Of a stretch of DNA of 64,000 nt, positions 1-64,000 are shown piece by piece (the stretch's first letter is position 1; each line of letters begins with the position of its first letter). A program made the position numbers and the translations under genes. Below the pieces are notes generated by a model. It was not told the DNA's origin and did not search any database. It saw only the letters and a program-made list of their open reading frames with translations. The DNA comes from Chthoniobacteraceae bacterium (GTDB taxonomy: Bacteria; Verrucomicrobiota; Verrucomicrobiia; Chthoniobacterales; Chthoniobacteraceae): the NCBI GenBank assembly GCA_028293625.1, contig JAQGOL010000034.1, positions 62,001 through 126,000 of the forward strand. The letters run 5' to 3'.

Positions 1-950
1 CGCACTCCTTTTTCGGCAAGGCGGCGCGCCAGCAAAAGCTGTTTGCCGAATTCTTCCGTCTCTTTTTCGTCTATTCCGTAAAGGGCTTTCACATGATCGG
101 GTTCACTCGAAAAATCGACCGCTTCAGGTGCCGAGAGCTGCATTCGCGCGGCGAGCTCATAAGCACGCGCACGCGCCTGGATATCTGAGTTGATCGCGTA
201 ACGCTCGCGAAACTCCTGGTTCATTGTTTGCAGCAATTGCATCTGCCTGTCGCGTTCCGCACTCGATCCGCCTTTGGGTGGGTACAGGTTCGGAATCGGA
301 GTTTCGCCCGCCTGAAACGGAGTGGCGGCCACGGAGGCGCCAAGATAGCCACCAGTCAACTGCATCGGCGAGGATGGCCGCCCAAGATTCACAAATGTCG
401 GCAGGTTTTTGTTGGCACTCCCTAACGCATACGAAATCCAACTTCCAAAAGTGGGATGATCAAATTGCCGTCCGCGATGACCGGTCGACGTTTCAATCAC
501 CGCCGGAAAATGGTTTCCTTCGTGGCACCACATCGAACGCACAACGGCGATTTCGTCTATCACGCTGCCAACATGAGGAAACCAATCCGAAACCGGAATG
601 CCCGACTTTCCGTGCCGCGTGAAAGTGCGCAGGCACGGAATAACAGGGCGTTTCATCGCAGCCAGATTGTCGCCAAATCCAATCGCATCGACAATTGTCC
701 CGGCCCACTTGTTGTCCTTGGGATCGAATGTGTCGATATGGCTTACGCCGCCGCACATGAATAGAAAAATGACGGACTTGGCCTTTGCAACGTGGTCAGA
801 ACCCATCTCGGCATCCGGACTTTCGCCTGCTTCCGCCCAGAGCCCCCCTAACGCCAGGCCCACAAATCCTCCGCTGAGCTGATGGATGAAATCACGCCGC
901 CCGAAGCGCCCGCACGGGTAGGTCTCCAAAGGACTCCGGTTATCTGACAT
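1..950 (-). CDS. DUF1501 family secreted protein (partial, C-terminus beyond window)
   Basis: About 316 residues are visible, read from an ATG at 950; the gene runs off the left edge. The N-terminus carries a twin-arginine-like segment (GRRDFIHQL) followed by a Gly/Ala/Leu stretch, so export by Tat is likely. The following core, with FLFMCGGVSHIDTFDPK and WCHEGNHFPAVIETSTG, is typical of DUF1501, a sulfatase/phosphatase-fold family abundant in Planctomycetes and Verrucomicrobia; its substrate is unknown. The start overlaps the end of the upstream DUF1549/DUF1553 gene by 11 nt. This pairing of PSD1-type and DUF1501 genes is a PVC hallmark and suggests translational coupling and a shared periplasmic job, probably polysaccharide degradation. 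Confidence 0.9.
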   Translation of the reverse strand, partial: MSDNRSPLETYPCGRFGRRDFIHQLSGGFVGLALGGLWAEAGESPDAEMGSDHVAKAKSVIFLFMCGGVSHIDTFDPKDNKWAGTIVDAIGFGDNLAAMKRPVIPCLRTFTRHGKSGIPVSDWFPHVGSVIDEIAVVRSMWCHEGNHFPAVIETSTGHRGRQFDHPTFGSWISYALGSANKNLPTFVNLGRPSSPMQLTGGYLGASVAATPFQAGETPIPNLYPPKGGSSAERDRQMQLLQTMNQEFRERYAINSDIQARARAYELAARMQLSAPEAVDFSSEPDHVKALYGIDEKETEEFGKQLLLARRLAEKGV

Positions 951-3126
951 AAATAAATTCGTCCAAATTAAAGAGCAACCAGGAGAGCTGACTGAGCCGC
1001 GCGGCGTCATTTTCAAGATAGGCGAGCGCATCGTTTTTTTCCGCCGGGGAAGGCGCTCGCGAGAGGGCGACCCGATACGCGAGATCGACCGCGGATGGCA
1101 AATCGCCCTGCGCTTCTCTTTGCAGGCGCACGCCCAGCCCGGCGCATGCCTTTTCAACGTCCGGACTGTTCATTAAAAACAACGCTTGCGGAGCCGTGAC
1201 TGTTTGCGTCCGCAACGGGCACGGCGCGCGGCCATCGTCCACATCAAACGCCTGCAGGAAATTCGGTGTCACATCGCGGCTGGCCGAATATCCGCGGACG
1301 AGATAGGCGCCGCGCCGTTTCATATCGTCATTTTTGGCTAAGCCAGTGCGACGACGGTTTCCGCCTTCGCGCGTATCAAAGGAGGGTCCACCCACTTTTA
1401 AATCAAGGCCACCAGCCGCGGCATGCATGGCATCCCAAATCGGCTCCGCTTCCAAACGTTGTAATCGAAAGTGCCAGAGCGCGGTGTCAACCGGATCGAT
1501 TTTCTGGTTCCCGGCAAATTCAATACCTGTTTCCGACGCCCGCCTGTAAGCATCGGATGTCACTATCAGCCGGTGCATTTGTTTCATGCTGAACTCGCGC
1601 CGCACAAATTCCGAAGCGAGCCAATCGAGCAGAGCCGGATTTGATGGCATGCCGCCAAGCTCGCCAAAATCGCTTGTGCTCTTCAACAGGCCTTCGCCAA
1701 AATGCCACTGCCACAACCGATTGACGGCAACCCGCGCGAACAGCGGATTTTCCGGCGCCGTCAGCCAATCGGTAAACGCCTCAATGCGCCCATCTCTGAA
1801 ATCGGGCTCCGAATTTGCGAAGGGCCATCCGGGTTTTACTTCCCGTTTTTTCTCGGGGCGCAATGGATCGCCGCTCGTAAGAACATAACTCTTTTCCTGC
1901 TCGCGCAGACCATCTACTTCCACGGTATAAAAAACCGGCAATGCCGGCCCGCGGCGGCCACTCTCCTCCGCGTCCAACTTTCGTTGCAGTTCCTGGTATT
2001 TCCCGCGCGCTTCCTCCGGCATCCCCTCGCCAAGCTTGTCGCCGTCGATGCGCAGAATTGGAAAATAATCGTCCGCGATTTTCTGTTCCTCGACTGTGCG
2101 CTGCCGTTCGGGCTTGCGAATAATTACCTGCGCTTCCAGAGGCAGCATCAACACGCGTTCCTCATAAAGTTTTGCCTTATAAGGCGCGATAAAATCGTTG
2201 AGCTCTTTTTCCAATGGGGCGCGCCGCTTCTCCGCTTCCGCCATCGCTTTTCCACTCGCGAACAATTCAGCGGCGCTCGCCAGTGTGACTTTGCGCAAAA
2301 CGAGCGGATCGAAGAGAGCCTTCATCGCGTAAAAATCCTTCTGGGAAATCGGGTCATACATATGGTCATGACATTTCGCACAACCGACCGTCATTCCCAT
2401 GAACGCGGTTGAAACCGTGTCGACGGCGGCGATCGCCAGGTCCTGCGGGTTTTCTCCGGTGCCGCGTGCCAGAAGGCCAAGGGCAAACTGATCGCCGGGT
2501 CGCGGTTCTTTGCGCGAACGATAACCCGTTGCTGACATTTGCGTGCGCTCGTTTGTGCGGCGGCCCGTCAGCTGGACTTGGACGAACTGATCATACGGCA
2601 CGTCGTCATGCAGGGCGTTGATCACCCAATCGCGCCAGAGATAAATCCCCGGCGCGGCCGTCATCCGTTCGTCCGCATCCGCATAACGCAATACATCGAG
2701 CCAGCGCCGCGCGTAACGAACCGCATGCTGTTCATCCGCAAGCAGCCGATCGACCACCTTCTCGTATGCGTCCGCTGAATTGTCCGCCAGAAACGCATCC
2801 TGCTCGGCCGGAGACGGTGGAATACCAGTCAAGTCCAGGGAGACCCGTCGCAGCAATGTAGGTTTATCCGCCGCGCCAACCGCCTTAAGCCCCCGGCTCC
2901 TCAGTTCTGCATTAATAAAACGATCAATCGGATTCGATTCGGGCCCATTGGGGACTGCCTGAGGCACGACAGGCTTCAACGACCACCAAATCTTCGTTTC
3001 TTGTTGCGTGTGCCCAGTCAAAACCGACGCGCACAGACAAATCATCCAAAGCAGCGGCGAAATGCCCCGGATCAGGAAATTTCTTCCCCACCGCCGGTCT
3101 ATCAAGCCTTGCGCCGCACGTCTCAT
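940..3126 (-). CDS. DUF1549/DUF1553 (PSD1-type) secreted protein
   Basis: A 728-residue protein. An N-terminal hydrophobic segment (ISPLLWMICLCASVL) is a signal peptide or anchor. Residues of roughly 65-270 match DUF1549 (NPIDRFINAELRSRG, LDLTGIPPSPAE) and include the CAKCHDH motif, a CxxCH haem-c-like site. The C-terminal third matches DUF1553 (NRLWQWHFGEGL, LLDWLASEFV, APQALFLMNSP). The frame opens earlier at a GTG (3246), but I chose the ATG at 3126 because it forms an ATGA overlap with the stop of the GH76 gene upstream. Unlike many relatives it has no separate N-terminal cytochrome domain. The family is confined largely to PVC bacteria and probably acts in the periplasm; the exact reaction is unknown. 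Confidence 0.9.
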   Translation of the reverse strand: MRRAAQGLIDRRWGRNFLIRGISPLLWMICLCASVLTGHTQQETKIWWSLKPVVPQAVPNGPESNPIDRFINAELRSRGLKAVGAADKPTLLRRVSLDLTGIPPSPAEQDAFLADNSADAYEKVVDRLLADEQHAVRYARRWLDVLRYADADERMTAAPGIYLWRDWVINALHDDVPYDQFVQVQLTGRRTNERTQMSATGYRSRKEPRPGDQFALGLLARGTGENPQDLAIAAVDTVSTAFMGMTVGCAKCHDHMYDPISQKDFYAMKALFDPLVLRKVTLASAAELFASGKAMAEAEKRRAPLEKELNDFIAPYKAKLYEERVLMLPLEAQVIIRKPERQRTVEEQKIADDYFPILRIDGDKLGEGMPEEARGKYQELQRKLDAEESGRRGPALPVFYTVEVDGLREQEKSYVLTSGDPLRPEKKREVKPGWPFANSEPDFRDGRIEAFTDWLTAPENPLFARVAVNRLWQWHFGEGLLKSTSDFGELGGMPSNPALLDWLASEFVRREFSMKQMHRLIVTSDAYRRASETGIEFAGNQKIDPVDTALWHFRLQRLEAEPIWDAMHAAAGGLDLKVGGPSFDTREGGNRRRTGLAKNDDMKRRGAYLVRGYSASRDVTPNFLQAFDVDDGRAPCPLRTQTVTAPQALFLMNSPDVEKACAGLGVRLQREAQGDLPSAVDLAYRVALSRAPSPAEKNDALAYLENDAARLSQLSWLLFNLDEFIYVR

Positions 3127-4271
3127 TTTGAGGTTTCCGGTTTGAGCGGCTCCGGCGGGCGAACCAGCTGCGTGATCACCACCGCACTGCTGCAACCCCA
3201 CGAGTATCGGAGATCGGGCGGCGTCGGCTGCGGCCAGCGACACCACGATAGATTATCCGGCGAGCGGCGGGCCTGCCACGCGGCTTCCGCGTTCTTTTGC
3301 AGCCATGGCTCAAATGTCGCCTGCTCACTGCGATCGTTCATGAATCGCACGATCCACCGCACGCCAATCCCGTTAAAACCGCCACCGTCGCCTTTCTCTC
3401 CCGACGCGGGCAAATACCCATCTCTGCACAACTGATTCATCGTAAAGAGAGCGGCCAGCCGGGCCTCATCGGTGTAACCAAGCAGGTTTGCCGCGCCGAT
3501 AAAGGTCCCCTGATTGTAGGTCAGGGCAAAGCGGCTCAATCGTCCGTTGATATGAATGTTGTCGGCAACCCGGCCCGTTACCGGATCAAACAACGTGGCG
3601 CGTTCCCAAAGAAAAAGATCATTGGCCGTTGTGAAGTAAGTTTCCTCGCCCGTGGCCTGGCCCAGAAGAAACGCCGCAATTGCCCCCGGCCCATTCACGC
3701 AGGCATTTTTCGACTGATTATTGACCTTCCACCAAAGGCCGCCACCGAGGTCCGGCGATGCCGCGCGCGCGTAACAAAGATCAAAGTTCGTCCGTGCCAC
3801 GTTGCGGAACTCCGTGGTGCCGCTGAGCAGATACGCCCGCGTGCACGCGATGACCATCCACATGATGTCATCGTTGTATTCGTTATGCGCCCAGTTCGCG
3901 CCATGATCGGCAAGGAATCCGTGAAACAGGTGGGTGAACATCACGAGCTGCCGTGGATCGGTGGTCCGCTCGTAAGCGTCCAGCACCATCTCCATCTGTT
4001 CAGCGCGCATCCAAAAATCCGCTTTGCCGCCTTCCGTGCTTTTTGTGAACCAGGCGCGGCCATCCTCGACCCGGTAAAACGCCGCGGCGTGTGCTTCAAA
4101 CAGCGTGTCCGCGTCAGCTGCCGTGAACGCCCGAGCAACCGTTGGAGCGGCGCAACTGACCGTAAAACAAAGCGCGGTAATCCGGATCGCACGAATCCTC
4201 CGCCACATTTGGGTTGTCCGATTTTGTTCTGACACGTGCTTCATAAAGGGAGCTGATGAAAAAATTGCCAT
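3123..4271 (-). CDS. Glycoside hydrolase family 76-like protein (alpha-1,6-mannanase type)
   Basis: A 382-residue secreted protein. The motif EYNDDIMWMV near residue 125 has the paired aspartates that act as catalytic residues in GH76 endo-alpha-1,6-mannanases. The helical, Trp/Gly-rich repeats after it (DLGGGLWWKV, NGPGAIAAFLLG, LTYNQGTFIGAANLLG) also fit the (alpha/alpha)6-barrel of that family. A signal peptide ends near VARA; in-frame ATGs at 4271, 4244 and 4208 are all possible, and 4208 gives the neatest signal peptide, but none has a good ribosome site. The stop overlaps the DUF1549 start as ATGA. The neighbours suggest a mannose-containing polymer is degraded outside the cytoplasm. 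Confidence 0.82.
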   Translation of the reverse strand: MAIFSSAPFMKHVSEQNRTTQMWRRIRAIRITALCFTVSCAAPTVARAFTAADADTLFEAHAAAFYRVEDGRAWFTKSTEGGKADFWMRAEQMEMVLDAYERTTDPRQLVMFTHLFHGFLADHGANWAHNEYNDDIMWMVIACTRAYLLSGTTEFRNVARTNFDLCYARAASPDLGGGLWWKVNNQSKNACVNGPGAIAAFLLGQATGEETYFTTANDLFLWERATLFDPVTGRVADNIHINGRLSRFALTYNQGTFIGAANLLGYTDEARLAALFTMNQLCRDGYLPASGEKGDGGGFNGIGVRWIVRFMNDRSEQATFEPWLQKNAEAAWQARRSPDNLSWCRWPQPTPPDLRYSWGCSSAVVITQLVRPPEPLKPETSK

Positions 4272-4324
4272 TCGGATCCGGCCGCGCAGAAAGCGATGGC
4301 GCCCGGCACTGACCTGAAGCCCGA

Positions 4325-5638
4325 CTAAATTTCCGGATAGATATACGGAGCGCGATAAGGGCGGCTGAGCATCGCATTGGCCGCCGGGTCACCAATGATC
4401 TGTTCCTTTTCACCGTCCCAATTGAGGCTTCGCCCGGTCTTATAGGAGATCATTCCCAGAAGCGGCAGCACAGACGATCGATGCGCCGCTTCAATTCCGG
4501 CCGCCGGATTTTTCTTATCCTCAATGGCGGTCATGAAATCGGCCCAAAGCAATTTGAGATTATGCCCATCGGGCTGCTGCAGTTGGGAATCCTCATGGAT
4601 TTCCTTCTCGCTTCCACGGCTTGGATGGAAGGTCCACCCATCCTGCCATCCGATGTGCAGCGTCCCTTTGGTCCCGTAGAAGTAAGCGCCGATTTTATGC
4701 TTTTCCGCGTTGTTCTCAGCGAAATGGCGGTGCTCCCAAATACAGGTGAATTTTTCAAAATCATACACGGCGACCTGGTGATCAGGAGTATCCGTGGTTT
4801 GCTCTCTTTCATTTAGAACAACCGGTCCGGCGACGGGCCTTCCTCCGGAGCAATAAATGCGTTTGGGATATTTTTCGTCCGTCCAGAGAAGCACCTGATC
4901 GAGCCAGTGAACGCCCCAATCCCCAAGGGTGCCATTGGCGTAATCCAAAAAGTTCCGCCATCCGCCCGGATGCAATTTCCCGTTGAACGGCCTCAGCGGC
5001 GCGGGTCCGCACCAAAGATCCCAGTTCATGCTGTCGGGCGGCTGACTATTAGGCTGCGGTTTCTCACGGCCGCCTCCGCTGTGCGCAAAGAGCCGGACCA
5101 TCCCAACATCGCCCACAGCGCCAGATTTCAGAAACGTCATGGCACTGACATGATGCGGTCCAATTCTGCGATGCAACCCAACCTGGACCACCTTGCCACT
5201 CTCCCGCGCCGCCTTAAGCATCGCCTTGCTTTCATTCACGGTATGGCCGGTCGGTTTCTCGACAAAAACGTGTGATCCCGCCTTCAACGCGGCAATCGTC
5301 TGAAGCGCGTGCCAATGATCCGGCGTCGCAATGATGACAATATCCGGTTTTTCTTTCTCAAGGAGTTCCCGGTAATCGACGTAGCTTTTGGGTTTGTCGC
5401 CATTGAGGTCGCTGACCTGTTCAGCGGCAACCTCCATCACGTTGGTGTCGGCATCGCACACGGCAACGATCCTGCATTTTTCTGAAGCGATTGCCTCCCT
5501 GAGGATGTTCTTTCCCCACCAACCCGAGCCGATAAGCGCAACCCGATATTTTCTTCCCGCCTCCTGGCCGAGAATAAAAGGGGCTTGGGATAGCACTCCG
5601 ATTGTGGCCGCTGCTTTGATAAAATGCCTTCGATTCAT
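4325..5638 (-). CDS. Gfo/Idh/MocA family oxidoreductase, Tat-exported
   Basis: A 437-residue protein starting with a Tat-like leader (MNRRHFIKAAATIGVLSQA). A Rossmann nucleotide-binding motif follows (VALIGSGWWGKN), then DIVIIATPDHWHALQ and the family signature with the conserved lysine, EKPTGHTVNESKAM. These mark NAD(P)-dependent sugar or inositol dehydrogenases and glycosidase-like relatives of the Gfo/Idh/MocA family. The exported subgroup is common in PVC bacteria, often close to secreted glycosidases. It lies 53 nt upstream of the GH76 gene and 30 nt downstream of the PQQ-propeller gene, in the same orientation, so co-transcription is likely. Substrate not predictable. Confidence 0.92.
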   Translation of the reverse strand: MNRRHFIKAAATIGVLSQAPFILGQEAGRKYRVALIGSGWWGKNILREAIASEKCRIVAVCDADTNVMEVAAEQVSDLNGDKPKSYVDYRELLEKEKPDIVIIATPDHWHALQTIAALKAGSHVFVEKPTGHTVNESKAMLKAARESGKVVQVGLHRRIGPHHVSAMTFLKSGAVGDVGMVRLFAHSGGGREKPQPNSQPPDSMNWDLWCGPAPLRPFNGKLHPGGWRNFLDYANGTLGDWGVHWLDQVLLWTDEKYPKRIYCSGGRPVAGPVVLNEREQTTDTPDHQVAVYDFEKFTCIWEHRHFAENNAEKHKIGAYFYGTKGTLHIGWQDGWTFHPSRGSEKEIHEDSQLQQPDGHNLKLLWADFMTAIEDKKNPAAGIEAAHRSSVLPLLGMISYKTGRSLNWDGEKEQIIGDPAANAMLSRPYRAPYIYPEI

Positions 5639-5668
5639 AAGAAATGGGGGATTTCTGTTTTCGCGACG

Positions 5669-6961
5669 TTATTTAACCGGACTGCTTCGCATATCGACAC
5701 TGACAAGATCACCGCGCGAATTGCGCGCATAGACGATCCCATTGGCCAGGGTGGGCGAAGTCCACGTTTTCCCTCCCAGAATCTGGGCTTGGGCCGTCGG
5801 CTTAAACGAATCCGGACTCGCGGGCGCCACCATTAATTCACCCCGTTCACTCACCAGAATGAGCTGTCCGTCTGCAATGATGAGTGAACGCACTCCATGT
5901 TCTGTATCCGCCCATTTTTCCTTGCCGGTCGCCAGCTCAAGGCATCGCAAAGTTGCCTTATTCGAGGTGTCGCCATCGACGCCATAAAGATGGTTCCCAT
6001 AAAGGATTGCCCCGTTTAGCTGGGTCCTCAGGATTTTTGTCTGCCACAAAAACTCGGGATTGTCCCCTGGTTTAAACAAAGCGCCGCCCTTTCCATATCC
6101 TGAAGAGATAAAGACCGCGTCATCAACCACAATGGGATCGGCCGCATTGACACCGTATTGAGTAAGCCATTTCGTGCGCCAAAACTCTTTACCCGTGGAA
6201 GGATCAACCCCAAGAAAACCTTGGCCCGATCCAAGAATGAGCTCCTGCCGGCCCGCGCGTTTCGCAATCAGCGGCGTCGTGTAACCGGCCGCTTTCTTCG
6301 CGCTTTCCCAGACTGTCTTGCCTGTATCCTTATCCAAGGCCATCCCGGCTTCCCCTACATTCAGGATCAGCAACTTTTCATAAACGATCGGAGAACCGCT
6401 GAAACCCCAATCGGGAAGCGGGGCGCCGGTATCGGTTTGCACATTGCGGCTCCAGAGGATTTTGCCGCTGTTAAGTTCAAAACAAAAAACGTCGCCCCAC
6501 CGGCTCAAGGTATAGACCCGCTCCTTGTCGATGGTCGGCGTGCCCGTCGTTCCCCCTTCAAAATATTTATCCCCCAGGGCGGCCGGATAACTCTGTTTCC
6601 ACACCGGGTTGCCACTGAGCGCATCAAAACAGAAAACAGTGTCTTTCTCCTCCGCATTACCCATGGTGACTGCCTTTCCGCCCGCGACAGAGATACCGGA
6701 GAAACCGAGCCCGACATTCGCTTTCCAAAGGATCGCAGGACCCGACGTCGGCCACTTGTCTGTCCAACCTTTTTCGGTCGATATGCCATTGCGGGCAGGT
6801 CCGCGCAATTGTCCCCAATCGTCGGCCACGGCACCTGCTGTCAGGGCGATTAAACAGACCAAAAAAACGGGACGGGAGAACCTACGGGGGGCAGTATTTC
6901 GGCGGCTGATCACTGGGCCATTAGGCAAAAACAGCGAGGAGATGTCACCTGTTTTAATCAT
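5669..6961 (-). CDS. Secreted PQQ-like beta-propeller repeat protein
   Basis: A protein of 430 residues from the ATG at 6961; the open frame extends to a TTG at 7009, but the ATG fits better before the signal segment (FLVCLIALTAGAVA). The mature part begins DDWGQLRGPARNGIS, the usual start of PVC PQQ-propeller proteins. It contains repeated blades such as TVFCFDALSGNPVWK and KATLRCLELATGKEKW (Trp-docking pattern). These proteins resemble BamB and the propeller of quinoprotein alcohol dehydrogenases; I see no evidence of the full dehydrogenase active site, so a scaffold or binding role is as likely as catalysis. It is probably the first gene of the cluster with MocA, GH76, DUF1549 and DUF1501. 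Confidence 0.88.
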   Translation of the reverse strand: MIKTGDISSLFLPNGPVISRRNTAPRRFSRPVFLVCLIALTAGAVADDWGQLRGPARNGISTEKGWTDKWPTSGPAILWKANVGLGFSGISVAGGKAVTMGNAEEKDTVFCFDALSGNPVWKQSYPAALGDKYFEGGTTGTPTIDKERVYTLSRWGDVFCFELNSGKILWSRNVQTDTGAPLPDWGFSGSPIVYEKLLILNVGEAGMALDKDTGKTVWESAKKAAGYTTPLIAKRAGRQELILGSGQGFLGVDPSTGKEFWRTKWLTQYGVNAADPIVVDDAVFISSGYGKGGALFKPGDNPEFLWQTKILRTQLNGAILYGNHLYGVDGDTSNKATLRCLELATGKEKWADTEHGVRSLIIADGQLILVSERGELMVAPASPDSFKPTAQAQILGGKTWTSPTLANGIVYARNSRGDLVSVDMRSSPVK

Positions 6962-7087
6962 GCCGAAAGCGACTTGGAGGCATCTCCCTGAACACGAAGC
7001 CGCGGGCAAATCAAATAGTCAGATCAAGTGGCCCATCGTTGCGGGCGCGCAAACTGCGTCCGTTCTTATGGCATCGCCTATTCCAGC

Positions 7088-7753
7088 TTACTTCGGCGGC
7101 GTGTAAAAGGTTTGGGCGCAGTAGAACACCGGCATTCCAAGACTGTTCATCGCGACCTGGCAGCCTGCTCCAAGAAACCGCGCGTTTGAGACGATGTTCG
7201 CCCGATGCCCCGGCGAAGCCATCCATTGGTTAAGCACGGATTCGGCTAAACTTAAATACGTGTGCATCTCAATCGGGTCGCCGTTTTTTTCACGGCTGAA
7301 AAGTTTTTTGCCATTTACTTCCCGAGTATAGAGAGGCTCGCCAGCGCGATACTTCAGACCAAAAGTCGTCGCGACATTCTCCGCCGAAAAACCGGGAGTC
7401 AAACCGGCAAGAAGAAATCGATCAGCGACGGTTTCCTTTCCCACCAAGCCGGGATTCACATGTGAAACCGAGCCGCGTTCAGCCATGATATCCGCCTGCA
7501 TCCGCGCCGCCGCCCGGAGCTGAGGTTGATCAAGCATCGGCAGCAATCCTTCGATTTGCCGCCGTTTGTTTGTCTCGTGAAAAATCGCCGCCGAAAGCAA
7601 GTCGGAATCAATCTGCCCAAGGTCAATCTTCTCGCCGCCCTTATTCTGCGCAAATGCCGAGGTCTCCAGGCTTGCCGCTTCCAGCCCAGCCGGCGGCAGA
7701 GGAGGAGGTTCCACACAACAGGCAACAACGAGCATCAGCAAATAAATCTTCAT
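7088..7753 (-). CDS. CAP-domain (SCP/PR-1-like) secreted protein
   Basis: A protein of 221 residues from the ATG at 7753, which begins a hydrophobic leader (MKIYLLMLVVACC); a TTG further upstream would add an unlikely extension. The second half is a CAP domain: HETNKRRQIEGLLPML, RMQADIMAERGSVSHV, AENVATTFG and QWMASPGHRANIVSN, ending in the FYCAQTFYTPPK strand. CAP domains (YkwD-like in bacteria) are extracytoplasmic and of varied or unknown function. The Cys in the leader could be a lipidation site but the lipobox is poor. It lies 126 nt upstream of the PQQ-propeller gene and may or may not be in its transcript. Confidence 0.88.
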   Translation of the reverse strand: MKIYLLMLVVACCVEPPPLPPAGLEAASLETSAFAQNKGGEKIDLGQIDSDLLSAAIFHETNKRRQIEGLLPMLDQPQLRAAARMQADIMAERGSVSHVNPGLVGKETVADRFLLAGLTPGFSAENVATTFGLKYRAGEPLYTREVNGKKLFSREKNGDPIEMHTYLSLAESVLNQWMASPGHRANIVSNARFLGAGCQVAMNSLGMPVFYCAQTFYTPPK

Positions 7754-7857
7754 TGGGGGTGCCCATCGTCTAGCTCGAATCATTGCAATAGCAACCCGGC
7801 ACCCGCTGATTGGACGCAACGGCTCACGTCCCGCGTGGCTCGACGGTGCACAGCTTA

Positions 7858-8427
7858 TTAATCCCGCCGCTTCGAGTCCACGAGGGCAAGAGCACCGGCT
7901 TCACCCGCGGCAAGGATCGCATCGGATAGCACGGGATCCGACACCGCGCGCGCAAGTTGGAGCGTGCCGATCAGCGTGGCCAGGATCGCTTGTGCAATCG
8001 CGGCATCGTGCTCTGGAAGAAGCTTCGTGATAAAGTCGACCAACCGATTGAACTCCTCCGTGAAAGCCGTGCGCGTCTCGGCCGGATGACGCGCCACCTC
8101 CGAGGCAAGGGCCGCCGCTACACAGCCACTCTCCGGATGATCGCGGTGCGAGGACCGCAGATAAGCACGGATAAAGGTTGTGATATCGCCGCTCTCAATC
8201 GTTTTTTGATGCCGCGCCAGCGACCCTTCCATCGCGTGCGCAATCGCCTCCTTGATCAACGCGTCTTTGGAGGGGAAATGACTGTAGAATCCCCCGTGCG
8301 TAAGCCCGGCATCGCCCATGAGCGACGCAACACCGACCGCGTCGATCCCTTCTTTGCGAAAGCGCGCCGAGGCAACCTCGATGACACGGCGCCGGGTGGT
8401 TTCTTTATGGGTCTTGTCGTAGCGCAT
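7858..8427 (-). CDS. TetR/AcrR family transcriptional repressor
   Basis: A 189-residue regulator. The N-terminal helix-turn-helix is clear: RRRVIEVASARFRKEGID, then VASLMGDAGLTHGGFYSHF, then SKDALIKEAI. The ligand-binding region (ESGCVAAALASEVARHP) matches the subgroup often linked to efflux pumps and oxidoreductases. It is divergently transcribed from the HlyD/EmrA-like gene, with 169 nt between the start codons, which is the classic layout for a local repressor of drug export. A 6-bp-arm dyad just upstream of its own start (8446-8459) is a candidate operator. Confidence 0.93.
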   Translation of the reverse strand: MRYDKTHKETTRRRVIEVASARFRKEGIDAVGVASLMGDAGLTHGGFYSHFPSKDALIKEAIAHAMEGSLARHQKTIESGDITTFIRAYLRSSHRDHPESGCVAAALASEVARHPAETRTAFTEEFNRLVDFITKLLPEHDAAIAQAILATLIGTLQLARAVSDPVLSDAILAAGEAGALALVDSKRRD

Positions 8428-8445
8428 GGATGAGATTCTTATTGA

Positions 8446-8459
8446 ATGATAAGTATCAT
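8446..8459. promoter_or_regulatory. Candidate TetR operator dyad upstream of the repressor gene
   Basis: The 14-nt stretch has perfect 6-nt arms, ATGATA and TATCAT, separated by AG. It lies 19 nt from the repressor start codon, in the divergent intergenic region. A 12-of-14 match to its complement (ATGATGCTTATAAT) occurs at 8604-8617. Operator function is inferred from symmetry and position. Confidence 0.45.
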
Positions 8460-8491
8460 ACTATAACTTTCACGGAAGTCACTCGCGATTT

Positions 8492-8572
8492 ATGAATGCA
8501 AATCCAACGCCGTCCGCCAATCCTTCCTTCCGTCTCGGCCTGCTGCTCATCAACGCCGGCGGCGCCCTCTGA
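8492..8572 (+). other. Short ORF in frame with the HlyD gene, ended by one TGA
   Basis: ATG 8492 opens a 26-codon ORF (ending RLGLLLINAGGAL) in the same frame as the HlyD-like start at 8597; only one TGA (8570-8572) interrupts the frame, and the intervening codons read FVGRSFFA. It may be a leader peptide, a decayed N-terminal extension or chance. There is no clear ribosome site. Confidence 0.3.
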
Positions 8573-8596
8573 TTCGTCGGCCGCTCTTTTTTTGCC

Positions 8597-9748
8597 ATGA
8601 AATATGATGCTTATAATACTATGAAATCGGGCACCAGCGGCCGTGTCATTGCCCCGCTCATCTCGCGCACGAACGAAGCCGCAAACCCACCGTCGCTTCC
8701 AACAACGGCGCCTTCTCCGAAAGGATGGCGGAAGAAGCTCCTTTTCACGGCCATCGGTGCCGCGATTCTTTTTGTGGCCGGCTCGCGGCTGCTTGAGTGG
8801 TGGCAGACCGGGCGTTTTATGGAGAAGACCGACGACGCGTTTATCGGTGGCGAGACCACGATGATTGCTTCGCGGGTGCCCGGTTTAATAGTCAGGCTGG
8901 CGGTGGGCGACAACCAGCGCGTCCACGCCGGGGACCTGCTCGTCCAACTCGATGACCGCGATTACCGTGCGCGCCTTTTGAAAGCGGAGGCGGCGGTCGC
9001 GGCGCAGGACGCGGCGCTCGTGAATCTGGACGCAACAACGGAGTTTCAGTCGGCAATGATCGATCAGGCGCGTGCGCAAACGGATGCGACGGCGGCCGAG
9101 AAATCACGCGCTATTGCCGATGCGGCACGCTCGCGGCATCTCGTGAAAACCCGGGTGGTGTCGGAGCAGGATTTTCAACAATTCGATGCGGTTGCAGTGA
9201 AGGCCGCCGCGAGCGATCAGGCGGCCGCGGCCGGGCTCGTCGCCGCGCAACGCCAGCTCGCGGTCATTGTCACGCAGAAGCAACAGGTGGCTGCCGCGCT
9301 GGCGCAAGCCCGGGCGGAACTCGAACTGGCGCGTCTCAACCTGGAGTTCACCGAGATCCGCTCGCCGATCGACGGCGTGGTTGGCAACCGGCATGCCCGG
9401 GTGGGTGCGTATGCCGCCATAGGATCGCAACTCCTTTCCGTGGTGCCGACGAGCGGCCTGTGGGTGGAGGCAAATTTCAAGGAGAGCCAGCTTGCCCGCA
9501 TGCGTCCGGGGCAGCGTGTGCTTGTGAATACGGACATGCTGGCGGGGATTGAACTTGAAGGGCGCGTGGAAAGCCTTGCGCCGGCCACGGGCGCCGAGTT
9601 TTCGCTTCTGCCTCCCGAGAATGCGACCGGCAATTTCACCAAGATCGTGCAGCGGGTGCCGGTCCGGATCCGCCTTGAAGGCGACCCGATGCAGCTCGCG
9701 AAACTGCGGCCTGGTTTATCGGTCGTCGCACGCGTGGACCAACGCTAA
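8597..9748 (+). CDS. HlyD/EmrA-like membrane fusion protein (efflux periplasmic adaptor)
   Basis: A 383-residue adaptor. After a cytoplasmic N-terminus there is one membrane helix (LLFTAIGAAILFVAG), then the barrel-sandwich half-motif DDAFIGGETTMIASRVPG and VGDNQRVHAGDLLVQLDDRDY. A long Ala/Gln-rich coiled coil follows (about residues 130-255), then the second lipoyl half-motif (IRSPIDGVVGNRHARVGAYA). This is the EmrA arrangement, bridging an inner-membrane MFS pump to an outer-membrane channel. It ends 4 nt before the MFS gene. Start alternatives are ATG 8597 and ATG 8621; an in-frame short ORF separated by a single TGA lies upstream (8492-8572). Confidence 0.93.
   Translation: MKYDAYNTMKSGTSGRVIAPLISRTNEAANPPSLPTTAPSPKGWRKKLLFTAIGAAILFVAGSRLLEWWQTGRFMEKTDDAFIGGETTMIASRVPGLIVRLAVGDNQRVHAGDLLVQLDDRDYRARLLKAEAAVAAQDAALVNLDATTEFQSAMIDQARAQTDATAAEKSRAIADAARSRHLVKTRVVSEQDFQQFDAVAVKAAASDQAAAAGLVAAQRQLAVIVTQKQQVAAALAQARAELELARLNLEFTEIRSPIDGVVGNRHARVGAYAAIGSQLLSVVPTSGLWVEANFKESQLARMRPGQRVLVNTDMLAGIELEGRVESLAPATGAEFSLLPPENATGNFTKIVQRVPVRIRLEGDPMQLAKLRPGLSVVARVDQR
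8604..8617. promoter_or_regulatory. Second operator-like site overlapping a -10-like TATAAT
   Basis: ATGATGCTTATAAT matches 12 of 14 positions of the complement of the dyad at 8446-8459. It contains a perfect TATAAT (8612-8617) only 3 nt before the second possible start codon of the HlyD gene (8621). If the efflux gene begins at 8621, a repressor bound here would block its promoter; if it begins at 8597, the site is inside the coding region. No well-spaced -35 element was found. Confidence 0.35.
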
Positions 9749-9752
9749 CCTT

Positions 9753-11324
9753 ATGAGCTCCATCGACCCAGCCACGATGCCGGAGCGGCAAAAGCTTCTC
9801 ATCTTTCTACTCATGGCGCTCGGGCAATTCATGGCGTTGCTCGATATCCAGATCGTCGCCAGTTCCGTGGCCGATATTTCCGCCGGCCTGGCCGCGGCGC
9901 CCGACGAAGCCTCATGGATTCAGACTGCGTATCTGATGGCGGAAATCGTGATGATTCCGTTCTCCGGCGTGCTCTCCCGCGCGTTTTCGACGCGCTGGCT
10001 GTTCACCGCGTCGGCCGCGGGATTTACGCTTGCAAGCATTGGGTGCGGCTTTGCCACCAACATCGAGACGATGATCGCCATGCGGGCGCTTCAGGGATTC
10101 CTTGGCGGCGCGATGATTCCCACCGTTTTTGCCACCGGCTACGCGCTGTTTCCGGGACCAAAACAGGCGATCATAGCCGCGATCCTCGGCATGTCCGGTT
10201 CGCTTGCGCCGACGATTGGACCGACGCTCGGCGGCTGGATCACGGAGACCTATTCGTGGCATTGGCTCTTTTTCATCAACGTCGTGCCGGGCCTCGTCAT
10301 CGCGTCTTCCATCCCGTTTCTTGGCCGTGTCGATGACCCGAATCCTTCGCTCCTGCGGCAATTTGATTTGGCCGGCCTTGGTTTACTCGCCGTCGCGCTT
10401 GCCTGCTTCGAGTACGTCCTTGAAGAAGGGTTCCGTTGGGGTTGGATGGACGATCCCGACATCTTCCATCTCTCGTGGATCGCCACCATCGCGGGCGGGC
10501 TTTTTGTCTGGCGCAGCCTGCGGCATCCCAGCCCCATCGTCGACTTTCGCGCGCTGAAAAATCCGACGTTCGCCATCGCCACACTCTTTATTTTTGTGAC
10601 CGGGTTCGGCCTGTTCGGCGCGGTTTACCTGTTGCCGCTTTTCCTGGCGCGGATCGCCGGTTTCAACGCCTTGCAAATCGGCGGGGCCGTCGTGAGCGCC
10701 GGACTGGCGATGATCCTTTCCGCGCCGCTCATCGCCAAATTTTCCCGAAGATTCGATCCCCGCCTGCTCATCGGCATCGGGCTTTCGCTCTTCGCCTTTT
10801 CACTCCTGCAACTCACGCCGATTAGTTCGAAATGGACGGGGATCGAACTCTTCTGGCCGCAATTTATCCGCGGCTTTTCCATGCTCCTTTGCATCGTGCC
10901 GGCAACCAACATGGCCCTCGGTTCCGTGCCGCCTGAGCGTTTGAAAATGGCGAGCGCGCTCTTTAACACCATGCGCAATCTGGGAGGCGCCATCGGCATC
11001 GCCTGCATCAATACCTGGCTGAACAGCCGCACCAATCTGCACTGGCTGCGGCTCTGCGAACATCTTCCCGAGGGCCGCCCGGAACTTGGCCAGTGGCTTG
11101 TTCAAACTTCCGGCTACCTGCAACAATGGACATCCGATCCGCATGCCGCCGACCAGCGCGCGATTGCGACCCTCGCCCGGATCCTGCGCCGTGAAGCCGC
11201 GACGATGGCCTTCTCGGATGTACTCCGGGTAATGTCGATTCTCTTTTTTGGCGCGCTCCTCTTCATTCCCCTGCTCCGCCGCCCCGCCTCGCTTTCCGCC
11301 GCCGCCGCCACCGAGGCCCATTAA
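9753..11324 (+). CDS. DHA2 family (EmrB/QacA-type) MFS drug exporter
   Basis: A 523-residue transporter with about 14 hydrophobic segments. The first helix has the family signature MALGQFMALLDIQIV, followed by EASWIQTAYLMAEIVMIPF and a loop with the antiporter-type motif (GGAMIPTVFATGYALF, SGSLAPTIGPTLGGW). The open frame begins earlier at 9549, inside the HlyD gene, but the ATG at 9753, 4 nt after the HlyD stop, is clearly the start. With the adaptor upstream it forms an EmrAB-like pump that expels hydrophobic toxicants by proton exchange. The outer-membrane TolC partner is not in this window. The pair is likely controlled by the divergent TetR gene. Confidence 0.94.
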   Translation: MSSIDPATMPERQKLLIFLLMALGQFMALLDIQIVASSVADISAGLAAAPDEASWIQTAYLMAEIVMIPFSGVLSRAFSTRWLFTASAAGFTLASIGCGFATNIETMIAMRALQGFLGGAMIPTVFATGYALFPGPKQAIIAAILGMSGSLAPTIGPTLGGWITETYSWHWLFFINVVPGLVIASSIPFLGRVDDPNPSLLRQFDLAGLGLLAVALACFEYVLEEGFRWGWMDDPDIFHLSWIATIAGGLFVWRSLRHPSPIVDFRALKNPTFAIATLFIFVTGFGLFGAVYLLPLFLARIAGFNALQIGGAVVSAGLAMILSAPLIAKFSRRFDPRLLIGIGLSLFAFSLLQLTPISSKWTGIELFWPQFIRGFSMLLCIVPATNMALGSVPPERLKMASALFNTMRNLGGAIGIACINTWLNSRTNLHWLRLCEHLPEGRPELGQWLVQTSGYLQQWTSDPHAADQRAIATLARILRREAATMAFSDVLRVMSILFFGALLFIPLLRRPASLSAAAATEAH

Positions 11325-11480
11325 CTCACCCATGAACCTTGCGGCAAATGACGAGCGAATACTCTGGGAAATAAGCTCTCTACTCAACGCTATTAATCAC
11401 TAACTTCACCAACATCAGCCAGCCATGCTGATGAACACGCAGCCACCTGATTCCGCAAACCTAACCCTTACAAAAATACC

Positions 11481-12497
11481 ATGTCTATCTTCCACGGTTA
11501 CGCTGTCACCGCGCCCAACGCCCCGCTTGAACCCTTTGATTTCGACGCAGGCGAACTCGGCCCCGAGGAGGTCGAAATCAAGGTCACCCATTGTGGTGTC
11601 TGCCATTCCGATCTTTCGATGATTGAAAACGCGTGGGGCATGTCCAACTTCCCCTTTGTTCCAGGCCATGAAGCGGTGGGGACGGTTGTCGCCTTGGGTC
11701 CGCAGGCCAAAGGCCTTCAAATCGGACAACGTGTCGGCATCGGCTGGTCCGCCTATAGCTGTCTTTCCTGCCATGAATGCCTCTCCGGCTCGCATAACCT
11801 TTGCGCGAATACTCAAGGCACCATCGTTGGCCGCAATGGCGGGTTCGCCGACCGCCTCCGCTGCCAGTGGACCTGGGCACGCCCGCTCCCCGATGCGCTC
11901 GATCTCGCCAAAACAGGTCCGCTCCTTTGCGGCGGCATCACTGTCTTTTCGCCGCTGCTTGAACTTAATATCTCATCGACCGCGCGCGTTGGAGTGATCG
12001 GCATCGGCGGCCTTGGCCATATGGCGCTGCAGTTTGCCAATAAGTGGGGATGCGAAGTGCATGCCTTTACCACCAGCGACAGCAAAGAAGCGGAAGCCCG
12101 CCAACTGGGCGCCCATTACGTCCACAACACAAAACAGGACGGAGCATTGGCCAAACTTGCAGGTAGCCTCGACCTCATCATCTCCACTATCGCTGTTCCG
12201 ATTGATGTTCCCGGATTGCTCGGCGCCCTGGCTCCCAAAGGCCGCCTTCACGTCGTTGGAGCGATTCTCCCGCCGATGCAGGTCCCCGCCTTCGGCCTGA
12301 TCATGGGCCAGAAGTCGATCTCCGGGTCGCCCACCGGCAGTCCAACCGCGATCAGCACCATGCTTGAGTTCAGCGCGCGCCATTCCATCGCGCCGATCAC
12401 CGAGCACTTCCCAATGTCCAAGGTAAACGACGCACTCGAGCACTTGCGCTCGGGCAAAGCGCGCTACCGGATCGTGCTTGAAAACGACCTGAACTAA
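11481..12497 (+). CDS. Zinc-dependent alcohol dehydrogenase (cinnamyl-alcohol/YahK-type, NADP-linked)
   Basis: A 338-residue medium-chain dehydrogenase. The catalytic-zinc motif CGVCHSD (around residue 37) and GHEAVGTVVALG are present. The structural-zinc cysteines lie in CLSCHECLSGSHNLC, and the nucleotide-binding loop is GVIGIGGLGHMALQFANKWG. The pattern fits the CAD/YahK branch that reduces aldehydes with NADPH. It begins 156 nt after the MFS gene on the same strand; it could share control by the TetR repressor, as aldehyde-handling enzymes often sit beside such pumps, but an own promoter is also possible. Confidence 0.94.
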   Translation: MSIFHGYAVTAPNAPLEPFDFDAGELGPEEVEIKVTHCGVCHSDLSMIENAWGMSNFPFVPGHEAVGTVVALGPQAKGLQIGQRVGIGWSAYSCLSCHECLSGSHNLCANTQGTIVGRNGGFADRLRCQWTWARPLPDALDLAKTGPLLCGGITVFSPLLELNISSTARVGVIGIGGLGHMALQFANKWGCEVHAFTTSDSKEAEARQLGAHYVHNTKQDGALAKLAGSLDLIISTIAVPIDVPGLLGALAPKGRLHVVGAILPPMQVPAFGLIMGQKSISGSPTGSPTAISTMLEFSARHSIAPITEHFPMSKVNDALEHLRSGKARYRIVLENDLN

Positions 12498-12607
12498 CCG
12501 GCGCCAAAAAGGCTCCCTCCCATTCCTGTCACGGCTCGGCGTTTTTTATGAAAGCCCCGGCAGCGCCTCGTCTTGACGCTGCTTTGTTTGACGCAAACTA
12601 TGGCGCC

Positions 12608-13330
12608 ATGAGCTTCCTGGATCGCTTTCGTAAAAAACCCGCCAATCAGTTGCTGGAGCCCGGTGATCACTCTTTGCGCCAGAATCTGGTGAATCTGATT
12701 CTTGGCATCCTCACTGACAAGGATGGACGCATCCACGCCGAGGACGCCATCAGTGCCGCCGCGACCGTTGTCGGCGAACGTTGTATTGACGCGGCCGGCG
12801 ATTTTGCGCTGCGGGATCATGAGTTCACGCCCGGCTCCCGTGTTTTTTCGACGAAGGTAAATAAACTGATCTGTGGCGATGTAGCGGAGGGCGGCGTGAA
12901 CCGGATTCCAAAAGACTCAATCGTCGGAATGCTCCGCAGCCGGTTGGATGCCCGGGTCTATACCGACGCGGATTTCCCCGCCTTATCTGACCTATTCAAA
13001 TACTATGCGGCTTACGTTGGAACAGCCGCTGATTGGGGGAAGGTCCCGCTGTCGGTAGGAGAAGCGCATCTTCCTTTTATTCCTCCATTGCGCGTCGGTT
13101 ACGAAACCCGGGTCCGTGTCGACGAGATCCTTCATTCAATCCGCGATGACAAGCCGCGCTGTTTGCGGATAGCGACTGAAAGCCTGGCGGAGATCCTGAC
13201 GATGGTCGCTTCAGCGATTGACCATAAGGTGGCTCTCACACTGGCGATTGAGACCATCAATGGAATGTCGAAAACCGCCTCCATGACCATAAAGGCAATG
13301 CAGCCGGATCGTGCAGGATCATCCGCATGA
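12608..13330 (+). CDS. Hypothetical protein, acidic, alpha-helical
   Basis: About 240 residues from the ATG at 12608 (MSFLDRFRKKP); an upstream ATG at 12548 would add 20 residues of low character. I do not recognise the family. The protein has a basic start, then regions such as LVNLILGILTDKDGRIHAEDAISAA, which could include a calcium-type DKDGRIHAED loop, and a C-terminal helical stretch. No signal peptide or membrane helix. A highly polar, even composition and normal codon use suggest a real gene. It follows the alcohol dehydrogenase by 110 nt and precedes a stretch of decayed transposase sequence. Confidence 0.6.
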   Translation: MSFLDRFRKKPANQLLEPGDHSLRQNLVNLILGILTDKDGRIHAEDAISAAATVVGERCIDAAGDFALRDHEFTPGSRVFSTKVNKLICGDVAEGGVNRIPKDSIVGMLRSRLDARVYTDADFPALSDLFKYYAAYVGTAADWGKVPLSVGEAHLPFIPPLRVGYETRVRVDEILHSIRDDKPRCLRIATESLAEILTMVASAIDHKVALTLAIETINGMSKTASMTIKAMQPDRAGSSA

Positions 13331-13377
13331 CGTGTACCGCTTATCATCGTCTTGCCCACAAACCGTATAGGTGCTTA

Positions 13378-13759
13378 CTAAAGAGGAAACCGGCGCCTCC
13401 AAATAGTTTGAACTGCGCCCATTCCGATGGCTCCAAGATGCGCGCCGTTCCCGCTCGAGTACACTTCACGCGACTGCGAAAACATAACCGGATTCCGCAT
13501 CGGCTTTTTGTGAAGATGCGCCAAAACATCGTGCGAGTCCCCTTGCAGGTTGTGAAATCGTGGAATGCCTATCATGCGGGCGGGCTTTCACGATGTGCGG
13601 GAGCACCCGAAAGTTAAGCAAGCGCTCTTGCATCTTAAGCAGCCGCCTTTGTTTGTCAGTGAGGTGCCCATGCGTAATTTGAAACCGCTGCCGCACGATA
13701 AAATACCGCGATGGTTTGAAATGTTTCCCCGGGATCACGAACGGCGCGCGTGGCGGCAC
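13378..13759 (-). pseudogene. Possible decayed REP-associated (Y1) transposase
   Basis: No full-length gene fits 13331-13879. On the minus strand one frame (13759-13580) reads PSRYFIVRQRFQI and HLTDKQRRLLKMQERLLN, like the N-terminal part of a RAYT. A second frame (13575-13378) reads HLHKKPMRNPVMFSQ followed by SREVYSSG, like the NPV...SS C-terminal signature of Y1 transposases. The HUH middle (His-x-His) is absent, so this would be a frameshifted, internally deleted remnant. Support is by eye only. Confidence 0.35.
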
Positions 13760-13879
13760 GGCACTGATGCATCAAAAACTTAAGCCCGATTGCGCAATCA
13801 AAGCGATTGGCTCAGGGAACGCATCCGGCGGGCACCTCCCCCTGCAATGCGCTCGCCTAACACAATCCCTCCTCATACT

Positions 13880-14503
13880 ATGAAAATTCGTCGCAACTGG
13901 ATCAGGCTGCCGGTCAAGGAGCGTCTGGCATTTGCCAGGAACGTGCTTGAAAAAATTGAGAATAACGAACATGTGGCGGCGCCCAAACCGGCGCATCCGG
14001 AGTTCAAGGCGGCTTTTGAAAAAGCCGAGAGCTCTGAAAGATATGTCGATACGCTAAAAGCCACGCTCAAGGTAGCGTTGGTGGAACGTGACAGCGATCT
14101 TGATGCGGTAATGGCCGCGCTGGAAATCCAGGCCAGCACCGTGGAAAGCGCCACGGGTGGCGATCCCGCGCAGATCTTAACTACTGGTTACGAGCCCTCC
14201 GACGGGATCCAGCATCCCGCTCGCGACATGGAACAAGTCACCGGCCTGGAGCTTGAATCCGGCGACAACGCGGGCGAACTCGACGCGCGCTGGGCCCGCA
14301 CGGAAGGCGCCAAGAGTTATGAAGTCTTTGTCTCCCAGGATCCAAATCAGGCTGGCAACTGGACTCACCGCGCCACCGCACTTCGCGCCGGCATAACCGT
14401 GAACGGCCTTGCAAGCGGCCAGCGCTCCTGGATCCGCATCCGCGCGATCGGCACAAAAGGGGCCGGTCCATGGAGCGATGCGGTTGGGAAGATGGTTCCT
14501 TAA
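13880..14503 (+). CDS. Fibronectin type III domain protein, no signal peptide
   Basis: A protein of 207 residues from the ATG at 13880 (MKIRRNWIRLPVKER); the open frame extends upstream but without plausible protein. Residues 1-120 form a helical, charged N-terminal region of unknown family. Residues from about 125 to 205 form one fibronectin type III-like domain (ELDARWARTEGAKSYEVFVS, RAGITVNGLASGQRSWIRI, GPWSD). I recall similar 'helical N-terminus plus one Fn3' proteins in Verrucomicrobia, but cannot name a function. Isolated between transposase remnants. Confidence 0.7.
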   Translation: MKIRRNWIRLPVKERLAFARNVLEKIENNEHVAAPKPAHPEFKAAFEKAESSERYVDTLKATLKVALVERDSDLDAVMAALEIQASTVESATGGDPAQILTTGYEPSDGIQHPARDMEQVTGLELESGDNAGELDARWARTEGAKSYEVFVSQDPNQAGNWTHRATALRAGITVNGLASGQRSWIRIRAIGTKGAGPWSDAVGKMVP

Positions 14504-14530
14504 TCTGAAGGCAAAGTCTCCGGGTAGTCA

Positions 14531-14583
14531 CGCCGCGCGAAAAGCGGACTTAGGGTCTACTCCAAGTCGCGCTTTTCCGCGGT
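14531..14583. repeat. REP-like imperfect hairpin
   Basis: The stretch contains CGCGCGAAAAGCGGACTTAG followed after a short loop by the near reverse complement AAGTCGCGCTTTTCCGCG. It lies 28 nt after the Fn3 gene. A related inverted copy is found at 14709-14738. Its position next to REP-associated transposase remnants suggests a REP-type element rather than a terminator; there is no T-run. Confidence 0.5.
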
Positions 14584-14708
14584 TTGAGGAGCGTTTTGGA
14601 ACCGGGCTAAACATGGCAAAGGGGAAATCCGGCCCCGGAAAGGCGTTACAGCGGCTGCGACTGCTGAGGAAGATGATCATGCGGCGACCCGCTCGAGCTC
14701 GATCTTGC

Positions 14709-14738
14709 TTCCGACCTAAGTCCGGCGGTTTCGCGGAC
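14709..14738. repeat. Second REP-like half element, inverted
   Basis: Read on the minus strand this is CCGCGAAACCGCCGGACTTA followed by GGTCGG, matching the CGCGAAA...GGACTTAGG half of the hairpin at 14531-14583 in the opposite orientation. The 14504-14800 interval otherwise shows no gene. Confidence 0.4.
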
Positions 14739-14800
14739 TCACCGCACCGGTTATAAGCTCGCAACCCTTCAGGTTGGCGAGGGCAGGCAATAAATTTTCC

Positions 14801-15115
14801 TCAATCACCAAGCGTGTTGACGAATTCCTTAACGTCATTGGTCCAGAGCATAACTGCAGCCGGCAACCTGACAAGTCCTTCATCGGTGGGCAGAAGATCC
14901 GGGACCGGCCGGTGCGGCATCTCCATTAGGAGATGGAAATGATTGCTCATCACATCGAGAGTCACAGTCCGCACCCGCACCTGCCTTCATAGGCGCGGAA
15001 AAACCTGCCAAAGCGCTCCTTCTTCGGGCTTTGCAGGGCAAGGCGTTTGTTGACTGCGGTCAAAAAGCAATGGTAACAGGTTGCCTCCGCGTCTGTCACC
15101 GCGCGTATTGCACGC
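14801..15115 (-). pseudogene. Remnant of REP-associated tyrosine (Y1/HUH) transposase, N-terminal and HUH part
   Basis: On the minus strand the first frame reads CYHCFLTAVNKRLALQSPKK then RFGRFFRAYEGRCG and hits a stop. A frameshift then gives VMSNHFHLLMEMPHRP and LLPTDEGLVRL before ending at 14801. The His-Phe-His is the metal-binding HUH motif of Y1 transposases, and the flanking text matches the family with a 'CYH...RAYE...MSNHFHLLVEVP' layout. The gene lacks the catalytic tyrosine region and C-terminus and contains a frameshift, so it is dead. No intact copy is in the window. Confidence 0.75.
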
Positions 15116-15358
15116 CAAAAAGCGTTTATCCATCACGACGCCCGGTTGATGCGTCTTTTCGATAAAGGTCTGCTTCCGGAATCATCTCTCTGTGCAATGG
15201 AATACTCCCATCGGAGTATATACGATTTCATCCGATTTTGGAACGATGGCGAACAGATTGCTGTTTCGCAATTTGGTTGAAATCCAAACCACAGGCCATC
15301 CCGCCGCTGCCACCCAGAGATGCCTGGCCTTTCCGAAACCGCACTGAATTCCCACACC

Positions 15359-18300
15359 ATGAAATCGATCTCACTTGTCGAACCGCTCGAGTCCCGCATC
15401 GCTCCGGCCGGACTTTCGTTCCCGCAATTCGCCAATGACATTAGTTCGAAGCTGACTGCGATTCAGACGAGCGTGGACAGTGCGGTGCTGGTGACCAGCG
15501 CCATTCCGATCGTGGGTAGCGAAGTCACCAAGGCTGCCAAACTCTTCGACGACTTCACGGCGCAGCTACATTCGGCGCTGAGCCTTCTTGGCAACGGCCC
15601 GAGTGACTCGCAGGTTCAAAGCGCCTTTTTCAACGTCCTCCTTCCGCTCAATCTCCTCGCGGACAACAATGGCGATGCGCAAATCAACCAAAGCGACGTG
15701 GTGATCTCGCATGCCATTCCGGGATCGATCAACGAACGGGGAGCCTACATTTCCATCGACCTGCATCTTCATCGCCAGGCGCTCCTCGTGGCGGGCGAAA
15801 AGAGCTTCGATATCGGCCTGAAATCGCTGCCGTTCGAAGTCTCGGGAACTGGCGGCGTCGATGTGACATTCGGCTTTGATTATCAGCATTTAAAGTTCGG
15901 GTTCGGGGAAAACACAGGCTTCAACTTCGACGCTTCCGCAGTCAATGAATTGACGCTCGATGTGCAAGCCAGCTTGCACGCAAATTCCCACATCGACGCG
16001 ACTCTCGGTTTTTTGAAGGCGACGCTCCGCGACGGAAGCACGGCGGATTCGAGCAAACACACCAACCTCAATGCGGGATTCAGCGTCGATGTAAACTCCA
16101 GTGGCGGTGTCTCGAATTTCACCTTTACCGGCGGCGCGGAGGTCTATCTCAAAGTCGATGCCGATTTTAGCCCGGACTTCCCCGGCATCGGCGCGGACTT
16201 CGAGCTGCATTGGATGGGGCCGTCCGGCAAGGCCGCCACGGCGCCGACCGTGGAGTTCAAAAATGTGCGGGTGAACCTGGGCCGGGCGATCAGCAGCTTT
16301 GTAGCACCGATTCTTGACGTGGTTGATTCGGTCATTAAACCGGTCCAGCCGGTCATCGATTTTGTGACCGCGCCAATTCCTGTCCTAAGCGACTTGAGCC
16401 ACGTGATCGGCGGCGGCGACATCACGCTGCTCGGGATCGCCGACGCGGCCAAGAGTGAGATTCCCGAGGGCTACCAGGAACTCTTCGTCCTCGCTTCGAC
16501 GGCGGCGAAAGTTGTTAAGTTCTCCGAGTTGTTCAAGACCTCCGAATTCGGGCAGGTCTCGTTCCTGGTCGGCGATTTCCTCGCTGCCAACGAAGATCCC
16601 CTCGCCCCGGATCTGCGAGCGGCGCCGGCGGCCCAAAGCGCGGGCAGCGCGGCCACGCACAAGGATTTGTCCACGCTGATCGCAAGCGGAGTTTCGCCCG
16701 ATTTCAACATCAACGACCAGATCGACAAGGCTCTGGACGCGGCCGGACTCGACAAGGACAACCAGCTCGTCAAGGACCTCAAAGATACCCTCGACGAGTT
16801 CATTCATCCCAACGGGATCACGTACTCCATCCCGTTCCTCACCGACCCGGCCAATGCCGTGTTTGGACTGTTGCTCGGGCGCGATGCCACTCTTTTCAGC
16901 CTCGATGCGAAGCTCAAGCTGCAAGGGGATTTTTCCAAAAGCTACCCGTTGCCGCTCGGTTTTGAGGTAGGCTTTGCGGGCCAGATCAAGGCGGACCTGC
17001 AACTGCATCTTGGCTACGACACGTTCGGGCTGCGCGAGTTCATCGCGGATTCGGCAAACCTCGCGAATGGCGTTGGAAACGTGGATGTCGGGAAACTCGC
17101 GATCGACCTTCTTGATGGCATCTATATGTCGACGACGACGCATGCTTACCTCGATGCCGGGATTGCTGCGACAGCGGGACTCGATGTCGTGATTGCAAGC
17201 ATCACAGTGGAAGGCGGCGTGCAAATTGGCCTCCACCTCGATCCGGCGGCTGATGTGAACAACGCGGACAATGATCCTTCCAAAATCCATTTCCGCAGCG
17301 AGCTCAAAGACTGCATCTTCGATGTCACGGGCGGCGTCAGCGCCTTCCTGGACGTTGTGGCCAAAGTCGGCATCGGGCCATTCAGCATCTCGAAGACCTT
17401 CGATATCGCACATGTGACGCTGCTCGACTTCGGGAGCTGCATAGCCAACCCGTTCAGTCCGCCGCCGAACCTGCATCTGGCTTCCACGCACGCCGAGGAT
17501 CCGAGCATTGCGGACGACGGCACGCTGCGCTTGAACGTCGGTTCGTTTGCCAATCAGCGCGGCATTTCCGAAGCGGTCACCTCGGAGAGTTACCAAGTCT
17601 ACACCGGCGCGAATCCAGGCGAAGTCGTGGTGGTGGCGTTTGGCCTCGCGCAGACCTTCACGGGCATCAACCACATCATCGCCGACGCGGGCACGGGCAA
17701 CGACTCGATCAATATCCAATCGCTCAACCAGGATGTTCCGCTCACCGCGGATGTGAAGATTGACGGCGGCGATGGAGATGACCAGATCACGTACCATGGC
17801 ACGGGCCAGGCAAGGCTGCTCGGCGGCGCTGGAAACGATGCGTTGATCGGCGGAGACGGCCCAAATTACCTCAATGGCGGCGAAGGAAACGATCATCTCA
17901 CGGGAGGTGCGAGCGCAAATCATCTCGGTGTTTTCACTCTTAACGGCGTCACCTATACTGACAACGGCAATGACGTTCTGACCGGCGGCAGCGGCTTGAA
18001 TACGCTCGATGGCGGCGATGGCAATGACATGCTCTTTGCCGGGCCAAGCAATGGCGATGTGCTCACAGGCGGCAAAGGCGATGACCAACTCGCCGCAAGC
18101 CAAGGCATGGCGAGCTTCTACGGCGGGCCTGGCGATGACCGCATCTTTTGGAAGGCTGGCGACGGGAAGCCGGTCGTTCTGGACGGCGGCAACGATGCGC
18201 GGGAAAACAACTCCCTGGAGATCACAGGCAGCCCCCTGGACGATTCCGTCACCCTCACCAAAAACGGAGCGGATACGCGGGTGCAGGTGGCGCTGCTGCT

Positions 18301-20428
18301 GCCCGGACAACAGTTCTCTTTCCTGGCCAAGAGCATCCACAACCTTTTCATTGAAGGCGGCGAAGGAGCCGACCATCTCACGGTAAATCCGCTCACGGGC
18401 ACGCCTGTGCACGATGTCGGGCTCAACCTGAGCGACGTGCTCAAAGAGAAGCTCAAACTGGGCGATAGCGCGATCGACATCATCGACGTGAATGGCCAGG
18501 CCGCGGTTGATGGCGTGCAGATCCGTGCTGAGCAGGTGGAAATCCACTACTCGCCCGACGGCAAGGGCGACCTCGTCGGGGGGGTGATGAAATTGACCGG
18601 CCTGCCGACCTACACCGTGCGCCTCGCCAATGTGGCGGACAACTTTACCTACAACGCCGGCGGTGGCAATGATCAGACCACCGTGTTCTCAAATACCGGC
18701 CCCACCCGGATCCTCGGCGGCGCGGGTGATGATAGCTTCACGATCGTGGCGCAGAATCCCGGCAACCCGAACAACCCCGCCGACCCGTTCAATCCCAAGG
18801 ATTATCTGGCCGGCGTCAACGTCGACGCGGGGACGGGAAAGAACACGATTTTCTTCAACGAAAGCCAAGCGGTCGCGGGTGACACCATCGACCTCAGCAG
18901 CACGCAGTTTCACAGCCAGCTGGTGCCGAGCGTCAACTTCACGGCGACGGGCGGTTCGTTCAAAAACGTGTTGCTCTCAGCCACGCAATACGTGAACCAA
19001 ATCTTCATCGTCTCGCTCCCGGCGGGCGCCAGCACACTCGTCTTCAGCGGGGTAAGCGACGACACCATAAAGCTCGGGGCTACTTCCAATGGCTACGGCG
19101 GGAGTCTCGATCCCATCCTTGGCGCCCTCAAAATCGACGCCGGCGCGGGCGCGAACAAATTGCAACTTGTCGATTCCGGCGACGCGAATGGAAATGCCAA
19201 CGTGATTGTCACTGCTACGCAGCTGCTCGGCCTTGCCGGCGCGGCGGATAATACGCCCGTGGAGTACGCTGCGACCAACGGCACACTTGCGATCACGATC
19301 GATGGTTCGAATGCAAATGATACCGTTACCCTCAACTCGCCCGCCGCGACTATCTTACTCAATGGCAACGGCGGCAATGACCGCGGCAATGTCAATGGGC
19401 TCACCTTGCCCGCGACGATCCGCGGCGGCGCGGGCAACGATTCGGTGACGGTGGGCAGTGCCACCCACCTCGTTGCCTCCGTCGTTTCGCCTCTCACGTT
19501 TTTTGGCGAAGCGGGCATCGATACACTCGTGGTCGACGACAAGGCGGCGTCTGGCGCAAACGCCTTTGGCATCAACGCCAAGTCGGTTACCTACGGCGGG
19601 ATTGGCATCACGAACTTCGATTCCACCCTGGAAGCCACGCAGCTGCTCGCTGGGAAAGGGTATGACATTTTCAACGTCAACGCCCTCCCCGCCACGCTCG
19701 TGACGATTGATGGCGGACTGGGCGCCAATCGACTGAATGGCCCCGCCGTAAGCAATCTCTGGAATATCACGTCCACCGATGCCGGTACACTGAACGCCAA
19801 CGTCCGCTTTTCCAAAATCGCAACTCTTGTCGGCGGTGCGAGCACCGATCGCTTTTCCTTCGCCAATTCCAAGGGCGTGACCGGCGATATCAGTGGCGGC
19901 GCGGGCAATGACACGCTCGACTACAGCGCCTACACCGGCCCGGTCAAAGTGAACCTCGCCTTCAGCACCGCGACCAACATCGCCGGCGGGATCACCAAAT
20001 TTGAAAATGCAACCGGCGGCGCGGGCGATGACCTTCTGGTCGGTGACGGCTTCTCCAACATCCTCGACGGCGGCGCCGGTCGCGACGTCATCATCGGGCG
20101 CAACGGAGCCGACACCATCCTCGGCGGCGCGGGCGAAGATCTGCTTATCGGGGGCAGCACGAACTTCGATGCGGTCCCGCTCGCGCTCGCGGCAATCTCA
20201 AAAGAGTGGAGTTCCCCTGCCGCGTATCTCGCTCGCATCCTTCATCTCAGCTCTGGTGGCGGATTAAACGGCGCGACGCTGCTCACCTCGGCGACTGTTC
20301 ACGATGATGCAGACTCCGACACGCTCACCGGCGGCGCCGCTGACCTCGACTGGTTTTTCGCCAAACTCACCCCCGGGGCCGATCTAGACCTCGCGGACTT
20401 TAAGCAGGATCTGGAAAAGAACCACTGA
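15359..20428 (+). CDS. Giant LEPR-XLL-like surface protein with RTX calcium-binding repeats
   Basis: A protein of 1,689 residues from the ATG at 15359; the upstream in-frame ATG (15320) is unlikely. The N-terminus (MKSISLVEPLESRIAPAG) matches the LEPR-XLL type motif found on very large PVC surface proteins. Near residue 101 an EF-hand-like loop (DNNGDAQINQSD) appears. The first 700 residues are beta-rich with no family I can name. RTX nonapeptide repeats of the GGxGxDxhx type lie at about 800-930, 1100-1125 and 1505-1605, for example LLGGAGNDALIGGDGPN. These bind calcium and fold outside the cell, often on type I-secreted proteins. No secretion genes are adjacent. Probable role: adhesion or surface layer. 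Confidence 0.88.
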   Translation: MKSISLVEPLESRIAPAGLSFPQFANDISSKLTAIQTSVDSAVLVTSAIPIVGSEVTKAAKLFDDFTAQLHSALSLLGNGPSDSQVQSAFFNVLLPLNLLADNNGDAQINQSDVVISHAIPGSINERGAYISIDLHLHRQALLVAGEKSFDIGLKSLPFEVSGTGGVDVTFGFDYQHLKFGFGENTGFNFDASAVNELTLDVQASLHANSHIDATLGFLKATLRDGSTADSSKHTNLNAGFSVDVNSSGGVSNFTFTGGAEVYLKVDADFSPDFPGIGADFELHWMGPSGKAATAPTVEFKNVRVNLGRAISSFVAPILDVVDSVIKPVQPVIDFVTAPIPVLSDLSHVIGGGDITLLGIADAAKSEIPEGYQELFVLASTAAKVVKFSELFKTSEFGQVSFLVGDFLAANEDPLAPDLRAAPAAQSAGSAATHKDLSTLIASGVSPDFNINDQIDKALDAAGLDKDNQLVKDLKDTLDEFIHPNGITYSIPFLTDPANAVFGLLLGRDATLFSLDAKLKLQGDFSKSYPLPLGFEVGFAGQIKADLQLHLGYDTFGLREFIADSANLANGVGNVDVGKLAIDLLDGIYMSTTTHAYLDAGIAATAGLDVVIASITVEGGVQIGLHLDPAADVNNADNDPSKIHFRSELKDCIFDVTGGVSAFLDVVAKVGIGPFSISKTFDIAHVTLLDFGSCIANPFSPPPNLHLASTHAEDPSIADDGTLRLNVGSFANQRGISEAVTSESYQVYTGANPGEVVVVAFGLAQTFTGINHIIADAGTGNDSINIQSLNQDVPLTADVKIDGGDGDDQITYHGTGQARLLGGAGNDALIGGDGPNYLNGGEGNDHLTGGASANHLGVFTLNGVTYTDNGNDVLTGGSGLNTLDGGDGNDMLFAGPSNGDVLTGGKGDDQLAASQGMASFYGGPGDDRIFWKAGDGKPVVLDGGNDARENNSLEITGSPLDDSVTLTKNGADTRVQVALLLPGQQFSFLAKSIHNLFIEGGEGADHLTVNPLTGTPVHDVGLNLSDVLKEKLKLGDSAIDIIDVNGQAAVDGVQIRAEQVEIHYSPDGKGDLVGGVMKLTGLPTYTVRLANVADNFTYNAGGGNDQTTVFSNTGPTRILGGAGDDSFTIVAQNPGNPNNPADPFNPKDYLAGVNVDAGTGKNTIFFNESQAVAGDTIDLSSTQFHSQLVPSVNFTATGGSFKNVLLSATQYVNQIFIVSLPAGASTLVFSGVSDDTIKLGATSNGYGGSLDPILGALKIDAGAGANKLQLVDSGDANGNANVIVTATQLLGLAGAADNTPVEYAATNGTLAITIDGSNANDTVTLNSPAATILLNGNGGNDRGNVNGLTLPATIRGGAGNDSVTVGSATHLVASVVSPLTFFGEAGIDTLVVDDKAASGANAFGINAKSVTYGGIGITNFDSTLEATQLLAGKGYDIFNVNALPATLVTIDGGLGANRLNGPAVSNLWNITSTDAGTLNANVRFSKIATLVGGASTDRFSFANSKGVTGDISGGAGNDTLDYSAYTGPVKVNLAFSTATNIAGGITKFENATGGAGDDLLVGDGFSNILDGGAGRDVIIGRNGADTILGGAGEDLLIGGSTNFDAVPLALAAISKEWSSPAAYLARILHLSSGGGLNGATLLTSATVHDDADSDTLTGGAADLDWFFAKLTPGADLDLADFKQDLEKNH

Positions 20429-20449
20429 GCCACTGTCTGGATCTGTCCT

Positions 20450-20716
20450 GGAGCAGAAACAGCGCACCCGGCATCGCAACGCATCGTAAAGTCCAAGCTT
20501 GCCTCCCGCTTTAAGAACTTCTTCAACCGCAGCCTCGCTAAAGCTGCGGCGCGCCGGCGTGCCATCCTCCCCGGCCAACCGCTCAACGCCTTCTTCAAAA
20601 AGATACTTCCGATAAAAGGCCATCACTTTTCCCATGGGAATTTCTTCACCAAAACGCGCCTGGATGGCAATGCGCAATCCTTTCCGGGCCAGCTTCCACC
20701 CGTGCACGGCCTGCAC
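20450..20716 (-). pseudogene. C-terminal remnant of REP-associated (Y1) transposase
   Basis: The minus-strand frame gives GWKLARKGLRIAIQARFG, VMAFYRKYLFEEGVERLAG, RRSFSEAAVEEVLKAGGKL and ALRCRVRCF. This is the tail of the same transposase class as the remnant at 14801-15115 (relatives read GREEV..VL..GG.LS...LRCRVRYF). After RCF the expected continuation (DGxxxGS) is lost by frameshift or deletion. There is no N-terminal half upstream, where rlmF begins. The frame continues to 20384, inside the end of the RTX gene, but that part is not transposase-like. Confidence 0.7.
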
Positions 20717-20748
20717 TGTTAGCGTAATTTAAATGCCGAATTCTTTTT

Positions 20749-21651
20749 CTACCAAAACCTCCACGCCAGGATGCGGCTCTTCTTTTGGCCCTGCGCCATT
20801 TCGATCACTCTCACCTCGGCGGCTTGGGCGTGCCGGAGCGCCTGCTCCAACCTGGGAAGATGCGCGTTTTTGGAAACCAGGGTCGTAAACCATTTGCATT
20901 GCCGGCCCACCGCCACGCTTTGGACAATCATGCGCCGGACAAAGGCCAGCTCGCCGCCTGCGCACCAAAGCTCGCCGTTTTTGCCGCCGAAATTCAACAC
21001 GGGCGTCAACCGCTTTTTGCCGCCGAGATTGTGGATCTTCCTACGCGTTCCGGCCGCGGCTTCCTCGGCTGAGGCATGGAAGGGCGGGTTGCACATGGTC
21101 AGATCAAATTGCTCGCCTGCCTGGATGGCCCCTTTAAAACATTCCATCGTCGAGCTTTGAAGCCGGCACTCGATCAGGTCGGCGATGCCCGGGTTGGCGG
21201 CCACCAGAGTGCGCGCCCAACACAGCGCGACGGGATCGATGTCCAAGCCGACAAATCGCCAGCCGTACTCGCTCGCGCCAATGAGCGGATAGATGCAATT
21301 GGCGCCCGTGCCGAGATCGAGCACCACCACCGCCCGGCCGCGCGGAATCTTGGCGCCCGCCCCGAGCAGGTCGGCCAGGTAGTGCACATAATCGCTGCGA
21401 CCAGGAATCGGCGGGCAAAGGTAGCCGGGCGGGACGTCCCAATTTTTCAAGCCGTAGCCGTCATCAAGCAGCGCGCGGTTGAGCGCTTTGACGGCAGCGG
21501 GATTCGCGTAATCAACGGAGGCATCCCCGTAGAGGTTGGGCGCCACGAAGGCCGACAGCGCCGGGCAACACGCAATGAGCCGCGCAAAATCGTAACGGCC
21601 GCGATACCGGTTGCGCGGATGTAACCCGGTTTTTCCAGCTCCCGTGTTCAT
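20749..21651 (-). CDS. rlmF: 23S rRNA (adenine(1618)-N6)-methyltransferase RlmF
   Basis: A protein of 300 residues from the ATG at 21651. The beginning ([13 protein letters not shown]) and [20 protein letters not shown] match RlmF. The AdoMet site is [14 protein letters not shown] and the adenine N6-methyltransferase catalytic motif is NPPFH, followed by [19 protein letters not shown]. The C-terminus ([24 protein letters not shown]) is also standard. It methylates A1618 of 23S rRNA using S-adenosylmethionine. Its start overlaps the stop of the small gene upstream as TGATG, so the two are translationally coupled. Confidence 0.95.
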
Positions 21652-21920
21652 CACGGTTTTCCTCCGGGAGGCGTACGGTCGGCTCCGAAATATTTCTCGC
21701 TACGATAGCGCAGCCAAACGCGCAGCACCTGGGGCACTTTCTCGCGCTCGGCTTCGCTCAGGCTTTCATAGAGCACCATGGCCTTCTCGCGTTCGCCCCG
21801 GCAGGCCCGGTTGTTATGCGCATCCCAGTAGCCGCGCGCCACACGAATGCGGCGACACACTTCCTTGATCAATGCCGGCCCGGCAAGCGGCGATTGATTA
21901 GCTTTGTTCCTGGCGGGCAT
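21651..21920 (-). CDS. Small basic hypothetical protein coupled to rlmF
   Basis: An 89-residue, Arg/Lys-rich, soluble protein with no signal peptide. It contains [20 protein letters not shown] and [20 protein letters not shown], probably two or three helices. I do not recognise the family. The stop codon overlaps the rlmF start by one nucleotide (TGATG), which argues that it is a real gene read just before rlmF; a role in RNA or ribosome handling would be an inference from that alone. Confidence 0.65.
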
Positions 21921-22114
21921 AATCCGCCACTAGCCGCCAAAACAGCCCAAAGTCAAAGCGCGATTTTCCAGCGTCCCGAAGTCATTGGTCATTTCGCTGC
22001 ACGCGCTCGGTGTCTCCATTAGAACCCGTTCTACTCTCCTATCATGCGTGTCTGGCGCGAGGCCTCTTTAAATATCGCGATGCTCTGTGGCATCCTCTTT
22101 GAAATATTCACCGG

Positions 22115-23410
22115 CTATGCCTCCTCCCATTTGAATCTGAGGACGGATAGAGCTCCGAAGACCGCGGTATACCCGAGAAGAACCAGAGACGGCATCACGA
22201 TCGCGTTGAACCCCAGGCCCCTCCAAGTCATTGCATCGAAAGCATCCACGATCCATCGAGTCGGAACAAAGAGAGTTGCTTGCTGAAGCCAGCCGGGGAA
22301 AAGAAACGATGGCACCCACGCGCCGCCTAACATTACGAGCATTAGGACCGCAAATATCGCGATCCCACGAGTTGCTTCCGGGCTGCGGCCTATCGCGGCG
22401 AGCAACAACCCAACACTCGAAGCAAAGAGCGCGAAAATCAGATTGCAAAGCAGGAACCCGATCCAGCTTCCCTCGACTCTTACACCGAGAGCCACAATAC
22501 AAAAGGCCCAGCAAGCCGCGAGCGTTAAGAGGGAGATAAGCGTCGTGCTGGCGGCGCGCCCTCCCAGTAATACGGCTCTTGAGAGCGGCGCTGATTGAAG
22601 ACGTTTCCAAAGCCCTCTTTGCCTTTCCAGGAGTAACGCGACTCCCGTTTCGATGGAAAACATAAGGACAAATTGGACAGCCATGCCCCCAAATGAATGC
22701 GCGTACCCATTGTATGCCGCCCCCCGCTTTTGCGTCATGTTCTCGGTGATGGTCTCGTACGGCACTGACATCCCTCCGGCAAGCCCATTTCCTGATGCTT
22801 TATCGCTGCCCGGCGCCCGAGGACGATCCATGAACTTCTGGACGCTTTTGAGCATCGCGAACAATTCCGTATTCGCGGAATCGGTCTGATTCGATAAATT
22901 ACTTAATGACTCCTCGATGAAGTTTTGCCCGCCTGCTCCACCAAACGCATCCCGGCTCACGATTTGCATGATGTTCTGAGTTAACGCTCCCTTTACTATA
23001 CTCAATTCCATTGCCTTGGATGGATCGTTGAGAATCGTGACTTGAGGTTTCTTACCGGGACCAAACATCGCTCGGGTTGCATCTTTCCCAAAACCTTTGG
23101 GGATAATCACCGCGACGCCTACTTTACCTCGCAAGACCCGGTCCCGAGCGGCAGCTTCATCAACCAATTCCATACGCAGGTTAGGATCCTTTTCAAAACT
23201 AACAAGGATGGCTGCGGCAGTCGCTCCCTCGTCTGCCATGGCAACGCACACCGGCACACGGTTGGGCTGAGCGCGCCCGTTGGCACCGCCCGTTACGGAG
23301 CCCATAAATGTTCCGATCGCGATCGGCACCAAAATGGTAATGATTACCGCTTTGGGGTTATTGAAGAAGATCTTCAGGTCTTTGCGGATAATTGCCAGAA
23401 CCACATTCAT
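22115..23410 (-). CDS. ABC-2 type transporter permease
   Basis: A 431-residue membrane protein of the DrrB/YhaP type: an N-terminal helix (VIITILVPIAIGTFMGSV), a long extracytoplasmic domain (residues 45-230) and about five more helices in the C-terminal half (IGFLLCNLIFALFASSVGLL, IAIFAVLMLVMLGGAWVPS). The extracytoplasmic loop fits the ABC2_membrane_3 family used to export lipids, drugs or polysaccharide. The start codon overlaps the stop of the ATPase gene as ATGA, so the two form an export pair. Cargo unknown. Confidence 0.92.
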   Translation of the reverse strand: MNVVLAIIRKDLKIFFNNPKAVIITILVPIAIGTFMGSVTGGANGRAQPNRVPVCVAMADEGATAAAILVSFEKDPNLRMELVDEAAARDRVLRGKVGVAVIIPKGFGKDATRAMFGPGKKPQVTILNDPSKAMELSIVKGALTQNIMQIVSRDAFGGAGGQNFIEESLSNLSNQTDSANTELFAMLKSVQKFMDRPRAPGSDKASGNGLAGGMSVPYETITENMTQKRGAAYNGYAHSFGGMAVQFVLMFSIETGVALLLERQRGLWKRLQSAPLSRAVLLGGRAASTTLISLLTLAACWAFCIVALGVRVEGSWIGFLLCNLIFALFASSVGLLLAAIGRSPEATRGIAIFAVLMLVMLGGAWVPSFLFPGWLQQATLFVPTRWIVDAFDAMTWRGLGFNAIVMPSLVLLGYTAVFGALSVLRFKWEEA

Positions 23411-24363
23411 AGGTCTCTCAGTTTGTTTCCGGTTAATTTGAGGAAAACCGATTCGAGAGTCGGCTCTTCAGAATGGATTTGAATCCATTTACAACCGGCC
23501 CTTGCCAGGTATTCAAGCACTGCCGAGGTGGCAGGCTCCAGCTCGTCAACTACAACGCTCAACCGTGAGGCCGTAGCTTTCGCGGTGACAACCCCGGGGA
23601 GAGAGCAAAGCGAAAGCAGCACGTTTTCCTCAACAGGCCTCTCCATCTCGATGAGGAGTTGACGCTGTTTTTCCACTTCCTTCTTCAGCCCTCCGAGGGT
23701 GTTGTCGGCAACGACCTCGCCGTGATCCATAATAATAACCCGATCGCACAACCGCTCGACTTCTTCCATGTAGTGAGTGGTGTAGATGATAGTTTTGCCG
23801 CGTTTCCGTAGCAGTTCAATGTTATCAAAAATCGCGTTGCGGCTCTGAGGATCGACGCCAACAGTCGGTTCATCAAGCAGGAGGATTTCCGGGTCATGTA
23901 ACAACGAGGCGGCGAGGTTGAGGCGCCTTTTCATTCCCCCACTATAATTGCGCACCTTGTCAGAAGCGCGATCTGCAAGACCCACAAACTCCAATGAAGT
24001 ATGCATGGCTGCAAAGAGTTGTTCTCCTGCAAGATCATACAAGGCGCCAAAAAAACGGAGGTTATCCCACGCGCTCAACTCGTCATAAAGCGCCAGTTCC
24101 TGGGGAACCAGCCCGAGCAGCTTCTTGGCGGGCGAAACATCCGATTTCACCAAATGCTCACGGATCCTGATTTCCCCGGCATCGGGCGGGAAAAGCCCCG
24201 TGATCATGGAAATGATGGTCGTCTTACCGGCGCCGTTCGGGCCGAGCAACCCAACACACGCGCCTGCGTCAATTGTCAGGGTAAGGTCGTGCACAGCCTT
24301 CAGGCTTCCGAAGCTCTTTGAGACTGCCCGAACCGACAATACCGCGTTGGATACACTCTGCAT
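23407..24363 (-). CDS. ABC transporter ATP-binding protein (ABC-2 export type)
   Basis: A protein of 318 residues from the ATG at 24363; the longer frame (to 24501) has no leader of the family. Walker A is GPNGAGKTT, the signature YSGGMKRRLNLA, Walker B EILLLDEPTVGVD and the switch histidine lies in YTTHYMEEVERL. The C-terminal 80 residues form the extension usual in DrrA/NatA-like exporters. It powers the permease encoded immediately downstream with ATGA overlap. A gap of 680 nt before DUF4142 on the other strand leaves room for a promoter. Confidence 0.95.
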   Translation of the reverse strand: MQSVSNAVLSVRAVSKSFGSLKAVHDLTLTIDAGACVGLLGPNGAGKTTIISMITGLFPPDAGEIRIREHLVKSDVSPAKKLLGLVPQELALYDELSAWDNLRFFGALYDLAGEQLFAAMHTSLEFVGLADRASDKVRNYSGGMKRRLNLAASLLHDPEILLLDEPTVGVDPQSRNAIFDNIELLRKRGKTIIYTTHYMEEVERLCDRVIIMDHGEVVADNTLGGLKKEVEKQRQLLIEMERPVEENVLLSLCSLPGVVTAKATASRLSVVVDELEPATSAVLEYLARAGCKWIQIHSEEPTLESVFLKLTGNKLRDL

Positions 24364-25042
24364 TGCAGCGGACTCTGCAATTTCCCTGGTTGGGTCAATC
24401 TTTTTTGTCCCCACAATGGGAAGCCACAGGAAACGAAAGACAAGCTGCGCCGGGCAAACTCGCCCGTATCTCGAGTAAGAGGAAGCTATCGCGCCCGACA
24501 ACTATTGGTCCAACTGTAAGCAGACAGAGCCTCTTCAGCGTATCGATCCCTGCAGGGGGGCTAAGATAGGTGGTGACGGGCGGAGGAAAGAGCTGACGCA
24601 AAACTTCGAACAGGAGAGCGAGTAGGCGGCCGACTTATTCTCTTATCAGAAGGTTTCTTAGGGTAGCTGTTTTTACGCCGGACTGTGAGCGCATGGCGCA
24701 AAATGGGGATCGAGAACAAACGCGCAGCTTCACAATCTGCAACGATATATCTGCGCCCGCCGTTTTGTTTTGCACATTACCGCGCAAGCGCCACCCAGCT
24801 ATGAGCACCACCCTCCGTCTACTCGCAATCGCCACCGGCGCTTCCTCCGGCATCGGATATATGGCGGATACGCAGCTGCTTCTCGACGCCGCAGGCGTGA
24901 TTGAGGCTGGCAATGGCGGAAACGCCTTCATCAGCGCCGCAAAGAGCAGCTGTATATGGTCCCGCGAATGGGACGGGCTGAGCCACCCAGGGTAGGATAC
25001 TTTCACGCAAAAACCACAACAGACCATCCATAAATTAAAGTT
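24364..25042. other. Gene-poor interval with a possible SDR-like scrap
   Basis: The 680-nt divergent space between the ABC ATPase and DUF4142 genes holds several overlapping ORFs without family features. One plus-strand ORF starting with ATG 24801 reads LLAIATGASSGIGYM, resembling the TGxxxGIG motif of short-chain dehydrogenases, but what follows does not. It could be a gene scrap or chance. Promoters for both neighbours must lie here; none stands out. Confidence 0.3.
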
Positions 25043-25657
25043 ATGAATCGACGCAACTTCATTACGACTACGACACTCGCGACCGCAGGCGCACTCCTCA
25101 CACATTCTGCCTTTGCAGCACACGACGGGAAAGTCGGCACACTCGACATTGCCGAATGGACGAAAATCAATACGGAAGCCGGTGCCAAGTTGAAGGCCAT
25201 CAAGCCTAGTAGTGATAAGCTCTCGGAATCTGACCAAAAACTGATGATTGAGATCGCGGCAGGTGGAATGATGCAGCTCGAGTTAAGCAAGGCTGCCGTT
25301 GCGAAGGCTACAAGCGCAGATGTAAAAGCGTATGCGCAGGCCGAAGTTGACGAACAGACCGGGCTCGCTGCGAAGCTCAAGGAAATCGCCATGGCCAAAG
25401 GCGCTACCCTTCCGGAGACACCCGATGACAAGATCAAGAAGGCGGTCGAAAAATTGAACGCGAAGTCCGGTGCCGACTTTGACCATGCATATCTCGAGCA
25501 AAGTGGCGTAGAGGGCCACGAGAAGCTCGATAAGACGATGAGCAAGGTGCAGTCGAAAGCTCAGGACGCGACACTCAAGGAAGTAGCGACAACCGCTCTG
25601 CCCCTGATCAAGACACACCTGCAAGCGGCGCGCGATGAAATAAAGGATAAAGGATAA
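25043..25657 (+). CDS. DUF4142 domain protein, secreted
   Basis: A 204-residue protein with a Tat-like or Sec leader (MNRRNFITTTTLATAGALL) ending near AFAA. The mature part is helical and contains SDQKLMIEIAAGGMMQLELS, SADVKAYAQAEVDEQ and LKEVATTALPLIKTHL, the pattern of DUF4142, a ferritin-like helical bundle of unknown function found in the periplasm. The family usually lacks metal ligands in order, and none is evident here. It is followed 11 nt later by an MBL hydrolase gene, probably in the same transcript. Confidence 0.87.
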   Translation: MNRRNFITTTTLATAGALLTHSAFAAHDGKVGTLDIAEWTKINTEAGAKLKAIKPSSDKLSESDQKLMIEIAAGGMMQLELSKAAVAKATSADVKAYAQAEVDEQTGLAAKLKEIAMAKGATLPETPDDKIKKAVEKLNAKSGADFDHAYLEQSGVEGHEKLDKTMSKVQSKAQDATLKEVATTALPLIKTHLQAARDEIKDKG

Positions 25658-25668
25658 CGGTCGCGATC

Positions 25669-26535
25669 ATGGCTCAACAAATTCCGCTCACGCCAGAGGC
25701 GATTGCCAGTATCCCTCATCCCGACGACGGCACGACTGAGATCGCCGCGGACCTTGCCTATTGTCGGTTGGCGATGGTGAACGTCGTATTTTTCGGCCAG
25801 CCACAATGCGGTGATCGTGGCTGGGTATTAATCGACGCGGGGTTGCCCGGTATGACGGGACGGATTGAGCGCGCGGCTCGCGAACGCTTCGGGGAAGGCG
25901 CTCGTCCGTTGGCCATTGTGCTTACGCATGGACATTTCGATCACGTCGGCTGCCTGGAAAAGCTTTCCGAGAAATGGGAGGTGCCGGTCTTCGCGCACGC
26001 GTTGGAACGGCAGTTTCTTGACGGCAGCACCGAGTATCCGCCGCCCGATACCAAAGCTGGTGGGGGGATCATGCCGCTACTTGCGCCGCTTTTTCCCCGC
26101 AAGCCGATCGACGTCGGTAGGCAGCTATGCACCTTACCTGATGATGGGAAGGTCCCTGGCATGCCCGGCTGGCGCTGGCTACATACTCCTGGTCATACGC
26201 CAGGTCACGTTTCGCTTTGGCGGGAGCAGGATCGTGCGCTAATAGTCGGCGACGCATTTATTACTACGGCGCAGGAATCCGCCTACGCGGTTGCTCTGCA
26301 GGAACCCGAGATGCACGGACCGCCTAAATACTTCACGCCCGACTGGGTCTCCGCGCGGGCGTCAGTTGAGAGATTGGCCGCGCTCGCGCCGGACCTTGTT
26401 GTTACCGGCCATGGTCGCGCTATGAAAGGTGCGGAAATGAAGGGTGCTTTGCAAAATCTGGCGCGGGATTTTAACCGGGTTGCTCTCCCCGCAGACGGAG
26501 CCGGCTTTCAAATGCAGAAGCCAACCGCGGCGTGA
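25669..26535 (+). CDS. MBL-fold metallo-hydrolase
   Basis: A 288-residue enzyme with the metallo-beta-lactamase zinc motif THGHFDHVG (HxHxDH). The later metal ligands are in HTPGHTPGHVSLW, GDAFITT and VTGHG. No signal peptide is seen, so it is likely cytoplasmic. The family covers glyoxalase II, lactonases, esterases and others; the substrate is not predictable here. It is 11 nt downstream of DUF4142. Confidence 0.92.
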   Translation: MAQQIPLTPEAIASIPHPDDGTTEIAADLAYCRLAMVNVVFFGQPQCGDRGWVLIDAGLPGMTGRIERAARERFGEGARPLAIVLTHGHFDHVGCLEKLSEKWEVPVFAHALERQFLDGSTEYPPPDTKAGGGIMPLLAPLFPRKPIDVGRQLCTLPDDGKVPGMPGWRWLHTPGHTPGHVSLWREQDRALIVGDAFITTAQESAYAVALQEPEMHGPPKYFTPDWVSARASVERLAALAPDLVVTGHGRAMKGAEMKGALQNLARDFNRVALPADGAGFQMQKPTAA

Positions 26536-26761
26536 AACCGCCTGCTTCAAAATAACGCACCAGACAACACTTTCTAAGGCCGGAAACTTTGCGCTCCGCG
26601 CATCCGGTGGCGCAATCACGCGAACCTATGGCGTCTTCCGGCTTCCGACAAATGCGCTCAGCAATCACGCCGCTCTCGTAAAGCTGCCGAATTTTTGGTA
26701 ATTCAGGGATGCCGCGGCGGCTCGCGTTTGTCGGAGGGGGTAATAGGATGGAGTTCATTCC

Positions 26762-28231
26762 ATGAGCGCCAGCACAGATCCTTATCACGCCGTTCCTTAC
26801 GAGAGTTTTTCTTATCCGCAGTCGCATCCCGGGAGGCTGGCCACGATTGCAACGCTCTTTGCCATGAGCCCGGCACCGCTCGATGGCGCGCGGGTGATGG
26901 AGATTGGCTGTGCGAGCGGCGGCAACCTGCTGCCGCTGGCCGCCGCGTATCCGGGAAGTAAGTTTGTCGGGATTGACCTTTCTGAAAGGCACATTGCCGA
27001 TGCCAGGGCCGGCGTTGATGCCTTGAAGCTCGGCAATGTGCAACTGCATGCAGGTGGACTCGAGGAAGTTGGCGAGATGTCCGGCAGCTTTGACTATATC
27101 ATTGCGCACGGCATTTACTCGTGGGTGACGGCTCCGGTCAGGGAGAAGCTCATGGCGCTTTGTAAGAGCCGTCTTGCGCCAAGTGGGATCGCTTATATCA
27201 GCTACAACACGTTTCCGGGTTCAAGCGCGCGCGCGGCACTTAGGAACATGGTCCGGTTCCGCACCCGGAAACTCGCGGATCCAGTGGAGCAAATCAGTCA
27301 GACCCGGTCGTTCTTTGCGTTTGTTGAGTTGGCCATGAAGGAGCGCAATGATGCTTATGGCCAAAGCATGCGGGAAGAAGTCTCCGAAGCGGCGAACTCC
27401 GAGGATTTCTATATTGCCCACGAGTATCTCGAAGAAACCAATGAGCCGTGTTATTTTCATGAGTTTATCGAAATCGCCGAGCAGCACGGGTTACAGTTTC
27501 TGGGCGAAGCGGAAATGCAATCAATGTCGGCCTCGGGCTTTTCATCATCGGTCCGAAGCGGCCTTCAGGGCATGGCGAAAAATATGGTGGAAGCCGAGCA
27601 GTATGGCGATTTTCTAAAGAACCGTGCATTCAGGCAAACGCTGCTTTGCCACTCGGGAATTGAATTAAAACGCGCGATTTCCCCGGATCGCATTCGCGAC
27701 TTCCATGTAGCGTCATCGGCGGAACTGATTGGTGGTGAAGTGCGCCCGAACACCCCGGCGCAATTTCGTGACGCGGATGGTGTGATCATCCAGGCGGCGG
27801 ATCCTTTGACAAAAGCCATGCTGCTTGAGCTTCGCGAGGTTTGGCCGCGGGCGATTCGGTTTACCGATCTGCTTGAAAAAACGTGTGTGCGCGCCGGACT
27901 CGCCCTTGAGAACCGAACCGCGGTCGCGCTCGGCAATTGCCTGCTTGCATGTTACGCCACTTCGCGCGCCATCGAGTTCCAGATCAACCCGCCGCAATTT
28001 TGCACATTCGTCTCGGAGTTCCCGATGGCGACGGAACTGTCGCGCTGGCAGGCTGGCCGAAGCTCGCGCGTGACCAATTTGCGCCATGAAAATATCGTCC
28101 TCGGCGTTGTAGAAAGTGCGTTGCTTAAAAAGCTTGATGGGCTTCACGGCATAGGCGCGCTTGAAGCTAAGTTCAGCGATGCGCGTGCGATTTTGAACCG
28201 GTTCGCGGGAGGGGCGCTGCTGATTGCTTAA
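26762..28231 (+). CDS. SAM-dependent methyltransferase with methyltransferase regulatory domain (PKMT-like)
   Basis: A 489-residue protein. Residues 40-170 form a class I AdoMet-binding domain (VMEIGCASGGNLLPLAA, GIDLSERHIADAR, YIIAHGIYSWV). Residues about 190-290 match the methyltransferase regulatory domain (FYIAHEYLEETNEPCYFHEF). The rest resembles a winged-helix tail found in lysine-methyltransferase (PKMT) proteins. Such enzymes can methylate surface proteins, for example outer-membrane proteins; the target is not evident. The ATG at 26762 is preceded by GGATGGA. Confidence 0.85.
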   Translation: MSASTDPYHAVPYESFSYPQSHPGRLATIATLFAMSPAPLDGARVMEIGCASGGNLLPLAAAYPGSKFVGIDLSERHIADARAGVDALKLGNVQLHAGGLEEVGEMSGSFDYIIAHGIYSWVTAPVREKLMALCKSRLAPSGIAYISYNTFPGSSARAALRNMVRFRTRKLADPVEQISQTRSFFAFVELAMKERNDAYGQSMREEVSEAANSEDFYIAHEYLEETNEPCYFHEFIEIAEQHGLQFLGEAEMQSMSASGFSSSVRSGLQGMAKNMVEAEQYGDFLKNRAFRQTLLCHSGIELKRAISPDRIRDFHVASSAELIGGEVRPNTPAQFRDADGVIIQAADPLTKAMLLELREVWPRAIRFTDLLEKTCVRAGLALENRTAVALGNCLLACYATSRAIEFQINPPQFCTFVSEFPMATELSRWQAGRSSRVTNLRHENIVLGVVESALLKKLDGLHGIGALEAKFSDARAILNRFAGGALLIA

Positions 28232-28237
28232 AAGCGC

Positions 28238-29947
28238 TCAGATTGATTTGAGGTATTCCAGGACAGCAAGACGCTCGGGCTCGCTGAAGCCGGCACCATA
28301 CGTGTGGCCGGTATTATGATTGCTTTGAAGAGACGTATCAAAATTGAACGCCCCCGGGACCTGCGCCGTTGCGAACCCGACGTTCTTCGGATCGAACTCA
28401 CGCCGGCCGACCGCGAATGTGCGACTGCGTTTTTCTACCGGCAGCATTAGCTCGTATAGGTTCGCCACGGAGCCGTTGTGCAGGTATGGCGCGGTTGCCC
28501 ATATCCCATTGAGTGGGCGCGCCTTGTATTGGAGACGCGGACCTTCATCGGGACGCCCCATCATTTTCCGGGCGTCAATCGTCCCGTTGAATGCCGCGCT
28601 TTTGATCTTCAAAAGATGTTCGGCCCCCTGGACGGGCTTTACCTCGGTCAACTGGCCGGCCAGCGTCCGCAACACCGTGTTGCCGACAATCTGCACGGCA
28701 GGCGCTTCGGGGCCGAAACGTTTCCCGGCCACGATGAACTCAAATGTCCCTTCCAGAAAGCCGGTCTTTCCGCGTCCCCTGAGAATGTTTTCGGCCGTGA
28801 GCGGATCGGTTTGGAGCTCACTGATTGGCGTGGCCACGGTCACGACGCGGCGGTTGGGATCGTTGCGAACAATGTCATGATGGCAGCTGCGACAGTTGAT
28901 GTCGTACAAGCCCTTGCCGTGCTGAACAAGGTTGGCATCGAGCTTTCCAAAGATGTTTTCCGGCCACCGCGGCGACTCGAGCTTTTTCAAACGGGTCTCC
29001 AGGGCGAGCAGGTTGTTTAACCGGATCGAGGTTTTATAACCAAGGGCGGAAGGGGGCGGGTTACCTGGATGAATCCTGGCAAAAACGCCAATGACTTCGC
29101 CAACATTGCGCGCGAGGGAACCGACACCGTCGTTCGAACTGACCCGTGTCCATTGCACGTAATCTTCGTGGGGCGCATCCCAGAGATGCGGATAACTGAC
29201 AGGCGCATTGGGAACCACTCCATTGCGTTTATCCACCAAGGTTAATGCGTTGTTGAAGATCCGCCCGAAAGCGTCCAGGCGCGCGAAGCCGTAGTGATTA
29301 TTTGAAGCGTTGGTGCGGTCGTAGTCCGAGCGTTTGGCGGCGACCTGCGAGAGGGATGCCCGCAGCTCTTTTCTTTGGGATTGATCGGCGTCGCTGCCGA
29401 GCACCCGGTTGGCAAACCGGTTGAATCTCGCATCCTCACTTTTTGTTGCCTTGAGCGCCGAGGTCATGTCGGCGAGAAACCCTTCAAAATCGGCCATCGC
29501 GGGTCCGCCATCGATCCGCATGGCGGTTCCCCTGTAGTTGATCTGCGTGGTGTGACAGGCAGCGCAGGTCAGCCCGAGCGCTTCACCATCTTTGACGAAA
29601 CCAAGAGGGAGCGCGTCGGGGTTTGCCGCATTCGCCGTTTGTGGCAGGTAACGGTATTTCTGCATGTTCCGCACGTCGCGAAACAGCTCCCCGCCGCGCT
29701 CCTGTTCAAGGGCGAGGAAGTAGGAATACGGGAGCAACTCCGAGCCTTGTGGAGTGTTGTAGAACCAGTCGCTATCGCCACGGGACCATCCCTGATCGAG
29801 CCAGACGAGTTGACGCGCGGAGTCGCCATACCAGTCCGTGCCGAGAACCGCTTTGCCGGGAGGCACCGGGAGATTTTTCTGATGCCAATCGGAGACGCAG
29901 CCCGGAAATAGGAGGAAACCGGCAAAAAGAAATGAGAAGGATTTCAT
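28238..29947 (-). CDS. RoxA-like diheme cytochrome c (peroxidase superfamily) lipoprotein
   Basis: A 569-residue protein beginning at ATG 29947, with a lipoprotein leader (FAGFLLFPGC). It has two haem c motifs, CAACH near residue 140 and CRSCH near residue 345. The N-terminal region (WFYNTPQGSELLPYSYFLAL) and the C-terminus (PLNGIWATAPYLHNGSV, RTFAVGRREFDPKNVGF) match the cytochrome c peroxidase/RoxA group. RoxA is a diheme rubber oxygenase; other members are peroxidases. Substrate is unknown; export and lipidation place it at the outer or inner membrane of the periplasm. It lies downstream of gltB but is separated by a terminator. Confidence 0.88.
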   Translation of the reverse strand: MKSFSFLFAGFLLFPGCVSDWHQKNLPVPPGKAVLGTDWYGDSARQLVWLDQGWSRGDSDWFYNTPQGSELLPYSYFLALEQERGGELFRDVRNMQKYRYLPQTANAANPDALPLGFVKDGEALGLTCAACHTTQINYRGTAMRIDGGPAMADFEGFLADMTSALKATKSEDARFNRFANRVLGSDADQSQRKELRASLSQVAAKRSDYDRTNASNNHYGFARLDAFGRIFNNALTLVDKRNGVVPNAPVSYPHLWDAPHEDYVQWTRVSSNDGVGSLARNVGEVIGVFARIHPGNPPPSALGYKTSIRLNNLLALETRLKKLESPRWPENIFGKLDANLVQHGKGLYDINCRSCHHDIVRNDPNRRVVTVATPISELQTDPLTAENILRGRGKTGFLEGTFEFIVAGKRFGPEAPAVQIVGNTVLRTLAGQLTEVKPVQGAEHLLKIKSAAFNGTIDARKMMGRPDEGPRLQYKARPLNGIWATAPYLHNGSVANLYELMLPVEKRSRTFAVGRREFDPKNVGFATAQVPGAFNFDTSLQSNHNTGHTYGAGFSEPERLAVLEYLKSI

Positions 29948-30128
29948 CACGTGATTCTTCTGGGAAAGAGATGGGTTGGAATGGGGCGCCGCGGCGATGG
30001 GAAAGCGGTCCGCTATAGGAACAAAAATACCGTAAAATTTTTGTTTAAATCCACCAAGTAAAAATAATCCCAATAAGGAGCAGGATTATAATCCACGTCG
30101 CATCCATGTGACGCGCTGAAAACAAAAA

Positions 30129-30152
30129 AGCCGCTCCTGATCAGGAGCGGCT
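30129..30152 (-). terminator. Perfect 24-nt palindromic terminator of gltB
   Basis: AGCCGCTCCTGATCAGGAGC followed by GGCT is an uninterrupted palindrome with 12-nt arms. On the minus strand it is followed by six T residues, and it lies 37 nt after the gltB stop, so it is a strong intrinsic terminator for gltB. Confidence 0.9.
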
Positions 30153-30188
30153 TTTGTTGATTTTTAATACGGGAATCGATCCCGGGCG

Positions 30189-33100
30189 TTACGGCTGAGT
30201 CGCGATCACGTTCTCGCTGATGACCGCTTCGCTGCTGGCCGGCGGCTTCGATTCGGAAGGCTTGGCGGCGGGCGGCTTCGGTTTGACTTTCCAGAAGCTC
30301 CCTTCAAAGCGCGGCCAGTCTGCGAGAATCTCTTTGGCCTGGCTGCTTTCGGTCGCTTCAAGATGCCGATAAATGAGCTGCTGAAGCTCTGTCTTGTCGT
30401 CCTCGGTCAACCGTTCAATCACAACCAGGCCGGGGTTGTAGAGGTCGGCAAAGCGTTCTTCCAAATCGAGGATGTAAGCGCTGCCGCCTGTCATGCCGGC
30501 TCCGAAGTTCTTTCCGGTGCGTCCAAGAACCACCACGGTTCCGCCGGTCATATATTCGCAGCCGTGATCGCCGACGCCTTCCACCACGGCAAGCCCGCCG
30601 CTGTTGCGCACCGCAAAACGTTCACCGGCGCAACCGTTTGCCAGCAGGACGCCGCCCGTTGCTCCATAAAGGCAGGTATTGCCAACGATCGAATTTTTGC
30701 GCGGATCAAACTTTGCATCCGGGGAAGGACGCACGACGATTTCGCCGCCGCTCATTCCCTTGCCGACGTAATCATTGGCTTCGCCGGTCAGCACCAGCCG
30801 CAGGCCGCTCGTGAGGAAAGTGCCGAAGCTTTGGCCGGCGGACCCTTCCAGGTTCAAGGTAAGCGTCCCTTCGGGCAGGCCTGCCTTGCCGTATTGATAG
30901 CCGATTTCGCCGCTGATCTTGGTGCCGATGGAGCGGTTGGTATTTTTGACCTTGTATGAAAGCGCCATCTTGATGCCTTCGGTAATGGCGTCCTTGGCGT
31001 CCTGAAGCACGATATCGTCGAGAGGCTGGCCATGGACGCCATCGTTGCGTTCCCGGGTGCAATAACGCGATTGGCTTGGGTCGTTGGCGGCAACGTCAAC
31101 CAGCAGGCGGCTGAGGTCGACCGTGTTCGCCTTTGGATGATCGGGAATATGGCGCTGCTTGAGAAACTCAGGGCGCCCGATCAGATCAGTGATCGAACGG
31201 CAACCGAGGCTGGCTAGGATCTCGCGGACTTCCTGGGCGACGGCATTGAAGAAATTGACCACGTGATCGGGCGATCCCTTGAATTTGGCGCGCAGTCTTT
31301 CGTCCTGGGTGGCGATGCCGACCGGGCAGGTGTTGAGATGGCATTGGCGCACGTAAACGCAACCCATCGCGATAAGCGCCGTGGTGCCGAAGTTAAATTC
31401 CTCCGCGCCAAGAATCGCCGCCGTGATGATGTCACGTCCGGTTCGCATCCCACCATCGGTGCGCAGAATGATCCGGTTACGCAGGTTGTTCATCATGAGT
31501 ACCTGCTGGGTTTCCGCCACGCCGAGTTCCCACGGGGCGCCCGCATGTTTGATGGAAGAGAGAGGCGAAGCGCCGGTCCCGCCATCATGACCCGAGACCA
31601 GAACGATATCGGCGTGCGCCTTGGCCACACCAGCGGCCACGGTGCCGACGCCGGCTTCCGCCACGAGCTTCACGCAAACCTTCGCACGCGGATTCACTTC
31701 CTTAAGATCGTGAATGAGCTGGGCAAGATCCTCGATGGAATAGATGTCGTGATGCGGCGGCGGACTGATCAGCATGACGCCCGGCACGGTGTGACGCAGC
31801 TTGGCAATGATGGAGCTGACCTTATGACCGGGCAGCTGACCGCCTTCCCCAGGCTTGGCTCCCTGCGCCATCTTGATCTCGATCTCTTTGGCGCTGGCCA
31901 GATAGGCAGCCGTCACGCCAAAGCGTCCGCTGGCAATCTGCTTGATGGCTGAGTTGGCAAGATCGCCATTGGGACGGCGCTTGAACCGCTCGGGGTCTTC
32001 GCCACCTTCGCCGCTGTTTGATTTGCCGCCGATGCGATTCATCGCGATGGCCAGCGCTTCATGGGCTTCGGGCGAAAGCGCGCCAAGCGACATCCCCGCG
32101 GTCGTGAACCGGGTCCGGATTTCCTCCACGGTTTCAACTTCATCAATCGGGATAGGGCCGCTGGAGCGCGGGACGACATCGAGCATGTCTTTGAAACTGA
32201 TTGGCTGAAAGGCGCGCACCTGGTCGACGTACTTTTTGTAGTCGTCCGGATTATTCGTCTTCACAAAACTATGGAACGACTGGATGACCGGCGGCGAAAC
32301 CGCGTGCCGTTCGCCAGCGCGGCGGAACCGGTAAACCCCGGCGTCGGTGAGCTTGGGCGCCTCGGCGGGCTCCGCCTCGAATCCGCGTTGATGACGGGCG
32401 AGCGATTCACGAGCGATCTCAATAAAGCCGATTCCGGCGACCTGGGATGGGGTGCGCAGGAAACATTGGGTAATGACCGATTCGCCAATCCCTATCGCCT
32501 CGAAGATCTGCGCGCCATGATAACTGCCAAGCACGCTGATGCCCATTTTGGACATGATCTTGAGCAGGCCGTCTTCGAGCGCTTTCTTGAAATTCTTCAC
32601 CGCGACCGGGAATGTGAGGGCATCGGCTTCCTTCAATGCGGTTTCGGCCTTCGCGAGTTTGTCGGCATCTGCGCCGGCCTTGGTCACATTGGCGCGCGCG
32701 CTTACTTTAATCTGATCTATGATTTCACGCACGGTTTCGAACGCGAGATATGGACAAATGGCGCTGGCGCCGTAGCCGATCAGGCAGGCGACCTGATGGG
32801 TGTCGCGCGCTTCGCCGGTTTCGCAAATGATCGAGGTTTTCATCCGCTTGCCTTTGCGGATGAGATGATGATGAACGGCGCCCGTGGCCAGAAGCATCGG
32901 CACCGGGACATGCGCGTGATCGGTTGCACGATCGCTCAGCACGATAATCCGAGCCCCTTCAAGGACGGCGGCTTCAGCTTGGGCGCAGATGCGTTCAATG
33001 GCAGCGGCCAGGCCTTCCTCGCCTTCTGATAAAAGCCAGGTGGCGTCGATAGTCGCGGAACGGAATCCTTTGCCTTCCAAATCGCGCAAGGCAGCCAGTT

Positions 33101-34835
33101 CGTGCTCAAACAAAATGGGCGAACCGGACTGAACCAGGCGGGCATGCTCGGGCGTCTCGGCGAGCAGATTGCGGCGCCAGCCGAGCACGACATTGACCGA
33201 CATAACCAGCTTCTCGCGGATCGGATCGATCGGCGGGTTGGTGACCTGGGCAAAGAGCTGTTTGAAATAAGTGTAAAGGAGACGCGGCTGCAGCGAGAGC
33301 ACCGCAAGCGGCGTATCATCGCCCATCGAGCCGACCGCTTCGGCGCCAATCTGCACCATCGGCCGCAGGATCATCTCGATTTCTTCGCTTGAATAACCAA
33401 AGGCAAGCTGCCGCTGCGTATTGGTCAGCACGTCGAGAGGATCAGCCGGTTCAACCGGATCGGCCGCCACGATATCTTCGAGCTTCAACAAGTTTGATTT
33501 GATCCACTCGCCATAGGGACGGCGTCCGGCCAGTTCCTCCTTGATTTCGTGGTCGCGCAGCAAAACGCCCCGCGCGGTATCCACGGCGATCATTTCGCCG
33601 GGAGCAAGCCGCCCTTTTTCGAGAACTTCCGAGTCGTCAAATTCGATGGTGCCCGATTCCGAGCCGAGGCTGACGATGCCGTCTTCGAGCACCTTGTAGC
33701 GGGAAGGGCGCAGACCGTTGCGATCGAGGCAGGCGCCCACAGTGATGCCATCGGTGAAAACGAGCGCGGCGGGACCGTCCCACGGTTCATTAAAGCAGCG
33801 GTGATACTCGTAAAAAGCGCGCAGCTCCGGAGACATCCACTTGTCGTTGCGCCAGGCGGGAGGCACCAGCATGGTCATGGCATGCAGCACGCCGCGGCCG
33901 CTCATCACAAGCGCTTCCAGGGCGTTGTCGAGTTCAGCGCTGTCGCTGCCGCCGGGCTGGATGATTGGTTTTAGGAGATCGATATCCGCACCCCAGAAAT
34001 CGGCTTCAAGTTCCGCTTCCCGAGCCCGCATCCAGTTGACATTACCACGGCGCGTATTGATTTCGCCGTTGTGGGCCAGCATCCGGAAAGGCTGCCCAAG
34101 CGGCCATGTCGGGAAGGTGTTGGTCGAGTACCGCTGATGATAAACACAAAGCGCGGTCTCATAGTCGGGCGATTGCAAATCCTTGTAGAATTTCTCAAGC
34201 GACGGCGAAACAAGGAGCCCCTTGTAAATGATTGTGCGGTGCGAAAACGATGGGATGTAAAAGTGCCGGATCTGATCCTCGGCGGCGCGTTTTTCGATTT
34301 CGTTGCGGCAAAGAAAGAGGGTCCGTTCGTAAGCCTCGGCAGTCAGGCCGTGCGGACGGCCGATCAGCACCTGCTCGATCCGGGGTAATGTGGAAGCCGC
34401 CTTTTCACCCAGAAGCTTGATGTGGATGGGCACCTCGCGCCATCCAAAGAGGAAAAGTCCGCGCTTGGCCAATACTTCCTCAATGATCGCCTTGGCGTGC
34501 GCCTGGGCATAAGCATTGTCGTGCGGCAGAAAAATCATTCCGACTGCCAGATCGGACTCATGAAAAAGTTTGTGCCCGAGCTTTGCGACTTCCGGGGCGA
34601 AAAGCTTGTAAGGAATCTGAGTCTCCACTCCCGCGCCATCGCCTGTTTTGGCATCGGCATCGACCGCGCCGCGATGGGCAAGGCGGCAGAGCGACTGAAG
34701 CGCATAACGAAGAACCTGATTGGAACGTTTCCCACTAATCTGCGCGATGAATCCGACTCCGCACGCATCGTGCTCATGGTCAGGAGAATAGAGCGATTTG
34801 ACGTGCTGGGTCTGATCAAGGATGACGTGGTTCAT
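30189..34835 (-). CDS. gltB: Glutamate synthase large subunit
   Basis: A 1,548-residue protein. After a propeptide of about 24 residues, Cys in HDACGVGFIA is the N-terminal nucleophile of the glutaminase domain (to about 440). A central domain follows, then the FMN/synthase domain (about 850-1220) with GHDGGTGASPLSS and three cysteines of the 3Fe-4S cluster in CVYVRQCHLNTCPVG. The GXGXG beta-helix ends the protein (GTVVVLGRTGKNFGAGM). It transfers ammonia from glutamine to 2-oxoglutarate to make glutamate. No gltD is adjacent, so the small subunit must be elsewhere or the ferredoxin-type enzyme is used. A divergent Lrp/AsnC-like gene could regulate it. Confidence 0.97.
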   Translation of the reverse strand: MNHVILDQTQHVKSLYSPDHEHDACGVGFIAQISGKRSNQVLRYALQSLCRLAHRGAVDADAKTGDGAGVETQIPYKLFAPEVAKLGHKLFHESDLAVGMIFLPHDNAYAQAHAKAIIEEVLAKRGLFLFGWREVPIHIKLLGEKAASTLPRIEQVLIGRPHGLTAEAYERTLFLCRNEIEKRAAEDQIRHFYIPSFSHRTIIYKGLLVSPSLEKFYKDLQSPDYETALCVYHQRYSTNTFPTWPLGQPFRMLAHNGEINTRRGNVNWMRAREAELEADFWGADIDLLKPIIQPGGSDSAELDNALEALVMSGRGVLHAMTMLVPPAWRNDKWMSPELRAFYEYHRCFNEPWDGPAALVFTDGITVGACLDRNGLRPSRYKVLEDGIVSLGSESGTIEFDDSEVLEKGRLAPGEMIAVDTARGVLLRDHEIKEELAGRRPYGEWIKSNLLKLEDIVAADPVEPADPLDVLTNTQRQLAFGYSSEEIEMILRPMVQIGAEAVGSMGDDTPLAVLSLQPRLLYTYFKQLFAQVTNPPIDPIREKLVMSVNVVLGWRRNLLAETPEHARLVQSGSPILFEHELAALRDLEGKGFRSATIDATWLLSEGEEGLAAAIERICAQAEAAVLEGARIIVLSDRATDHAHVPVPMLLATGAVHHHLIRKGKRMKTSIICETGEARDTHQVACLIGYGASAICPYLAFETVREIIDQIKVSARANVTKAGADADKLAKAETALKEADALTFPVAVKNFKKALEDGLLKIMSKMGISVLGSYHGAQIFEAIGIGESVITQCFLRTPSQVAGIGFIEIARESLARHQRGFEAEPAEAPKLTDAGVYRFRRAGERHAVSPPVIQSFHSFVKTNNPDDYKKYVDQVRAFQPISFKDMLDVVPRSSGPIPIDEVETVEEIRTRFTTAGMSLGALSPEAHEALAIAMNRIGGKSNSGEGGEDPERFKRRPNGDLANSAIKQIASGRFGVTAAYLASAKEIEIKMAQGAKPGEGGQLPGHKVSSIIAKLRHTVPGVMLISPPPHHDIYSIEDLAQLIHDLKEVNPRAKVCVKLVAEAGVGTVAAGVAKAHADIVLVSGHDGGTGASPLSSIKHAGAPWELGVAETQQVLMMNNLRNRIILRTDGGMRTGRDIITAAILGAEEFNFGTTALIAMGCVYVRQCHLNTCPVGIATQDERLRAKFKGSPDHVVNFFNAVAQEVREILASLGCRSITDLIGRPEFLKQRHIPDHPKANTVDLSRLLVDVAANDPSQSRYCTRERNDGVHGQPLDDIVLQDAKDAITEGIKMALSYKVKNTNRSIGTKISGEIGYQYGKAGLPEGTLTLNLEGSAGQSFGTFLTSGLRLVLTGEANDYVGKGMSGGEIVVRPSPDAKFDPRKNSIVGNTCLYGATGGVLLANGCAGERFAVRNSGGLAVVEGVGDHGCEYMTGGTVVVLGRTGKNFGAGMTGGSAYILDLEERFADLYNPGLVVIERLTEDDKTELQQLIYRHLEATESSQAKEILADWPRFEGSFWKVKPKPPAAKPSESKPPASSEAVISENVIATQP

Positions 34836-35205
34836 TTAAAAAAGGAGAGTCCTCGGGTGAAATTCCGGACGGCAAAATTAGAGGCGTCACTGCCGAATTC
34901 AAGACAAGACTTCCGGATTCGGTGAAGATTTCATGACAAAATAAACCATACACATGCCCAATTTCGGACGTATTGGCGATATTTGACCACCTCAGGTGCA
35001 CTGGAGTGGGATTTGCGTTAAACCATGGATTGGTTAAAAGCGGTTTTATCAAAATCTCCCGGAGCTGGCGCGAACGCGTGGACGGAAAGGGTGCCTGTCC
35101 TATTTAAGGCGTAATTTGAGGTTTATTGGCAGAAAATGGTCGCCAATGGCCGCTTCCTGTGTCTGATTTCGTCCCCTTTGCGGCTCAGCTTTTGTTTTTC
35201 CCCAC
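34836..35205. promoter_or_regulatory. Divergent intergenic region between gltB and an Lrp-like regulator
   Basis: 370 nt without a gene. It must hold both promoters. A dyad with 6-nt arms (ATTGGC and GCCAAT, 11-nt spacer) lies at 35125-35147, about 60 nt upstream of the regulator start, and may be a regulator site. No consensus -35/-10 pair was recognised. Confidence 0.35.
35125..35147. promoter_or_regulatory. Dyad upstream of the Lrp-like regulator
   Basis: Six-nt arms ATTGGC and GCCAAT with an 11-nt spacer, 58 nt before the regulator start and about 290 nt from gltB. The arrangement fits an autoregulatory site but has no experimental support. Confidence 0.3.
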
Positions 35206-35784
35206 ATGAAAGAACTTGACGATCAGGAACGGCTTATCGTGCGCCAACTCATTCGAGACCCGCGCGAGTCCGATAACGGCGTTGGTGAAGCGACCGGCGT
35301 CAATGTGCGCACGGTCGGCCGCAAACGGCAACGGATGGAGGAAGCCGGCATCCTCTCCTACTTTACCAATCTCGATCTTTCCACGCCGGGCACGGGCCAA
35401 TTCACAACCCGCCACCTTTACATCATCAAGTTCCGGATCGGGGTTACGTACAACCAGCTTCTTGAGGATATTAAACGGGAGCCTTTTGTGCGCTCGATCT
35501 TTACGGAAATCATCTTCGAGAGCCACATCTCGGAGATTGACGGCAAACTGGCGATGCTGCTCTTCATCGACGGCGCGAGCGAAACGGACATTGTCCAGAC
35601 CGTCCAGGAGCAGCTCATGCCGAGCCTGCTGCGCAACCACGGCGAAAACTCGATTGAAGAGGTTTCCACCGTCCGGATTCTTTCCCCGGTGCGCGTCATG
35701 CGAAACTACGTGCTGCCCGTCAACATGCAGAACGGCTATATCCGCAAAGACTGGCCGGATGAAGCGATCTACGTCGGCAAATGA
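35206..35784 (+). CDS. Lrp/AsnC-like winged-helix transcriptional regulator
   Basis: A 192-residue soluble protein. The N-terminal 60 residues form a winged helix-turn-helix (DDQERLIVRQLIRDPRES, GVNVRTVGRKRQRMEEAGIL) with the Lrp-style end 'EEAGILSY'. The remainder (FRIGVTYNQLLEDIKREPFV and beyond) looks like the ligand-binding and oligomerisation half. Lrp/AsnC proteins regulate amino-acid genes, and this one lies divergent to gltB, so gltB is a natural target. An overlapping frame with many alanines and serines from 35216 is a shadow. Confidence 0.82.
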   Translation: MKELDDQERLIVRQLIRDPRESDNGVGEATGVNVRTVGRKRQRMEEAGILSYFTNLDLSTPGTGQFTTRHLYIIKFRIGVTYNQLLEDIKREPFVRSIFTEIIFESHISEIDGKLAMLLFIDGASETDIVQTVQEQLMPSLLRNHGENSIEEVSTVRILSPVRVMRNYVLPVNMQNGYIRKDWPDEAIYVGK

Positions 35785-35851
35785 CGGGTGGTTCCGAATC
35801 GGAACCTTAACGCTTCACAGTCAATCCGCAGCGGCTCGGAAACCGCCGCTC

Positions 35852-37126
35852 CTAGCGGCCTGAGACGTCGACGCAAACGGCTTCCTTCGTGCTGCGGGCG
35901 TAGATGCGGCCGTTGGCGAGCACGGGGGTCGTCCAGCATTTTCCATCAAGAATATCGGCGCGTGCGAGCTCCTTATAAGCGGCGGGATTGGCTTCAATAA
36001 GGACGAGTTCGCCCTTGTCGGAGAGAGCGACGAGTTGATCGCCGGCAAGGATCATCTGCCCGGGCCCGAATCCGGGTTTTTCCCAGGCAACATTTCCCGT
36101 GGTGGCATCGACACATTTGATCGGGCCGTCGCCGTATTCCTTGAACTGGAACATTCCATAGAAATGCCCGTTCTTTGCGACTGGCGTGCTCCAATGGTTG
36201 GCGAGCGGTTTATTGCCGCGCACCCGGTAAATCTCGTTGGCGGCAAACTGATCGCCCTGTTTGGTGATTTTTACCGCACCGGCGCCGACGCCGTACCCGG
36301 CTGAACAATAAACAATGTCGCCCCAAACGACCGGGGACGAAGCGGTGGAGACGTTGTATTGGAATTTGTACCGCCAGAGTTCTTTGCCGGTTTTTGGCTC
36401 CACCGCTAGCAGACCCGATTGGGTAAAGAAGATGATCTGCCTCTGGCCCAACAGAGTCGTTGCCACCGGAGTGGCGTGGGTCATTTTTTCATCAAACGCC
36501 TTCCACGCCACGCTGCCGTCCTTCGAATTAAAGGCGATCAATGATTGATCGGCTCCGCCGCCCGCCACGTAGATCAGTCCGTTATCAATCAAAGGCGAGG
36601 CCGCGTTCTGCCATTGGATATTGCGGCCTCCGAATTCCTTGATGAGATCATGGGACCATGCGGGTTTGCCGGTAGCCGCTTCAAAAGCGCTCAGAACAAG
36701 TTGCGAGGAGAGCGCGTAAACATGCGTCGCGTCGATAGCAGGGGTGGAGCGCGGACCGTCACCGCCTTTATTATCCGAGGTGCCCGAATCGCCGCCGCCG
36801 TCGTATTTGGGAAATGCGAGCGGAGCAAACCAGAGTTCTTTTCCGGTATTGGCATCAAGCGCCACGATGCTCTCCTGTTTGACGCCATCGACGGCTTTTA
36901 AAGAAAGGGTAAAGGCGTGGCCGCCTCCGACCACAATCGAGCTGAAACCCCCTTCGCTGCTGATTTTCCAAACTTCCTTGGGCTTGGCGCCTCCCCATGG
37001 CTTCAGCACTTTCTCCGCAGTAATGCCATCGGTGGTCGCGCCGCGATATTGCGGCCAGTCAGCGGCCTGCAGCGGGAGCGCGGCCAAAGTGATGAACGTG
37101 GTGAGAATGCAGCGGGGCGTATTCAT
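35852..37126 (-). CDS. Secreted PQQ-like beta-propeller repeat protein
   Basis: A 424-residue protein with a signal peptide (ILTTFITLAALPLQA) and mature start DWPQYRGATTDGIT, like the gene at 5669-6961. Propeller blades with the Trp-docking pattern recur (IVALDANTGKELWFAPL, LIAFNSKDGSVAWKAF, LLAVEPKTGKELWRYKF). It is a BamB/quinoprotein-like propeller and may bind rather than oxidise. The laminin-G-like gene lies 15 nt upstream, suggesting co-expression of the two exported proteins. Confidence 0.9.
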   Translation of the reverse strand: MNTPRCILTTFITLAALPLQAADWPQYRGATTDGITAEKVLKPWGGAKPKEVWKISSEGGFSSIVVGGGHAFTLSLKAVDGVKQESIVALDANTGKELWFAPLAFPKYDGGGDSGTSDNKGGDGPRSTPAIDATHVYALSSQLVLSAFEAATGKPAWSHDLIKEFGGRNIQWQNAASPLIDNGLIYVAGGGADQSLIAFNSKDGSVAWKAFDEKMTHATPVATTLLGQRQIIFFTQSGLLAVEPKTGKELWRYKFQYNVSTASSPVVWGDIVYCSAGYGVGAGAVKITKQGDQFAANEIYRVRGNKPLANHWSTPVAKNGHFYGMFQFKEYGDGPIKCVDATTGNVAWEKPGFGPGQMILAGDQLVALSDKGELVLIEANPAAYKELARADILDGKCWTTPVLANGRIYARSTKEAVCVDVSGR

Positions 37127-37141
37127 GGATGGAGGGGAAAA

Positions 37142-37801
37142 TTAGTTTTTGGAAGCGGCAAGCGGAGTCACCGAAATATCGTCAAACCGGATCGGAGTGC
37201 CCGAGTATGGGCTGCCCCAAATACCGGCGCGGCCCGGTGCGCTTTCCTCTTTGTCCTCAAATGAGATCTGCCACGTAGCGGGCTCCTGTCCCTCGGCATT
37301 CCACGCCTTGCCTTCAACCAGGAAAGTTCCGGCGGCGGTTTTACGCACCTGCACCCGAAGCTTGGTCCACGCGCCGGAGGTCCATTCGAAATTCACGCTG
37401 CTTTTTGCCTCGTCGCCTTTGAAGATCTCAAGCGTCTTCTTTGCTGCGCTGACCTGGAGCCGGTATCCCCCCACCCCGTTGAGGCTAATTCCAAACGCCG
37501 GGAACTTGCGCCCCTGTTTGGTTCCAAAAAAGCGGCCCGTCGCACTCACCTCCTCCTTTGTGGTCGGACCAAAAAGAAGTCCAAACGTATCCAAAGGCGA
37601 GCCAGGCAATTCGAGGAATTTGTTCCCGGCTTCCTCTTTCACCACAAAGCTGCCCGACATCACCATGAACTCCTGCGGCACCTTTTCCACTTCCGCCGAT
37701 TCAAAATCATTGCTGTAGAGCGGTTTGACCGGTTCATCGGCCGCAATGCACGAGAACGCCCAAAGGAGCGTGGAGGGAATGAAGAGTGCGGGAAATTTCA
37801 T
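37142..37801 (-). CDS. Secreted laminin-G/3-keto-disaccharide-hydrolase-like protein
   Basis: A protein of about 219 residues from the ATG at 37801 with a signal peptide (PALFIPSTLLWAFSCIA). It shows the concanavalin-like beta-sandwich features of LamG and DUF1080-like proteins common in PVC bacteria: YSNDFESAEVEKVPQEFMV, GKAWNAEG and IWGSPYSGTPIRFDDISV at the end. Catalytic residues are not apparent, so it may bind a carbohydrate. It is 15 nt upstream of the propeller gene. A longer frame to 37900 lacks a leader. Confidence 0.75.
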   Translation of the reverse strand: MKFPALFIPSTLLWAFSCIAADEPVKPLYSNDFESAEVEKVPQEFMVMSGSFVVKEEAGNKFLELPGSPLDTFGLLFGPTTKEEVSATGRFFGTKQGRKFPAFGISLNGVGGYRLQVSAAKKTLEIFKGDEAKSSVNFEWTSGAWTKLRVQVRKTAAGTFLVEGKAWNAEGQEPATWQISFEDKEESAPGRAGIWGSPYSGTPIRFDDISVTPLAASKN

Positions 37802-37942
37802 GGGCGGGACACGAACAAAGGGGACGGAAGTAAAAAGTCGCGAAGCTGTCGAGCTGCGTTTGTAGATCCATCCGGATTGGAAAGAAATCTTAGCGGCCAT
37901 GAACCGGGCAGACGGCGCGAAATCGCACCGGATTGCAGCGCC

Positions 37943-38572
37943 TCAGTTGCCGCCTGTGGCCGTGGAAACACGGCCCTCAAACGGTGCATCCATCCCGCGT
38001 TCGCGCGGCTGCAGATTGGGCACCGAAGGGCCCTGGGGTTGCGCAAACCGGATCTTGGAACGCCAAAGCGCCGTGCCGAGGCAAAAATCGGCGATCGGCA
38101 GAATGACGTTGAAGTTCTTGTGCATGTAACGGTGATGCAGGATGTGGTGCCCGTTCAGTTTTTGGAAAATGAACGAACGCTCCAACCTGCGCGCCTTGGG
38201 CAAATGCATGCACCAATGGAGATATTCGTAGACGCAATAATAGAAGCTGATGGAAAGTAGCGCGCCAAAAGCCAGAGCCCAGATCCCGGTAATCCAGGAG
38301 ACCAATGCCATCGGGGCAGTGATAATTACAATGAGCACCGGACCATTCCACCAAGCCATCGGAATGGTGTGTTTGTCGGCCTCGTTGCTAAGGTGATAAG
38401 TATGATCGCCCTTGAAGGTGTGATGATGAACCACGGCATGTGCCTGGAAGGGGTAACGCCACCATTTGAGCGGCCGATGCATGGCGTAACGATGGAGAGT
38501 CCATTCAAAAAATGAACAGACTACAAGCCATGAGGTAAATCCGAGAGCGGACCAAAGGAAAAAGGAAAACAT
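37943..38572 (-). CDS. Fatty acid hydroxylase/sterol desaturase family membrane enzyme
   Basis: A 209-residue integral membrane protein with about four helices. The histidine boxes that bind the di-iron centre are present: HRYAMH, HAVVHHHTFKGDH, HLHWCMH-like (EYLHWCMHLP) and HILHHRYMHKNFNV. Members hydroxylate or desaturate lipids (fatty acids, sterols, carotenoids) with O2. The substrate is not predictable. The stop falls in a Gly/Thr-rich tail and the start ATG at 38572 is free of overlaps. Confidence 0.88.
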   Translation of the reverse strand: MFSFFLWSALGFTSWLVVCSFFEWTLHRYAMHRPLKWWRYPFQAHAVVHHHTFKGDHTYHLSNEADKHTIPMAWWNGPVLIVIITAPMALVSWITGIWALAFGALLSISFYYCVYEYLHWCMHLPKARRLERSFIFQKLNGHHILHHRYMHKNFNVILPIADFCLGTALWRSKIRFAQPQGPSVPNLQPRERGMDAPFEGRVSTATGGN

Positions 38573-38776
38573 TGGGGTGGTAGAGGCGTTCCTTTAGAAC
38601 AGTCTGCGGGCACGCCGCGCGGACGGTGCCTCGAACTTCGCCAAATGCAATCAGGATTGCTTTAATAAACGAGGATCGCTCAAAAAAACACGCGATTAAT
38701 GCGCACTTAGATTCTTTCGTTGAGCCGATTGTTTTTATTAATTCTAAATAGCGTCTCAGAGGAGGCCTCATAAAAA

Positions 38777-38810
38777 AACGAGCGGCGCCCATTGCTGGTT
38801 GCCGCTCGTT
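38777..38810 (-). terminator. Terminator after the small lipoprotein gene
   Basis: Ten-nt arms AACGAGCGGC and GCCGCTCGTT flank a 14-nt loop; on the minus strand the stem is followed by a run of T residues (A-run at 38772-38778). It lies 17 nt after the lipoprotein stop. Confidence 0.85.
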
Positions 38811-38826
38811 GTCCGGGTTAATTCGA

Positions 38827-39003
38827 TTATCGGCTGACGGAGCCGCCTGCTGAGCCGCCAATGCCGCCGCTTGCGCCGCCGTGGGTATGGGCTGCGCCAT
38901 GAGGTTGGTCAGCGTTCGCTTCAGCATGCATACTGGCGCCGGTTGAACAGGCACTGAAGCTGGTGATAACGAGTCCTGCGAGAAGTGTAAGTAGGAATTT
39001 CAT
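38827..39003 (-). CDS. Small lipoprotein, His/Gly-rich
   Basis: A 58-residue product. The leader MKFLLTLLAGLVITSFSAC has a lipobox-like SFSAC, so the mature lipoprotein would begin at Cys19. The tail holds repeated His and Gly/Ala residues (HGAAHTHGGASGG) that could bind metal. A strong terminator follows 17 nt later. The architecture resembles the 40-residue lipoprotein at 42902-43024: short leader, lipobox, small polar tail and strong hairpin. Function unknown. Confidence 0.75.
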   Translation of the reverse strand: MKFLLTLLAGLVITSFSACSTGASMHAEANADQPHGAAHTHGGASGGIGGSAGGSVSR

Positions 39004-39137
39004 AGAGTGGCCTTAATACGCGGTTGGCAACATGCCCGGGTGTCAGACCTTGAATAATCGGATCAAAATCATACAGGTCCGCGACAACCCGGTTTAATTA
39101 AGTTGCCGTTTGACCGCACCTTTTTCAGTGTAAAGGG

Positions 39138-39629
39138 ATGGCTGAACAACCCAACCTTTCCAAGGAACGGGAGGAACTTCCATTATCGAAGGCAGCCCAG
39201 TTTTTACTTGAGGAATGCAGAATGGTGTTGCCCGGCATCCAGGCGCTTTTTGGGTTTCAACTCACCGTGGTATTTCAGCCGGCGTTTTCCGAGAAGTTAA
39301 GCGCCGCCCAGCAACACCTTCACCTCGCCGCCATCGGACTCCTGGCGCTTTCTATCGCACTGGTCATGAGCCCGGCAGCTTATCACCGGCAAACCGATCC
39401 GCTCGAAGTAACCGCGCATTTTATACGCGTGGCGACGCGGCTTCTCATTGCAAGCATGGGGCCGCTTGCAATCAGCCTCTGCATTGACTTCTACCTTGTC
39501 GGACAAGTTATCTACAGCGGCCTCCTGATCCCGATCCTGGCGACGGCGTTGTTTGCAATCATCGTCCTGCTTTGGTTTGTCATTCCCCGGGTTCACGCAC
39601 TCAAATGGCTCATTGCCGGACGTCAATAA
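39138..39629 (+). CDS. DUF6328 family membrane protein
   Basis: A 163-residue protein. A polar N-terminus is followed by the family signature LLEECRMVLPGIQALFGFQL and about four membrane helices (LAAIGLLALSIALVM, LIASMGPLAISLCI, LIPILATALFAIIVLLWFVI). DUF6328 proteins are of unknown function. ATG at 39138 is preceded by AAAGGG. It converges on the NADAR gene, ending 24 nt before its stop. Confidence 0.8.
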   Translation: MAEQPNLSKEREELPLSKAAQFLLEECRMVLPGIQALFGFQLTVVFQPAFSEKLSAAQQHLHLAAIGLLALSIALVMSPAAYHRQTDPLEVTAHFIRVATRLLIASMGPLAISLCIDFYLVGQVIYSGLLIPILATALFAIIVLLWFVIPRVHALKWLIAGRQ

Positions 39630-39652
39630 GTGAGCCTCAACAACAAGGCCCG

Positions 39653-40114
39653 CTACTGGAAAACATTCAATGCGGATTCGCTCTTTAAGGATTCACGCAC
39701 TTCCATCAGCATAAAACCAAGGCGGTTGAGTCCGGACCCATCACCGCCATCGCCCCAATACCAGTCACTTTCAGTATGGGCAATTAACATCAAAGTGCCG
39801 GTGCTTAGTAAAAAACGCCGAAGATCGTGATGCTGGGTAAACTTTGCCATGAGTCCCTCCCGCATGACTTTCTCCATCACCTCTTCCCAATCGGCGCGCA
39901 CCGCATCGGCCAATTTGCGCGCCAGACGGCCCGCGCTGACAGGCGAAACGGCGTTTCGGATTGTTTCCTGATGCTGAGGATCGGTGAACTTTTGCGCCTG
40001 AAAATAATGTTCCACCGTCACCCAAAATCGGCCTTCAAGGAGCAGCGGGTGCGGTGAGGAATTTGAAAGATTTCCATAAGGCCCCACAGCGTCATAAAAA
40101 TAGATCCAGTTCAT
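39653..40114 (-). CDS. NADAR family protein (YbiA-like N-glycosidase)
   Basis: A 153-residue protein matching NADAR: FYDAVGPYGNLSNSSPHPL, then WVTVEHYFQAQKF and the C-terminal TESDWYWGDGGDGSGLNRLG and LMEVRESL. The family includes an N-glycosidase that removes damaged riboflavin intermediates and ADP-ribose-related glycosidases. Trp and Glu of the WVTVEHYFQ region fit the family's active site. It stands alone between DUF6328 and the pseudouridine synthase, with no toxin or defence genes next to it. Confidence 0.9.
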   Translation of the reverse strand: MNWIYFYDAVGPYGNLSNSSPHPLLLEGRFWVTVEHYFQAQKFTDPQHQETIRNAVSPVSAGRLARKLADAVRADWEEVMEKVMREGLMAKFTQHHDLRRFLLSTGTLMLIAHTESDWYWGDGGDGSGLNRLGFMLMEVRESLKSESALNVFQ

Positions 40115-40291
40115 GATATATATGATTGAATCGTGCGCAGGAAACCCGGCAAAAGCCTGAGCAAAGCCACAGAGATCCTAAGGCTGTGCAGGGAGAAAAG
40201 ATTATAAGTCAGATGTCACGGGCGATTTATCTGGGCGCGCGCGCAATCCGGCTCGCTCAAAAACGCCGGGACTCAATGACCGCCAAGTCCT

Positions 40292-41194
40292 CTAACGGCT
40301 ATCGCCCCTTGCCGGCGCCCGGCTCTCGACCAGGCGCGCAAGATCCTTGGGCAACGGGGATTCGAAACAAAGCATCTCGCCGGTAACAGGATGCGGGAAC
40401 TTTAATCCGCATGCGTGCAACGCAAGGCGTTTGGCCGGATCTGTCTTTGCCCCGTACTTTTTATCCCCCACCACCGGGCAGCCTGCGTCGGCCAGATGCA
40501 CGCGGATCTGGTTTCTGCGGCCGGTTTCCAATGTCAGATCGAGCAGCATGCGATTTTTGGTCCGTGCCAGGACACGGTAACGAGTCAGGGCATGACGCGT
40601 CAAAGAGCTTGGCAACGCACTGAAGACCCGGAATGGGTGCGTCTCATCCAGATACGATTCGAACACTCCGGACTCGGCCGGCAAATTCCCTTCAATGACG
40701 GCTTCATAATGTTTTTCCGCCTTTTCCCAACCGGCCTGCAACGTGGTGGCGGCGGCTGAGGTTTTCGCAAAAACCATCAGTCCTGACGTATCCCGGTCCA
40801 ATCGGTGCACGCTCCAGACCCGCTGCACGCCGTCTTCCTTGCCGCGCCGGACATACTCAGTGAGCTGAAAAAATGCCGTCTTCTCCTGTTCAGCCTCGGT
40901 CGCCACGCTGAGCAGGTTCTCGGGCTTATCGATCACGATGACGGAGGGGTCTTCAAAATGCACCTTCAAGCCGAGTCCCAAGCCGGCACGCGCCGCACCG
41001 AACTGATCGGCGCGCACTTCGATCACATCGCCGGGCCTTAAAAGATGATCAAACTGCGTGACGGGCCGGCCATTGACGAGGATGGCTTGAAATTTGAGCC
41101 ATGTGCGGACCTGCTTGCGTTTTACCTCCGGCCAGGAGGCAAAAAGATAAGCGAGAAGTTCCGCGGGCTGTTGCACAGTGCAATTCTTGGGCAT
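40292..41194 (-). CDS. RluA family pseudouridine synthase
   Basis: A 300-residue enzyme. The catalytic-aspartate signature is present as HRLDRDTSGLMVFAK. An S4-like N-terminal region (PEVKRKQVRTWLKFQAILVNG, LLRPGDVIEV) precedes it. LETGRRNQIRVHLADAGCPV and GDKKYGAK mark the C-terminal core. It converts uridine to pseudouridine in rRNA or tRNA; the position is not predictable. Probably independent of its neighbours. Confidence 0.94.
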   Translation of the reverse strand: MPKNCTVQQPAELLAYLFASWPEVKRKQVRTWLKFQAILVNGRPVTQFDHLLRPGDVIEVRADQFGAARAGLGLGLKVHFEDPSVIVIDKPENLLSVATEAEQEKTAFFQLTEYVRRGKEDGVQRVWSVHRLDRDTSGLMVFAKTSAAATTLQAGWEKAEKHYEAVIEGNLPAESGVFESYLDETHPFRVFSALPSSLTRHALTRYRVLARTKNRMLLDLTLETGRRNQIRVHLADAGCPVVGDKKYGAKTDPAKRLALHACGLKFPHPVTGEMLCFESPLPKDLARLVESRAPARGDSR

Positions 41195-41305
41195 CCGCGC
41201 AACTTATCCCAACGCCGTGGGGAGGGCCACACCTGGATTTTACGCGCGGTTCACAAGGCAGCTACAGCGTGCCGGCAACGTGCGGCCCACCCGGTAGTGG
41301 CTTCC

Positions 41306-42304
41306 CTAAATCAGCTCGGCGATCTGCACCGCGTTAAGCGCGGCACCTTTCAGGAGCTGATCGCCGGCCACCCAGAACGCGAGGCCATTATCCATGGCGC
41401 AATCAAGCCGGAGCCGGCCAACCTCGCAGTTGTCCTTTTCAGCGCAGTTTAATGGGAGCGGGTAAAGATTGCTGAAAGGATCATCAACCAGATCAAGTCC
41501 GGGCACGTTAGAGAGGACTTCGCGCGCTTTTTCGATGGAAACCGGTTGTTCAAACTCGGCGCTCACCGCCACGCTGTGGGCGCGATAAACCGGCACCCGC
41601 ACGCAGGTCACCGAGGCCTTGAATCCTGGATGATGCATGATACGGCGGCCTTCATTCTGCATTTTCATCTCTTCCTTCGTGTAGCCGGTATCAAGGAACG
41701 AATCGACATGGGGAAGCACGTTAAAAGCAATCTGATGCGGATAAACCGAAGTCTCGACCGCCACGCCTGCCGCGATCGCGGCGACTTGCTCCCTTAATTC
41801 CTCAATGGCTTTGGCGCCCGTTCCGCTGACCGCCTGGTAGCTGGAGGCAAAAAGCCGCTTTACACCAAATGCCTTGTGCAAGGGATAAAGCGCCATGAGC
41901 GTGATCGCCGTCGTGCAATTCGGGTTGGCGATAATGCCGCGGCTCAATGCCACATCCGCGCCATTGATTTCAGGGACAACCAAAGGGACATGCTCGTCCA
42001 TTCGAAACGCGCTTGAATTATCAATCACCACCGCCCCGGCCTGCACTGCCAGCGGAGCGTAATGCTTGGAAATGGAGCCGCCCGCGCTGAAAAGCGCCAC
42101 GTCAACGCCATGGAATGAATCGTCACGCAGTTCCTGAATCTCCACGTGATTTCCAAGGTAGGAGAGCGTCCTGCCCGCCGATTTCGCGGAGGCCAGCAAA
42201 GTGAGTTTACCCAGGGGAAACCGGCGTTTCTCCAGAGTCTTGATCATTTCGACCCCAACGGCTCCGGTGGCTCCAACGATGGCAACGTGCAAATTTTTGC
42301 TCAT
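41306..42304 (-). CDS. asd: Aspartate-semialdehyde dehydrogenase
   Basis: A protein of 332 residues from the ATG at 42304; an upstream in-frame ATG (42358) adds a poor extension. NADP-binding start AIVGATGAVGVEMIKTLEKR, the catalytic cysteine in IANPNCTTAITLMAL and the family HPGFKASVTCVRVPVYRAHS region are present. It reduces aspartyl phosphate to the semialdehyde for lysine/diaminopimelate, threonine and methionine synthesis. Its promoter region is only 36 nt from the L,D-transpeptidase start on the other strand. Confidence 0.96.
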   Translation of the reverse strand: MSKNLHVAIVGATGAVGVEMIKTLEKRRFPLGKLTLLASAKSAGRTLSYLGNHVEIQELRDDSFHGVDVALFSAGGSISKHYAPLAVQAGAVVIDNSSAFRMDEHVPLVVPEINGADVALSRGIIANPNCTTAITLMALYPLHKAFGVKRLFASSYQAVSGTGAKAIEELREQVAAIAAGVAVETSVYPHQIAFNVLPHVDSFLDTGYTKEEMKMQNEGRRIMHHPGFKASVTCVRVPVYRAHSVAVSAEFEQPVSIEKAREVLSNVPGLDLVDDPFSNLYPLPLNCAEKDNCEVGRLRLDCAMDNGLAFWVAGDQLLKGAALNAVQIAELI

Positions 42305-42340
42305 AAAAAAGGGGGCGCACTTTATAAGCTCAGGACCACA

Positions 42341-42787
42341 ATGCAAATCCGCATCCACGTTCCTTCGCAGACTCTCGATTTAATTGAGGGCGACACCCTT
42401 CAACGGCGCTACGTGATCTCCACATCGCGCTTTGGAATCGGCACCGAACCCGGCAGCAACAAAACGCCGCCCGGCCGCTTTCGGATCGCGGAAAAAATCG
42501 GAGCTGGCGCCGAGCCTGGCGAGATTTTCATCAGCCGCGTGCCGACCGGAATCCATGGGGAGGAGGGCGACCCGCATGACCATGTTCAGACGCGGATCCT
42601 ATGGCTGGAAGGGTTGGATGAGGAAAACGCGAACACGTATGAACGTTATGTTTATATCCACGGAACAAACGCTGAGTCGCAGCTTGGGACGCCCGCGAGC
42701 ATGGGTTGTGTGCGAATGAGCAACGAGGATGTCATCGCGCTTTACGACCTGGTGGAAGTCGGGACCCACGTTGAGATTCAGACGTAG
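42341..42787 (+). CDS. L,D-transpeptidase (YkuD-like)
   Basis: A protein of 148 residues from the ATG at 42341; a longer frame overlaps asd and is not credible. The core has the GIGTEPGSNKTPPGRF region and the YkuD motif with the catalytic cysteine in ASMGCVRMSNEDV, preceded by YIHGTN. Such enzymes form 3-3 crosslinks or anchor proteins in peptidoglycan. There is no signal peptide or membrane helix, which is unusual for a cell-wall enzyme; it could be a cytoplasmic or non-classically exported member. Divergent from asd, whose pathway makes diaminopimelate for the same wall. Confidence 0.9.
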   Translation: MQIRIHVPSQTLDLIEGDTLQRRYVISTSRFGIGTEPGSNKTPPGRFRIAEKIGAGAEPGEIFISRVPTGIHGEEGDPHDHVQTRILWLEGLDEENANTYERYVYIHGTNAESQLGTPASMGCVRMSNEDVIALYDLVEVGTHVEIQT

Positions 42788-42901
42788 CGAATGAAGACGG
42801 CACCGGGGAGATCACGCGGGAAAAACGTTGTGCGAGTCCCGCAAATCGGCATGATCCACACTCGCGCCCTCCGGACTCAAAAAGGAAAACAACACATTAA
42901 T

Positions 42902-43024
42902 ATGAAATACCTCACAATCCTCGCTCTTGCTGTTGCAGCTATCGGTTTCGGCGCCTGCGCCAAAGACCACTCGGCTGAAGTCTCCACCTCCTCGACTCAC
43001 GCGAGCACTGGGTACTCCAAGTAG
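42902..43024 (+). CDS. Very small lipoprotein (40 residues)
   Basis: The product has a leader MKYLTILALAVAAIGFGAC with a clear lipobox (GFGAC), a mature start at Cys19 and a short Ser/Thr/His-rich tail. A strong hairpin with T-run follows 32 nt after its stop. The frame extends upstream to 42791 but without good protein. It resembles the small lipoprotein at 38827-39003 in architecture. Function unknown. Confidence 0.7.
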   Translation: MKYLTILALAVAAIGFGACAKDHSAEVSTSSTHASTGYSK

Positions 43025-43056
43025 TTCAACTTTCCCGCTTACGCGGAGAACGTAAT

Positions 43057-43093
43057 AACAAGGCCAGGCCGATCTACTCGGTCTGGCCTTGTT
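43057..43093 (+). terminator. Terminator after the 40-residue lipoprotein gene
   Basis: Arms of about 15 nt (AACAAGGCCAGGCCGA and TCGGTCTGGCCTTGTT, one mismatch) flank a 5-nt loop and are followed by GTTTGTTTTT-like T-rich sequence. It overlaps the 3' end of the convergent glycosylase gene and may serve both. Confidence 0.85.
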
Positions 43094-43703
43094 TGTTTTT
43101 CCTTCGAGTCGCAGGCATTGCTTTTCCTTTTCCCGGTTTCACGCTCACAAATGCGCTCTCGTGTTCAAGAAAACGCCACGGGAACTCCGCCGCGCGCCGG
43201 ATACCGATCCGCGTATCGGCCACGACTTCCATCGGACGTCGCCTTGGCAGAAAGCCGATCTGTTTGCCTGAACAGAAATCGCGCTCGTGGTCGGCGCCGG
43301 TAATCCCAAGAGCTTGGGTCAGCTTGCCAGGCCCCGAACAAAGGGCGCGCGGATCGTTCGTGCCGCGCCGTTTCTCCATCTCCGCGATTCCGCGGATTGG
43401 TTCAAGGGCGCGAATCAGGATGATCCCATCCTCGGGTCCGCCTTTTACGAGCACATTGATGAGCCAATGCACACCATAGTTGAGATAGACATAGACCGTG
43501 CCGGCACGATTTTTTTCCACAAATGCGCGCGCAGCCGGCCGTGAAAAAGTATGGCAGGCTTCATCGTTAAAAACCGCATACGACTCGGTTTCCACGATCA
43601 GCCCGCCGCATCCGTTCCATACCAACTCGCAGCCAAGCAACGCGCGGGCGCATTCAAGCGGGTGGACCTGGAAAAACGTGCGGGGTAGAAAATCTTTGAT
43701 CAT
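43074..43703 (-). CDS. DNA-3-methyladenine glycosylase (AAG/MPG type)
   Basis: A 209-residue enzyme. The N-terminus (RTFFQVHPLECARALLGCEL) and the active-site glutamate region (GGLIVETESYAVFNDEACHTF) match the AAG/MPG family. Supporting motifs are VYVYLNYGVHWLINVLV, ILIRALEPI and SGPGKLTQALGI. It excises 3-methyladenine and similar alkylated bases from DNA in base-excision repair. The stop lies within the terminator hairpin of the convergent lipoprotein gene. Confidence 0.95.
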   Translation of the reverse strand: MIKDFLPRTFFQVHPLECARALLGCELVWNGCGGLIVETESYAVFNDEACHTFSRPAARAFVEKNRAGTVYVYLNYGVHWLINVLVKGGPEDGIILIRALEPIRGIAEMEKRRGTNDPRALCSGPGKLTQALGITGADHERDFCSGKQIGFLPRRRPMEVVADTRIGIRRAAEFPWRFLEHESAFVSVKPGKGKAMPATRRKNKQGQTE

Positions 43704-43736
43704 CGCCTTCTTAATCGCAGCCGCATGGCCGCGCGT

Positions 43737-44492
43737 TCAAAGCCCGGTTGGATGATCAATAAATTCCCATGGCAGCGCGAAGCGTTCGCCGAGATGCGCC
43801 GCGAGCGCTTTTACGCCGAATGTCTCCGTGGCGTAATGGCCGCCGTAAAACAGGTTCACGCCGAGTTCTTCCGCCGCTGTAAAAGAATGATGCGGTCCTT
43901 CCCCGGTAATGAACGTATCGACGCCTTCCGCGGCCGCCTGCCCCACTTCTCCGCCGGCACCGCCGGTGACAATCCCAATGCAGGCAGTCTGCTCGGGGCC
44001 ACCGGGAGCGAGATGCACAGCGCCTCCCAGCACTTCCTTTAACCGGGCCGCCAGCACATCGCGTGAAAGCACCGCTCTGACCTTGAGTCCGATCGGCCGG
44101 CCTTTGGTGATAAAGAAAGGTTCGCCATCGCCAAAACCGAGCGCGCGTGCCAGCAACGCGTTATTGCCGATGTCGGGATGCAAATCCAACGGCAGATGCG
44201 CGCTGTAAATGGCCATGTCGTGGCCAAGCGCCGTTTTTATTTTGCGAAAAACCGCGCCGGTGAGCGGCTGGACTCCGCTCCAGAAGAGGCCGTGGTGAAC
44301 AACAAGCAGCGTTACCCCGCTTTGGGCAGCCTGCGAGATCACCGCCTCACAGGCGTCCACCGCGGCACCGATCCGGCTGACGGCACCGCTGTTTTCCACC
44401 TGCAACCCGTTCCACGCGTTGGTCCAGTCAGTGATTTCAGCCGTTCTCAAATAGCCGTCCGTGTAATCAATAATCTCTCGAAGTTTGGTCAT
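43737..44492 (-). CDS. Nif3-like dinuclear metal-centre hexameric protein
   Basis: A 251-residue member of the NIF3/DUF34 family. It starts with MTKLREIIDYTDGYLRTAEI and DWTNAWNGLQVE, has the metal-binding LLVVHHGLFW motif, and ends with TGEGPHHSFTAAEELGV, LFYGGHYATETFG, which hold the later metal ligands. The function is debated: it is often annotated as GTP cyclohydrolase 1 type 2, or linked to metal insertion. It lies 33 nt upstream of the glycosylase gene on the same strand; a common transcript is possible. Confidence 0.9.
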   Translation of the reverse strand: MTKLREIIDYTDGYLRTAEITDWTNAWNGLQVENSGAVSRIGAAVDACEAVISQAAQSGVTLLVVHHGLFWSGVQPLTGAVFRKIKTALGHDMAIYSAHLPLDLHPDIGNNALLARALGFGDGEPFFITKGRPIGLKVRAVLSRDVLAARLKEVLGGAVHLAPGGPEQTACIGIVTGGAGGEVGQAAAEGVDTFITGEGPHHSFTAAEELGVNLFYGGHYATETFGVKALAAHLGERFALPWEFIDHPTGL

Positions 44493-44570
44493 AAGCCCCG
44501 GTATAGCCGGTTGATTCAGGCAATCATTTGCCTAATAGTAAAGTCGAGTCAGTGAGGCAGCGTTTTCATT

Positions 44571-45014
44571 ATGAATATTATTCCAAAGACGCCCGATACC
44601 CAGACAACCCGGTCCGGCCCAATTCCTGCCGTGGAACCGCGCACCCATTGTCCGCTTTGCAATGCCCTGCTTGATCAGGCCAATCCGTCTGAATGCCCGA
44701 TGTGCGACTGGGTGGCCGGTTACCGGGAACAGAGGGAAAAACCAACATCCAGTGTCCGGGACCGCGCGGCCGTGGTGCTCAGTCTGATACCCGGGCTGGG
44801 ACACATCTTTAAAGGGTATAAAGTGCTCGGTGCCGTATTGATGGCCGGAACTGCGATCGCCATCATCGGAGCGGTCGTGGCGGCGACTGCCACGGCGCTT
44901 TGGGGCCTGCTACTTCTGCCGCTTTATTGGGTGGCAGTCATGCTCCATGCCTTCTGGCTTGATGATATCGCGAAGCCGGTCGAGATCCACCACGGGGCAG
45001 CGCCCACCGGATAG
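44571..45014 (+). CDS. Zinc-ribbon membrane protein, hypothetical
   Basis: A 147-residue protein with two CxxC pairs (CPLC and CPMC) near residues 28 and 43, a zinc-ribbon signature. The C-terminal half has two or three hydrophobic segments (VVLSLIPGLGHIFKGYKVLG, LGAVLMAGTAIAIIGAVVA, LWGLLLLPLYWVAVM). The 'PGLGHIFKG' stretch recalls small TM2-like domains. I cannot name a function. It converges with the giant protein gene at 45121-49488. Confidence 0.65.
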   Translation: MNIIPKTPDTQTTRSGPIPAVEPRTHCPLCNALLDQANPSECPMCDWVAGYREQREKPTSSVRDRAAVVLSLIPGLGHIFKGYKVLGAVLMAGTAIAIIGAVVAATATALWGLLLLPLYWVAVMLHAFWLDDIAKPVEIHHGAAPTG

Positions 45015-45061
45015 GGCAGCGCTGGCAGAAACCTGAAGTGCGCTAAACCCGGGACCGGCTA

Positions 45062-45095
45062 ATACGGTGGCGCGGCTGGAAACCGCCCACCGTAT
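45062..45095. terminator. Hairpin between convergent genes, possible terminator
   Basis: Nine-nt arms (ATACGGTGG and CCACCGTAT) extended inward by four more pairs, loop CTGGAAA. It lies between the zinc-ribbon gene and the giant dehydrogenase gene. There is no clean T-run on either side, so terminator function is a guess. Confidence 0.4.
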
Positions 45096-45120
45096 CGCCC
45101 AAGACCCGGTGCGGGCGGTC

Positions 45121-48100
45121 TTATTTCCCGCTCTGAAGGTAAGCGTCGATGTCTTTGACCACCACCAGCTTGCCCCACATGATTGGCCAGTGGCCGGGGA
45201 ATGTGCAGACATACTCATACTCGCCTTCCTTGGACGGCGTGGTCAGCTGAAGTTTTTCCTGTTGCCCCGCTTCCACCAGCTTGCTGGCGGCCAACACTTT
45301 CTCTCCGCCGGATGGCACGTAAGCGCGCCCCTTGTTGTCGAATTGATCAGGCTTGTTGGTTTGAACCGATTCGGCCACCGCCTGCCGGGTGCCTGGCTGC
45401 ACAAACACCAGGTTGTGTGGCATGAAGTCCGGGTTCTCGAAGATGATCTCAATCGGTTTGCCCGCTTCCACCACCAGGCGGGGCGTGTCGTAGCGCATTT
45501 GCTCGCGCACGGTCTTGATCACATAAACGTTTACACCAAGTTCGCGCAGGCTCTTGCGGGCGGCATTTGCTTTTTCAAGGGGAAGCAACGCGGCAAGTTC
45601 GGTCGCCACCTGCACCGTTTCGATGTAATCCTGCGAGGTGCGGCTCGTGGCGGGAACTTCACCTGCCCACTTTGTCAACGCACCGACCGCCGTTTCGGCG
45701 AACGCCTTATTCCACGCGGTCCTCGGCAATTGCATGATCGCCTGTGCCGCGCTGCTCAATTCTTCGTTCCGGCCGATCAAATCAACCAGCGAAGCAAAGA
45801 CTGTTTCCGGCTCTTTCCCGGTGCTCACAATCGCGCGGATCGCAGCACGCCGCAAAGCTCCGGCCGGGTCACCCTGAAACTCAAATCGGCTCGATACTTT
45901 CGGCGCTGGATTTGCGGCTTTCTTAAAGATCGGCCGGCGGTTGGAATCGAGCACGGTAAGATCGAACCCTTCGAGCCGGGAAATATAAGTGCCGTTGGCT
46001 TCGGTCCGATTCCAAATGGCAATGGCGTCAATGGGTTGATCCTTTTTCAAATCGAGCTCCCACCACGGATGATCTTCGTTTTCAACCGAATGGGTTTGCG
46101 TGCCCGATCCGTAGGCGCCGTTTGTATCGCCATCAACGGCGCGTTTTGCCTCGCCACTGTTTGAGGTGCTCGACTGCCTGGCTTCTCCCTTGGAAGCGAT
46201 GTTTTTTCCGTCGCTGAAGACCTCGACCTCAGCCAGGGTCAAAGTGCCTTTGCGAGGCAGCTCGATCCGGATATAGCGGCCGGTTGAGGCACTCTTATCC
46301 TTGAGCGCGGTCTCAATCGCGGGAGGGAAACTGCCAAGAAGCGGCTTCACTTTTTCATACGCGGTCGCGCGCAGGGCGGGATCCGGCACGCGTGCAAGCG
46401 AGTTTAATAACTCAGTCAGCGTGACAGGCGATTTGACTGCCTCCACCCATGCCGTATCAATCGTCCCATCGGCCACGATCAACGCCGCGCGCGCGCTTTG
46501 GCGAACCGCTTCGGATGCCTGGCCCAAAGCGAGCTTGGCCAGCCGGTCCCGAACCGCTTTAAGATCGACCGCCGGTTGGATCAGCATCAACCGGGCAAGA
46601 TCGCCGGACGCCTTGCCATCCTTTGAGGCGATTGGCTCCAATCCAGCCAGCAACGTGGCGGCACCGGTTGATTTGTTCAGGGTCGAAAGTTCTCCGAGAG
46701 CCGTGAGACGTTGTACGTCGGGCGCGTCGGAACGTGTCAGCATCGCCATATAGACACCGGGCGTTTTAGGCAATTTCTCCAGGTCCGCCGTGCTGACGCT
46801 ACCCAAAATAAAGTTGATCCCGGCCGGATTATCGGAGGCAAGCGGTGCGCCCGCATTGATCGCTTTTTTCCACCACGGCTCAAGCTGCTTCATCGTCTCG
46901 CCCAGGCAGTAGTCGATGTAATAGTCAGTCGGCTGTTTTAAGGCGACAAGCGCGGCATCCGCGGCTTCCCATTGCTCAAAGTAACTCGCGGCACGGACCG
47001 CTTCCAGGCGGATCCGGGGACTCTCATCTCCGGCCTGCACTTTTAGCAAAGCGAGTGCCTCAGGCACACGATCACGCTGATAACAAAGGACGCGGGTTGC
47101 CGCGGCCCGGGCATGATAATCGGGCGAGCGAAGCATTTTCTTCAACAAGCCGGCGTCGACGATGTTGTGATATTGCTTAACCCAGAGCGCCTCGGTGAGG
47201 TTGTGCTCATAGTTCTTCTCGGTCTTATCGAGCCCTGCTACCCATTGATCCACGGCTGCGATCACTTCGGCCGTGTCGCGTCCGCCGAGTTCAATCTTGG
47301 CGCGTTCGCGGGTGTTATCCTCGGGCTCTTTAAGTAGATCAAGCAGACTGGCCAGCGGCGCGCCGTCGATCTTTGGCGGCGTTAAAAGCGGCATCCCTTC
47401 ATAAGTCATCCGATAGATCCGGCCATGATCCTGGTCCCGGTTCGGGTCGCGCAGATGATGCTGCATATGCCCAATCAGCGGCTTGTGCCAGTCCATGAAA
47501 TAAACCGCCCCTTCAGGACCCACATTCACACCGGATGGACGGAAGTTGGGGTCATCCGAGGTCACCAGGTTTTCAAGAGTCTCGCCTTTTAAGCCGGAAC
47601 CGTCTTCGCTGAGTTTAACCCGGAAGATTCCCTGGATGCTAATGACGTTGCAGTTAAGGAAATTGCCGTTGAACTCCGCGGGCCAGGCCCGGCTTGAAAG
47701 CAGGCCCGTGCCGGCGCAAGGCCGCGATGGACGATTCCAGAAGTCCTTCAAGCTCGCGTGCTTGCCGTTATCAAGACGGCCGCTGAATGCCGGCCCGAAG
47801 TAGTTCTGATTGCCCGTGGCGTCGGTGATCAGATCGTTGCCCCAGTAGTCAAAAACACGTCCGTGCGGGTTGGCGAAGTTATAAGAAACATAACGCTCAA
47901 ACTTACCCGTGCGCGGCTCGTAGCGGTAAATGGCACCATCGCTATTGCGCACCGGGCCGTCCGCGGTTTCGACCGCGGTGCGATGGAAGACTCCGTCGCT
48001 GCAATAGATGGCGCCGCCGGGTTCAATCGCCATTGAGTTCGTCTCATGATGGGAATCAGCCGCGGAAAGTCCGTTTAAGACACGTTCCTTGGTATGCGTT

Positions 48101-49488
48101 TTCCCAAAAATGTCATGAACCCACCAGAGGTCCGGGGACTCCATCACGAGCACGCCGCCTTTGTAGAACTGAAATCCTGTCGGGCAATTAAGGCCGCCAA
48201 GAAACGTCGTGCATTTGTCGGCCTTCCCGTCGGCATTGGTATCTTCAAGCACAATCAGGCTGTCGCCTTCCTTGCTCCACGGTGTGCGCTCCGGGTAATT
48301 GCGCCACGCGGAAACCCATAACCGCCCTTTGGTATCCCACGCCATCTGGACTGGGTTGACCAGCTCGGGAAACTCTTTCTCACTGGCAAACAACTGCACC
48401 TTCACCCCCTGGGGCACTTTCATATGCTTGATCGCTTCCTCGCCGTCCAGGAATGTATGCGAACCGTCGGGATTAGCGCCCGGCTTGTTCGTTTTCACCT
48501 CCGTGACCGGCGGCACGTTGGAATCGTCCACCTTCAGATCGCCGCCCTTGGCCAGTGCCCAAATGCGTTTGTCGCGGTTGGCCGTCATGACATCGCGCAC
48601 AGCCATCTCTTCCTGCATCACCTTGAAGTTGGTGATTTGTCCGCCGCCTTTGCCCGACTGATAGCTCAGGCTCGAGCGTCCGCCGTAGACGTTGTAACCA
48701 TCGACTGTCCGGTACCGGCTGAACCACATCTCGTTCTTTTCCTCAACCGCGGCGCGGATTTTACTAAGCGCCGCATCGGACACCGGGGCGTCCGCGCCAA
48801 AAACCTTCTTGTAAATGAGCGGCGCCATCAGCGTGTAGCCCGCTTCAGTCAGATGGATGCCATTAAAAGTAAGCGGGGTTTTCGCCGTTTTATAAAGCTC
48901 CTGGGAGATGGCGAAAAGGTCGACAAACTGGACATCGTTGGCTTTGGCAACTTCAGCCATCGCCGCCGTGTAGTTTTGCAGATTGGTGTTGTTCTTGTCC
49001 GGATTGGGCAGCGCCGGATCCGGCATCTTCTCCTGCGCGATCGGAGAAAAGAGCACCAGCCGTGGCGCCCCTTTGCCACTGAAGTTCGCTTTCCTCGATT
49101 CCTTGATCGTTTTATCGAGCTCGGCCTTGAACTTCTCAATCCCATCGTAACCGGCGAATGATTCGTTAAATCCAAAAAACGCGAACACCACATCGGCCTG
49201 AACCCGTGTCAGCCACTCCTCCGGAGTGCCGAAGCTTTCCGAGCGCAAGCGAAGCGTTACTTCATCAGCCGCGACGGCGAGGTTGCGAAAAATAAGGTCC
49301 TCGGCCGCGAATTTCTGATGCACCAAGGCCTCAAATGTCCCCTCGTGCTGCATGCGGTCGGCCAGCGCGTTGCCGATGATGGCGATGTGATCCCCTTTTT
49401 TAAGCTCCAACTTTTCGGGAGCAGCCGCCAGCAGCGTGGAAGGAAGCGCCACGGCGCACAAAATGGATGAAAAAAGGATCGGTTTCAT
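45121..49488 (-). CDS. Giant secreted protein: SGNH-like, dehydrogenase propeller, HEAT, discoidin and azurin-like copper domain
   Basis: A 1,455-residue exported protein (signal peptide ending near LLAAA). Residues about 25-245 form an SGNH-like domain (GDHIAIIGNALADRM, FFGFNESFAG, FNGIHLTEAGY) in which the usual Ser of GDS and Asp of DxxH are missing. Residues about 345-695 match the PVC 'membrane-bound dehydrogenase' propeller (PVQMAWDTKGRLWVSAW, GRVFDYWGNDLITDATGN). HEAT-like repeats follow to about 1060. An F5/8C domain lies at about 1066-1195 (RYIRIELPRKGTLTLAEV, HPWWELDLKKDQPIDAIAI). The last 130 residues are azurin-like: His in MPHNLVF, then CTFPGHWPIM. No CxxCH haem site. A paralogue is the gene just upstream. 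Probable periplasmic redox enzyme with copper as electron carrier. Confidence 0.85.
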   Translation of the reverse strand: MKPILFSSILCAVALPSTLLAAAPEKLELKKGDHIAIIGNALADRMQHEGTFEALVHQKFAAEDLIFRNLAVAADEVTLRLRSESFGTPEEWLTRVQADVVFAFFGFNESFAGYDGIEKFKAELDKTIKESRKANFSGKGAPRLVLFSPIAQEKMPDPALPNPDKNNTNLQNYTAAMAEVAKANDVQFVDLFAISQELYKTAKTPLTFNGIHLTEAGYTLMAPLIYKKVFGADAPVSDAALSKIRAAVEEKNEMWFSRYRTVDGYNVYGGRSSLSYQSGKGGGQITNFKVMQEEMAVRDVMTANRDKRIWALAKGGDLKVDDSNVPPVTEVKTNKPGANPDGSHTFLDGEEAIKHMKVPQGVKVQLFASEKEFPELVNPVQMAWDTKGRLWVSAWRNYPERTPWSKEGDSLIVLEDTNADGKADKCTTFLGGLNCPTGFQFYKGGVLVMESPDLWWVHDIFGKTHTKERVLNGLSAADSHHETNSMAIEPGGAIYCSDGVFHRTAVETADGPVRNSDGAIYRYEPRTGKFERYVSYNFANPHGRVFDYWGNDLITDATGNQNYFGPAFSGRLDNGKHASLKDFWNRPSRPCAGTGLLSSRAWPAEFNGNFLNCNVISIQGIFRVKLSEDGSGLKGETLENLVTSDDPNFRPSGVNVGPEGAVYFMDWHKPLIGHMQHHLRDPNRDQDHGRIYRMTYEGMPLLTPPKIDGAPLASLLDLLKEPEDNTRERAKIELGGRDTAEVIAAVDQWVAGLDKTEKNYEHNLTEALWVKQYHNIVDAGLLKKMLRSPDYHARAAATRVLCYQRDRVPEALALLKVQAGDESPRIRLEAVRAASYFEQWEAADAALVALKQPTDYYIDYCLGETMKQLEPWWKKAINAGAPLASDNPAGINFILGSVSTADLEKLPKTPGVYMAMLTRSDAPDVQRLTALGELSTLNKSTGAATLLAGLEPIASKDGKASGDLARLMLIQPAVDLKAVRDRLAKLALGQASEAVRQSARAALIVADGTIDTAWVEAVKSPVTLTELLNSLARVPDPALRATAYEKVKPLLGSFPPAIETALKDKSASTGRYIRIELPRKGTLTLAEVEVFSDGKNIASKGEARQSSTSNSGEAKRAVDGDTNGAYGSGTQTHSVENEDHPWWELDLKKDQPIDAIAIWNRTEANGTYISRLEGFDLTVLDSNRRPIFKKAANPAPKVSSRFEFQGDPAGALRRAAIRAIVSTGKEPETVFASLVDLIGRNEELSSAAQAIMQLPRTAWNKAFAETAVGALTKWAGEVPATSRTSQDYIETVQVATELAALLPLEKANAARKSLRELGVNVYVIKTVREQMRYDTPRLVVEAGKPIEIIFENPDFMPHNLVFVQPGTRQAVAESVQTNKPDQFDNKGRAYVPSGGEKVLAASKLVEAGQQEKLQLTTPSKEGEYEYVCTFPGHWPIMWGKLVVVKDIDAYLQSGK

Positions 49489-49620
49489 AAGAGGGAGACT
49501 CGGGTAGATGATAAACTCGCGGCCTTCGCGCTTCTTTGGAAGAAATGACGTTCATCGTCTCAGCGGTCCATGTTCCAAGCCTGCGCCCTGGAAGATCTCC
49601 GCCTTTCAGTGCAAAAAAAA

Positions 49621-49657
49621 GCGCGGCCCCGGACCGATAACAGGTCCGAGACCGCGC
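49621..49657 (-). terminator. Intrinsic terminator after the first giant gene
   Basis: A stem GCGCGGCCCCGGACC with GGTCCGAGACCGCGC (two mismatched or bulged positions, 7-nt loop GATAACA), followed on the minus strand by eight T residues (A-run at 49613-49620). It lies 22 nt beyond the stop of the gene at 49680-53606, so transcription from the upstream genes likely ends here before the paralogue. Confidence 0.85.
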
Positions 49658-49679
49658 GTTGAATCTTCAGAGGATTGAC

Positions 49680-52600
49680 TTACTTCGCGGCGCCATCGGG
49701 ATGGGCCTGCAGATAGGCTTCGACATCCTTGGTGACAATTAATTGGCCGAACATCAGTACCGAGTGTCCGGGGAAAGTGCAGACGTATTCATAATCGCCT
49801 TCCGTTTTCGGAGCATTGAGCTTGAGGACTTCCTTTTGGCCGGCCTCAATGAGCTTGGAAGCATCAAGCACGCGTTTGTCCTTGGCCGGGATATAAGCGC
49901 GGCCTTCTTTGTCCAGCGCATCCGGTTTCATCGTTTGCGCGGCTTCCGCTACACTCTGCCGGCTCCCTGGTTCCACAAAGACGAGGTTATGCGGCATCAT
50001 GTCGACATTCTCGAAGATGACTTCAAACGGTTTGCCGGCTTCAACCACCATCCGGGGCGTGTCATACCGCATCTGCTCGCGGACTGTTTTCACCGAGAAG
50101 ATGCTCACCCCGAGTCCGCGCAGTTCTTTCTTTATGCGGAGCGAATCGGCGGCAGGCAGCAAGGACGCCAGCTCCGTGCCGGCCTTTACCGTCTCCACAA
50201 AATCCTGCGCGCTGCGCTTGTCGCCCGGCACTCTCCTGGCCCATGCCAGGATACTCTCGGCAACCGGAGCCGCTAAGGCAGCGTCCCAGCTATCGCGCGG
50301 CAACTGGATAATGGCGCGCGCGGCCGCGGTTCGATCGTTCCCGCCGCGAATCGCGGCGGCAAGAACAGGGAAGTTGGCCTTCGCATTTTCGGCGCCCATC
50401 AAAGGGAGCGCTTTGAGCGCGGAAGCACGCACGCTGCCGGTCACGCCCGCATCGGCGAGAGTGGCGCTAAGAAGCGGCTGAAATTTGGCGCGAGCAGCCG
50501 GATCAGGCAGAGTCGCCAGGGCGTCAATCAGGTTCTGTCGTGCGGAATCGCTTTTTGCATCCGCCCATGTTATCTGCGGGTTGGCGTCGGCCAGCACCAG
50601 GGAGCTCCACGCAGCGCGTCGGACGCCGCTTTGGGACGCCTTGTCAGCCAGCGCCGTTAATGCTGCGCGCGATGCCGCGAGCTCTTTTGGTTCAGAACCC
50701 GCCAGGATTTTTCCAAGCTCATCGGCAGCCGTGTTGCCGCCTGCATCGGCACGTTGCAGAGCCGCAACCAGCTCGGTGACTCGGTTGCTTTTGCGAAGTT
50801 TGGCAAGATCGCTGAGCGCCTTATCGCGGCCAAGCATGTCGGTCCCCTTGCGTTCAAGCCGTGCCACGAGCACTGCTTCCACGGCAGGCGCCTTGCTTAG
50901 CTCGCTGTCGGACATCTTTTCAATGAGCGCCCCAAGTAGTTGCGGGTCGGTGGGCAGAATGGTCGTTTTTGAGAGCGACTGCAGCTGCTTCAATGTCTCC
51001 TTGAAGGTATAATCAAGGTAATAATCGCTCGGCTGCTTGAGTGTCGTATACGCGACATCAATAGCCGCCGGAACATCGGCGCCAGTAAAAAAGCTGGCCG
51101 CGCGGACTGCTTCCAACCTGACACGGGGACTCTCGTCGGCAGCCTGCACTTTCAGCAATGCGAGCGCTTCAGGCACGCGATCCCGCTGATAACAAAGCAC
51201 GCGGGTCGCAGCGAAACGGGCATGGTAATCAGGCGATTGAAGCATCCGCTTTAATAAGACCGGATCGACTACGTTATGGTATTGCTTAACCCACAACGCC
51301 TCGGTGAGGTGATGCTCGTAAGCCTTCTCAGACTTATCGAGTTTGGCCACCCACGCATCCAACGCCGCCATCACTTTGGCTGTTTCGCGTCCACCGAGCT
51401 CCACCTTGGCGCGCTCGCGCACGTTGTTCTCGGGCTCTTTTAACAGATCAAGCAGGTTCTCGACCGGTTCACCCGCGATCCTGGCCGGCTTGAGAAGCGG
51501 CATTCCTTCATACGTCAGCCGATAAATCCGGCCATGCCCATGGTCGCGGTTCGGATCGCGCAAATGATGCTGCAAATGTCCGATGATCGCGTTGGACCAA
51601 TCCATGAAATAAACAGCGCCATCGGGCCCGACACTGACACCGGAAGGCCGGAAGTTTGGATCATCCGAAGTCACCAGGTTTTCGAGTGTCTCGCCTTTAA
51701 TACCCGAGCCCTCCTCACTCAGCTTCACGCGGAAGATGCCTTGGATGCTGATGACGTTGCAGTTCAAAAAGTTATTGTTGAACTCCTCGGGCCACGCGCG
51801 GCTGGAAAGAATGTTGGTGCCAGCGCATGGACGCGACGGCCGGCGCCAGAACTCGTTCAAGTTAGGATGTTTGCCGGGGGCATCAATATGGCCGCTAAAC
51901 GCCGGGCCGAAGTAGTTGGCGTTACCGGTCGCATCGGTAATCAGATCGTTGCCCCAGTAGTCAAATACGCGTCCGTGCGGGTTGGCGAAGCCATACGGCA
52001 CATAGCGTTCGAACTTCGCCGTGCGCGGTTCCCAGCGAAAGATCGCGCCATCGGCATTCCGCACGACGCCATTGGCCGTCTCAACCTCGGTGCGATGGAA
52101 TACACCATCGCTCAGGTAGATCGCTCCCCCGGGTTCAATCGCCATGGAGTTGGTCTCATGATGCGAATCCGCCGCGGAAAGCCCGCTGAGCACACGCTCC
52201 TTGGCGTCCCCTTTGCCGTCGCCATCGGTATCGCGCGAAAACCAAAGGTCCGGCGACTCCATCACCACGACGCCGTCCTTGTAGAACTGGAAACCGGTCG
52301 GGCAGTTCAAGCCCTCCAGATAAGGGGTGCACTTGTCGGCTTTGCCGTCGTTATTGGCATCCTCGAAAATAAGAAGCTTGTCGCCGACCGTGCTGGTGGG
52401 AGTCCGGGAAGGATAGTTTTTCCAAGCTGAAACCCAAAGGCGTCCCTTGGTATCCCAGTTCATCTGCACAGGATTTACCAAATCGGGAAACTCCGCCTCG
52501 CTTGCATAAAGCTCAACCTTTACTCCCTTTGGCACGGTCATGTGCTTGATTGCTTCTTCCCCGCTTAGGTAAGTAAACGAAGCATCGGGCTTGTCGCCGG

Positions 52601-53606
52601 GTTTGTTACTCTGAACCTCGCGCACCGGCGGGATGTTGGAATCATCAATCCTGAGGTCGCCGCCCTTGGCAACGGCCCAAACCCGCTTTTCGCGGTTCTC
52701 AGTCATGACATCGCGCTGGGCGAGTTCTTCCTCCATGACATCGGCGTTGGTCAGCTTCGACGCATCCTTGGCGGCCCCTTGCGCATAAGGGATATGTCCT
52801 CGCTGGCCGGTGATATTATAACCATCGACCGTGCGGTACCGGCTAAACCACATCTCGTTCCGCTCCTGCACGGCGGCTCGAAGCGTGGCAAGAGACGCGT
52901 CCTCGGCCGGGGCATCAGCGCCAAAAAGCGCCTTGAAAATAACCGGGGCGAGTTGTTTGTAACCTTCCATCGTGAGATGGATGCCGTTGAAAGTAAGCGG
53001 CTCTTTGGCTTCCTTGTATAGCTTTTGGGAAAGTGTGAATAGATCGACAAACTGCACGTCGTTTGCCTTGGCTACCTCGGCCATCGCCGTTGTGTAGTTC
53101 TGGAGGTTGGTATTGTTCTTCTCCGGATCAGGCATGTTCACATCCGCCATCTTTTCCTGCGCGATGGGGGAAAAAAGCACCAGGCGCGGCGCCGATTTGC
53201 CATTAAAACTCGCCGCCTTCGCGGTGCTGATCAGCTTGGTGAGATCAGCCTTGAACTTCTCGATGCCATCATATCCGGCAAAGGATTCGTTAAACCCGAA
53301 GAACTCCAGAACAACATCCGCTTTTACTTTCGTCAGCCATTGCTCGGGCGTGCCGAAGCCGTCCAGGCGCGGGCGGGTAACAATTTCATCGCCTGAGAAA
53401 CTTAGGTTGCGAAATACAAGGTCGTGCTCGGCGAAGCTCTTATGGATAAGCGCTTCAAGAGTTCCCTCATGCTGCATCCGATCCGCCAGCGTATTGCCGA
53501 TGATCGCGATATGATCTCCTTTTTGAAGATCGAGTTTCTGAGGAGGCGCGGCGTGCAGCGGCACCGAGAGGGCGTAGATGAGGGAGGTGAGAATGACAGG
53601 TTTCAT
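49680..53606 (-). CDS. Giant secreted protein: SGNH-like, dehydrogenase propeller, HEAT and azurin-like copper domain
   Basis: A 1,308-residue paralogue of the gene at 45121-49488, without the F5/8C domain. A signal peptide (ILTSLIYALSVPLHA) precedes an SGNH-like domain with the same missing Ser and Asp (IAIIGNTLADRM, FNGIHLTMEGY). The propeller (GRLWVSAWKNYPSRTPTSTV, GRVFDYWGNDLITDATGN) is followed by HEAT repeats. The C-terminal 135 residues contain a full blue-copper set: His in MPHNLVF and CTFPGHSVLM, almost the azurin loop CTFPGHSALM. It lies 20 nt after the MoxR gene and is the last gene before a terminator. Electron acceptor role for the copper domain is inferred. Confidence 0.86.
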   Translation of the reverse strand: MKPVILTSLIYALSVPLHAAPPQKLDLQKGDHIAIIGNTLADRMQHEGTLEALIHKSFAEHDLVFRNLSFSGDEIVTRPRLDGFGTPEQWLTKVKADVVLEFFGFNESFAGYDGIEKFKADLTKLISTAKAASFNGKSAPRLVLFSPIAQEKMADVNMPDPEKNNTNLQNYTTAMAEVAKANDVQFVDLFTLSQKLYKEAKEPLTFNGIHLTMEGYKQLAPVIFKALFGADAPAEDASLATLRAAVQERNEMWFSRYRTVDGYNITGQRGHIPYAQGAAKDASKLTNADVMEEELAQRDVMTENREKRVWAVAKGGDLRIDDSNIPPVREVQSNKPGDKPDASFTYLSGEEAIKHMTVPKGVKVELYASEAEFPDLVNPVQMNWDTKGRLWVSAWKNYPSRTPTSTVGDKLLIFEDANNDGKADKCTPYLEGLNCPTGFQFYKDGVVVMESPDLWFSRDTDGDGKGDAKERVLSGLSAADSHHETNSMAIEPGGAIYLSDGVFHRTEVETANGVVRNADGAIFRWEPRTAKFERYVPYGFANPHGRVFDYWGNDLITDATGNANYFGPAFSGHIDAPGKHPNLNEFWRRPSRPCAGTNILSSRAWPEEFNNNFLNCNVISIQGIFRVKLSEEGSGIKGETLENLVTSDDPNFRPSGVSVGPDGAVYFMDWSNAIIGHLQHHLRDPNRDHGHGRIYRLTYEGMPLLKPARIAGEPVENLLDLLKEPENNVRERAKVELGGRETAKVMAALDAWVAKLDKSEKAYEHHLTEALWVKQYHNVVDPVLLKRMLQSPDYHARFAATRVLCYQRDRVPEALALLKVQAADESPRVRLEAVRAASFFTGADVPAAIDVAYTTLKQPSDYYLDYTFKETLKQLQSLSKTTILPTDPQLLGALIEKMSDSELSKAPAVEAVLVARLERKGTDMLGRDKALSDLAKLRKSNRVTELVAALQRADAGGNTAADELGKILAGSEPKELAASRAALTALADKASQSGVRRAAWSSLVLADANPQITWADAKSDSARQNLIDALATLPDPAARAKFQPLLSATLADAGVTGSVRASALKALPLMGAENAKANFPVLAAAIRGGNDRTAAARAIIQLPRDSWDAALAAPVAESILAWARRVPGDKRSAQDFVETVKAGTELASLLPAADSLRIKKELRGLGVSIFSVKTVREQMRYDTPRMVVEAGKPFEVIFENVDMMPHNLVFVEPGSRQSVAEAAQTMKPDALDKEGRAYIPAKDKRVLDASKLIEAGQKEVLKLNAPKTEGDYEYVCTFPGHSVLMFGQLIVTKDVEAYLQAHPDGAAK

Positions 53607-53626
53607 TTTAAAACGGAGGGGTCGGG

Positions 53627-54970
53627 CTAGTAATCTTTTTCACCGGGCTCCTCGACAGCTTCGAGGAGTTTTTTCACAATTTTATCCGTGTCCATCCCTT
53701 CGGAGTCGGCAGTAAAATTAGTGAACATGCGATGCCGCAAAACCGGGCGCGCGATGGCACGGACATCGTCGGTCGTGACAAGCAGCCGGCCATCAATGAC
53801 GGCACGCGCCTTTGCCGCAAGCAAGAGGTTCTGGCAGGCTCGCGGACCGGCTCCGCAGTGAATCCATTTTTTGATAAACTCCGGCGCGCGCGCATCGCCA
53901 GGCCGGGTGGCGCGCACCAGGCGGACGGCATATTTGATAATGTGATCGCTTACCGGCAGTTCGCGAACCACTTCCTGGAGTTCAATGATCTGCGCGGCGT
54001 TAAGAACCTTGTTCAGCGGCTTCGGCTGGCCTGAGGTGGTCACACGCGCGATAACCTCCTCTTCCTCCTCGGTTGGGTAGTCGATATAGACGCTGAACAT
54101 GAACCGGTCGAGCTGCGCTTCCGGAAGCGGATAGGTCCCTTCCTGCTCAAGCGGGTTCTGCGTCGCCAGCACAAAAAAGGGCGGCTCAAGATCGAAGCTC
54201 TGGCCCGACGCGGTCACCCGGTATTCCTGCATGGCTTCCAACAAGGCGGCCTGCGTCTTGGGAGGCGTCCGGTTGATTTCATCAGCAAGGAGGATCTGGG
54301 AAAAAATCGGGCCTTTGATGAATCGGTATTCCTTTTTGCCGGTCTGCTCGTCGACTTCAAGAATGTCGGTGCCGGTGATGTCGCTTGGCATCAGGTCGGG
54401 CGTAAACTGGATTCGGCGAAACTTCAGGTCGAGCACTTTGGAAATGGTGCTTACCAGCGCGGTCTTTGCCAAACCCGGCATCCCAATCAAAAGGACGTGT
54501 CCGCGGGAGATAATCGCGGTGAGCACCTCGCGGATAATCTCGTGCTGTCCGACGATGACCTTGCCGATTTCTTTCTCAATCAGCCGGGTCCGCTGGCTCA
54601 TTTGTTGAATAAGCGCCACGACTTCAGGTGAACTTGGCGGAACAAAAGCGCCTTTTCCCGTTTCAACCGACGCGATCGGCATGTCGTCCTCGAAAATGAA
54701 GACCGAATCGCCAATGACAATCTCGTCTCCGTGCCCGAGCCGTGTGTCGCTGACCCGGGCGCCATTGAGTTCGGTCCCATTGACGCTGCCGAGGTCTTCA
54801 ATCTGCCAGAAATTCCCCAGAGGTTTGATGGAAGCGTGACGGCGCGAAGCGGGTGATTCGATATTAAGCGGGATATCGCTTGCCGGATCGCGGCCGATGA
54901 TCATCGCGCGTCGTTCGAGAGGAAAAACACTCCCCTCATTAAAGCCAAGTTTGACGCGGATCTGAGCCAT
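53627..54970 (-). CDS. FHA domain-MoxR family AAA+ ATPase fusion
   Basis: A 447-residue protein. Residues 1-95 are a forkhead-associated (phosphothreonine-binding) domain (MIIGRDPASDIPL, SPASRRHASI, LGSVNGTELNGARV). Residues about 130-430 are a MoxR-type AAA+ domain: Walker A region GMPGLAKTALV, Walker B LADEINRTPPKTQAALLEAM and the sensor AIARPVLRHRMF. MoxR ATPases act as chaperones that insert metals or build complexes, usually beside VWA and DUF58 genes; no such partners are found here. Fusion to FHA suggests recruitment by protein phosphorylation. It sits 45 nt from the upstream gene and 20 nt from the giant gene it may help mature. Confidence 0.93.
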   Translation of the reverse strand: MAQIRVKLGFNEGSVFPLERRAMIIGRDPASDIPLNIESPASRRHASIKPLGNFWQIEDLGSVNGTELNGARVSDTRLGHGDEIVIGDSVFIFEDDMPIASVETGKGAFVPPSSPEVVALIQQMSQRTRLIEKEIGKVIVGQHEIIREVLTAIISRGHVLLIGMPGLAKTALVSTISKVLDLKFRRIQFTPDLMPSDITGTDILEVDEQTGKKEYRFIKGPIFSQILLADEINRTPPKTQAALLEAMQEYRVTASGQSFDLEPPFFVLATQNPLEQEGTYPLPEAQLDRFMFSVYIDYPTEEEEEVIARVTTSGQPKPLNKVLNAAQIIELQEVVRELPVSDHIIKYAVRLVRATRPGDARAPEFIKKWIHCGAGPRACQNLLLAAKARAVIDGRLLVTTDDVRAIARPVLRHRMFTNFTADSEGMDTDKIVKKLLEAVEEPGEKDY

Positions 54971-55015
54971 TCTGGAAGGGGTGATAAGGGAGGGAACGCC
55001 TGAACGGAGTGGCGA

Positions 55016-55723
55016 TTACTTGGGGAGTGGCAGATTGCCGAGCTCTTTGAGGGTGTCAATCACTCTCACACCGCCCAGCCCGGCCACGAACTGAGATCCA
55101 AGGAACGCCATCCCATCGCCCAGCGGCGCTTCCTCGCGGTAAATGTGGCGCGTGGTCACCTCCGTCCAGTCGTCGGCTGCTCTTTCGAAATCGATGATCT
55201 CCAGACGGCGCAGGTTCGATTTCAGCTGATCGCCGGACTGCTGAAAAATCAGCTTATCGCGAATCCGTTCAACAAAAAGCAGCGCTTTCTCGCCGTCCTC
55301 AAACAGTCCGAACCGGTGGATCCTGACCCTGTTAAAGAACGTGTCGGCCGCCGCCACCCGTTTCTCGAAATTTTTCAAGGAGACACCGGTCAGTTTATCC
55401 GCGTCAGCGCCCAGTTCGACCCCTTCAAATACGCGGCCGCTCATGGTGACGAGCACCAGATCGTATTTGCCGGTCGGCAATCCGGTGAACCGGATCGATT
55501 TACCGCCTTCCGAGAGTTGCGCCCGAAAGCAGCGGAGCCGGTCTCGATTGAGGGCGAGCGCATGGGTTAGCGGCTGATCGACCCGGGCCGAAATACCGCC
55601 TGCCGCCTGGGCCACGGGCGCCGTGTAAAGATGCGTGGTTTGCGCACTAAGCCGACTGCAGAGGAAGAGCGCCGCTATTTGAAGAACCGAGTGCAAACCG
55701 GATCGGAGGTTTGTGAATGTCAT
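55016..55723 (-). CDS. Secreted hypothetical protein of the FHA-MoxR gene series
   Basis: A protein of 235 residues from the ATG at 55723, chosen because it forms an ATGA overlap with the TPR gene upstream; an ATG at 55735 is the alternative. It has a signal peptide (LHSVLQIAALFLCSRLSA). The mature part contains a carboxypeptidase-regulatory-like strand pattern (IRFTGLPTGKYDLVLVTMSG) and a helical second half rich in charged residues (RIRDKLIFQQSGDQLKSNLR). No family recognised. Its packing between the TPR and MoxR genes suggests a shared complex. Confidence 0.75.
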   Translation of the reverse strand: MTFTNLRSGLHSVLQIAALFLCSRLSAQTTHLYTAPVAQAAGGISARVDQPLTHALALNRDRLRCFRAQLSEGGKSIRFTGLPTGKYDLVLVTMSGRVFEGVELGADADKLTGVSLKNFEKRVAAADTFFNRVRIHRFGLFEDGEKALLFVERIRDKLIFQQSGDQLKSNLRRLEIIDFERAADDWTEVTTRHIYREEAPLGDGMAFLGSQFVAGLGGVRVIDTLKELGNLPLPK

Positions 55724-57780
55724 TGGCGCGCCCATTTCTCGGCTTCGGGGGTAAGTTCGTGCCTGGGATATTTGACAACCATTTCCTCCCAGATCTTGTG
55801 CGCCTCGTCCTTTTTCCCAAGTTCGAAGAGTGCGCGAGCCCGATAAAAATCGGCGGGAATCTGAAAGGGACTATCGGGATTGATCCGGAGATAGGAATCG
55901 ATCTCCATTAACGCCTCGTTCCAGCGTCCGTAAAGCATCAGGACCCTGGCGCGCAGGAGCAGGAAATCGCTCTCGAATTTACCCATCGGATGTTCAAGTT
56001 CCCATTCGGCAAGCTTGGCGAGCGATTCCTGGCGGTAGCCTTGGGAAATCAAATCGGCGATCGTGATGGAAAAGCTGCGATCCTGCGCGGCAAACTTTCG
56101 GCCCTTTGTCTCGTCTTCAATCGTCTTTTGCACCCCACGATATTGGGCGGCCGATTCTTTTGCCCGGCCTAGCAAACGATACAGGTCGCCGACACGGATA
56201 CTGGCCAGCCGCGCAGGTTCACCGGTGGGATTCTCGGCAATCATCCGGCTCGCCAGCTGCACGGCGCCGGCATCTTTCAGATAAAAGACCTGGAGTTCCA
56301 ACTCGAACATCGCGAGTTCGGCCGCGTATTTTTTCCGAGCGGCAAGATCGATTTTGCGCAATTCGGCCAGCGCCTCCCGAGGATTGCCCTGCGCAAGGGC
56401 TCGCAGCCGGGCGAGCTGCGCTTTAAGCCAGAGCGGATCGTCGGCGCCGGGATTTTTAGCGAGCCACGCGAATGCCCATTTCCCGAGCTGCTGATCATTG
56501 CCAAATTCGGCCAGGAACGGAAGGGTCGCCCCGAGCCGTTCCCTCGGCAGTTTTTCCGGCTCTTCGCGATTCAACAGATCGAGATACCGGGCGAGATCCA
56601 CCGGATTAACGGTCTCAGCCTGGCGGGGCGGCGCGCCGCCAAAGGTCACTTTCGTGAGGCCGCGTACCTCGCCTTTCGCGCTTTTAAGCCGGATCACGAC
56701 CTGGACTGGCGTTGGTCCCGGGAGGATCCGCTCGCACTTTTCCCCGGCAACCACGGCGCCGTCGTTCCATTCCCAGGTTGCCGTCCAACCTGCGGGGAGC
56801 GGATCGCCTTTTAAAACCGCATGCGCCTCATAGAGCCAAAGGCCGTTCCAACCGATGTAGCTCTGGAACGATATGTCTGCCTGCGGCACCGGCCAGCCCT
56901 GGATATGCTCGATCCGCTGCAATTCGGCTATCCCCGGATGCGCCCACGCCGTGGCGGGAATCGTGACAGGTTTTTCGTCCCTGAGCCAGCCAAGCAACAT
57001 CGCCGGTTCGGAGTCACCGATTTTCGCGTGGTAATAATCAACCCGCACACCGGCCAGCGGCATCGCGATTTCCTTGCGCATTGCGGTTTTTGCATTGGCA
57101 ACGGCGTTATGCTGTCCGGGCCAGCCGAACTCATATTTCTCGCCGACAAGCACGAACGAAGCGTCGGAGGAAAGAGTGTAAAGCACCGGCTTTTTCTGCT
57201 CCGACTTGAGCCAGCCTGTGTAATGGGAAATGAAGTTGGCGCTGTCGCCAAATGGGTTAACGCCGTGATCGATTGCGTCGACGAATCCTGCGCCGTCCAC
57301 TTCCTTCGCGGATTTCCACGCGGTTTCAAAGCTCTTCCAATCGGCGAGCTTTGTCCCGGCCGGGAGACGCCGTGTTTCAAGCAACAGGCTGGTTTTGGAG
57401 AACCACGGTGTCGTACGGCGATGTAGGTTGCCGCCGTAATAGACATAACACTCCTGGCCGGCTGGAAGCTTTTGGGCAAGCAGCAGCAACCGCTGCCCTT
57501 CGCCCCGCCAAACTTTGCTCACGGCAAGATCTTTTCCCGCCGCATCGAGCATGATCACATCGCCCATTCCCGGCATCGATTGGCCAAGTTCAGGGAGATC
57601 GATTAACAAACCAAATTCCGGGGCCGAGGGCTGATCCTTCATTTTCACCACCGCGCGAATCGGCGCATCGGGCACGGCCCAGGGTGCTCCGGCGCAGAAC
57701 ACGGTGTGTGCGAGTGCAAGCAGTGCTCCGAACGCCGCCACGGTTCGCGGCGCGCCATCGCGTATTCCAAGCCTCGTCAT
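55720..57780 (-). CDS. Secreted TPR protein with beta-rich N-terminus
   Basis: A 686-residue protein with a signal peptide ending near VFCAGA. The first 400 residues are beta-rich; CYVYYGG and the PAGTKLADWKSFETAW region resemble DUF2341-like 'YYG' segments, with a further domain of the PKD-like kind (ATWEWNDGAVVAGEKCE). The C-terminal third has tetratricopeptide-type helices (RVGDLYRLLGRAKESAAQYR, RALFELGKKDEAHKIWEEMV), consistent with protein-protein contacts. ATGA overlaps join it to the DUF4175-like gene upstream and the secreted gene downstream, so the three are co-translated. Confidence 0.8.
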   Translation of the reverse strand: MTRLGIRDGAPRTVAAFGALLALAHTVFCAGAPWAVPDAPIRAVVKMKDQPSAPEFGLLIDLPELGQSMPGMGDVIMLDAAGKDLAVSKVWRGEGQRLLLLAQKLPAGQECYVYYGGNLHRRTTPWFSKTSLLLETRRLPAGTKLADWKSFETAWKSAKEVDGAGFVDAIDHGVNPFGDSANFISHYTGWLKSEQKKPVLYTLSSDASFVLVGEKYEFGWPGQHNAVANAKTAMRKEIAMPLAGVRVDYYHAKIGDSEPAMLLGWLRDEKPVTIPATAWAHPGIAELQRIEHIQGWPVPQADISFQSYIGWNGLWLYEAHAVLKGDPLPAGWTATWEWNDGAVVAGEKCERILPGPTPVQVVIRLKSAKGEVRGLTKVTFGGAPPRQAETVNPVDLARYLDLLNREEPEKLPRERLGATLPFLAEFGNDQQLGKWAFAWLAKNPGADDPLWLKAQLARLRALAQGNPREALAELRKIDLAARKKYAAELAMFELELQVFYLKDAGAVQLASRMIAENPTGEPARLASIRVGDLYRLLGRAKESAAQYRGVQKTIEDETKGRKFAAQDRSFSITIADLISQGYRQESLAKLAEWELEHPMGKFESDFLLLRARVLMLYGRWNEALMEIDSYLRINPDSPFQIPADFYRARALFELGKKDEAHKIWEEMVVKYPRHELTPEAEKWARQ

Positions 57781-60700
57781 TTCTCTTCAACAAGCGCTCG
57801 GAAATAGTCGGCGACCATTTCCTTATACTGGACTGGCGCATCCCCGTCCTGGCCGCCAAGGAGCTGTTTATCTTGGATACGCGCCGAATCGTTCATCGGG
57901 AAACTAACAACCTCCCCATTGGCGACCCCGCTCTTGATCTCACGCAAACGGCCGATGATTTTCTGGTGCAATCCTTGCGAATCGCGCATACGGCCCTCTT
58001 TCAACGCGAGCTGGTTTTCGTCCATGAGCCGGGACACCTGGGCAAGCCGGTCGCTGCGCATATAAAGCAGGCTGGCCTGTCCGACCGCCCTGGCGGTTTT
58101 CTCCGCGAGCATCGCCTGTTTGACAGCTAGCGCGCTGGCCGCGGGATTTGGCGGTGCTTTCACCGCCCGCAACGGCGCGTTGCCTTCCATTCCCTGGCGA
58201 TCGCTGAATCCGCCGGCTTTGCCGCCGCCCGTCGCTTTTGTTTCGCCAATGCCGCCATCGTCTTTGACCTGCCCCTGTTGAAGCGGATCTTTTGTCCGGC
58301 GCGCATCCACTTTATCTCCCTTAAGATTGCTCGCCTCCCCTCCGGCCATTTCGCCATCGCTCATACCCTCGCGGCCACCACTTGAACGGCCCATCTGCTC
58401 GTTGTGATTCGGCTTCTCGTTGCCCGACTTTCCCTGGGCGCCGAACCCGGGTTGCGGACCGTCCATGATCTCCCAGCCATTGGCCGGGTTCATCGCGAAC
58501 GCTTGATTGGAAGCGGCATCCTGATTATCGAGTTCCTGCTGCGCATCGAGCAGATCGCCGACGATATCCTCCATCGCGTCCGCCAGCGGCAGATTGGGAA
58601 TATCAGGCATCTCGGTTTTATCAAAATTCTCGAGAAGCCACTTGGCGGTCTCGGTGTGGTTGGGCAGAAACATTTCCATGTCAGCGGCGATCTTTTTGGC
58701 GGCTTCAATCGCATCGAGAATCCCCTGCTCTTTTTGCACGGCGAACTCGGTCGGTTTGAGTTTGCCGGCGGCCACATCCTGTTTGTCGGTCTGTTGGACA
58801 TCCTCGAAGATGCTCACCAGTTCCGCTTTCATCTCGTTGCCGGGTTTCATGTCCGGAAACGCGTGCATATCCGTGGTCATCTGCTCGATGACTTCTTTCA
58901 TCAAATCCTTCTGCTCTTGGATCTCGGTGGCGGTCGCAATGTCCTCGGCCCGGAACTCGTTCTTGCGAGCCATATCCCTGGTCTTCTCAATGATCTCGCG
59001 CTGGATCTCCGCGATCTTATCAAGCCGCCCCTTGATCTCCTCGGCTTCCTTTTTTAACTCCTTCGCCTTCTCCTCCGCCTCGGCCACCTGCCATTGATTA
59101 AGCAGTTCCACCATCCTGGAAAGATTCGCGATCACACGCTGCTGGACCTGCACGGCAGGCGCCACTTTTTGTGTCTGCAAATGCTCAGCCGCGGTGAGCA
59201 TCTCCTCGTAAACCTTTAGGCTGGTGAACATGCCCGAGATTCTCCCGAGCCGCTGACGGAACGCTTCATCGCCAATCGTCGCGTTTTTGCTGTCGGCTTC
59301 GATCCCTTTTTTCACAACGGCCGCCTTGTCCGCAAGCGCATCCTGCTGAGTGGCAAGGGCGGGTGCTTTCCCGACAACGAGTCCGGTCGATTCTTTGTGC
59401 AGGATGCGCTGCCGCTTAAGCAGATCTTCAAGACCTGAGATAAGATCGGCGACCTGGCCTTTTTTTGTCTCCTCGGCCGCGGCAATTGGCGAGCCGTGCA
59501 ACCGTGCCAGGATCATCGTTTCAAGCGCCACCGCACCATTGAGAAATTGAGTGCGACTGTCGGGGGCGGCTGCATTGCGCAAAGCCAGCACGGCGTCTTT
59601 CATCTCTTTATTAATGAGCGCCCGGATGTCGTTGCGCACATCGGGGGAAATGCCATCGGCCGCCGCCACGATGAGCCGGGCGGACTCGGCGATTTCGATC
59701 TGCCGCTCCAGAAGCGGCGTGACGGCTCCCTGTTTTGTCAGGGCAACCTTGGATTGATCCAGGTTGAGTTCCTGAAGCTTAATGAGCGCTTCAAGCGTTT
59801 TCTGCAATTTCAACGCCGCGTCATCGACCTGCTTTTCGAGTTTCTCGGTTGACTTAAGCGAAACCACGATCGGTCTCGATATACCGATGCCCGGCCCGGT
59901 GACATCGTTTTTGTCCTTTGCAATGACCCGGAAAGTAACGCGCTCCTCGCGGGCAAACGACTTCAGCGAAATCAGCGCGCTCGCTTCAAACGATTTTTTC
60001 CCATCCGCATCGCTCCATGCCTGAATCAGCCTGGCATCTTCTTTTTCATTCGAACTCTGATAGAGCGCCACGGAACCAAGTCCGTAAAGATCGGTAACCG
60101 TAAATTGAATTGTCAGGGTCGCATCCCAGGTCGCCACCAGATCCCGTCCTTCACCCGGCTGGCTAATCGTGATTTTCGGCGGCTCATCGACTTTAACCGC
60201 GATCTGCACCGGGGCGGTATCGGCCGTGCCAAGCGTGTCGGTAAAATCGAGCTTGAGGGTCTGGTTGGTGAAAACTCTTGAAACGCTCTTCCAACGGCTT
60301 TTGCTGATTTCCTCAACCGTGACGGGGGCGGCGTGTTCAGCGGCGGCTTTGAAAGCCGCCAGCTCGTTATTAAACTCAAATGTCATCTCCACGGTCGAAC
60401 CGGGAATCACGTTTTGAAGAACGCTGAAATCGGCAAACTCGACCGGAACCAGTCCCGTATAACCAGGCGGCGTGATTCGCGCTGTGCGCGTTTTGATGGC
60501 CGTCCTTGGACGCACTTCAAGCCGTTGGACGGAAGAGAAGGCGTCTCCCGCCTCGATATAATATTCCGTCGATTGCCGCACCTCTTTCCATTTAAGGCCA
60601 AACAACGGCTGGCCGGCTTCTCGATCCATGAGCGCTTTCTGCCAACTCGAACCGGCTTCCCGATAATGAATCCAGGCCGAGGCCGGCAAATCGCCGCCAA

Positions 60701-61337
60701 GCGTTGCCGAAATCAATACGTCCCGTCCGCGCACGACTGTGTCGTTCCCTGGAATGATCGACTCGATCCTGGTGCGGGTCAGTGGCGCGATGTTGCCTGC
60801 CGGGAAAAAAATGCGCGCGGCTGAATTGGCGAAATAATCCGGTTTAAAAATTGCCCATCCGGTCAGACCGGCGACGACAGCCGCAAGGACAATCGCGAGT
60901 TTTTTCAGGAGGCACGAATCAAAAACCAGCTCCCATTTGACGTTGGGAAAAGGGTCGCGCATTTCGCTGAAAATGGCGCTTCGAAGAGGTGAATCGATCG
61001 GCAGCGATTTTTCAAATTGCACGGCGCTGATCAGCACGTTGCCCGAGCCGCTGCATGCCGCCTCGATCCGCCGCGCCAATGCCTCCTCGGAGATTTTCTT
61101 TTTCCAACTCCGCAATCCCAGGCCAAAACCGCTGGCAAGAGAGGTGACAATCAGAATCAGTCCCGCCCAGCGGCCGGTCCGCTCAAAATGCACCCACGCG
61201 TCGAGAGTGAGGAAAAGGATGACGAAAAAAAGCGAAAGCGCGGCACCGGCAATAAAAAATCGCGCACTCCGCGCCCAACGAAACTTTCGGGCGGTCGATT
61301 GAAGCCGCTCGTGAATGGCCTGGGAGGTAATCGGCAT
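57777..61337 (-). CDS. DUF4175-like membrane protein with coiled coil
   Basis: A 1,186-residue protein. The N-terminus has two close membrane helices (FFIAGAALSLFFVILFLTLD, AGLILIVTSLASGFGLGL) and a third near 150 (LAIVLAAVVAGLTGWAIF). An extracytoplasmic beta-sandwich region follows (about 170-480), then a long Glu/Lys/Ala-rich coiled coil (about 500-930) and a Gly/Asp-rich, probably disordered tail (GGREGMSDGEMAGGEAS). This is the plan of DUF4175-like proteins often found near MoxR ATPases. It may be the membrane platform for the complex. The stop overlaps the next start as ATGA and the CBM-like gene lies 47 nt upstream. Confidence 0.85.
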   Translation of the reverse strand: MPITSQAIHERLQSTARKFRWARSARFFIAGAALSLFFVILFLTLDAWVHFERTGRWAGLILIVTSLASGFGLGLRSWKKKISEEALARRIEAACSGSGNVLISAVQFEKSLPIDSPLRSAIFSEMRDPFPNVKWELVFDSCLLKKLAIVLAAVVAGLTGWAIFKPDYFANSAARIFFPAGNIAPLTRTRIESIIPGNDTVVRGRDVLISATLGGDLPASAWIHYREAGSSWQKALMDREAGQPLFGLKWKEVRQSTEYYIEAGDAFSSVQRLEVRPRTAIKTRTARITPPGYTGLVPVEFADFSVLQNVIPGSTVEMTFEFNNELAAFKAAAEHAAPVTVEEISKSRWKSVSRVFTNQTLKLDFTDTLGTADTAPVQIAVKVDEPPKITISQPGEGRDLVATWDATLTIQFTVTDLYGLGSVALYQSSNEKEDARLIQAWSDADGKKSFEASALISLKSFAREERVTFRVIAKDKNDVTGPGIGISRPIVVSLKSTEKLEKQVDDAALKLQKTLEALIKLQELNLDQSKVALTKQGAVTPLLERQIEIAESARLIVAAADGISPDVRNDIRALINKEMKDAVLALRNAAAPDSRTQFLNGAVALETMILARLHGSPIAAAEETKKGQVADLISGLEDLLKRQRILHKESTGLVVGKAPALATQQDALADKAAVVKKGIEADSKNATIGDEAFRQRLGRISGMFTSLKVYEEMLTAAEHLQTQKVAPAVQVQQRVIANLSRMVELLNQWQVAEAEEKAKELKKEAEEIKGRLDKIAEIQREIIEKTRDMARKNEFRAEDIATATEIQEQKDLMKEVIEQMTTDMHAFPDMKPGNEMKAELVSIFEDVQQTDKQDVAAGKLKPTEFAVQKEQGILDAIEAAKKIAADMEMFLPNHTETAKWLLENFDKTEMPDIPNLPLADAMEDIVGDLLDAQQELDNQDAASNQAFAMNPANGWEIMDGPQPGFGAQGKSGNEKPNHNEQMGRSSGGREGMSDGEMAGGEASNLKGDKVDARRTKDPLQQGQVKDDGGIGETKATGGGKAGGFSDRQGMEGNAPLRAVKAPPNPAASALAVKQAMLAEKTARAVGQASLLYMRSDRLAQVSRLMDENQLALKEGRMRDSQGLHQKIIGRLREIKSGVANGEVVSFPMNDSARIQDKQLLGGQDGDAPVQYKEMVADYFRALVEEK

Positions 61338-61384
61338 GGGCGGGGCTTCCTGCTTACTTATACGCTCGCTTCATTACGGTCAAA

Positions 61385-62083
61385 TCAACGTAGAATCCCT
61401 GTTTGCGGCGCCGCGACCGCGCCGGGCTCCTTGATTTTAAAAAGTTTGAAGCTGGTGAAATACGATTTGCCGGCATTGGGCGTTCCTTCGAAGCTATACG
61501 CCTTGATGGTGATATAGGCGGGTTTGACCTTTTGACCGCCGACTTTCCATTCCATCGGCACCGTGAATTCGCGGACCGTTTTCGACCATTTATTCCCTTT
61601 CGGAGGATCGGGAAATTGCGCGCGATAAATCTGGACCAGGGCCGGGTGGCCGTCTTGTTCCGGAATGCGCATGATGGTGATTTTGACCCCTTTGCTTTCG
61701 ACGTCCTTGCGCACCAGCTCGTTGCGTGGGTCGACCGCATAGACTTCCGCGTGAATTTTCACGCCAAAATCGGGCAGGAACGATTGGACCTCGGCCAAAT
61801 ACGTGGCGCCGGGCACCACCGGAACCAGTGCGGTTTCGATCTTGCCGCCTTCATTCCCGGCAATCCCGGCTGGAAGCTCGATCACGGCGCAACGTTTGCC
61901 ATCCATCGTCGTCTGCCTCACGTAGGTCACATTTTTCACATACCAATCCTGATACGGAAAATCGACTCGCCACCCTTTAAGCGGCACCGGATCCGAAAAA
62001 TCGGAGTTTGGAATGAGGTTGATTTGCTGGGCGGATGCCGAAGCGATCAGCCACATGGTCGCGATCAGGAGGGGAAATTTCAT
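61385..62083 (-). CDS. Secreted carbohydrate-binding-like protein
   Basis: A 232-residue protein with a signal peptide (PLLIATMWLIASASA). The mature start (INLIPNSDFSDPVPLKGWRV) is typical of CBM4/9/22-like jelly-roll domains, and the following strands (VPVVPGATYLAEVQSFLPDF, AYITIKAYSFEGTPNAGKSY) fit. It could bind a glycan or organise the complex. It lies 47 nt upstream of the DUF4175-like gene in the same direction and may be the first gene of the series that runs to 49680. Confidence 0.75.
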   Translation of the reverse strand: MKFPLLIATMWLIASASAQQINLIPNSDFSDPVPLKGWRVDFPYQDWYVKNVTYVRQTTMDGKRCAVIELPAGIAGNEGGKIETALVPVVPGATYLAEVQSFLPDFGVKIHAEVYAVDPRNELVRKDVESKGVKITIMRIPEQDGHPALVQIYRAQFPDPPKGNKWSKTVREFTVPMEWKVGGQKVKPAYITIKAYSFEGTPNAGKSYFTSFKLFKIKEPGAVAAPQTGILR

Positions 62084-62344
62084 CAGGGAACCCGCGCCAC
62101 AATGGCGGCGCGACTTTCACAGTGCCAGCCTTCTATTGAAGCAAAGGCGCGACATGGCCCGGAGAGGCCGTCGCATTTTGCCAGGTGAAACCGGAGGGAG
62201 CGCGGATTGTGAGAAATACGCCGATCGCCTGATCAAGTATAAGTCGTTTTCCCGCGAAACTTGACCCCCTTTCCAAGCGGGAACCGGCCCGGCTATACTG
62301 CCAAGCATCGGAGCGGCTCGTGAGCGTTTCAACTCCATTGATTT

Positions 62345-63148
62345 ATGTCTGATTCCGAACAGATCTGGCGTTATCCGCCCAATTTGCCCGTGTTGGAAGC
62401 CGACGATATTCACGTCTGGTGCGGCATCCTTGATCAACCAACACGCTCCTTCCGGGAACTGGAGCAGACCCTCTCCCTGGATGAATTGGGCCGCCTTCAG
62501 GAAATCCCGTCGGCCATCCTGCGGCAACGTTTTATCGCCGCCCATGGATTAATGCGAAAAATTCTGAGCCGTTACCTTGCGATCCCGCCAAGACAAATCG
62601 AGTTTTTCTATGACCGTCGGGGAAAACCGTGCCTGGCCAACCAAAATGGCGACCGCCTTGAATTCAACATCGCGCATTCCCGCTCCCTCGCACTCTATGC
62701 GATCACAAAGAATCGCGAGATCGGCATCGATGTGGAATACCTCAGGCAGCTTGAAAAGGCCGGAATTATTGCAAGTCAGTTTTTTTCATTCCGTGAAAAT
62801 GCCGAGCTTCGGGCGCTTTCACCCGAGCTCCAGCTGGAAGCGTTCCTGAGCTGCTGGACTCGGAAGGAGGCATACTTCAAGGCTCGCGGCATCGGGATTA
62901 CGGAATGCGCCGCGCAAGTGGAAGTGACATTGCACCCCGGGCAAAAGGCACGTTTATTGAGCCTCGAAGGCGATGCCGGTGCGGCCGCTGACTGGGCGAT
63001 TCATTCACTGGCGCCCGCCCCAGGCTACGTCGGGGCGGTGGCGATTAAAAATCCTCGGGCGCGCCTTACCTGCTGGCAATGGCCCGGAAACGCGGAATCA
63101 ACCCTCCCACGCGCTTGCCGAAATGCCCTGCGCAGCCAGAGAAACTAA
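62345..63148 (+). CDS. 4'-phosphopantetheinyl transferase (Sfp type)
   Basis: A 267-residue enzyme of the Sfp superfamily. The magnesium-binding motif is IGIDVEYLR, and the second signature is WTRKEAYFKARGIG. FNIAHSRSLALYAI precedes it. Sfp-type enzymes attach the phosphopantetheine arm of CoA to carrier proteins of fatty acid, polyketide or peptide synthases. No such synthase is in the window; the enzyme may serve the primary acyl carrier protein. It is divergent from the CBM-like gene with 261 nt between starts. Confidence 0.93.
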   Translation: MSDSEQIWRYPPNLPVLEADDIHVWCGILDQPTRSFRELEQTLSLDELGRLQEIPSAILRQRFIAAHGLMRKILSRYLAIPPRQIEFFYDRRGKPCLANQNGDRLEFNIAHSRSLALYAITKNREIGIDVEYLRQLEKAGIIASQFFSFRENAELRALSPELQLEAFLSCWTRKEAYFKARGIGITECAAQVEVTLHPGQKARLLSLEGDAGAAADWAIHSLAPAPGYVGAVAIKNPRARLTCWQWPGNAESTLPRACRNALRSQRN

Positions 63149-63202
63149 ATCGCCCGCCTTTCCCGCCTTCTCAGAACGGCGGTTGCGTGAGTTGGCGAGT
63201 GC

Positions 63203-64000
63203 GTGTTTAGATTGACCTTCACCCCTGTGCGCTACTTTAAGGTTTCAATTCTCATCGGCATTCTCGTTACCCTCGGCATCGTAGCTTTGTACGAAACGGG
63301 CATGGTGCATCGGCTCGACGTCTGGCTTGCAGCCTTGTTGGCGCAAAACGCTCCATTCCCCGGTGACGACCGCGCTGTCCAATATGCATTGGCCATCTTT
63401 TTTGGCCTGGGAATCGCCTGGACGACCATCGACATCAATCGGCCCGTGCTCAAATTCGTGATCGCGGCGGGCGCCATTATCGAAGTTCTGGCCGCCGTCT
63501 GGGTGCTCGGTTTGCGCGGCATCGTTTTTTCTCCGTGCGCCAGTCTCCTGGCCATCAGCGGCAGCTTTGTACTCGGATTCGCCTATTCATGCAGTGAAGC
63601 CGGGATGCGTAAACGGGTGGCGCGCGCCATCTTCGGTGACCGCATTTCCAAACGCACTTTAAGTGCAATCGTCGACTCGGATATGCCGCTGAAATTTGAA
63701 GGCGAAAAGCGGCATGCCAGCGTGGTCGTATGCGAGATTTTCAACCACGAGACCCTCGCCGAGGCGTTGCCGGTCTCTGATTATGTGGCGATGCACAATG
63801 CGTTCCTGCGTAACGCGGCCGATCTGCTGGTCGATCGCGGCGGGTACCTCGACGAGTGCGATGGGGAAAGTCTCCGCGTTGTCTTCGGCACCCCGCTGGC
63901 CGACGAGGAGCACGCCGCCACCGCTTGCGAGGCTGCCCTGGCGCTGGCCGAACGGCTCGATGCCGTGAATGGCGAGTGCGTTCGGATCTGGCATCAGATT
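63203..64000 (+). CDS. Membrane class III nucleotide cyclase-like protein (partial)
   Basis: Start at GTG 63203, the earliest start in the frame (a TGA lies 4 codons before); alternatives are TTG 63212 and GTG 63227. At least 266 residues are visible and the gene continues past the right edge. Three or four membrane helices (KVSILIGILVTLGIVALY, FVIAAGAIIEVLAAVWVL, LLAISGSFVLGFAYS) are followed by a class III cyclase catalytic domain. In the metal-binding regions, VVVCEIFNHET and DGESLRVVFGTP, glutamates take the places of the usual aspartates, so activity is uncertain. Confidence 0.8.
   Translation, partial: MFRLTFTPVRYFKVSILIGILVTLGIVALYETGMVHRLDVWLAALLAQNAPFPGDDRAVQYALAIFFGLGIAWTTIDINRPVLKFVIAAGAIIEVLAAVWVLGLRGIVFSPCASLLAISGSFVLGFAYSCSEAGMRKRVARAIFGDRISKRTLSAIVDSDMPLKFEGEKRHASVVVCEIFNHETLAEALPVSDYVAMHNAFLRNAADLLVDRGGYLDECDGESLRVVFGTPLADEEHAATACEAALALAERLDAVNGECVRIWHQI

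Follow-up and report, generated by a model that had tools for sequence, protein, structure and literature searches.

The tethered redox partner of three-domain copper nitrite reductases is of two types, cytochrome c or cupredoxin. Copper nitrite reductases fused to such a partner, of either the haem or the copper type, have been described (PMC9358711, PMC13324648). Each genome of the PVC bacteria encodes dozens of TIGR02604/DUF7133 propeller proteins, about which hardly anything is known. Our literature search on this family and on the architecture described below returned the Lac161 paper only, and the fusion architecture is not described there. The only assayed cytochrome-tailed relative, Lac161_ORF7, is reported as a beta-galactosidase that frees glucose from lactose with a Km of 1.8 mM, and in the relevant passages of that report an oxidation step is not among the activities assayed (PMC5342196).

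The window analyzed here, a stretch of 64,000 nucleotides from a Chthoniobacteraceae bacterium, contains two neighboring ORFs for giant proteins of this kind, both starting with ATG; all features given below lie on the minus strand. P0001 (45121..49488, 1455 aa) and P0002 (49680..53606, 1308 aa) are azurin-tailed PVC-type propeller proteins by Pfam and NCBIfam, the former with and the latter without an F5/8C insert. Both start with an apparent signal peptide, which suggests that they are secreted; that of P0002 was placed by eye at aa 1-18 (MKPVILTSLIYALSVPLHAA, 53553..53606). In P0002 it is followed by an SGNH/GDSL-fold domain (aa 19-234, 52905..53552; Pfam, model, PDB matches and block conservation), a six-bladed TIGR02604/DUF7133 propeller (aa 348-700, 51507..52565; Pfam, NCBIfam, profile and model), a HEAT-type helical solenoid (aa 715-1164, 50115..51464; Pfam and model) and an azurin/auracyanin-like cupredoxin domain (aa 1168-1292, 49731..50105; Pfam, PDB sequence search and model). 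P0001 has the same order, with the SGNH/GDSL-fold domain at about aa 21-236 (48781..49428; Pfam and block conservation), the propeller at about aa 350-703 (47380..48441; Pfam, NCBIfam and alignment) and the azurin-like cupredoxin domain at about aa 1319-1444 (45157..45534; Pfam and NCBIfam). Its HEAT region is split into a first part at about aa 716-1090 (46219..47343; Pfam and alignment) and a second part at about aa 1200-1310 (45559..45891; alignment to P0002 and relatives), and between them lies the discoidin-like F5/8C domain (aa 1103-1190, 45919..46182; Pfam and relatives).

The domain content proposed in the first-pass annotation, i.e., an SGNH-like domain, a PVC-type propeller, HEAT repeats and a C-terminal azurin-like domain in both proteins, is borne out by Pfam and NCBIfam. 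All Pfam matches to GDSL_2 (6e-13 and 1.4e-13 in the two proteins), DUF7133 (8e-62 and 2e-69), HEAT_2 (6e-9 and 4e-11) and Copper-bind (2.9e-11 and 3.8e-12) are above the curated cut-offs. The propeller scores 187 and 209 bits against TIGR02604 (curated cut-off 122.2) and 210 and 235 bits against DUF7133 (PF23500, cut-off 27). F5/8C (PF22633, 3.7e-10) was found in P0001 only. A search for the domain architecture, which the same annotation had suggested, gave 63 complete single-ORF copies in other genomes, and the architecture is thus far beyond chance.

The copper ligands could already be read from the sequence as a His and a CTFPGHxxxM loop in both proteins. They are His1206 (49989..49991) and Cys1276, His1281 and Met1285 of the loop CTFPGHSVLM (49752..49781) in P0002, as placed by alignment, and, by sequence position, His1358 (45415..45417) and Cys1428, His1433 and Met1437 of CTFPGHWPIM (45178..45207) in P0001. 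The predicted His, Cys, His and Met ligands and the CxxxxHxxxM loop are invariant across the 63-sequence alignment. In the PDB sequence search the best matches were lipid-modified azurin 3ay2 (3.8e-9), auracyanin A (6.7e-9) and azurin (about 2e-8). The azurin family TIGR02695 is hit significantly at 41 and 46 bits, under its equivalog cut-off of 105.1, and by this measure the tails are azurin-like and are not filed as azurin proper. Structure prediction agrees with this, as the tail of the P0002 model (pLDDT 87.7) is a cupredoxin with TM scores of 0.89 to auracyanin and 0.83 to azurin (rmsd 1.7-2.0 over about 130 columns). These fold matches come from Foldseek, as the matches listed in the whole-model structure search were all to propellers. 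Together, the predicted fold and the ligand set point to a type 1, azurin-type copper domain that would be occupied by copper.

The first-pass annotation saw no haem domain in either protein, and a search for a hidden site gave the same result, as neither CxxCH nor the longer spacings covered by C-x(1-16)-C-[HK] occur in P0001 or P0002. CxxCH, CxxxCH and CxxxxCH are likewise absent from all 63 relatives. Among the propeller paralogues of the host genome, 28 have a C-terminal CxxCH, which is invariant in their alignment, three have an azurin tail with CTFPGH, and none has both (Fisher p 2.5e-4, tabulated as 27 vs 3). Two azurin-type genes of the host genome, C24 and C33, adjoin separate propeller genes and form a split version of the pair.

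On the propeller tree, azurin-tailed and cytochrome-tailed forms alternate, and well-supported branches force at least three changes of tail. None of 200 bootstrap trees has a single change, and a single azurin clade is rejected (AU p=0.00036); one origin of the azurin tail on this tree is thereby ruled out. The exchange can be located in individual proteins. L164 is homologous to the cytochrome-tailed L046 across propeller and HEAT repeats (E 1e-166, residues 315-1087), and its azurin domain starts at 1109, where L046 has CxxCH; L173 shows the same pattern against L050-L052. The mutually exclusive tails of the paralogues and the repeated changes on the tree support the reading that the copper domain stands where relatives have cytochrome c, and the view that fits best is that azurin is an exchangeable stand-in for it. 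The azurin domains of L164 and L173 cluster with those of other fused proteins and not with free azurins, so these tails more likely arose by shuffling of domains between paralogues than by a new fusion to a free-standing azurin.

The trees also bear on the relation between the two neighbors. P0001 sits with a clade that has F5/8C and P0002 with one that lacks it, and both are old subfamilies found in many genomes; the insert is present at the same position in 30 of the 63 complete relatives. The difference in F5/8C noted at first is real, but it does not reflect recent divergence of a local pair, and a local duplication followed by gain of the domain is ruled out.

Neither SGNH domain keeps the nucleophile Ser. 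In P0002 it is replaced by Thr39 and the Asp by Asn207, and in P0001 the Ser is replaced by Ala. Among relatives, only 4 of 63 have Ser at the nucleophile position (Gly in 31, Ala in 18, Thr in 10), and the Asp of the DxxH motif is kept in 5 of 66 and is Asn in the other 61. The fold is well predicted (pLDDT 91.8 in P0002) and matches SGNH esterases in the PDB with Z 14-21, including BT4096 (Z 21.5) and acetylxylan esterase Axe2 (about 17.7). The SGNH-like domain of the first-pass annotation is thus present as a fold, but the residues of an active hydrolase are not. With the catalytic Ser, and usually also the Asp, gone, this degenerate esterase probably serves for binding and not for catalysis.

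A gene for an FHA-MoxR AAA+ ATPase (53627..54970) lies 20 bp upstream of P0002 and may be co-transcribed with it. A MoxR-like gene was not found in the flanks, many of them short, of 80 loci with relatives, and its role as a conserved maturation partner was rejected. Conserved operon partners were not seen either: no gene cluster recurred at more than 9 of the 80 loci, and those that recurred most often resemble antisense frames without coding function.

We consider it probable (about 0.72) that P0001 and P0002 are secreted, self-contained oxidoreductases in which an azurin-like copper domain has taken the place of cytochrome c, most likely for the oxidation of sugars or glycosides. An alternative, which we regard as unlikely, has the propeller acting as a hydrolase or lyase, such as a glycosidase, with the tail in a side role, e.g., redox sensing or activating the substrate through a transient oxidation. 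The beta-galactosidase activity reported for Lac161_ORF7 speaks for it, with the limit given above on the activities assayed in those passages. By predicted fold, the propeller matches PQQ sugar dehydrogenase 3a9g (Z 23.1) and SMP30/gluconolactonase hydrolases (22.2) equally well, so the fold alone does not separate the two classes. The absence of PQQ genes points the same way, as a search of the host genome gave no pqqB above the cut-off and no pqqC, although the pqqC control likewise matched nowhere; for a dehydrogenase this would mean that PQQ is imported or that another cofactor is used. Against a hydrolase, the propeller profile favors PQQ sugar dehydrogenases (2g8s, 3.5e-8; 1c9u, 3.5e-6) over lactonases (1.3e-3), and through at least three changes a redox domain has been kept, one kind giving way to another. 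Sugar oxidation is the favored reading on the homology and on the fused-domain partners of relatives, which include a 3-keto-disaccharide hydrolase (L039, of the sister type), ThuA (L173) and xylose-isomerase-like and LamG domains (L035). DUF1080/PF06439 has been proposed as a partner of lactose 3-dehydrogenase (PMC9007349).

It is highly unlikely that the azurin domain serves to store or sense copper, or persists as a structural remnant, without electron transfer to the propeller. The presence of a domain is in itself no proof of function, but all four ligands are invariant in 63 sequences, and azurin replaces cytochrome c one for one when their only shared property is one-electron transfer. 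Most unlikely is a propeller that acts as a binding scaffold in a large tethered carrier, e.g., at the cell surface, with a tail that takes electrons from another enzyme: the protein has binding modules in its degenerate SGNH, F5/8C and HEAT domains, and the position of Arg228 of sGDH, in its PQQ/substrate site, is Ala in 58 of 63 and Val or Met in the rest, but the His-His, Asn, Asp and Arg set of the propeller is strongly conserved in all 63, with invariant His483 and Asn542 aligned to His144 and Asn229 of sGDH.

In the oxidoreductase reading, the binding of copper, the redox activity and the direction in which electrons flow are inferred, as are the substrate and the cofactor. The propeller would oxidize a sugar or glycoside as its most likely substrate, and electrons would pass singly to the tethered His-Cys-His-Met copper center, held by the HEAT solenoid, and from there to a diffusible carrier or a terminal oxidase. 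The likeliest role of the degenerate SGNH domain, and of F5/8C in one subfamily, would be to bind carbohydrate or to hold the protein in position. Repeated exchange of cytochrome c for azurin would mark the tail as an electron relay and the propeller, in turn, as a site of redox chemistry. More tentatively, and at somewhat less than even odds, PVC bacteria may build large modular extracytoplasmic sugar oxidases whose haem or copper relay has been freely exchanged over evolution, with parallel iron and copper versions in each genome, possibly suited to different metal supplies or electron acceptors. A blue copper tail would also be an easy reporter, by absorbance near 600 nm, for screening the substrate of a large enzyme family directly.

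Compared with the PVC-type heme-binding CxxCH proteins, in which a TIGR02604 propeller and HEAT repeats precede a cytochrome c (e.g., Lac161_ORF7, AGW45552), P0001 and P0002 are alike in propeller, HEAT repeats, signal peptide and a C-terminal one-electron domain, and share the SGNH domain with their nearest genomic paralogues of the CxxCH type, L039-L042. They differ in having an azurin-like copper domain instead of the CxxCH cytochrome, and the NCBI family name 'PVC-type heme-binding CxxCH protein' is therefore wrong for azurin-tailed members. With PQQ sugar dehydrogenases (sGDH 1c9u, Asd 2g8s, 3a9g) they share the six-bladed propeller and the aligned catalytic His and Asn, while the Arg228 equivalent is Ala, HEAT and copper domains are fused, and PQQ is a candidate cofactor only. 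The copper domain has the fold, ligand set and CTFPGHxxxM loop of azurin and auracyanin but is the C-terminal part of a giant enzyme-like protein, and such fused azurin domains group largely apart from the free-standing azurins of the phylum. A functional parallel is offered by three-domain copper nitrite reductases, to which a redox partner, cytochrome c or a cupredoxin, is fused, although their catalytic domain is unrelated and they are reductases, not oxidases. Unlike in those enzymes, the exchange of haem and copper in the propeller proteins recurs within one paralogous family.

Both azurin-tailed proteins carry an apparent signal peptide at their start and combine, in this order, GDSL/SGNH, TIGR02604/DUF7133 propeller, HEAT and Copper-bind domains, all above Pfam cut-offs, with an additional F5/8C domain in P0001. 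In the predicted structure of P0002 residues 336-1308 (pLDDT 87.7, pTM 0.75), fragment residues 13-365 form the propeller, 380-829 a helical solenoid and 833-957 a tail folded as a beta-barrel. The tail model matched auracyanin (TM 0.89) and azurin (TM 0.83) in Foldseek, with rmsd 1.7-2.0, and its ligand set (His1206, Cys1276, His1281 and Met1285) is invariant across a 63-sequence alignment. The first-pass annotation, which proposed a C-terminal blue-copper domain and no haem domain, is thus confirmed by a cupredoxin-type fold match, the invariant ligands and the absence of a haem-binding motif, at all spacings tested, from both proteins.

P0002 (1308 aa, 49680-53606) and P0001 (1455 aa, 45121-49488) follow each other head to tail on the minus strand with a gap of 191 bp, and P0002 starts 20 bp past the end of an FHA-MoxR AAA+ gene. 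This gene is part of an unusual MoxR cluster directly upstream of the pair (53627-62083, minus strand), where it lies downstream of genes for a TPR protein, a protein of 1186 aa and one of 232 aa without Pfam match. The same region encodes a BamB/PQQ_2-type propeller protein (35852-37126, minus strand) unrelated to the TIGR02604 propellers.

The azurin tail stands in place of cytochrome c in a strong sense, as had been claimed. In the host genome (6.83 Mb, 96% complete), CxxCH is invariant in the alignment of 28 other propeller paralogues (28/28, with a Pfam Cytochrom_C match in 26), whereas three paralogues have CTFPGH without CxxCH, i.e., P0001, P0002 and L043 (contig C21, 1380 aa). Databases would name such proteins after a CxxCH motif which they lack. 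The genome has six CTFPGH motifs, every one inside or beside a propeller gene. The three azurin-tailed paralogues account for three of them, L035 for one and separate genes for the remaining two. L035 (1327 aa, contig C8, 5304-9287, minus strand) has a different azurin-fused architecture, with xylose-isomerase-like, LamG and DUF6797 domains, a divergent propeller region and an azurin tail, also found in other genomes (L167, L169, L172, L174). The separate azurin genes, at L036 (C33) and L073 (C24), directly adjoin short propeller genes and are split versions of the fusion; one includes a PA14 domain.

A mixture-model phylogeny of 42 propellers required three changes of tail type, each forced by well-supported branches, and in none of 200 bootstrap trees was one change enough. 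A single azurin clade was rejected (AU p 0.00036), and a wider quick tree of 64 propellers agreed. The sister of the main azurin clade is a group of SGNH-propeller-HEAT-cytochrome c proteins from the same genome (L039-L042), with moderate support for the two groups (92-94). Azurin-tailed L164 was placed among cytochrome-tailed L045, L046 and L053; its homology to L046 extends from propeller through HEAT (E 1e-166), and the azurin begins just beyond. L173 shows the same pattern compared with L050-L052, and a second, single-contig genome (G223) holds a 1240-aa related frame with an azurin-like tail. Since the tails of L164 and L173 cluster with other fused azurins, away from free-standing ones, shuffling between paralogues is the likeliest route of exchange. 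The tree is unrooted for the direction of change; cytochrome-tailed proteins outnumber the azurin-tailed ones and lie all around them.

Using the tail as query against 84,980 named genomes gave 97 relatives, of which 80 were kept. Nearly all are Verrucomicrobiota (Chthoniobacteraceae, Verrucomicrobiaceae, Opitutaceae, Pedosphaera and others), although the names of several MAGs are clearly imprecise. Another two carry a Planctomycetota label, perhaps through transfer or misbinning. A matching copper domain occurs in 59 of 387 sampled genomes of the phylum, many in frames >800 aa. The full architecture was found in one complete ORF in 63 relatives, 30 of them with the F5/8C insert inside the HEAT region. 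The family tree places P0001 and P0002 in separate subfamilies and implies about four changes of the F5/8C label, so the pair is an old one. In L078, L098 and L104 the copper loop reads CTFPEH or CTYPEH, with Glu replacing the Gly before the His ligand, which may shift redox potential. Freshwater MAGs contributed near-identical 1693-aa azurin-tailed proteins (L136, L146, L150, L151); a propeller gene lies downstream of L150 and L151, and a sugar isomerase-like gene 3 bp upstream of L151.

The SGNH domain is probably a carbohydrate-binding pseudo-esterase. Its predicted structure has the SGNH fold (pLDDT 91.8; nearest structures BT4096 and acetylxylan esterases), the nucleophile Ser is replaced by Gly, Ala or Thr in 59/63 and the DxxH Asp by Asn in 61/66. 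Cytochrome-tailed L040-L042 have GDTL or GDVL at the nucleophile position. In one subfamily, the presence of F5/8C points to a second binding site.

The best enzyme matches of the propeller family profile were the PQQ sugar dehydrogenases Asd (2g8s) and sGDH (1c9u), and the sGDH catalytic His144 and Asn229 align with an invariant His and Asn. By fold comparison alone SMP30-type lactonases tie with the PQQ enzymes, Arg228 of the sGDH PQQ site is Ala in 58 of 63 aligned azurin-tailed proteins, and no PQQ synthesis genes were found in the host genome, in a search where the pqqC control was itself silent. The propeller protein is therefore likely an oxidoreductase, with PQQ as a possible cofactor. 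Domains of oxidative sugar catabolism are fused to relatives, namely 3-keto-disaccharide hydrolase (L039), ThuA (L173) and xylose-isomerase-like (L035). In L039 (contig C34, 516-4382, plus strand) a single polypeptide carries the hydrolase together with SGNH, propeller, HEAT and cytochrome c domains, which hints directly at a role for the propeller family in the 3-keto-glycoside route. In Caulobacter, a periplasmic lactose 3-dehydrogenase makes 3-keto-lactose, which PF06439 is proposed to hydrolyse (PMC9007349). Together, the profile matches, the fusions and this route make a secreted dehydrogenase acting on a sugar or glycoside the preferred reading; its propeller would oxidise the substrate, perhaps at C3, and pass electrons to the tethered copper of the azurin tail. 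If true, the sugar dehydrogenase reading could, speculatively, help make sense of the puzzling conversion of lactose to glucose reported for Lac161_ORF7, a relative with a cytochrome tail (PMC5342196).

Among papers available without subscription, we found none on the SGNH-propeller-HEAT-azurin architecture and only the Lac161 report on TIGR02604 function. The nearest functional parallel to the azurin-tailed propeller proteins is provided by copper nitrite reductases with a tethered partner.
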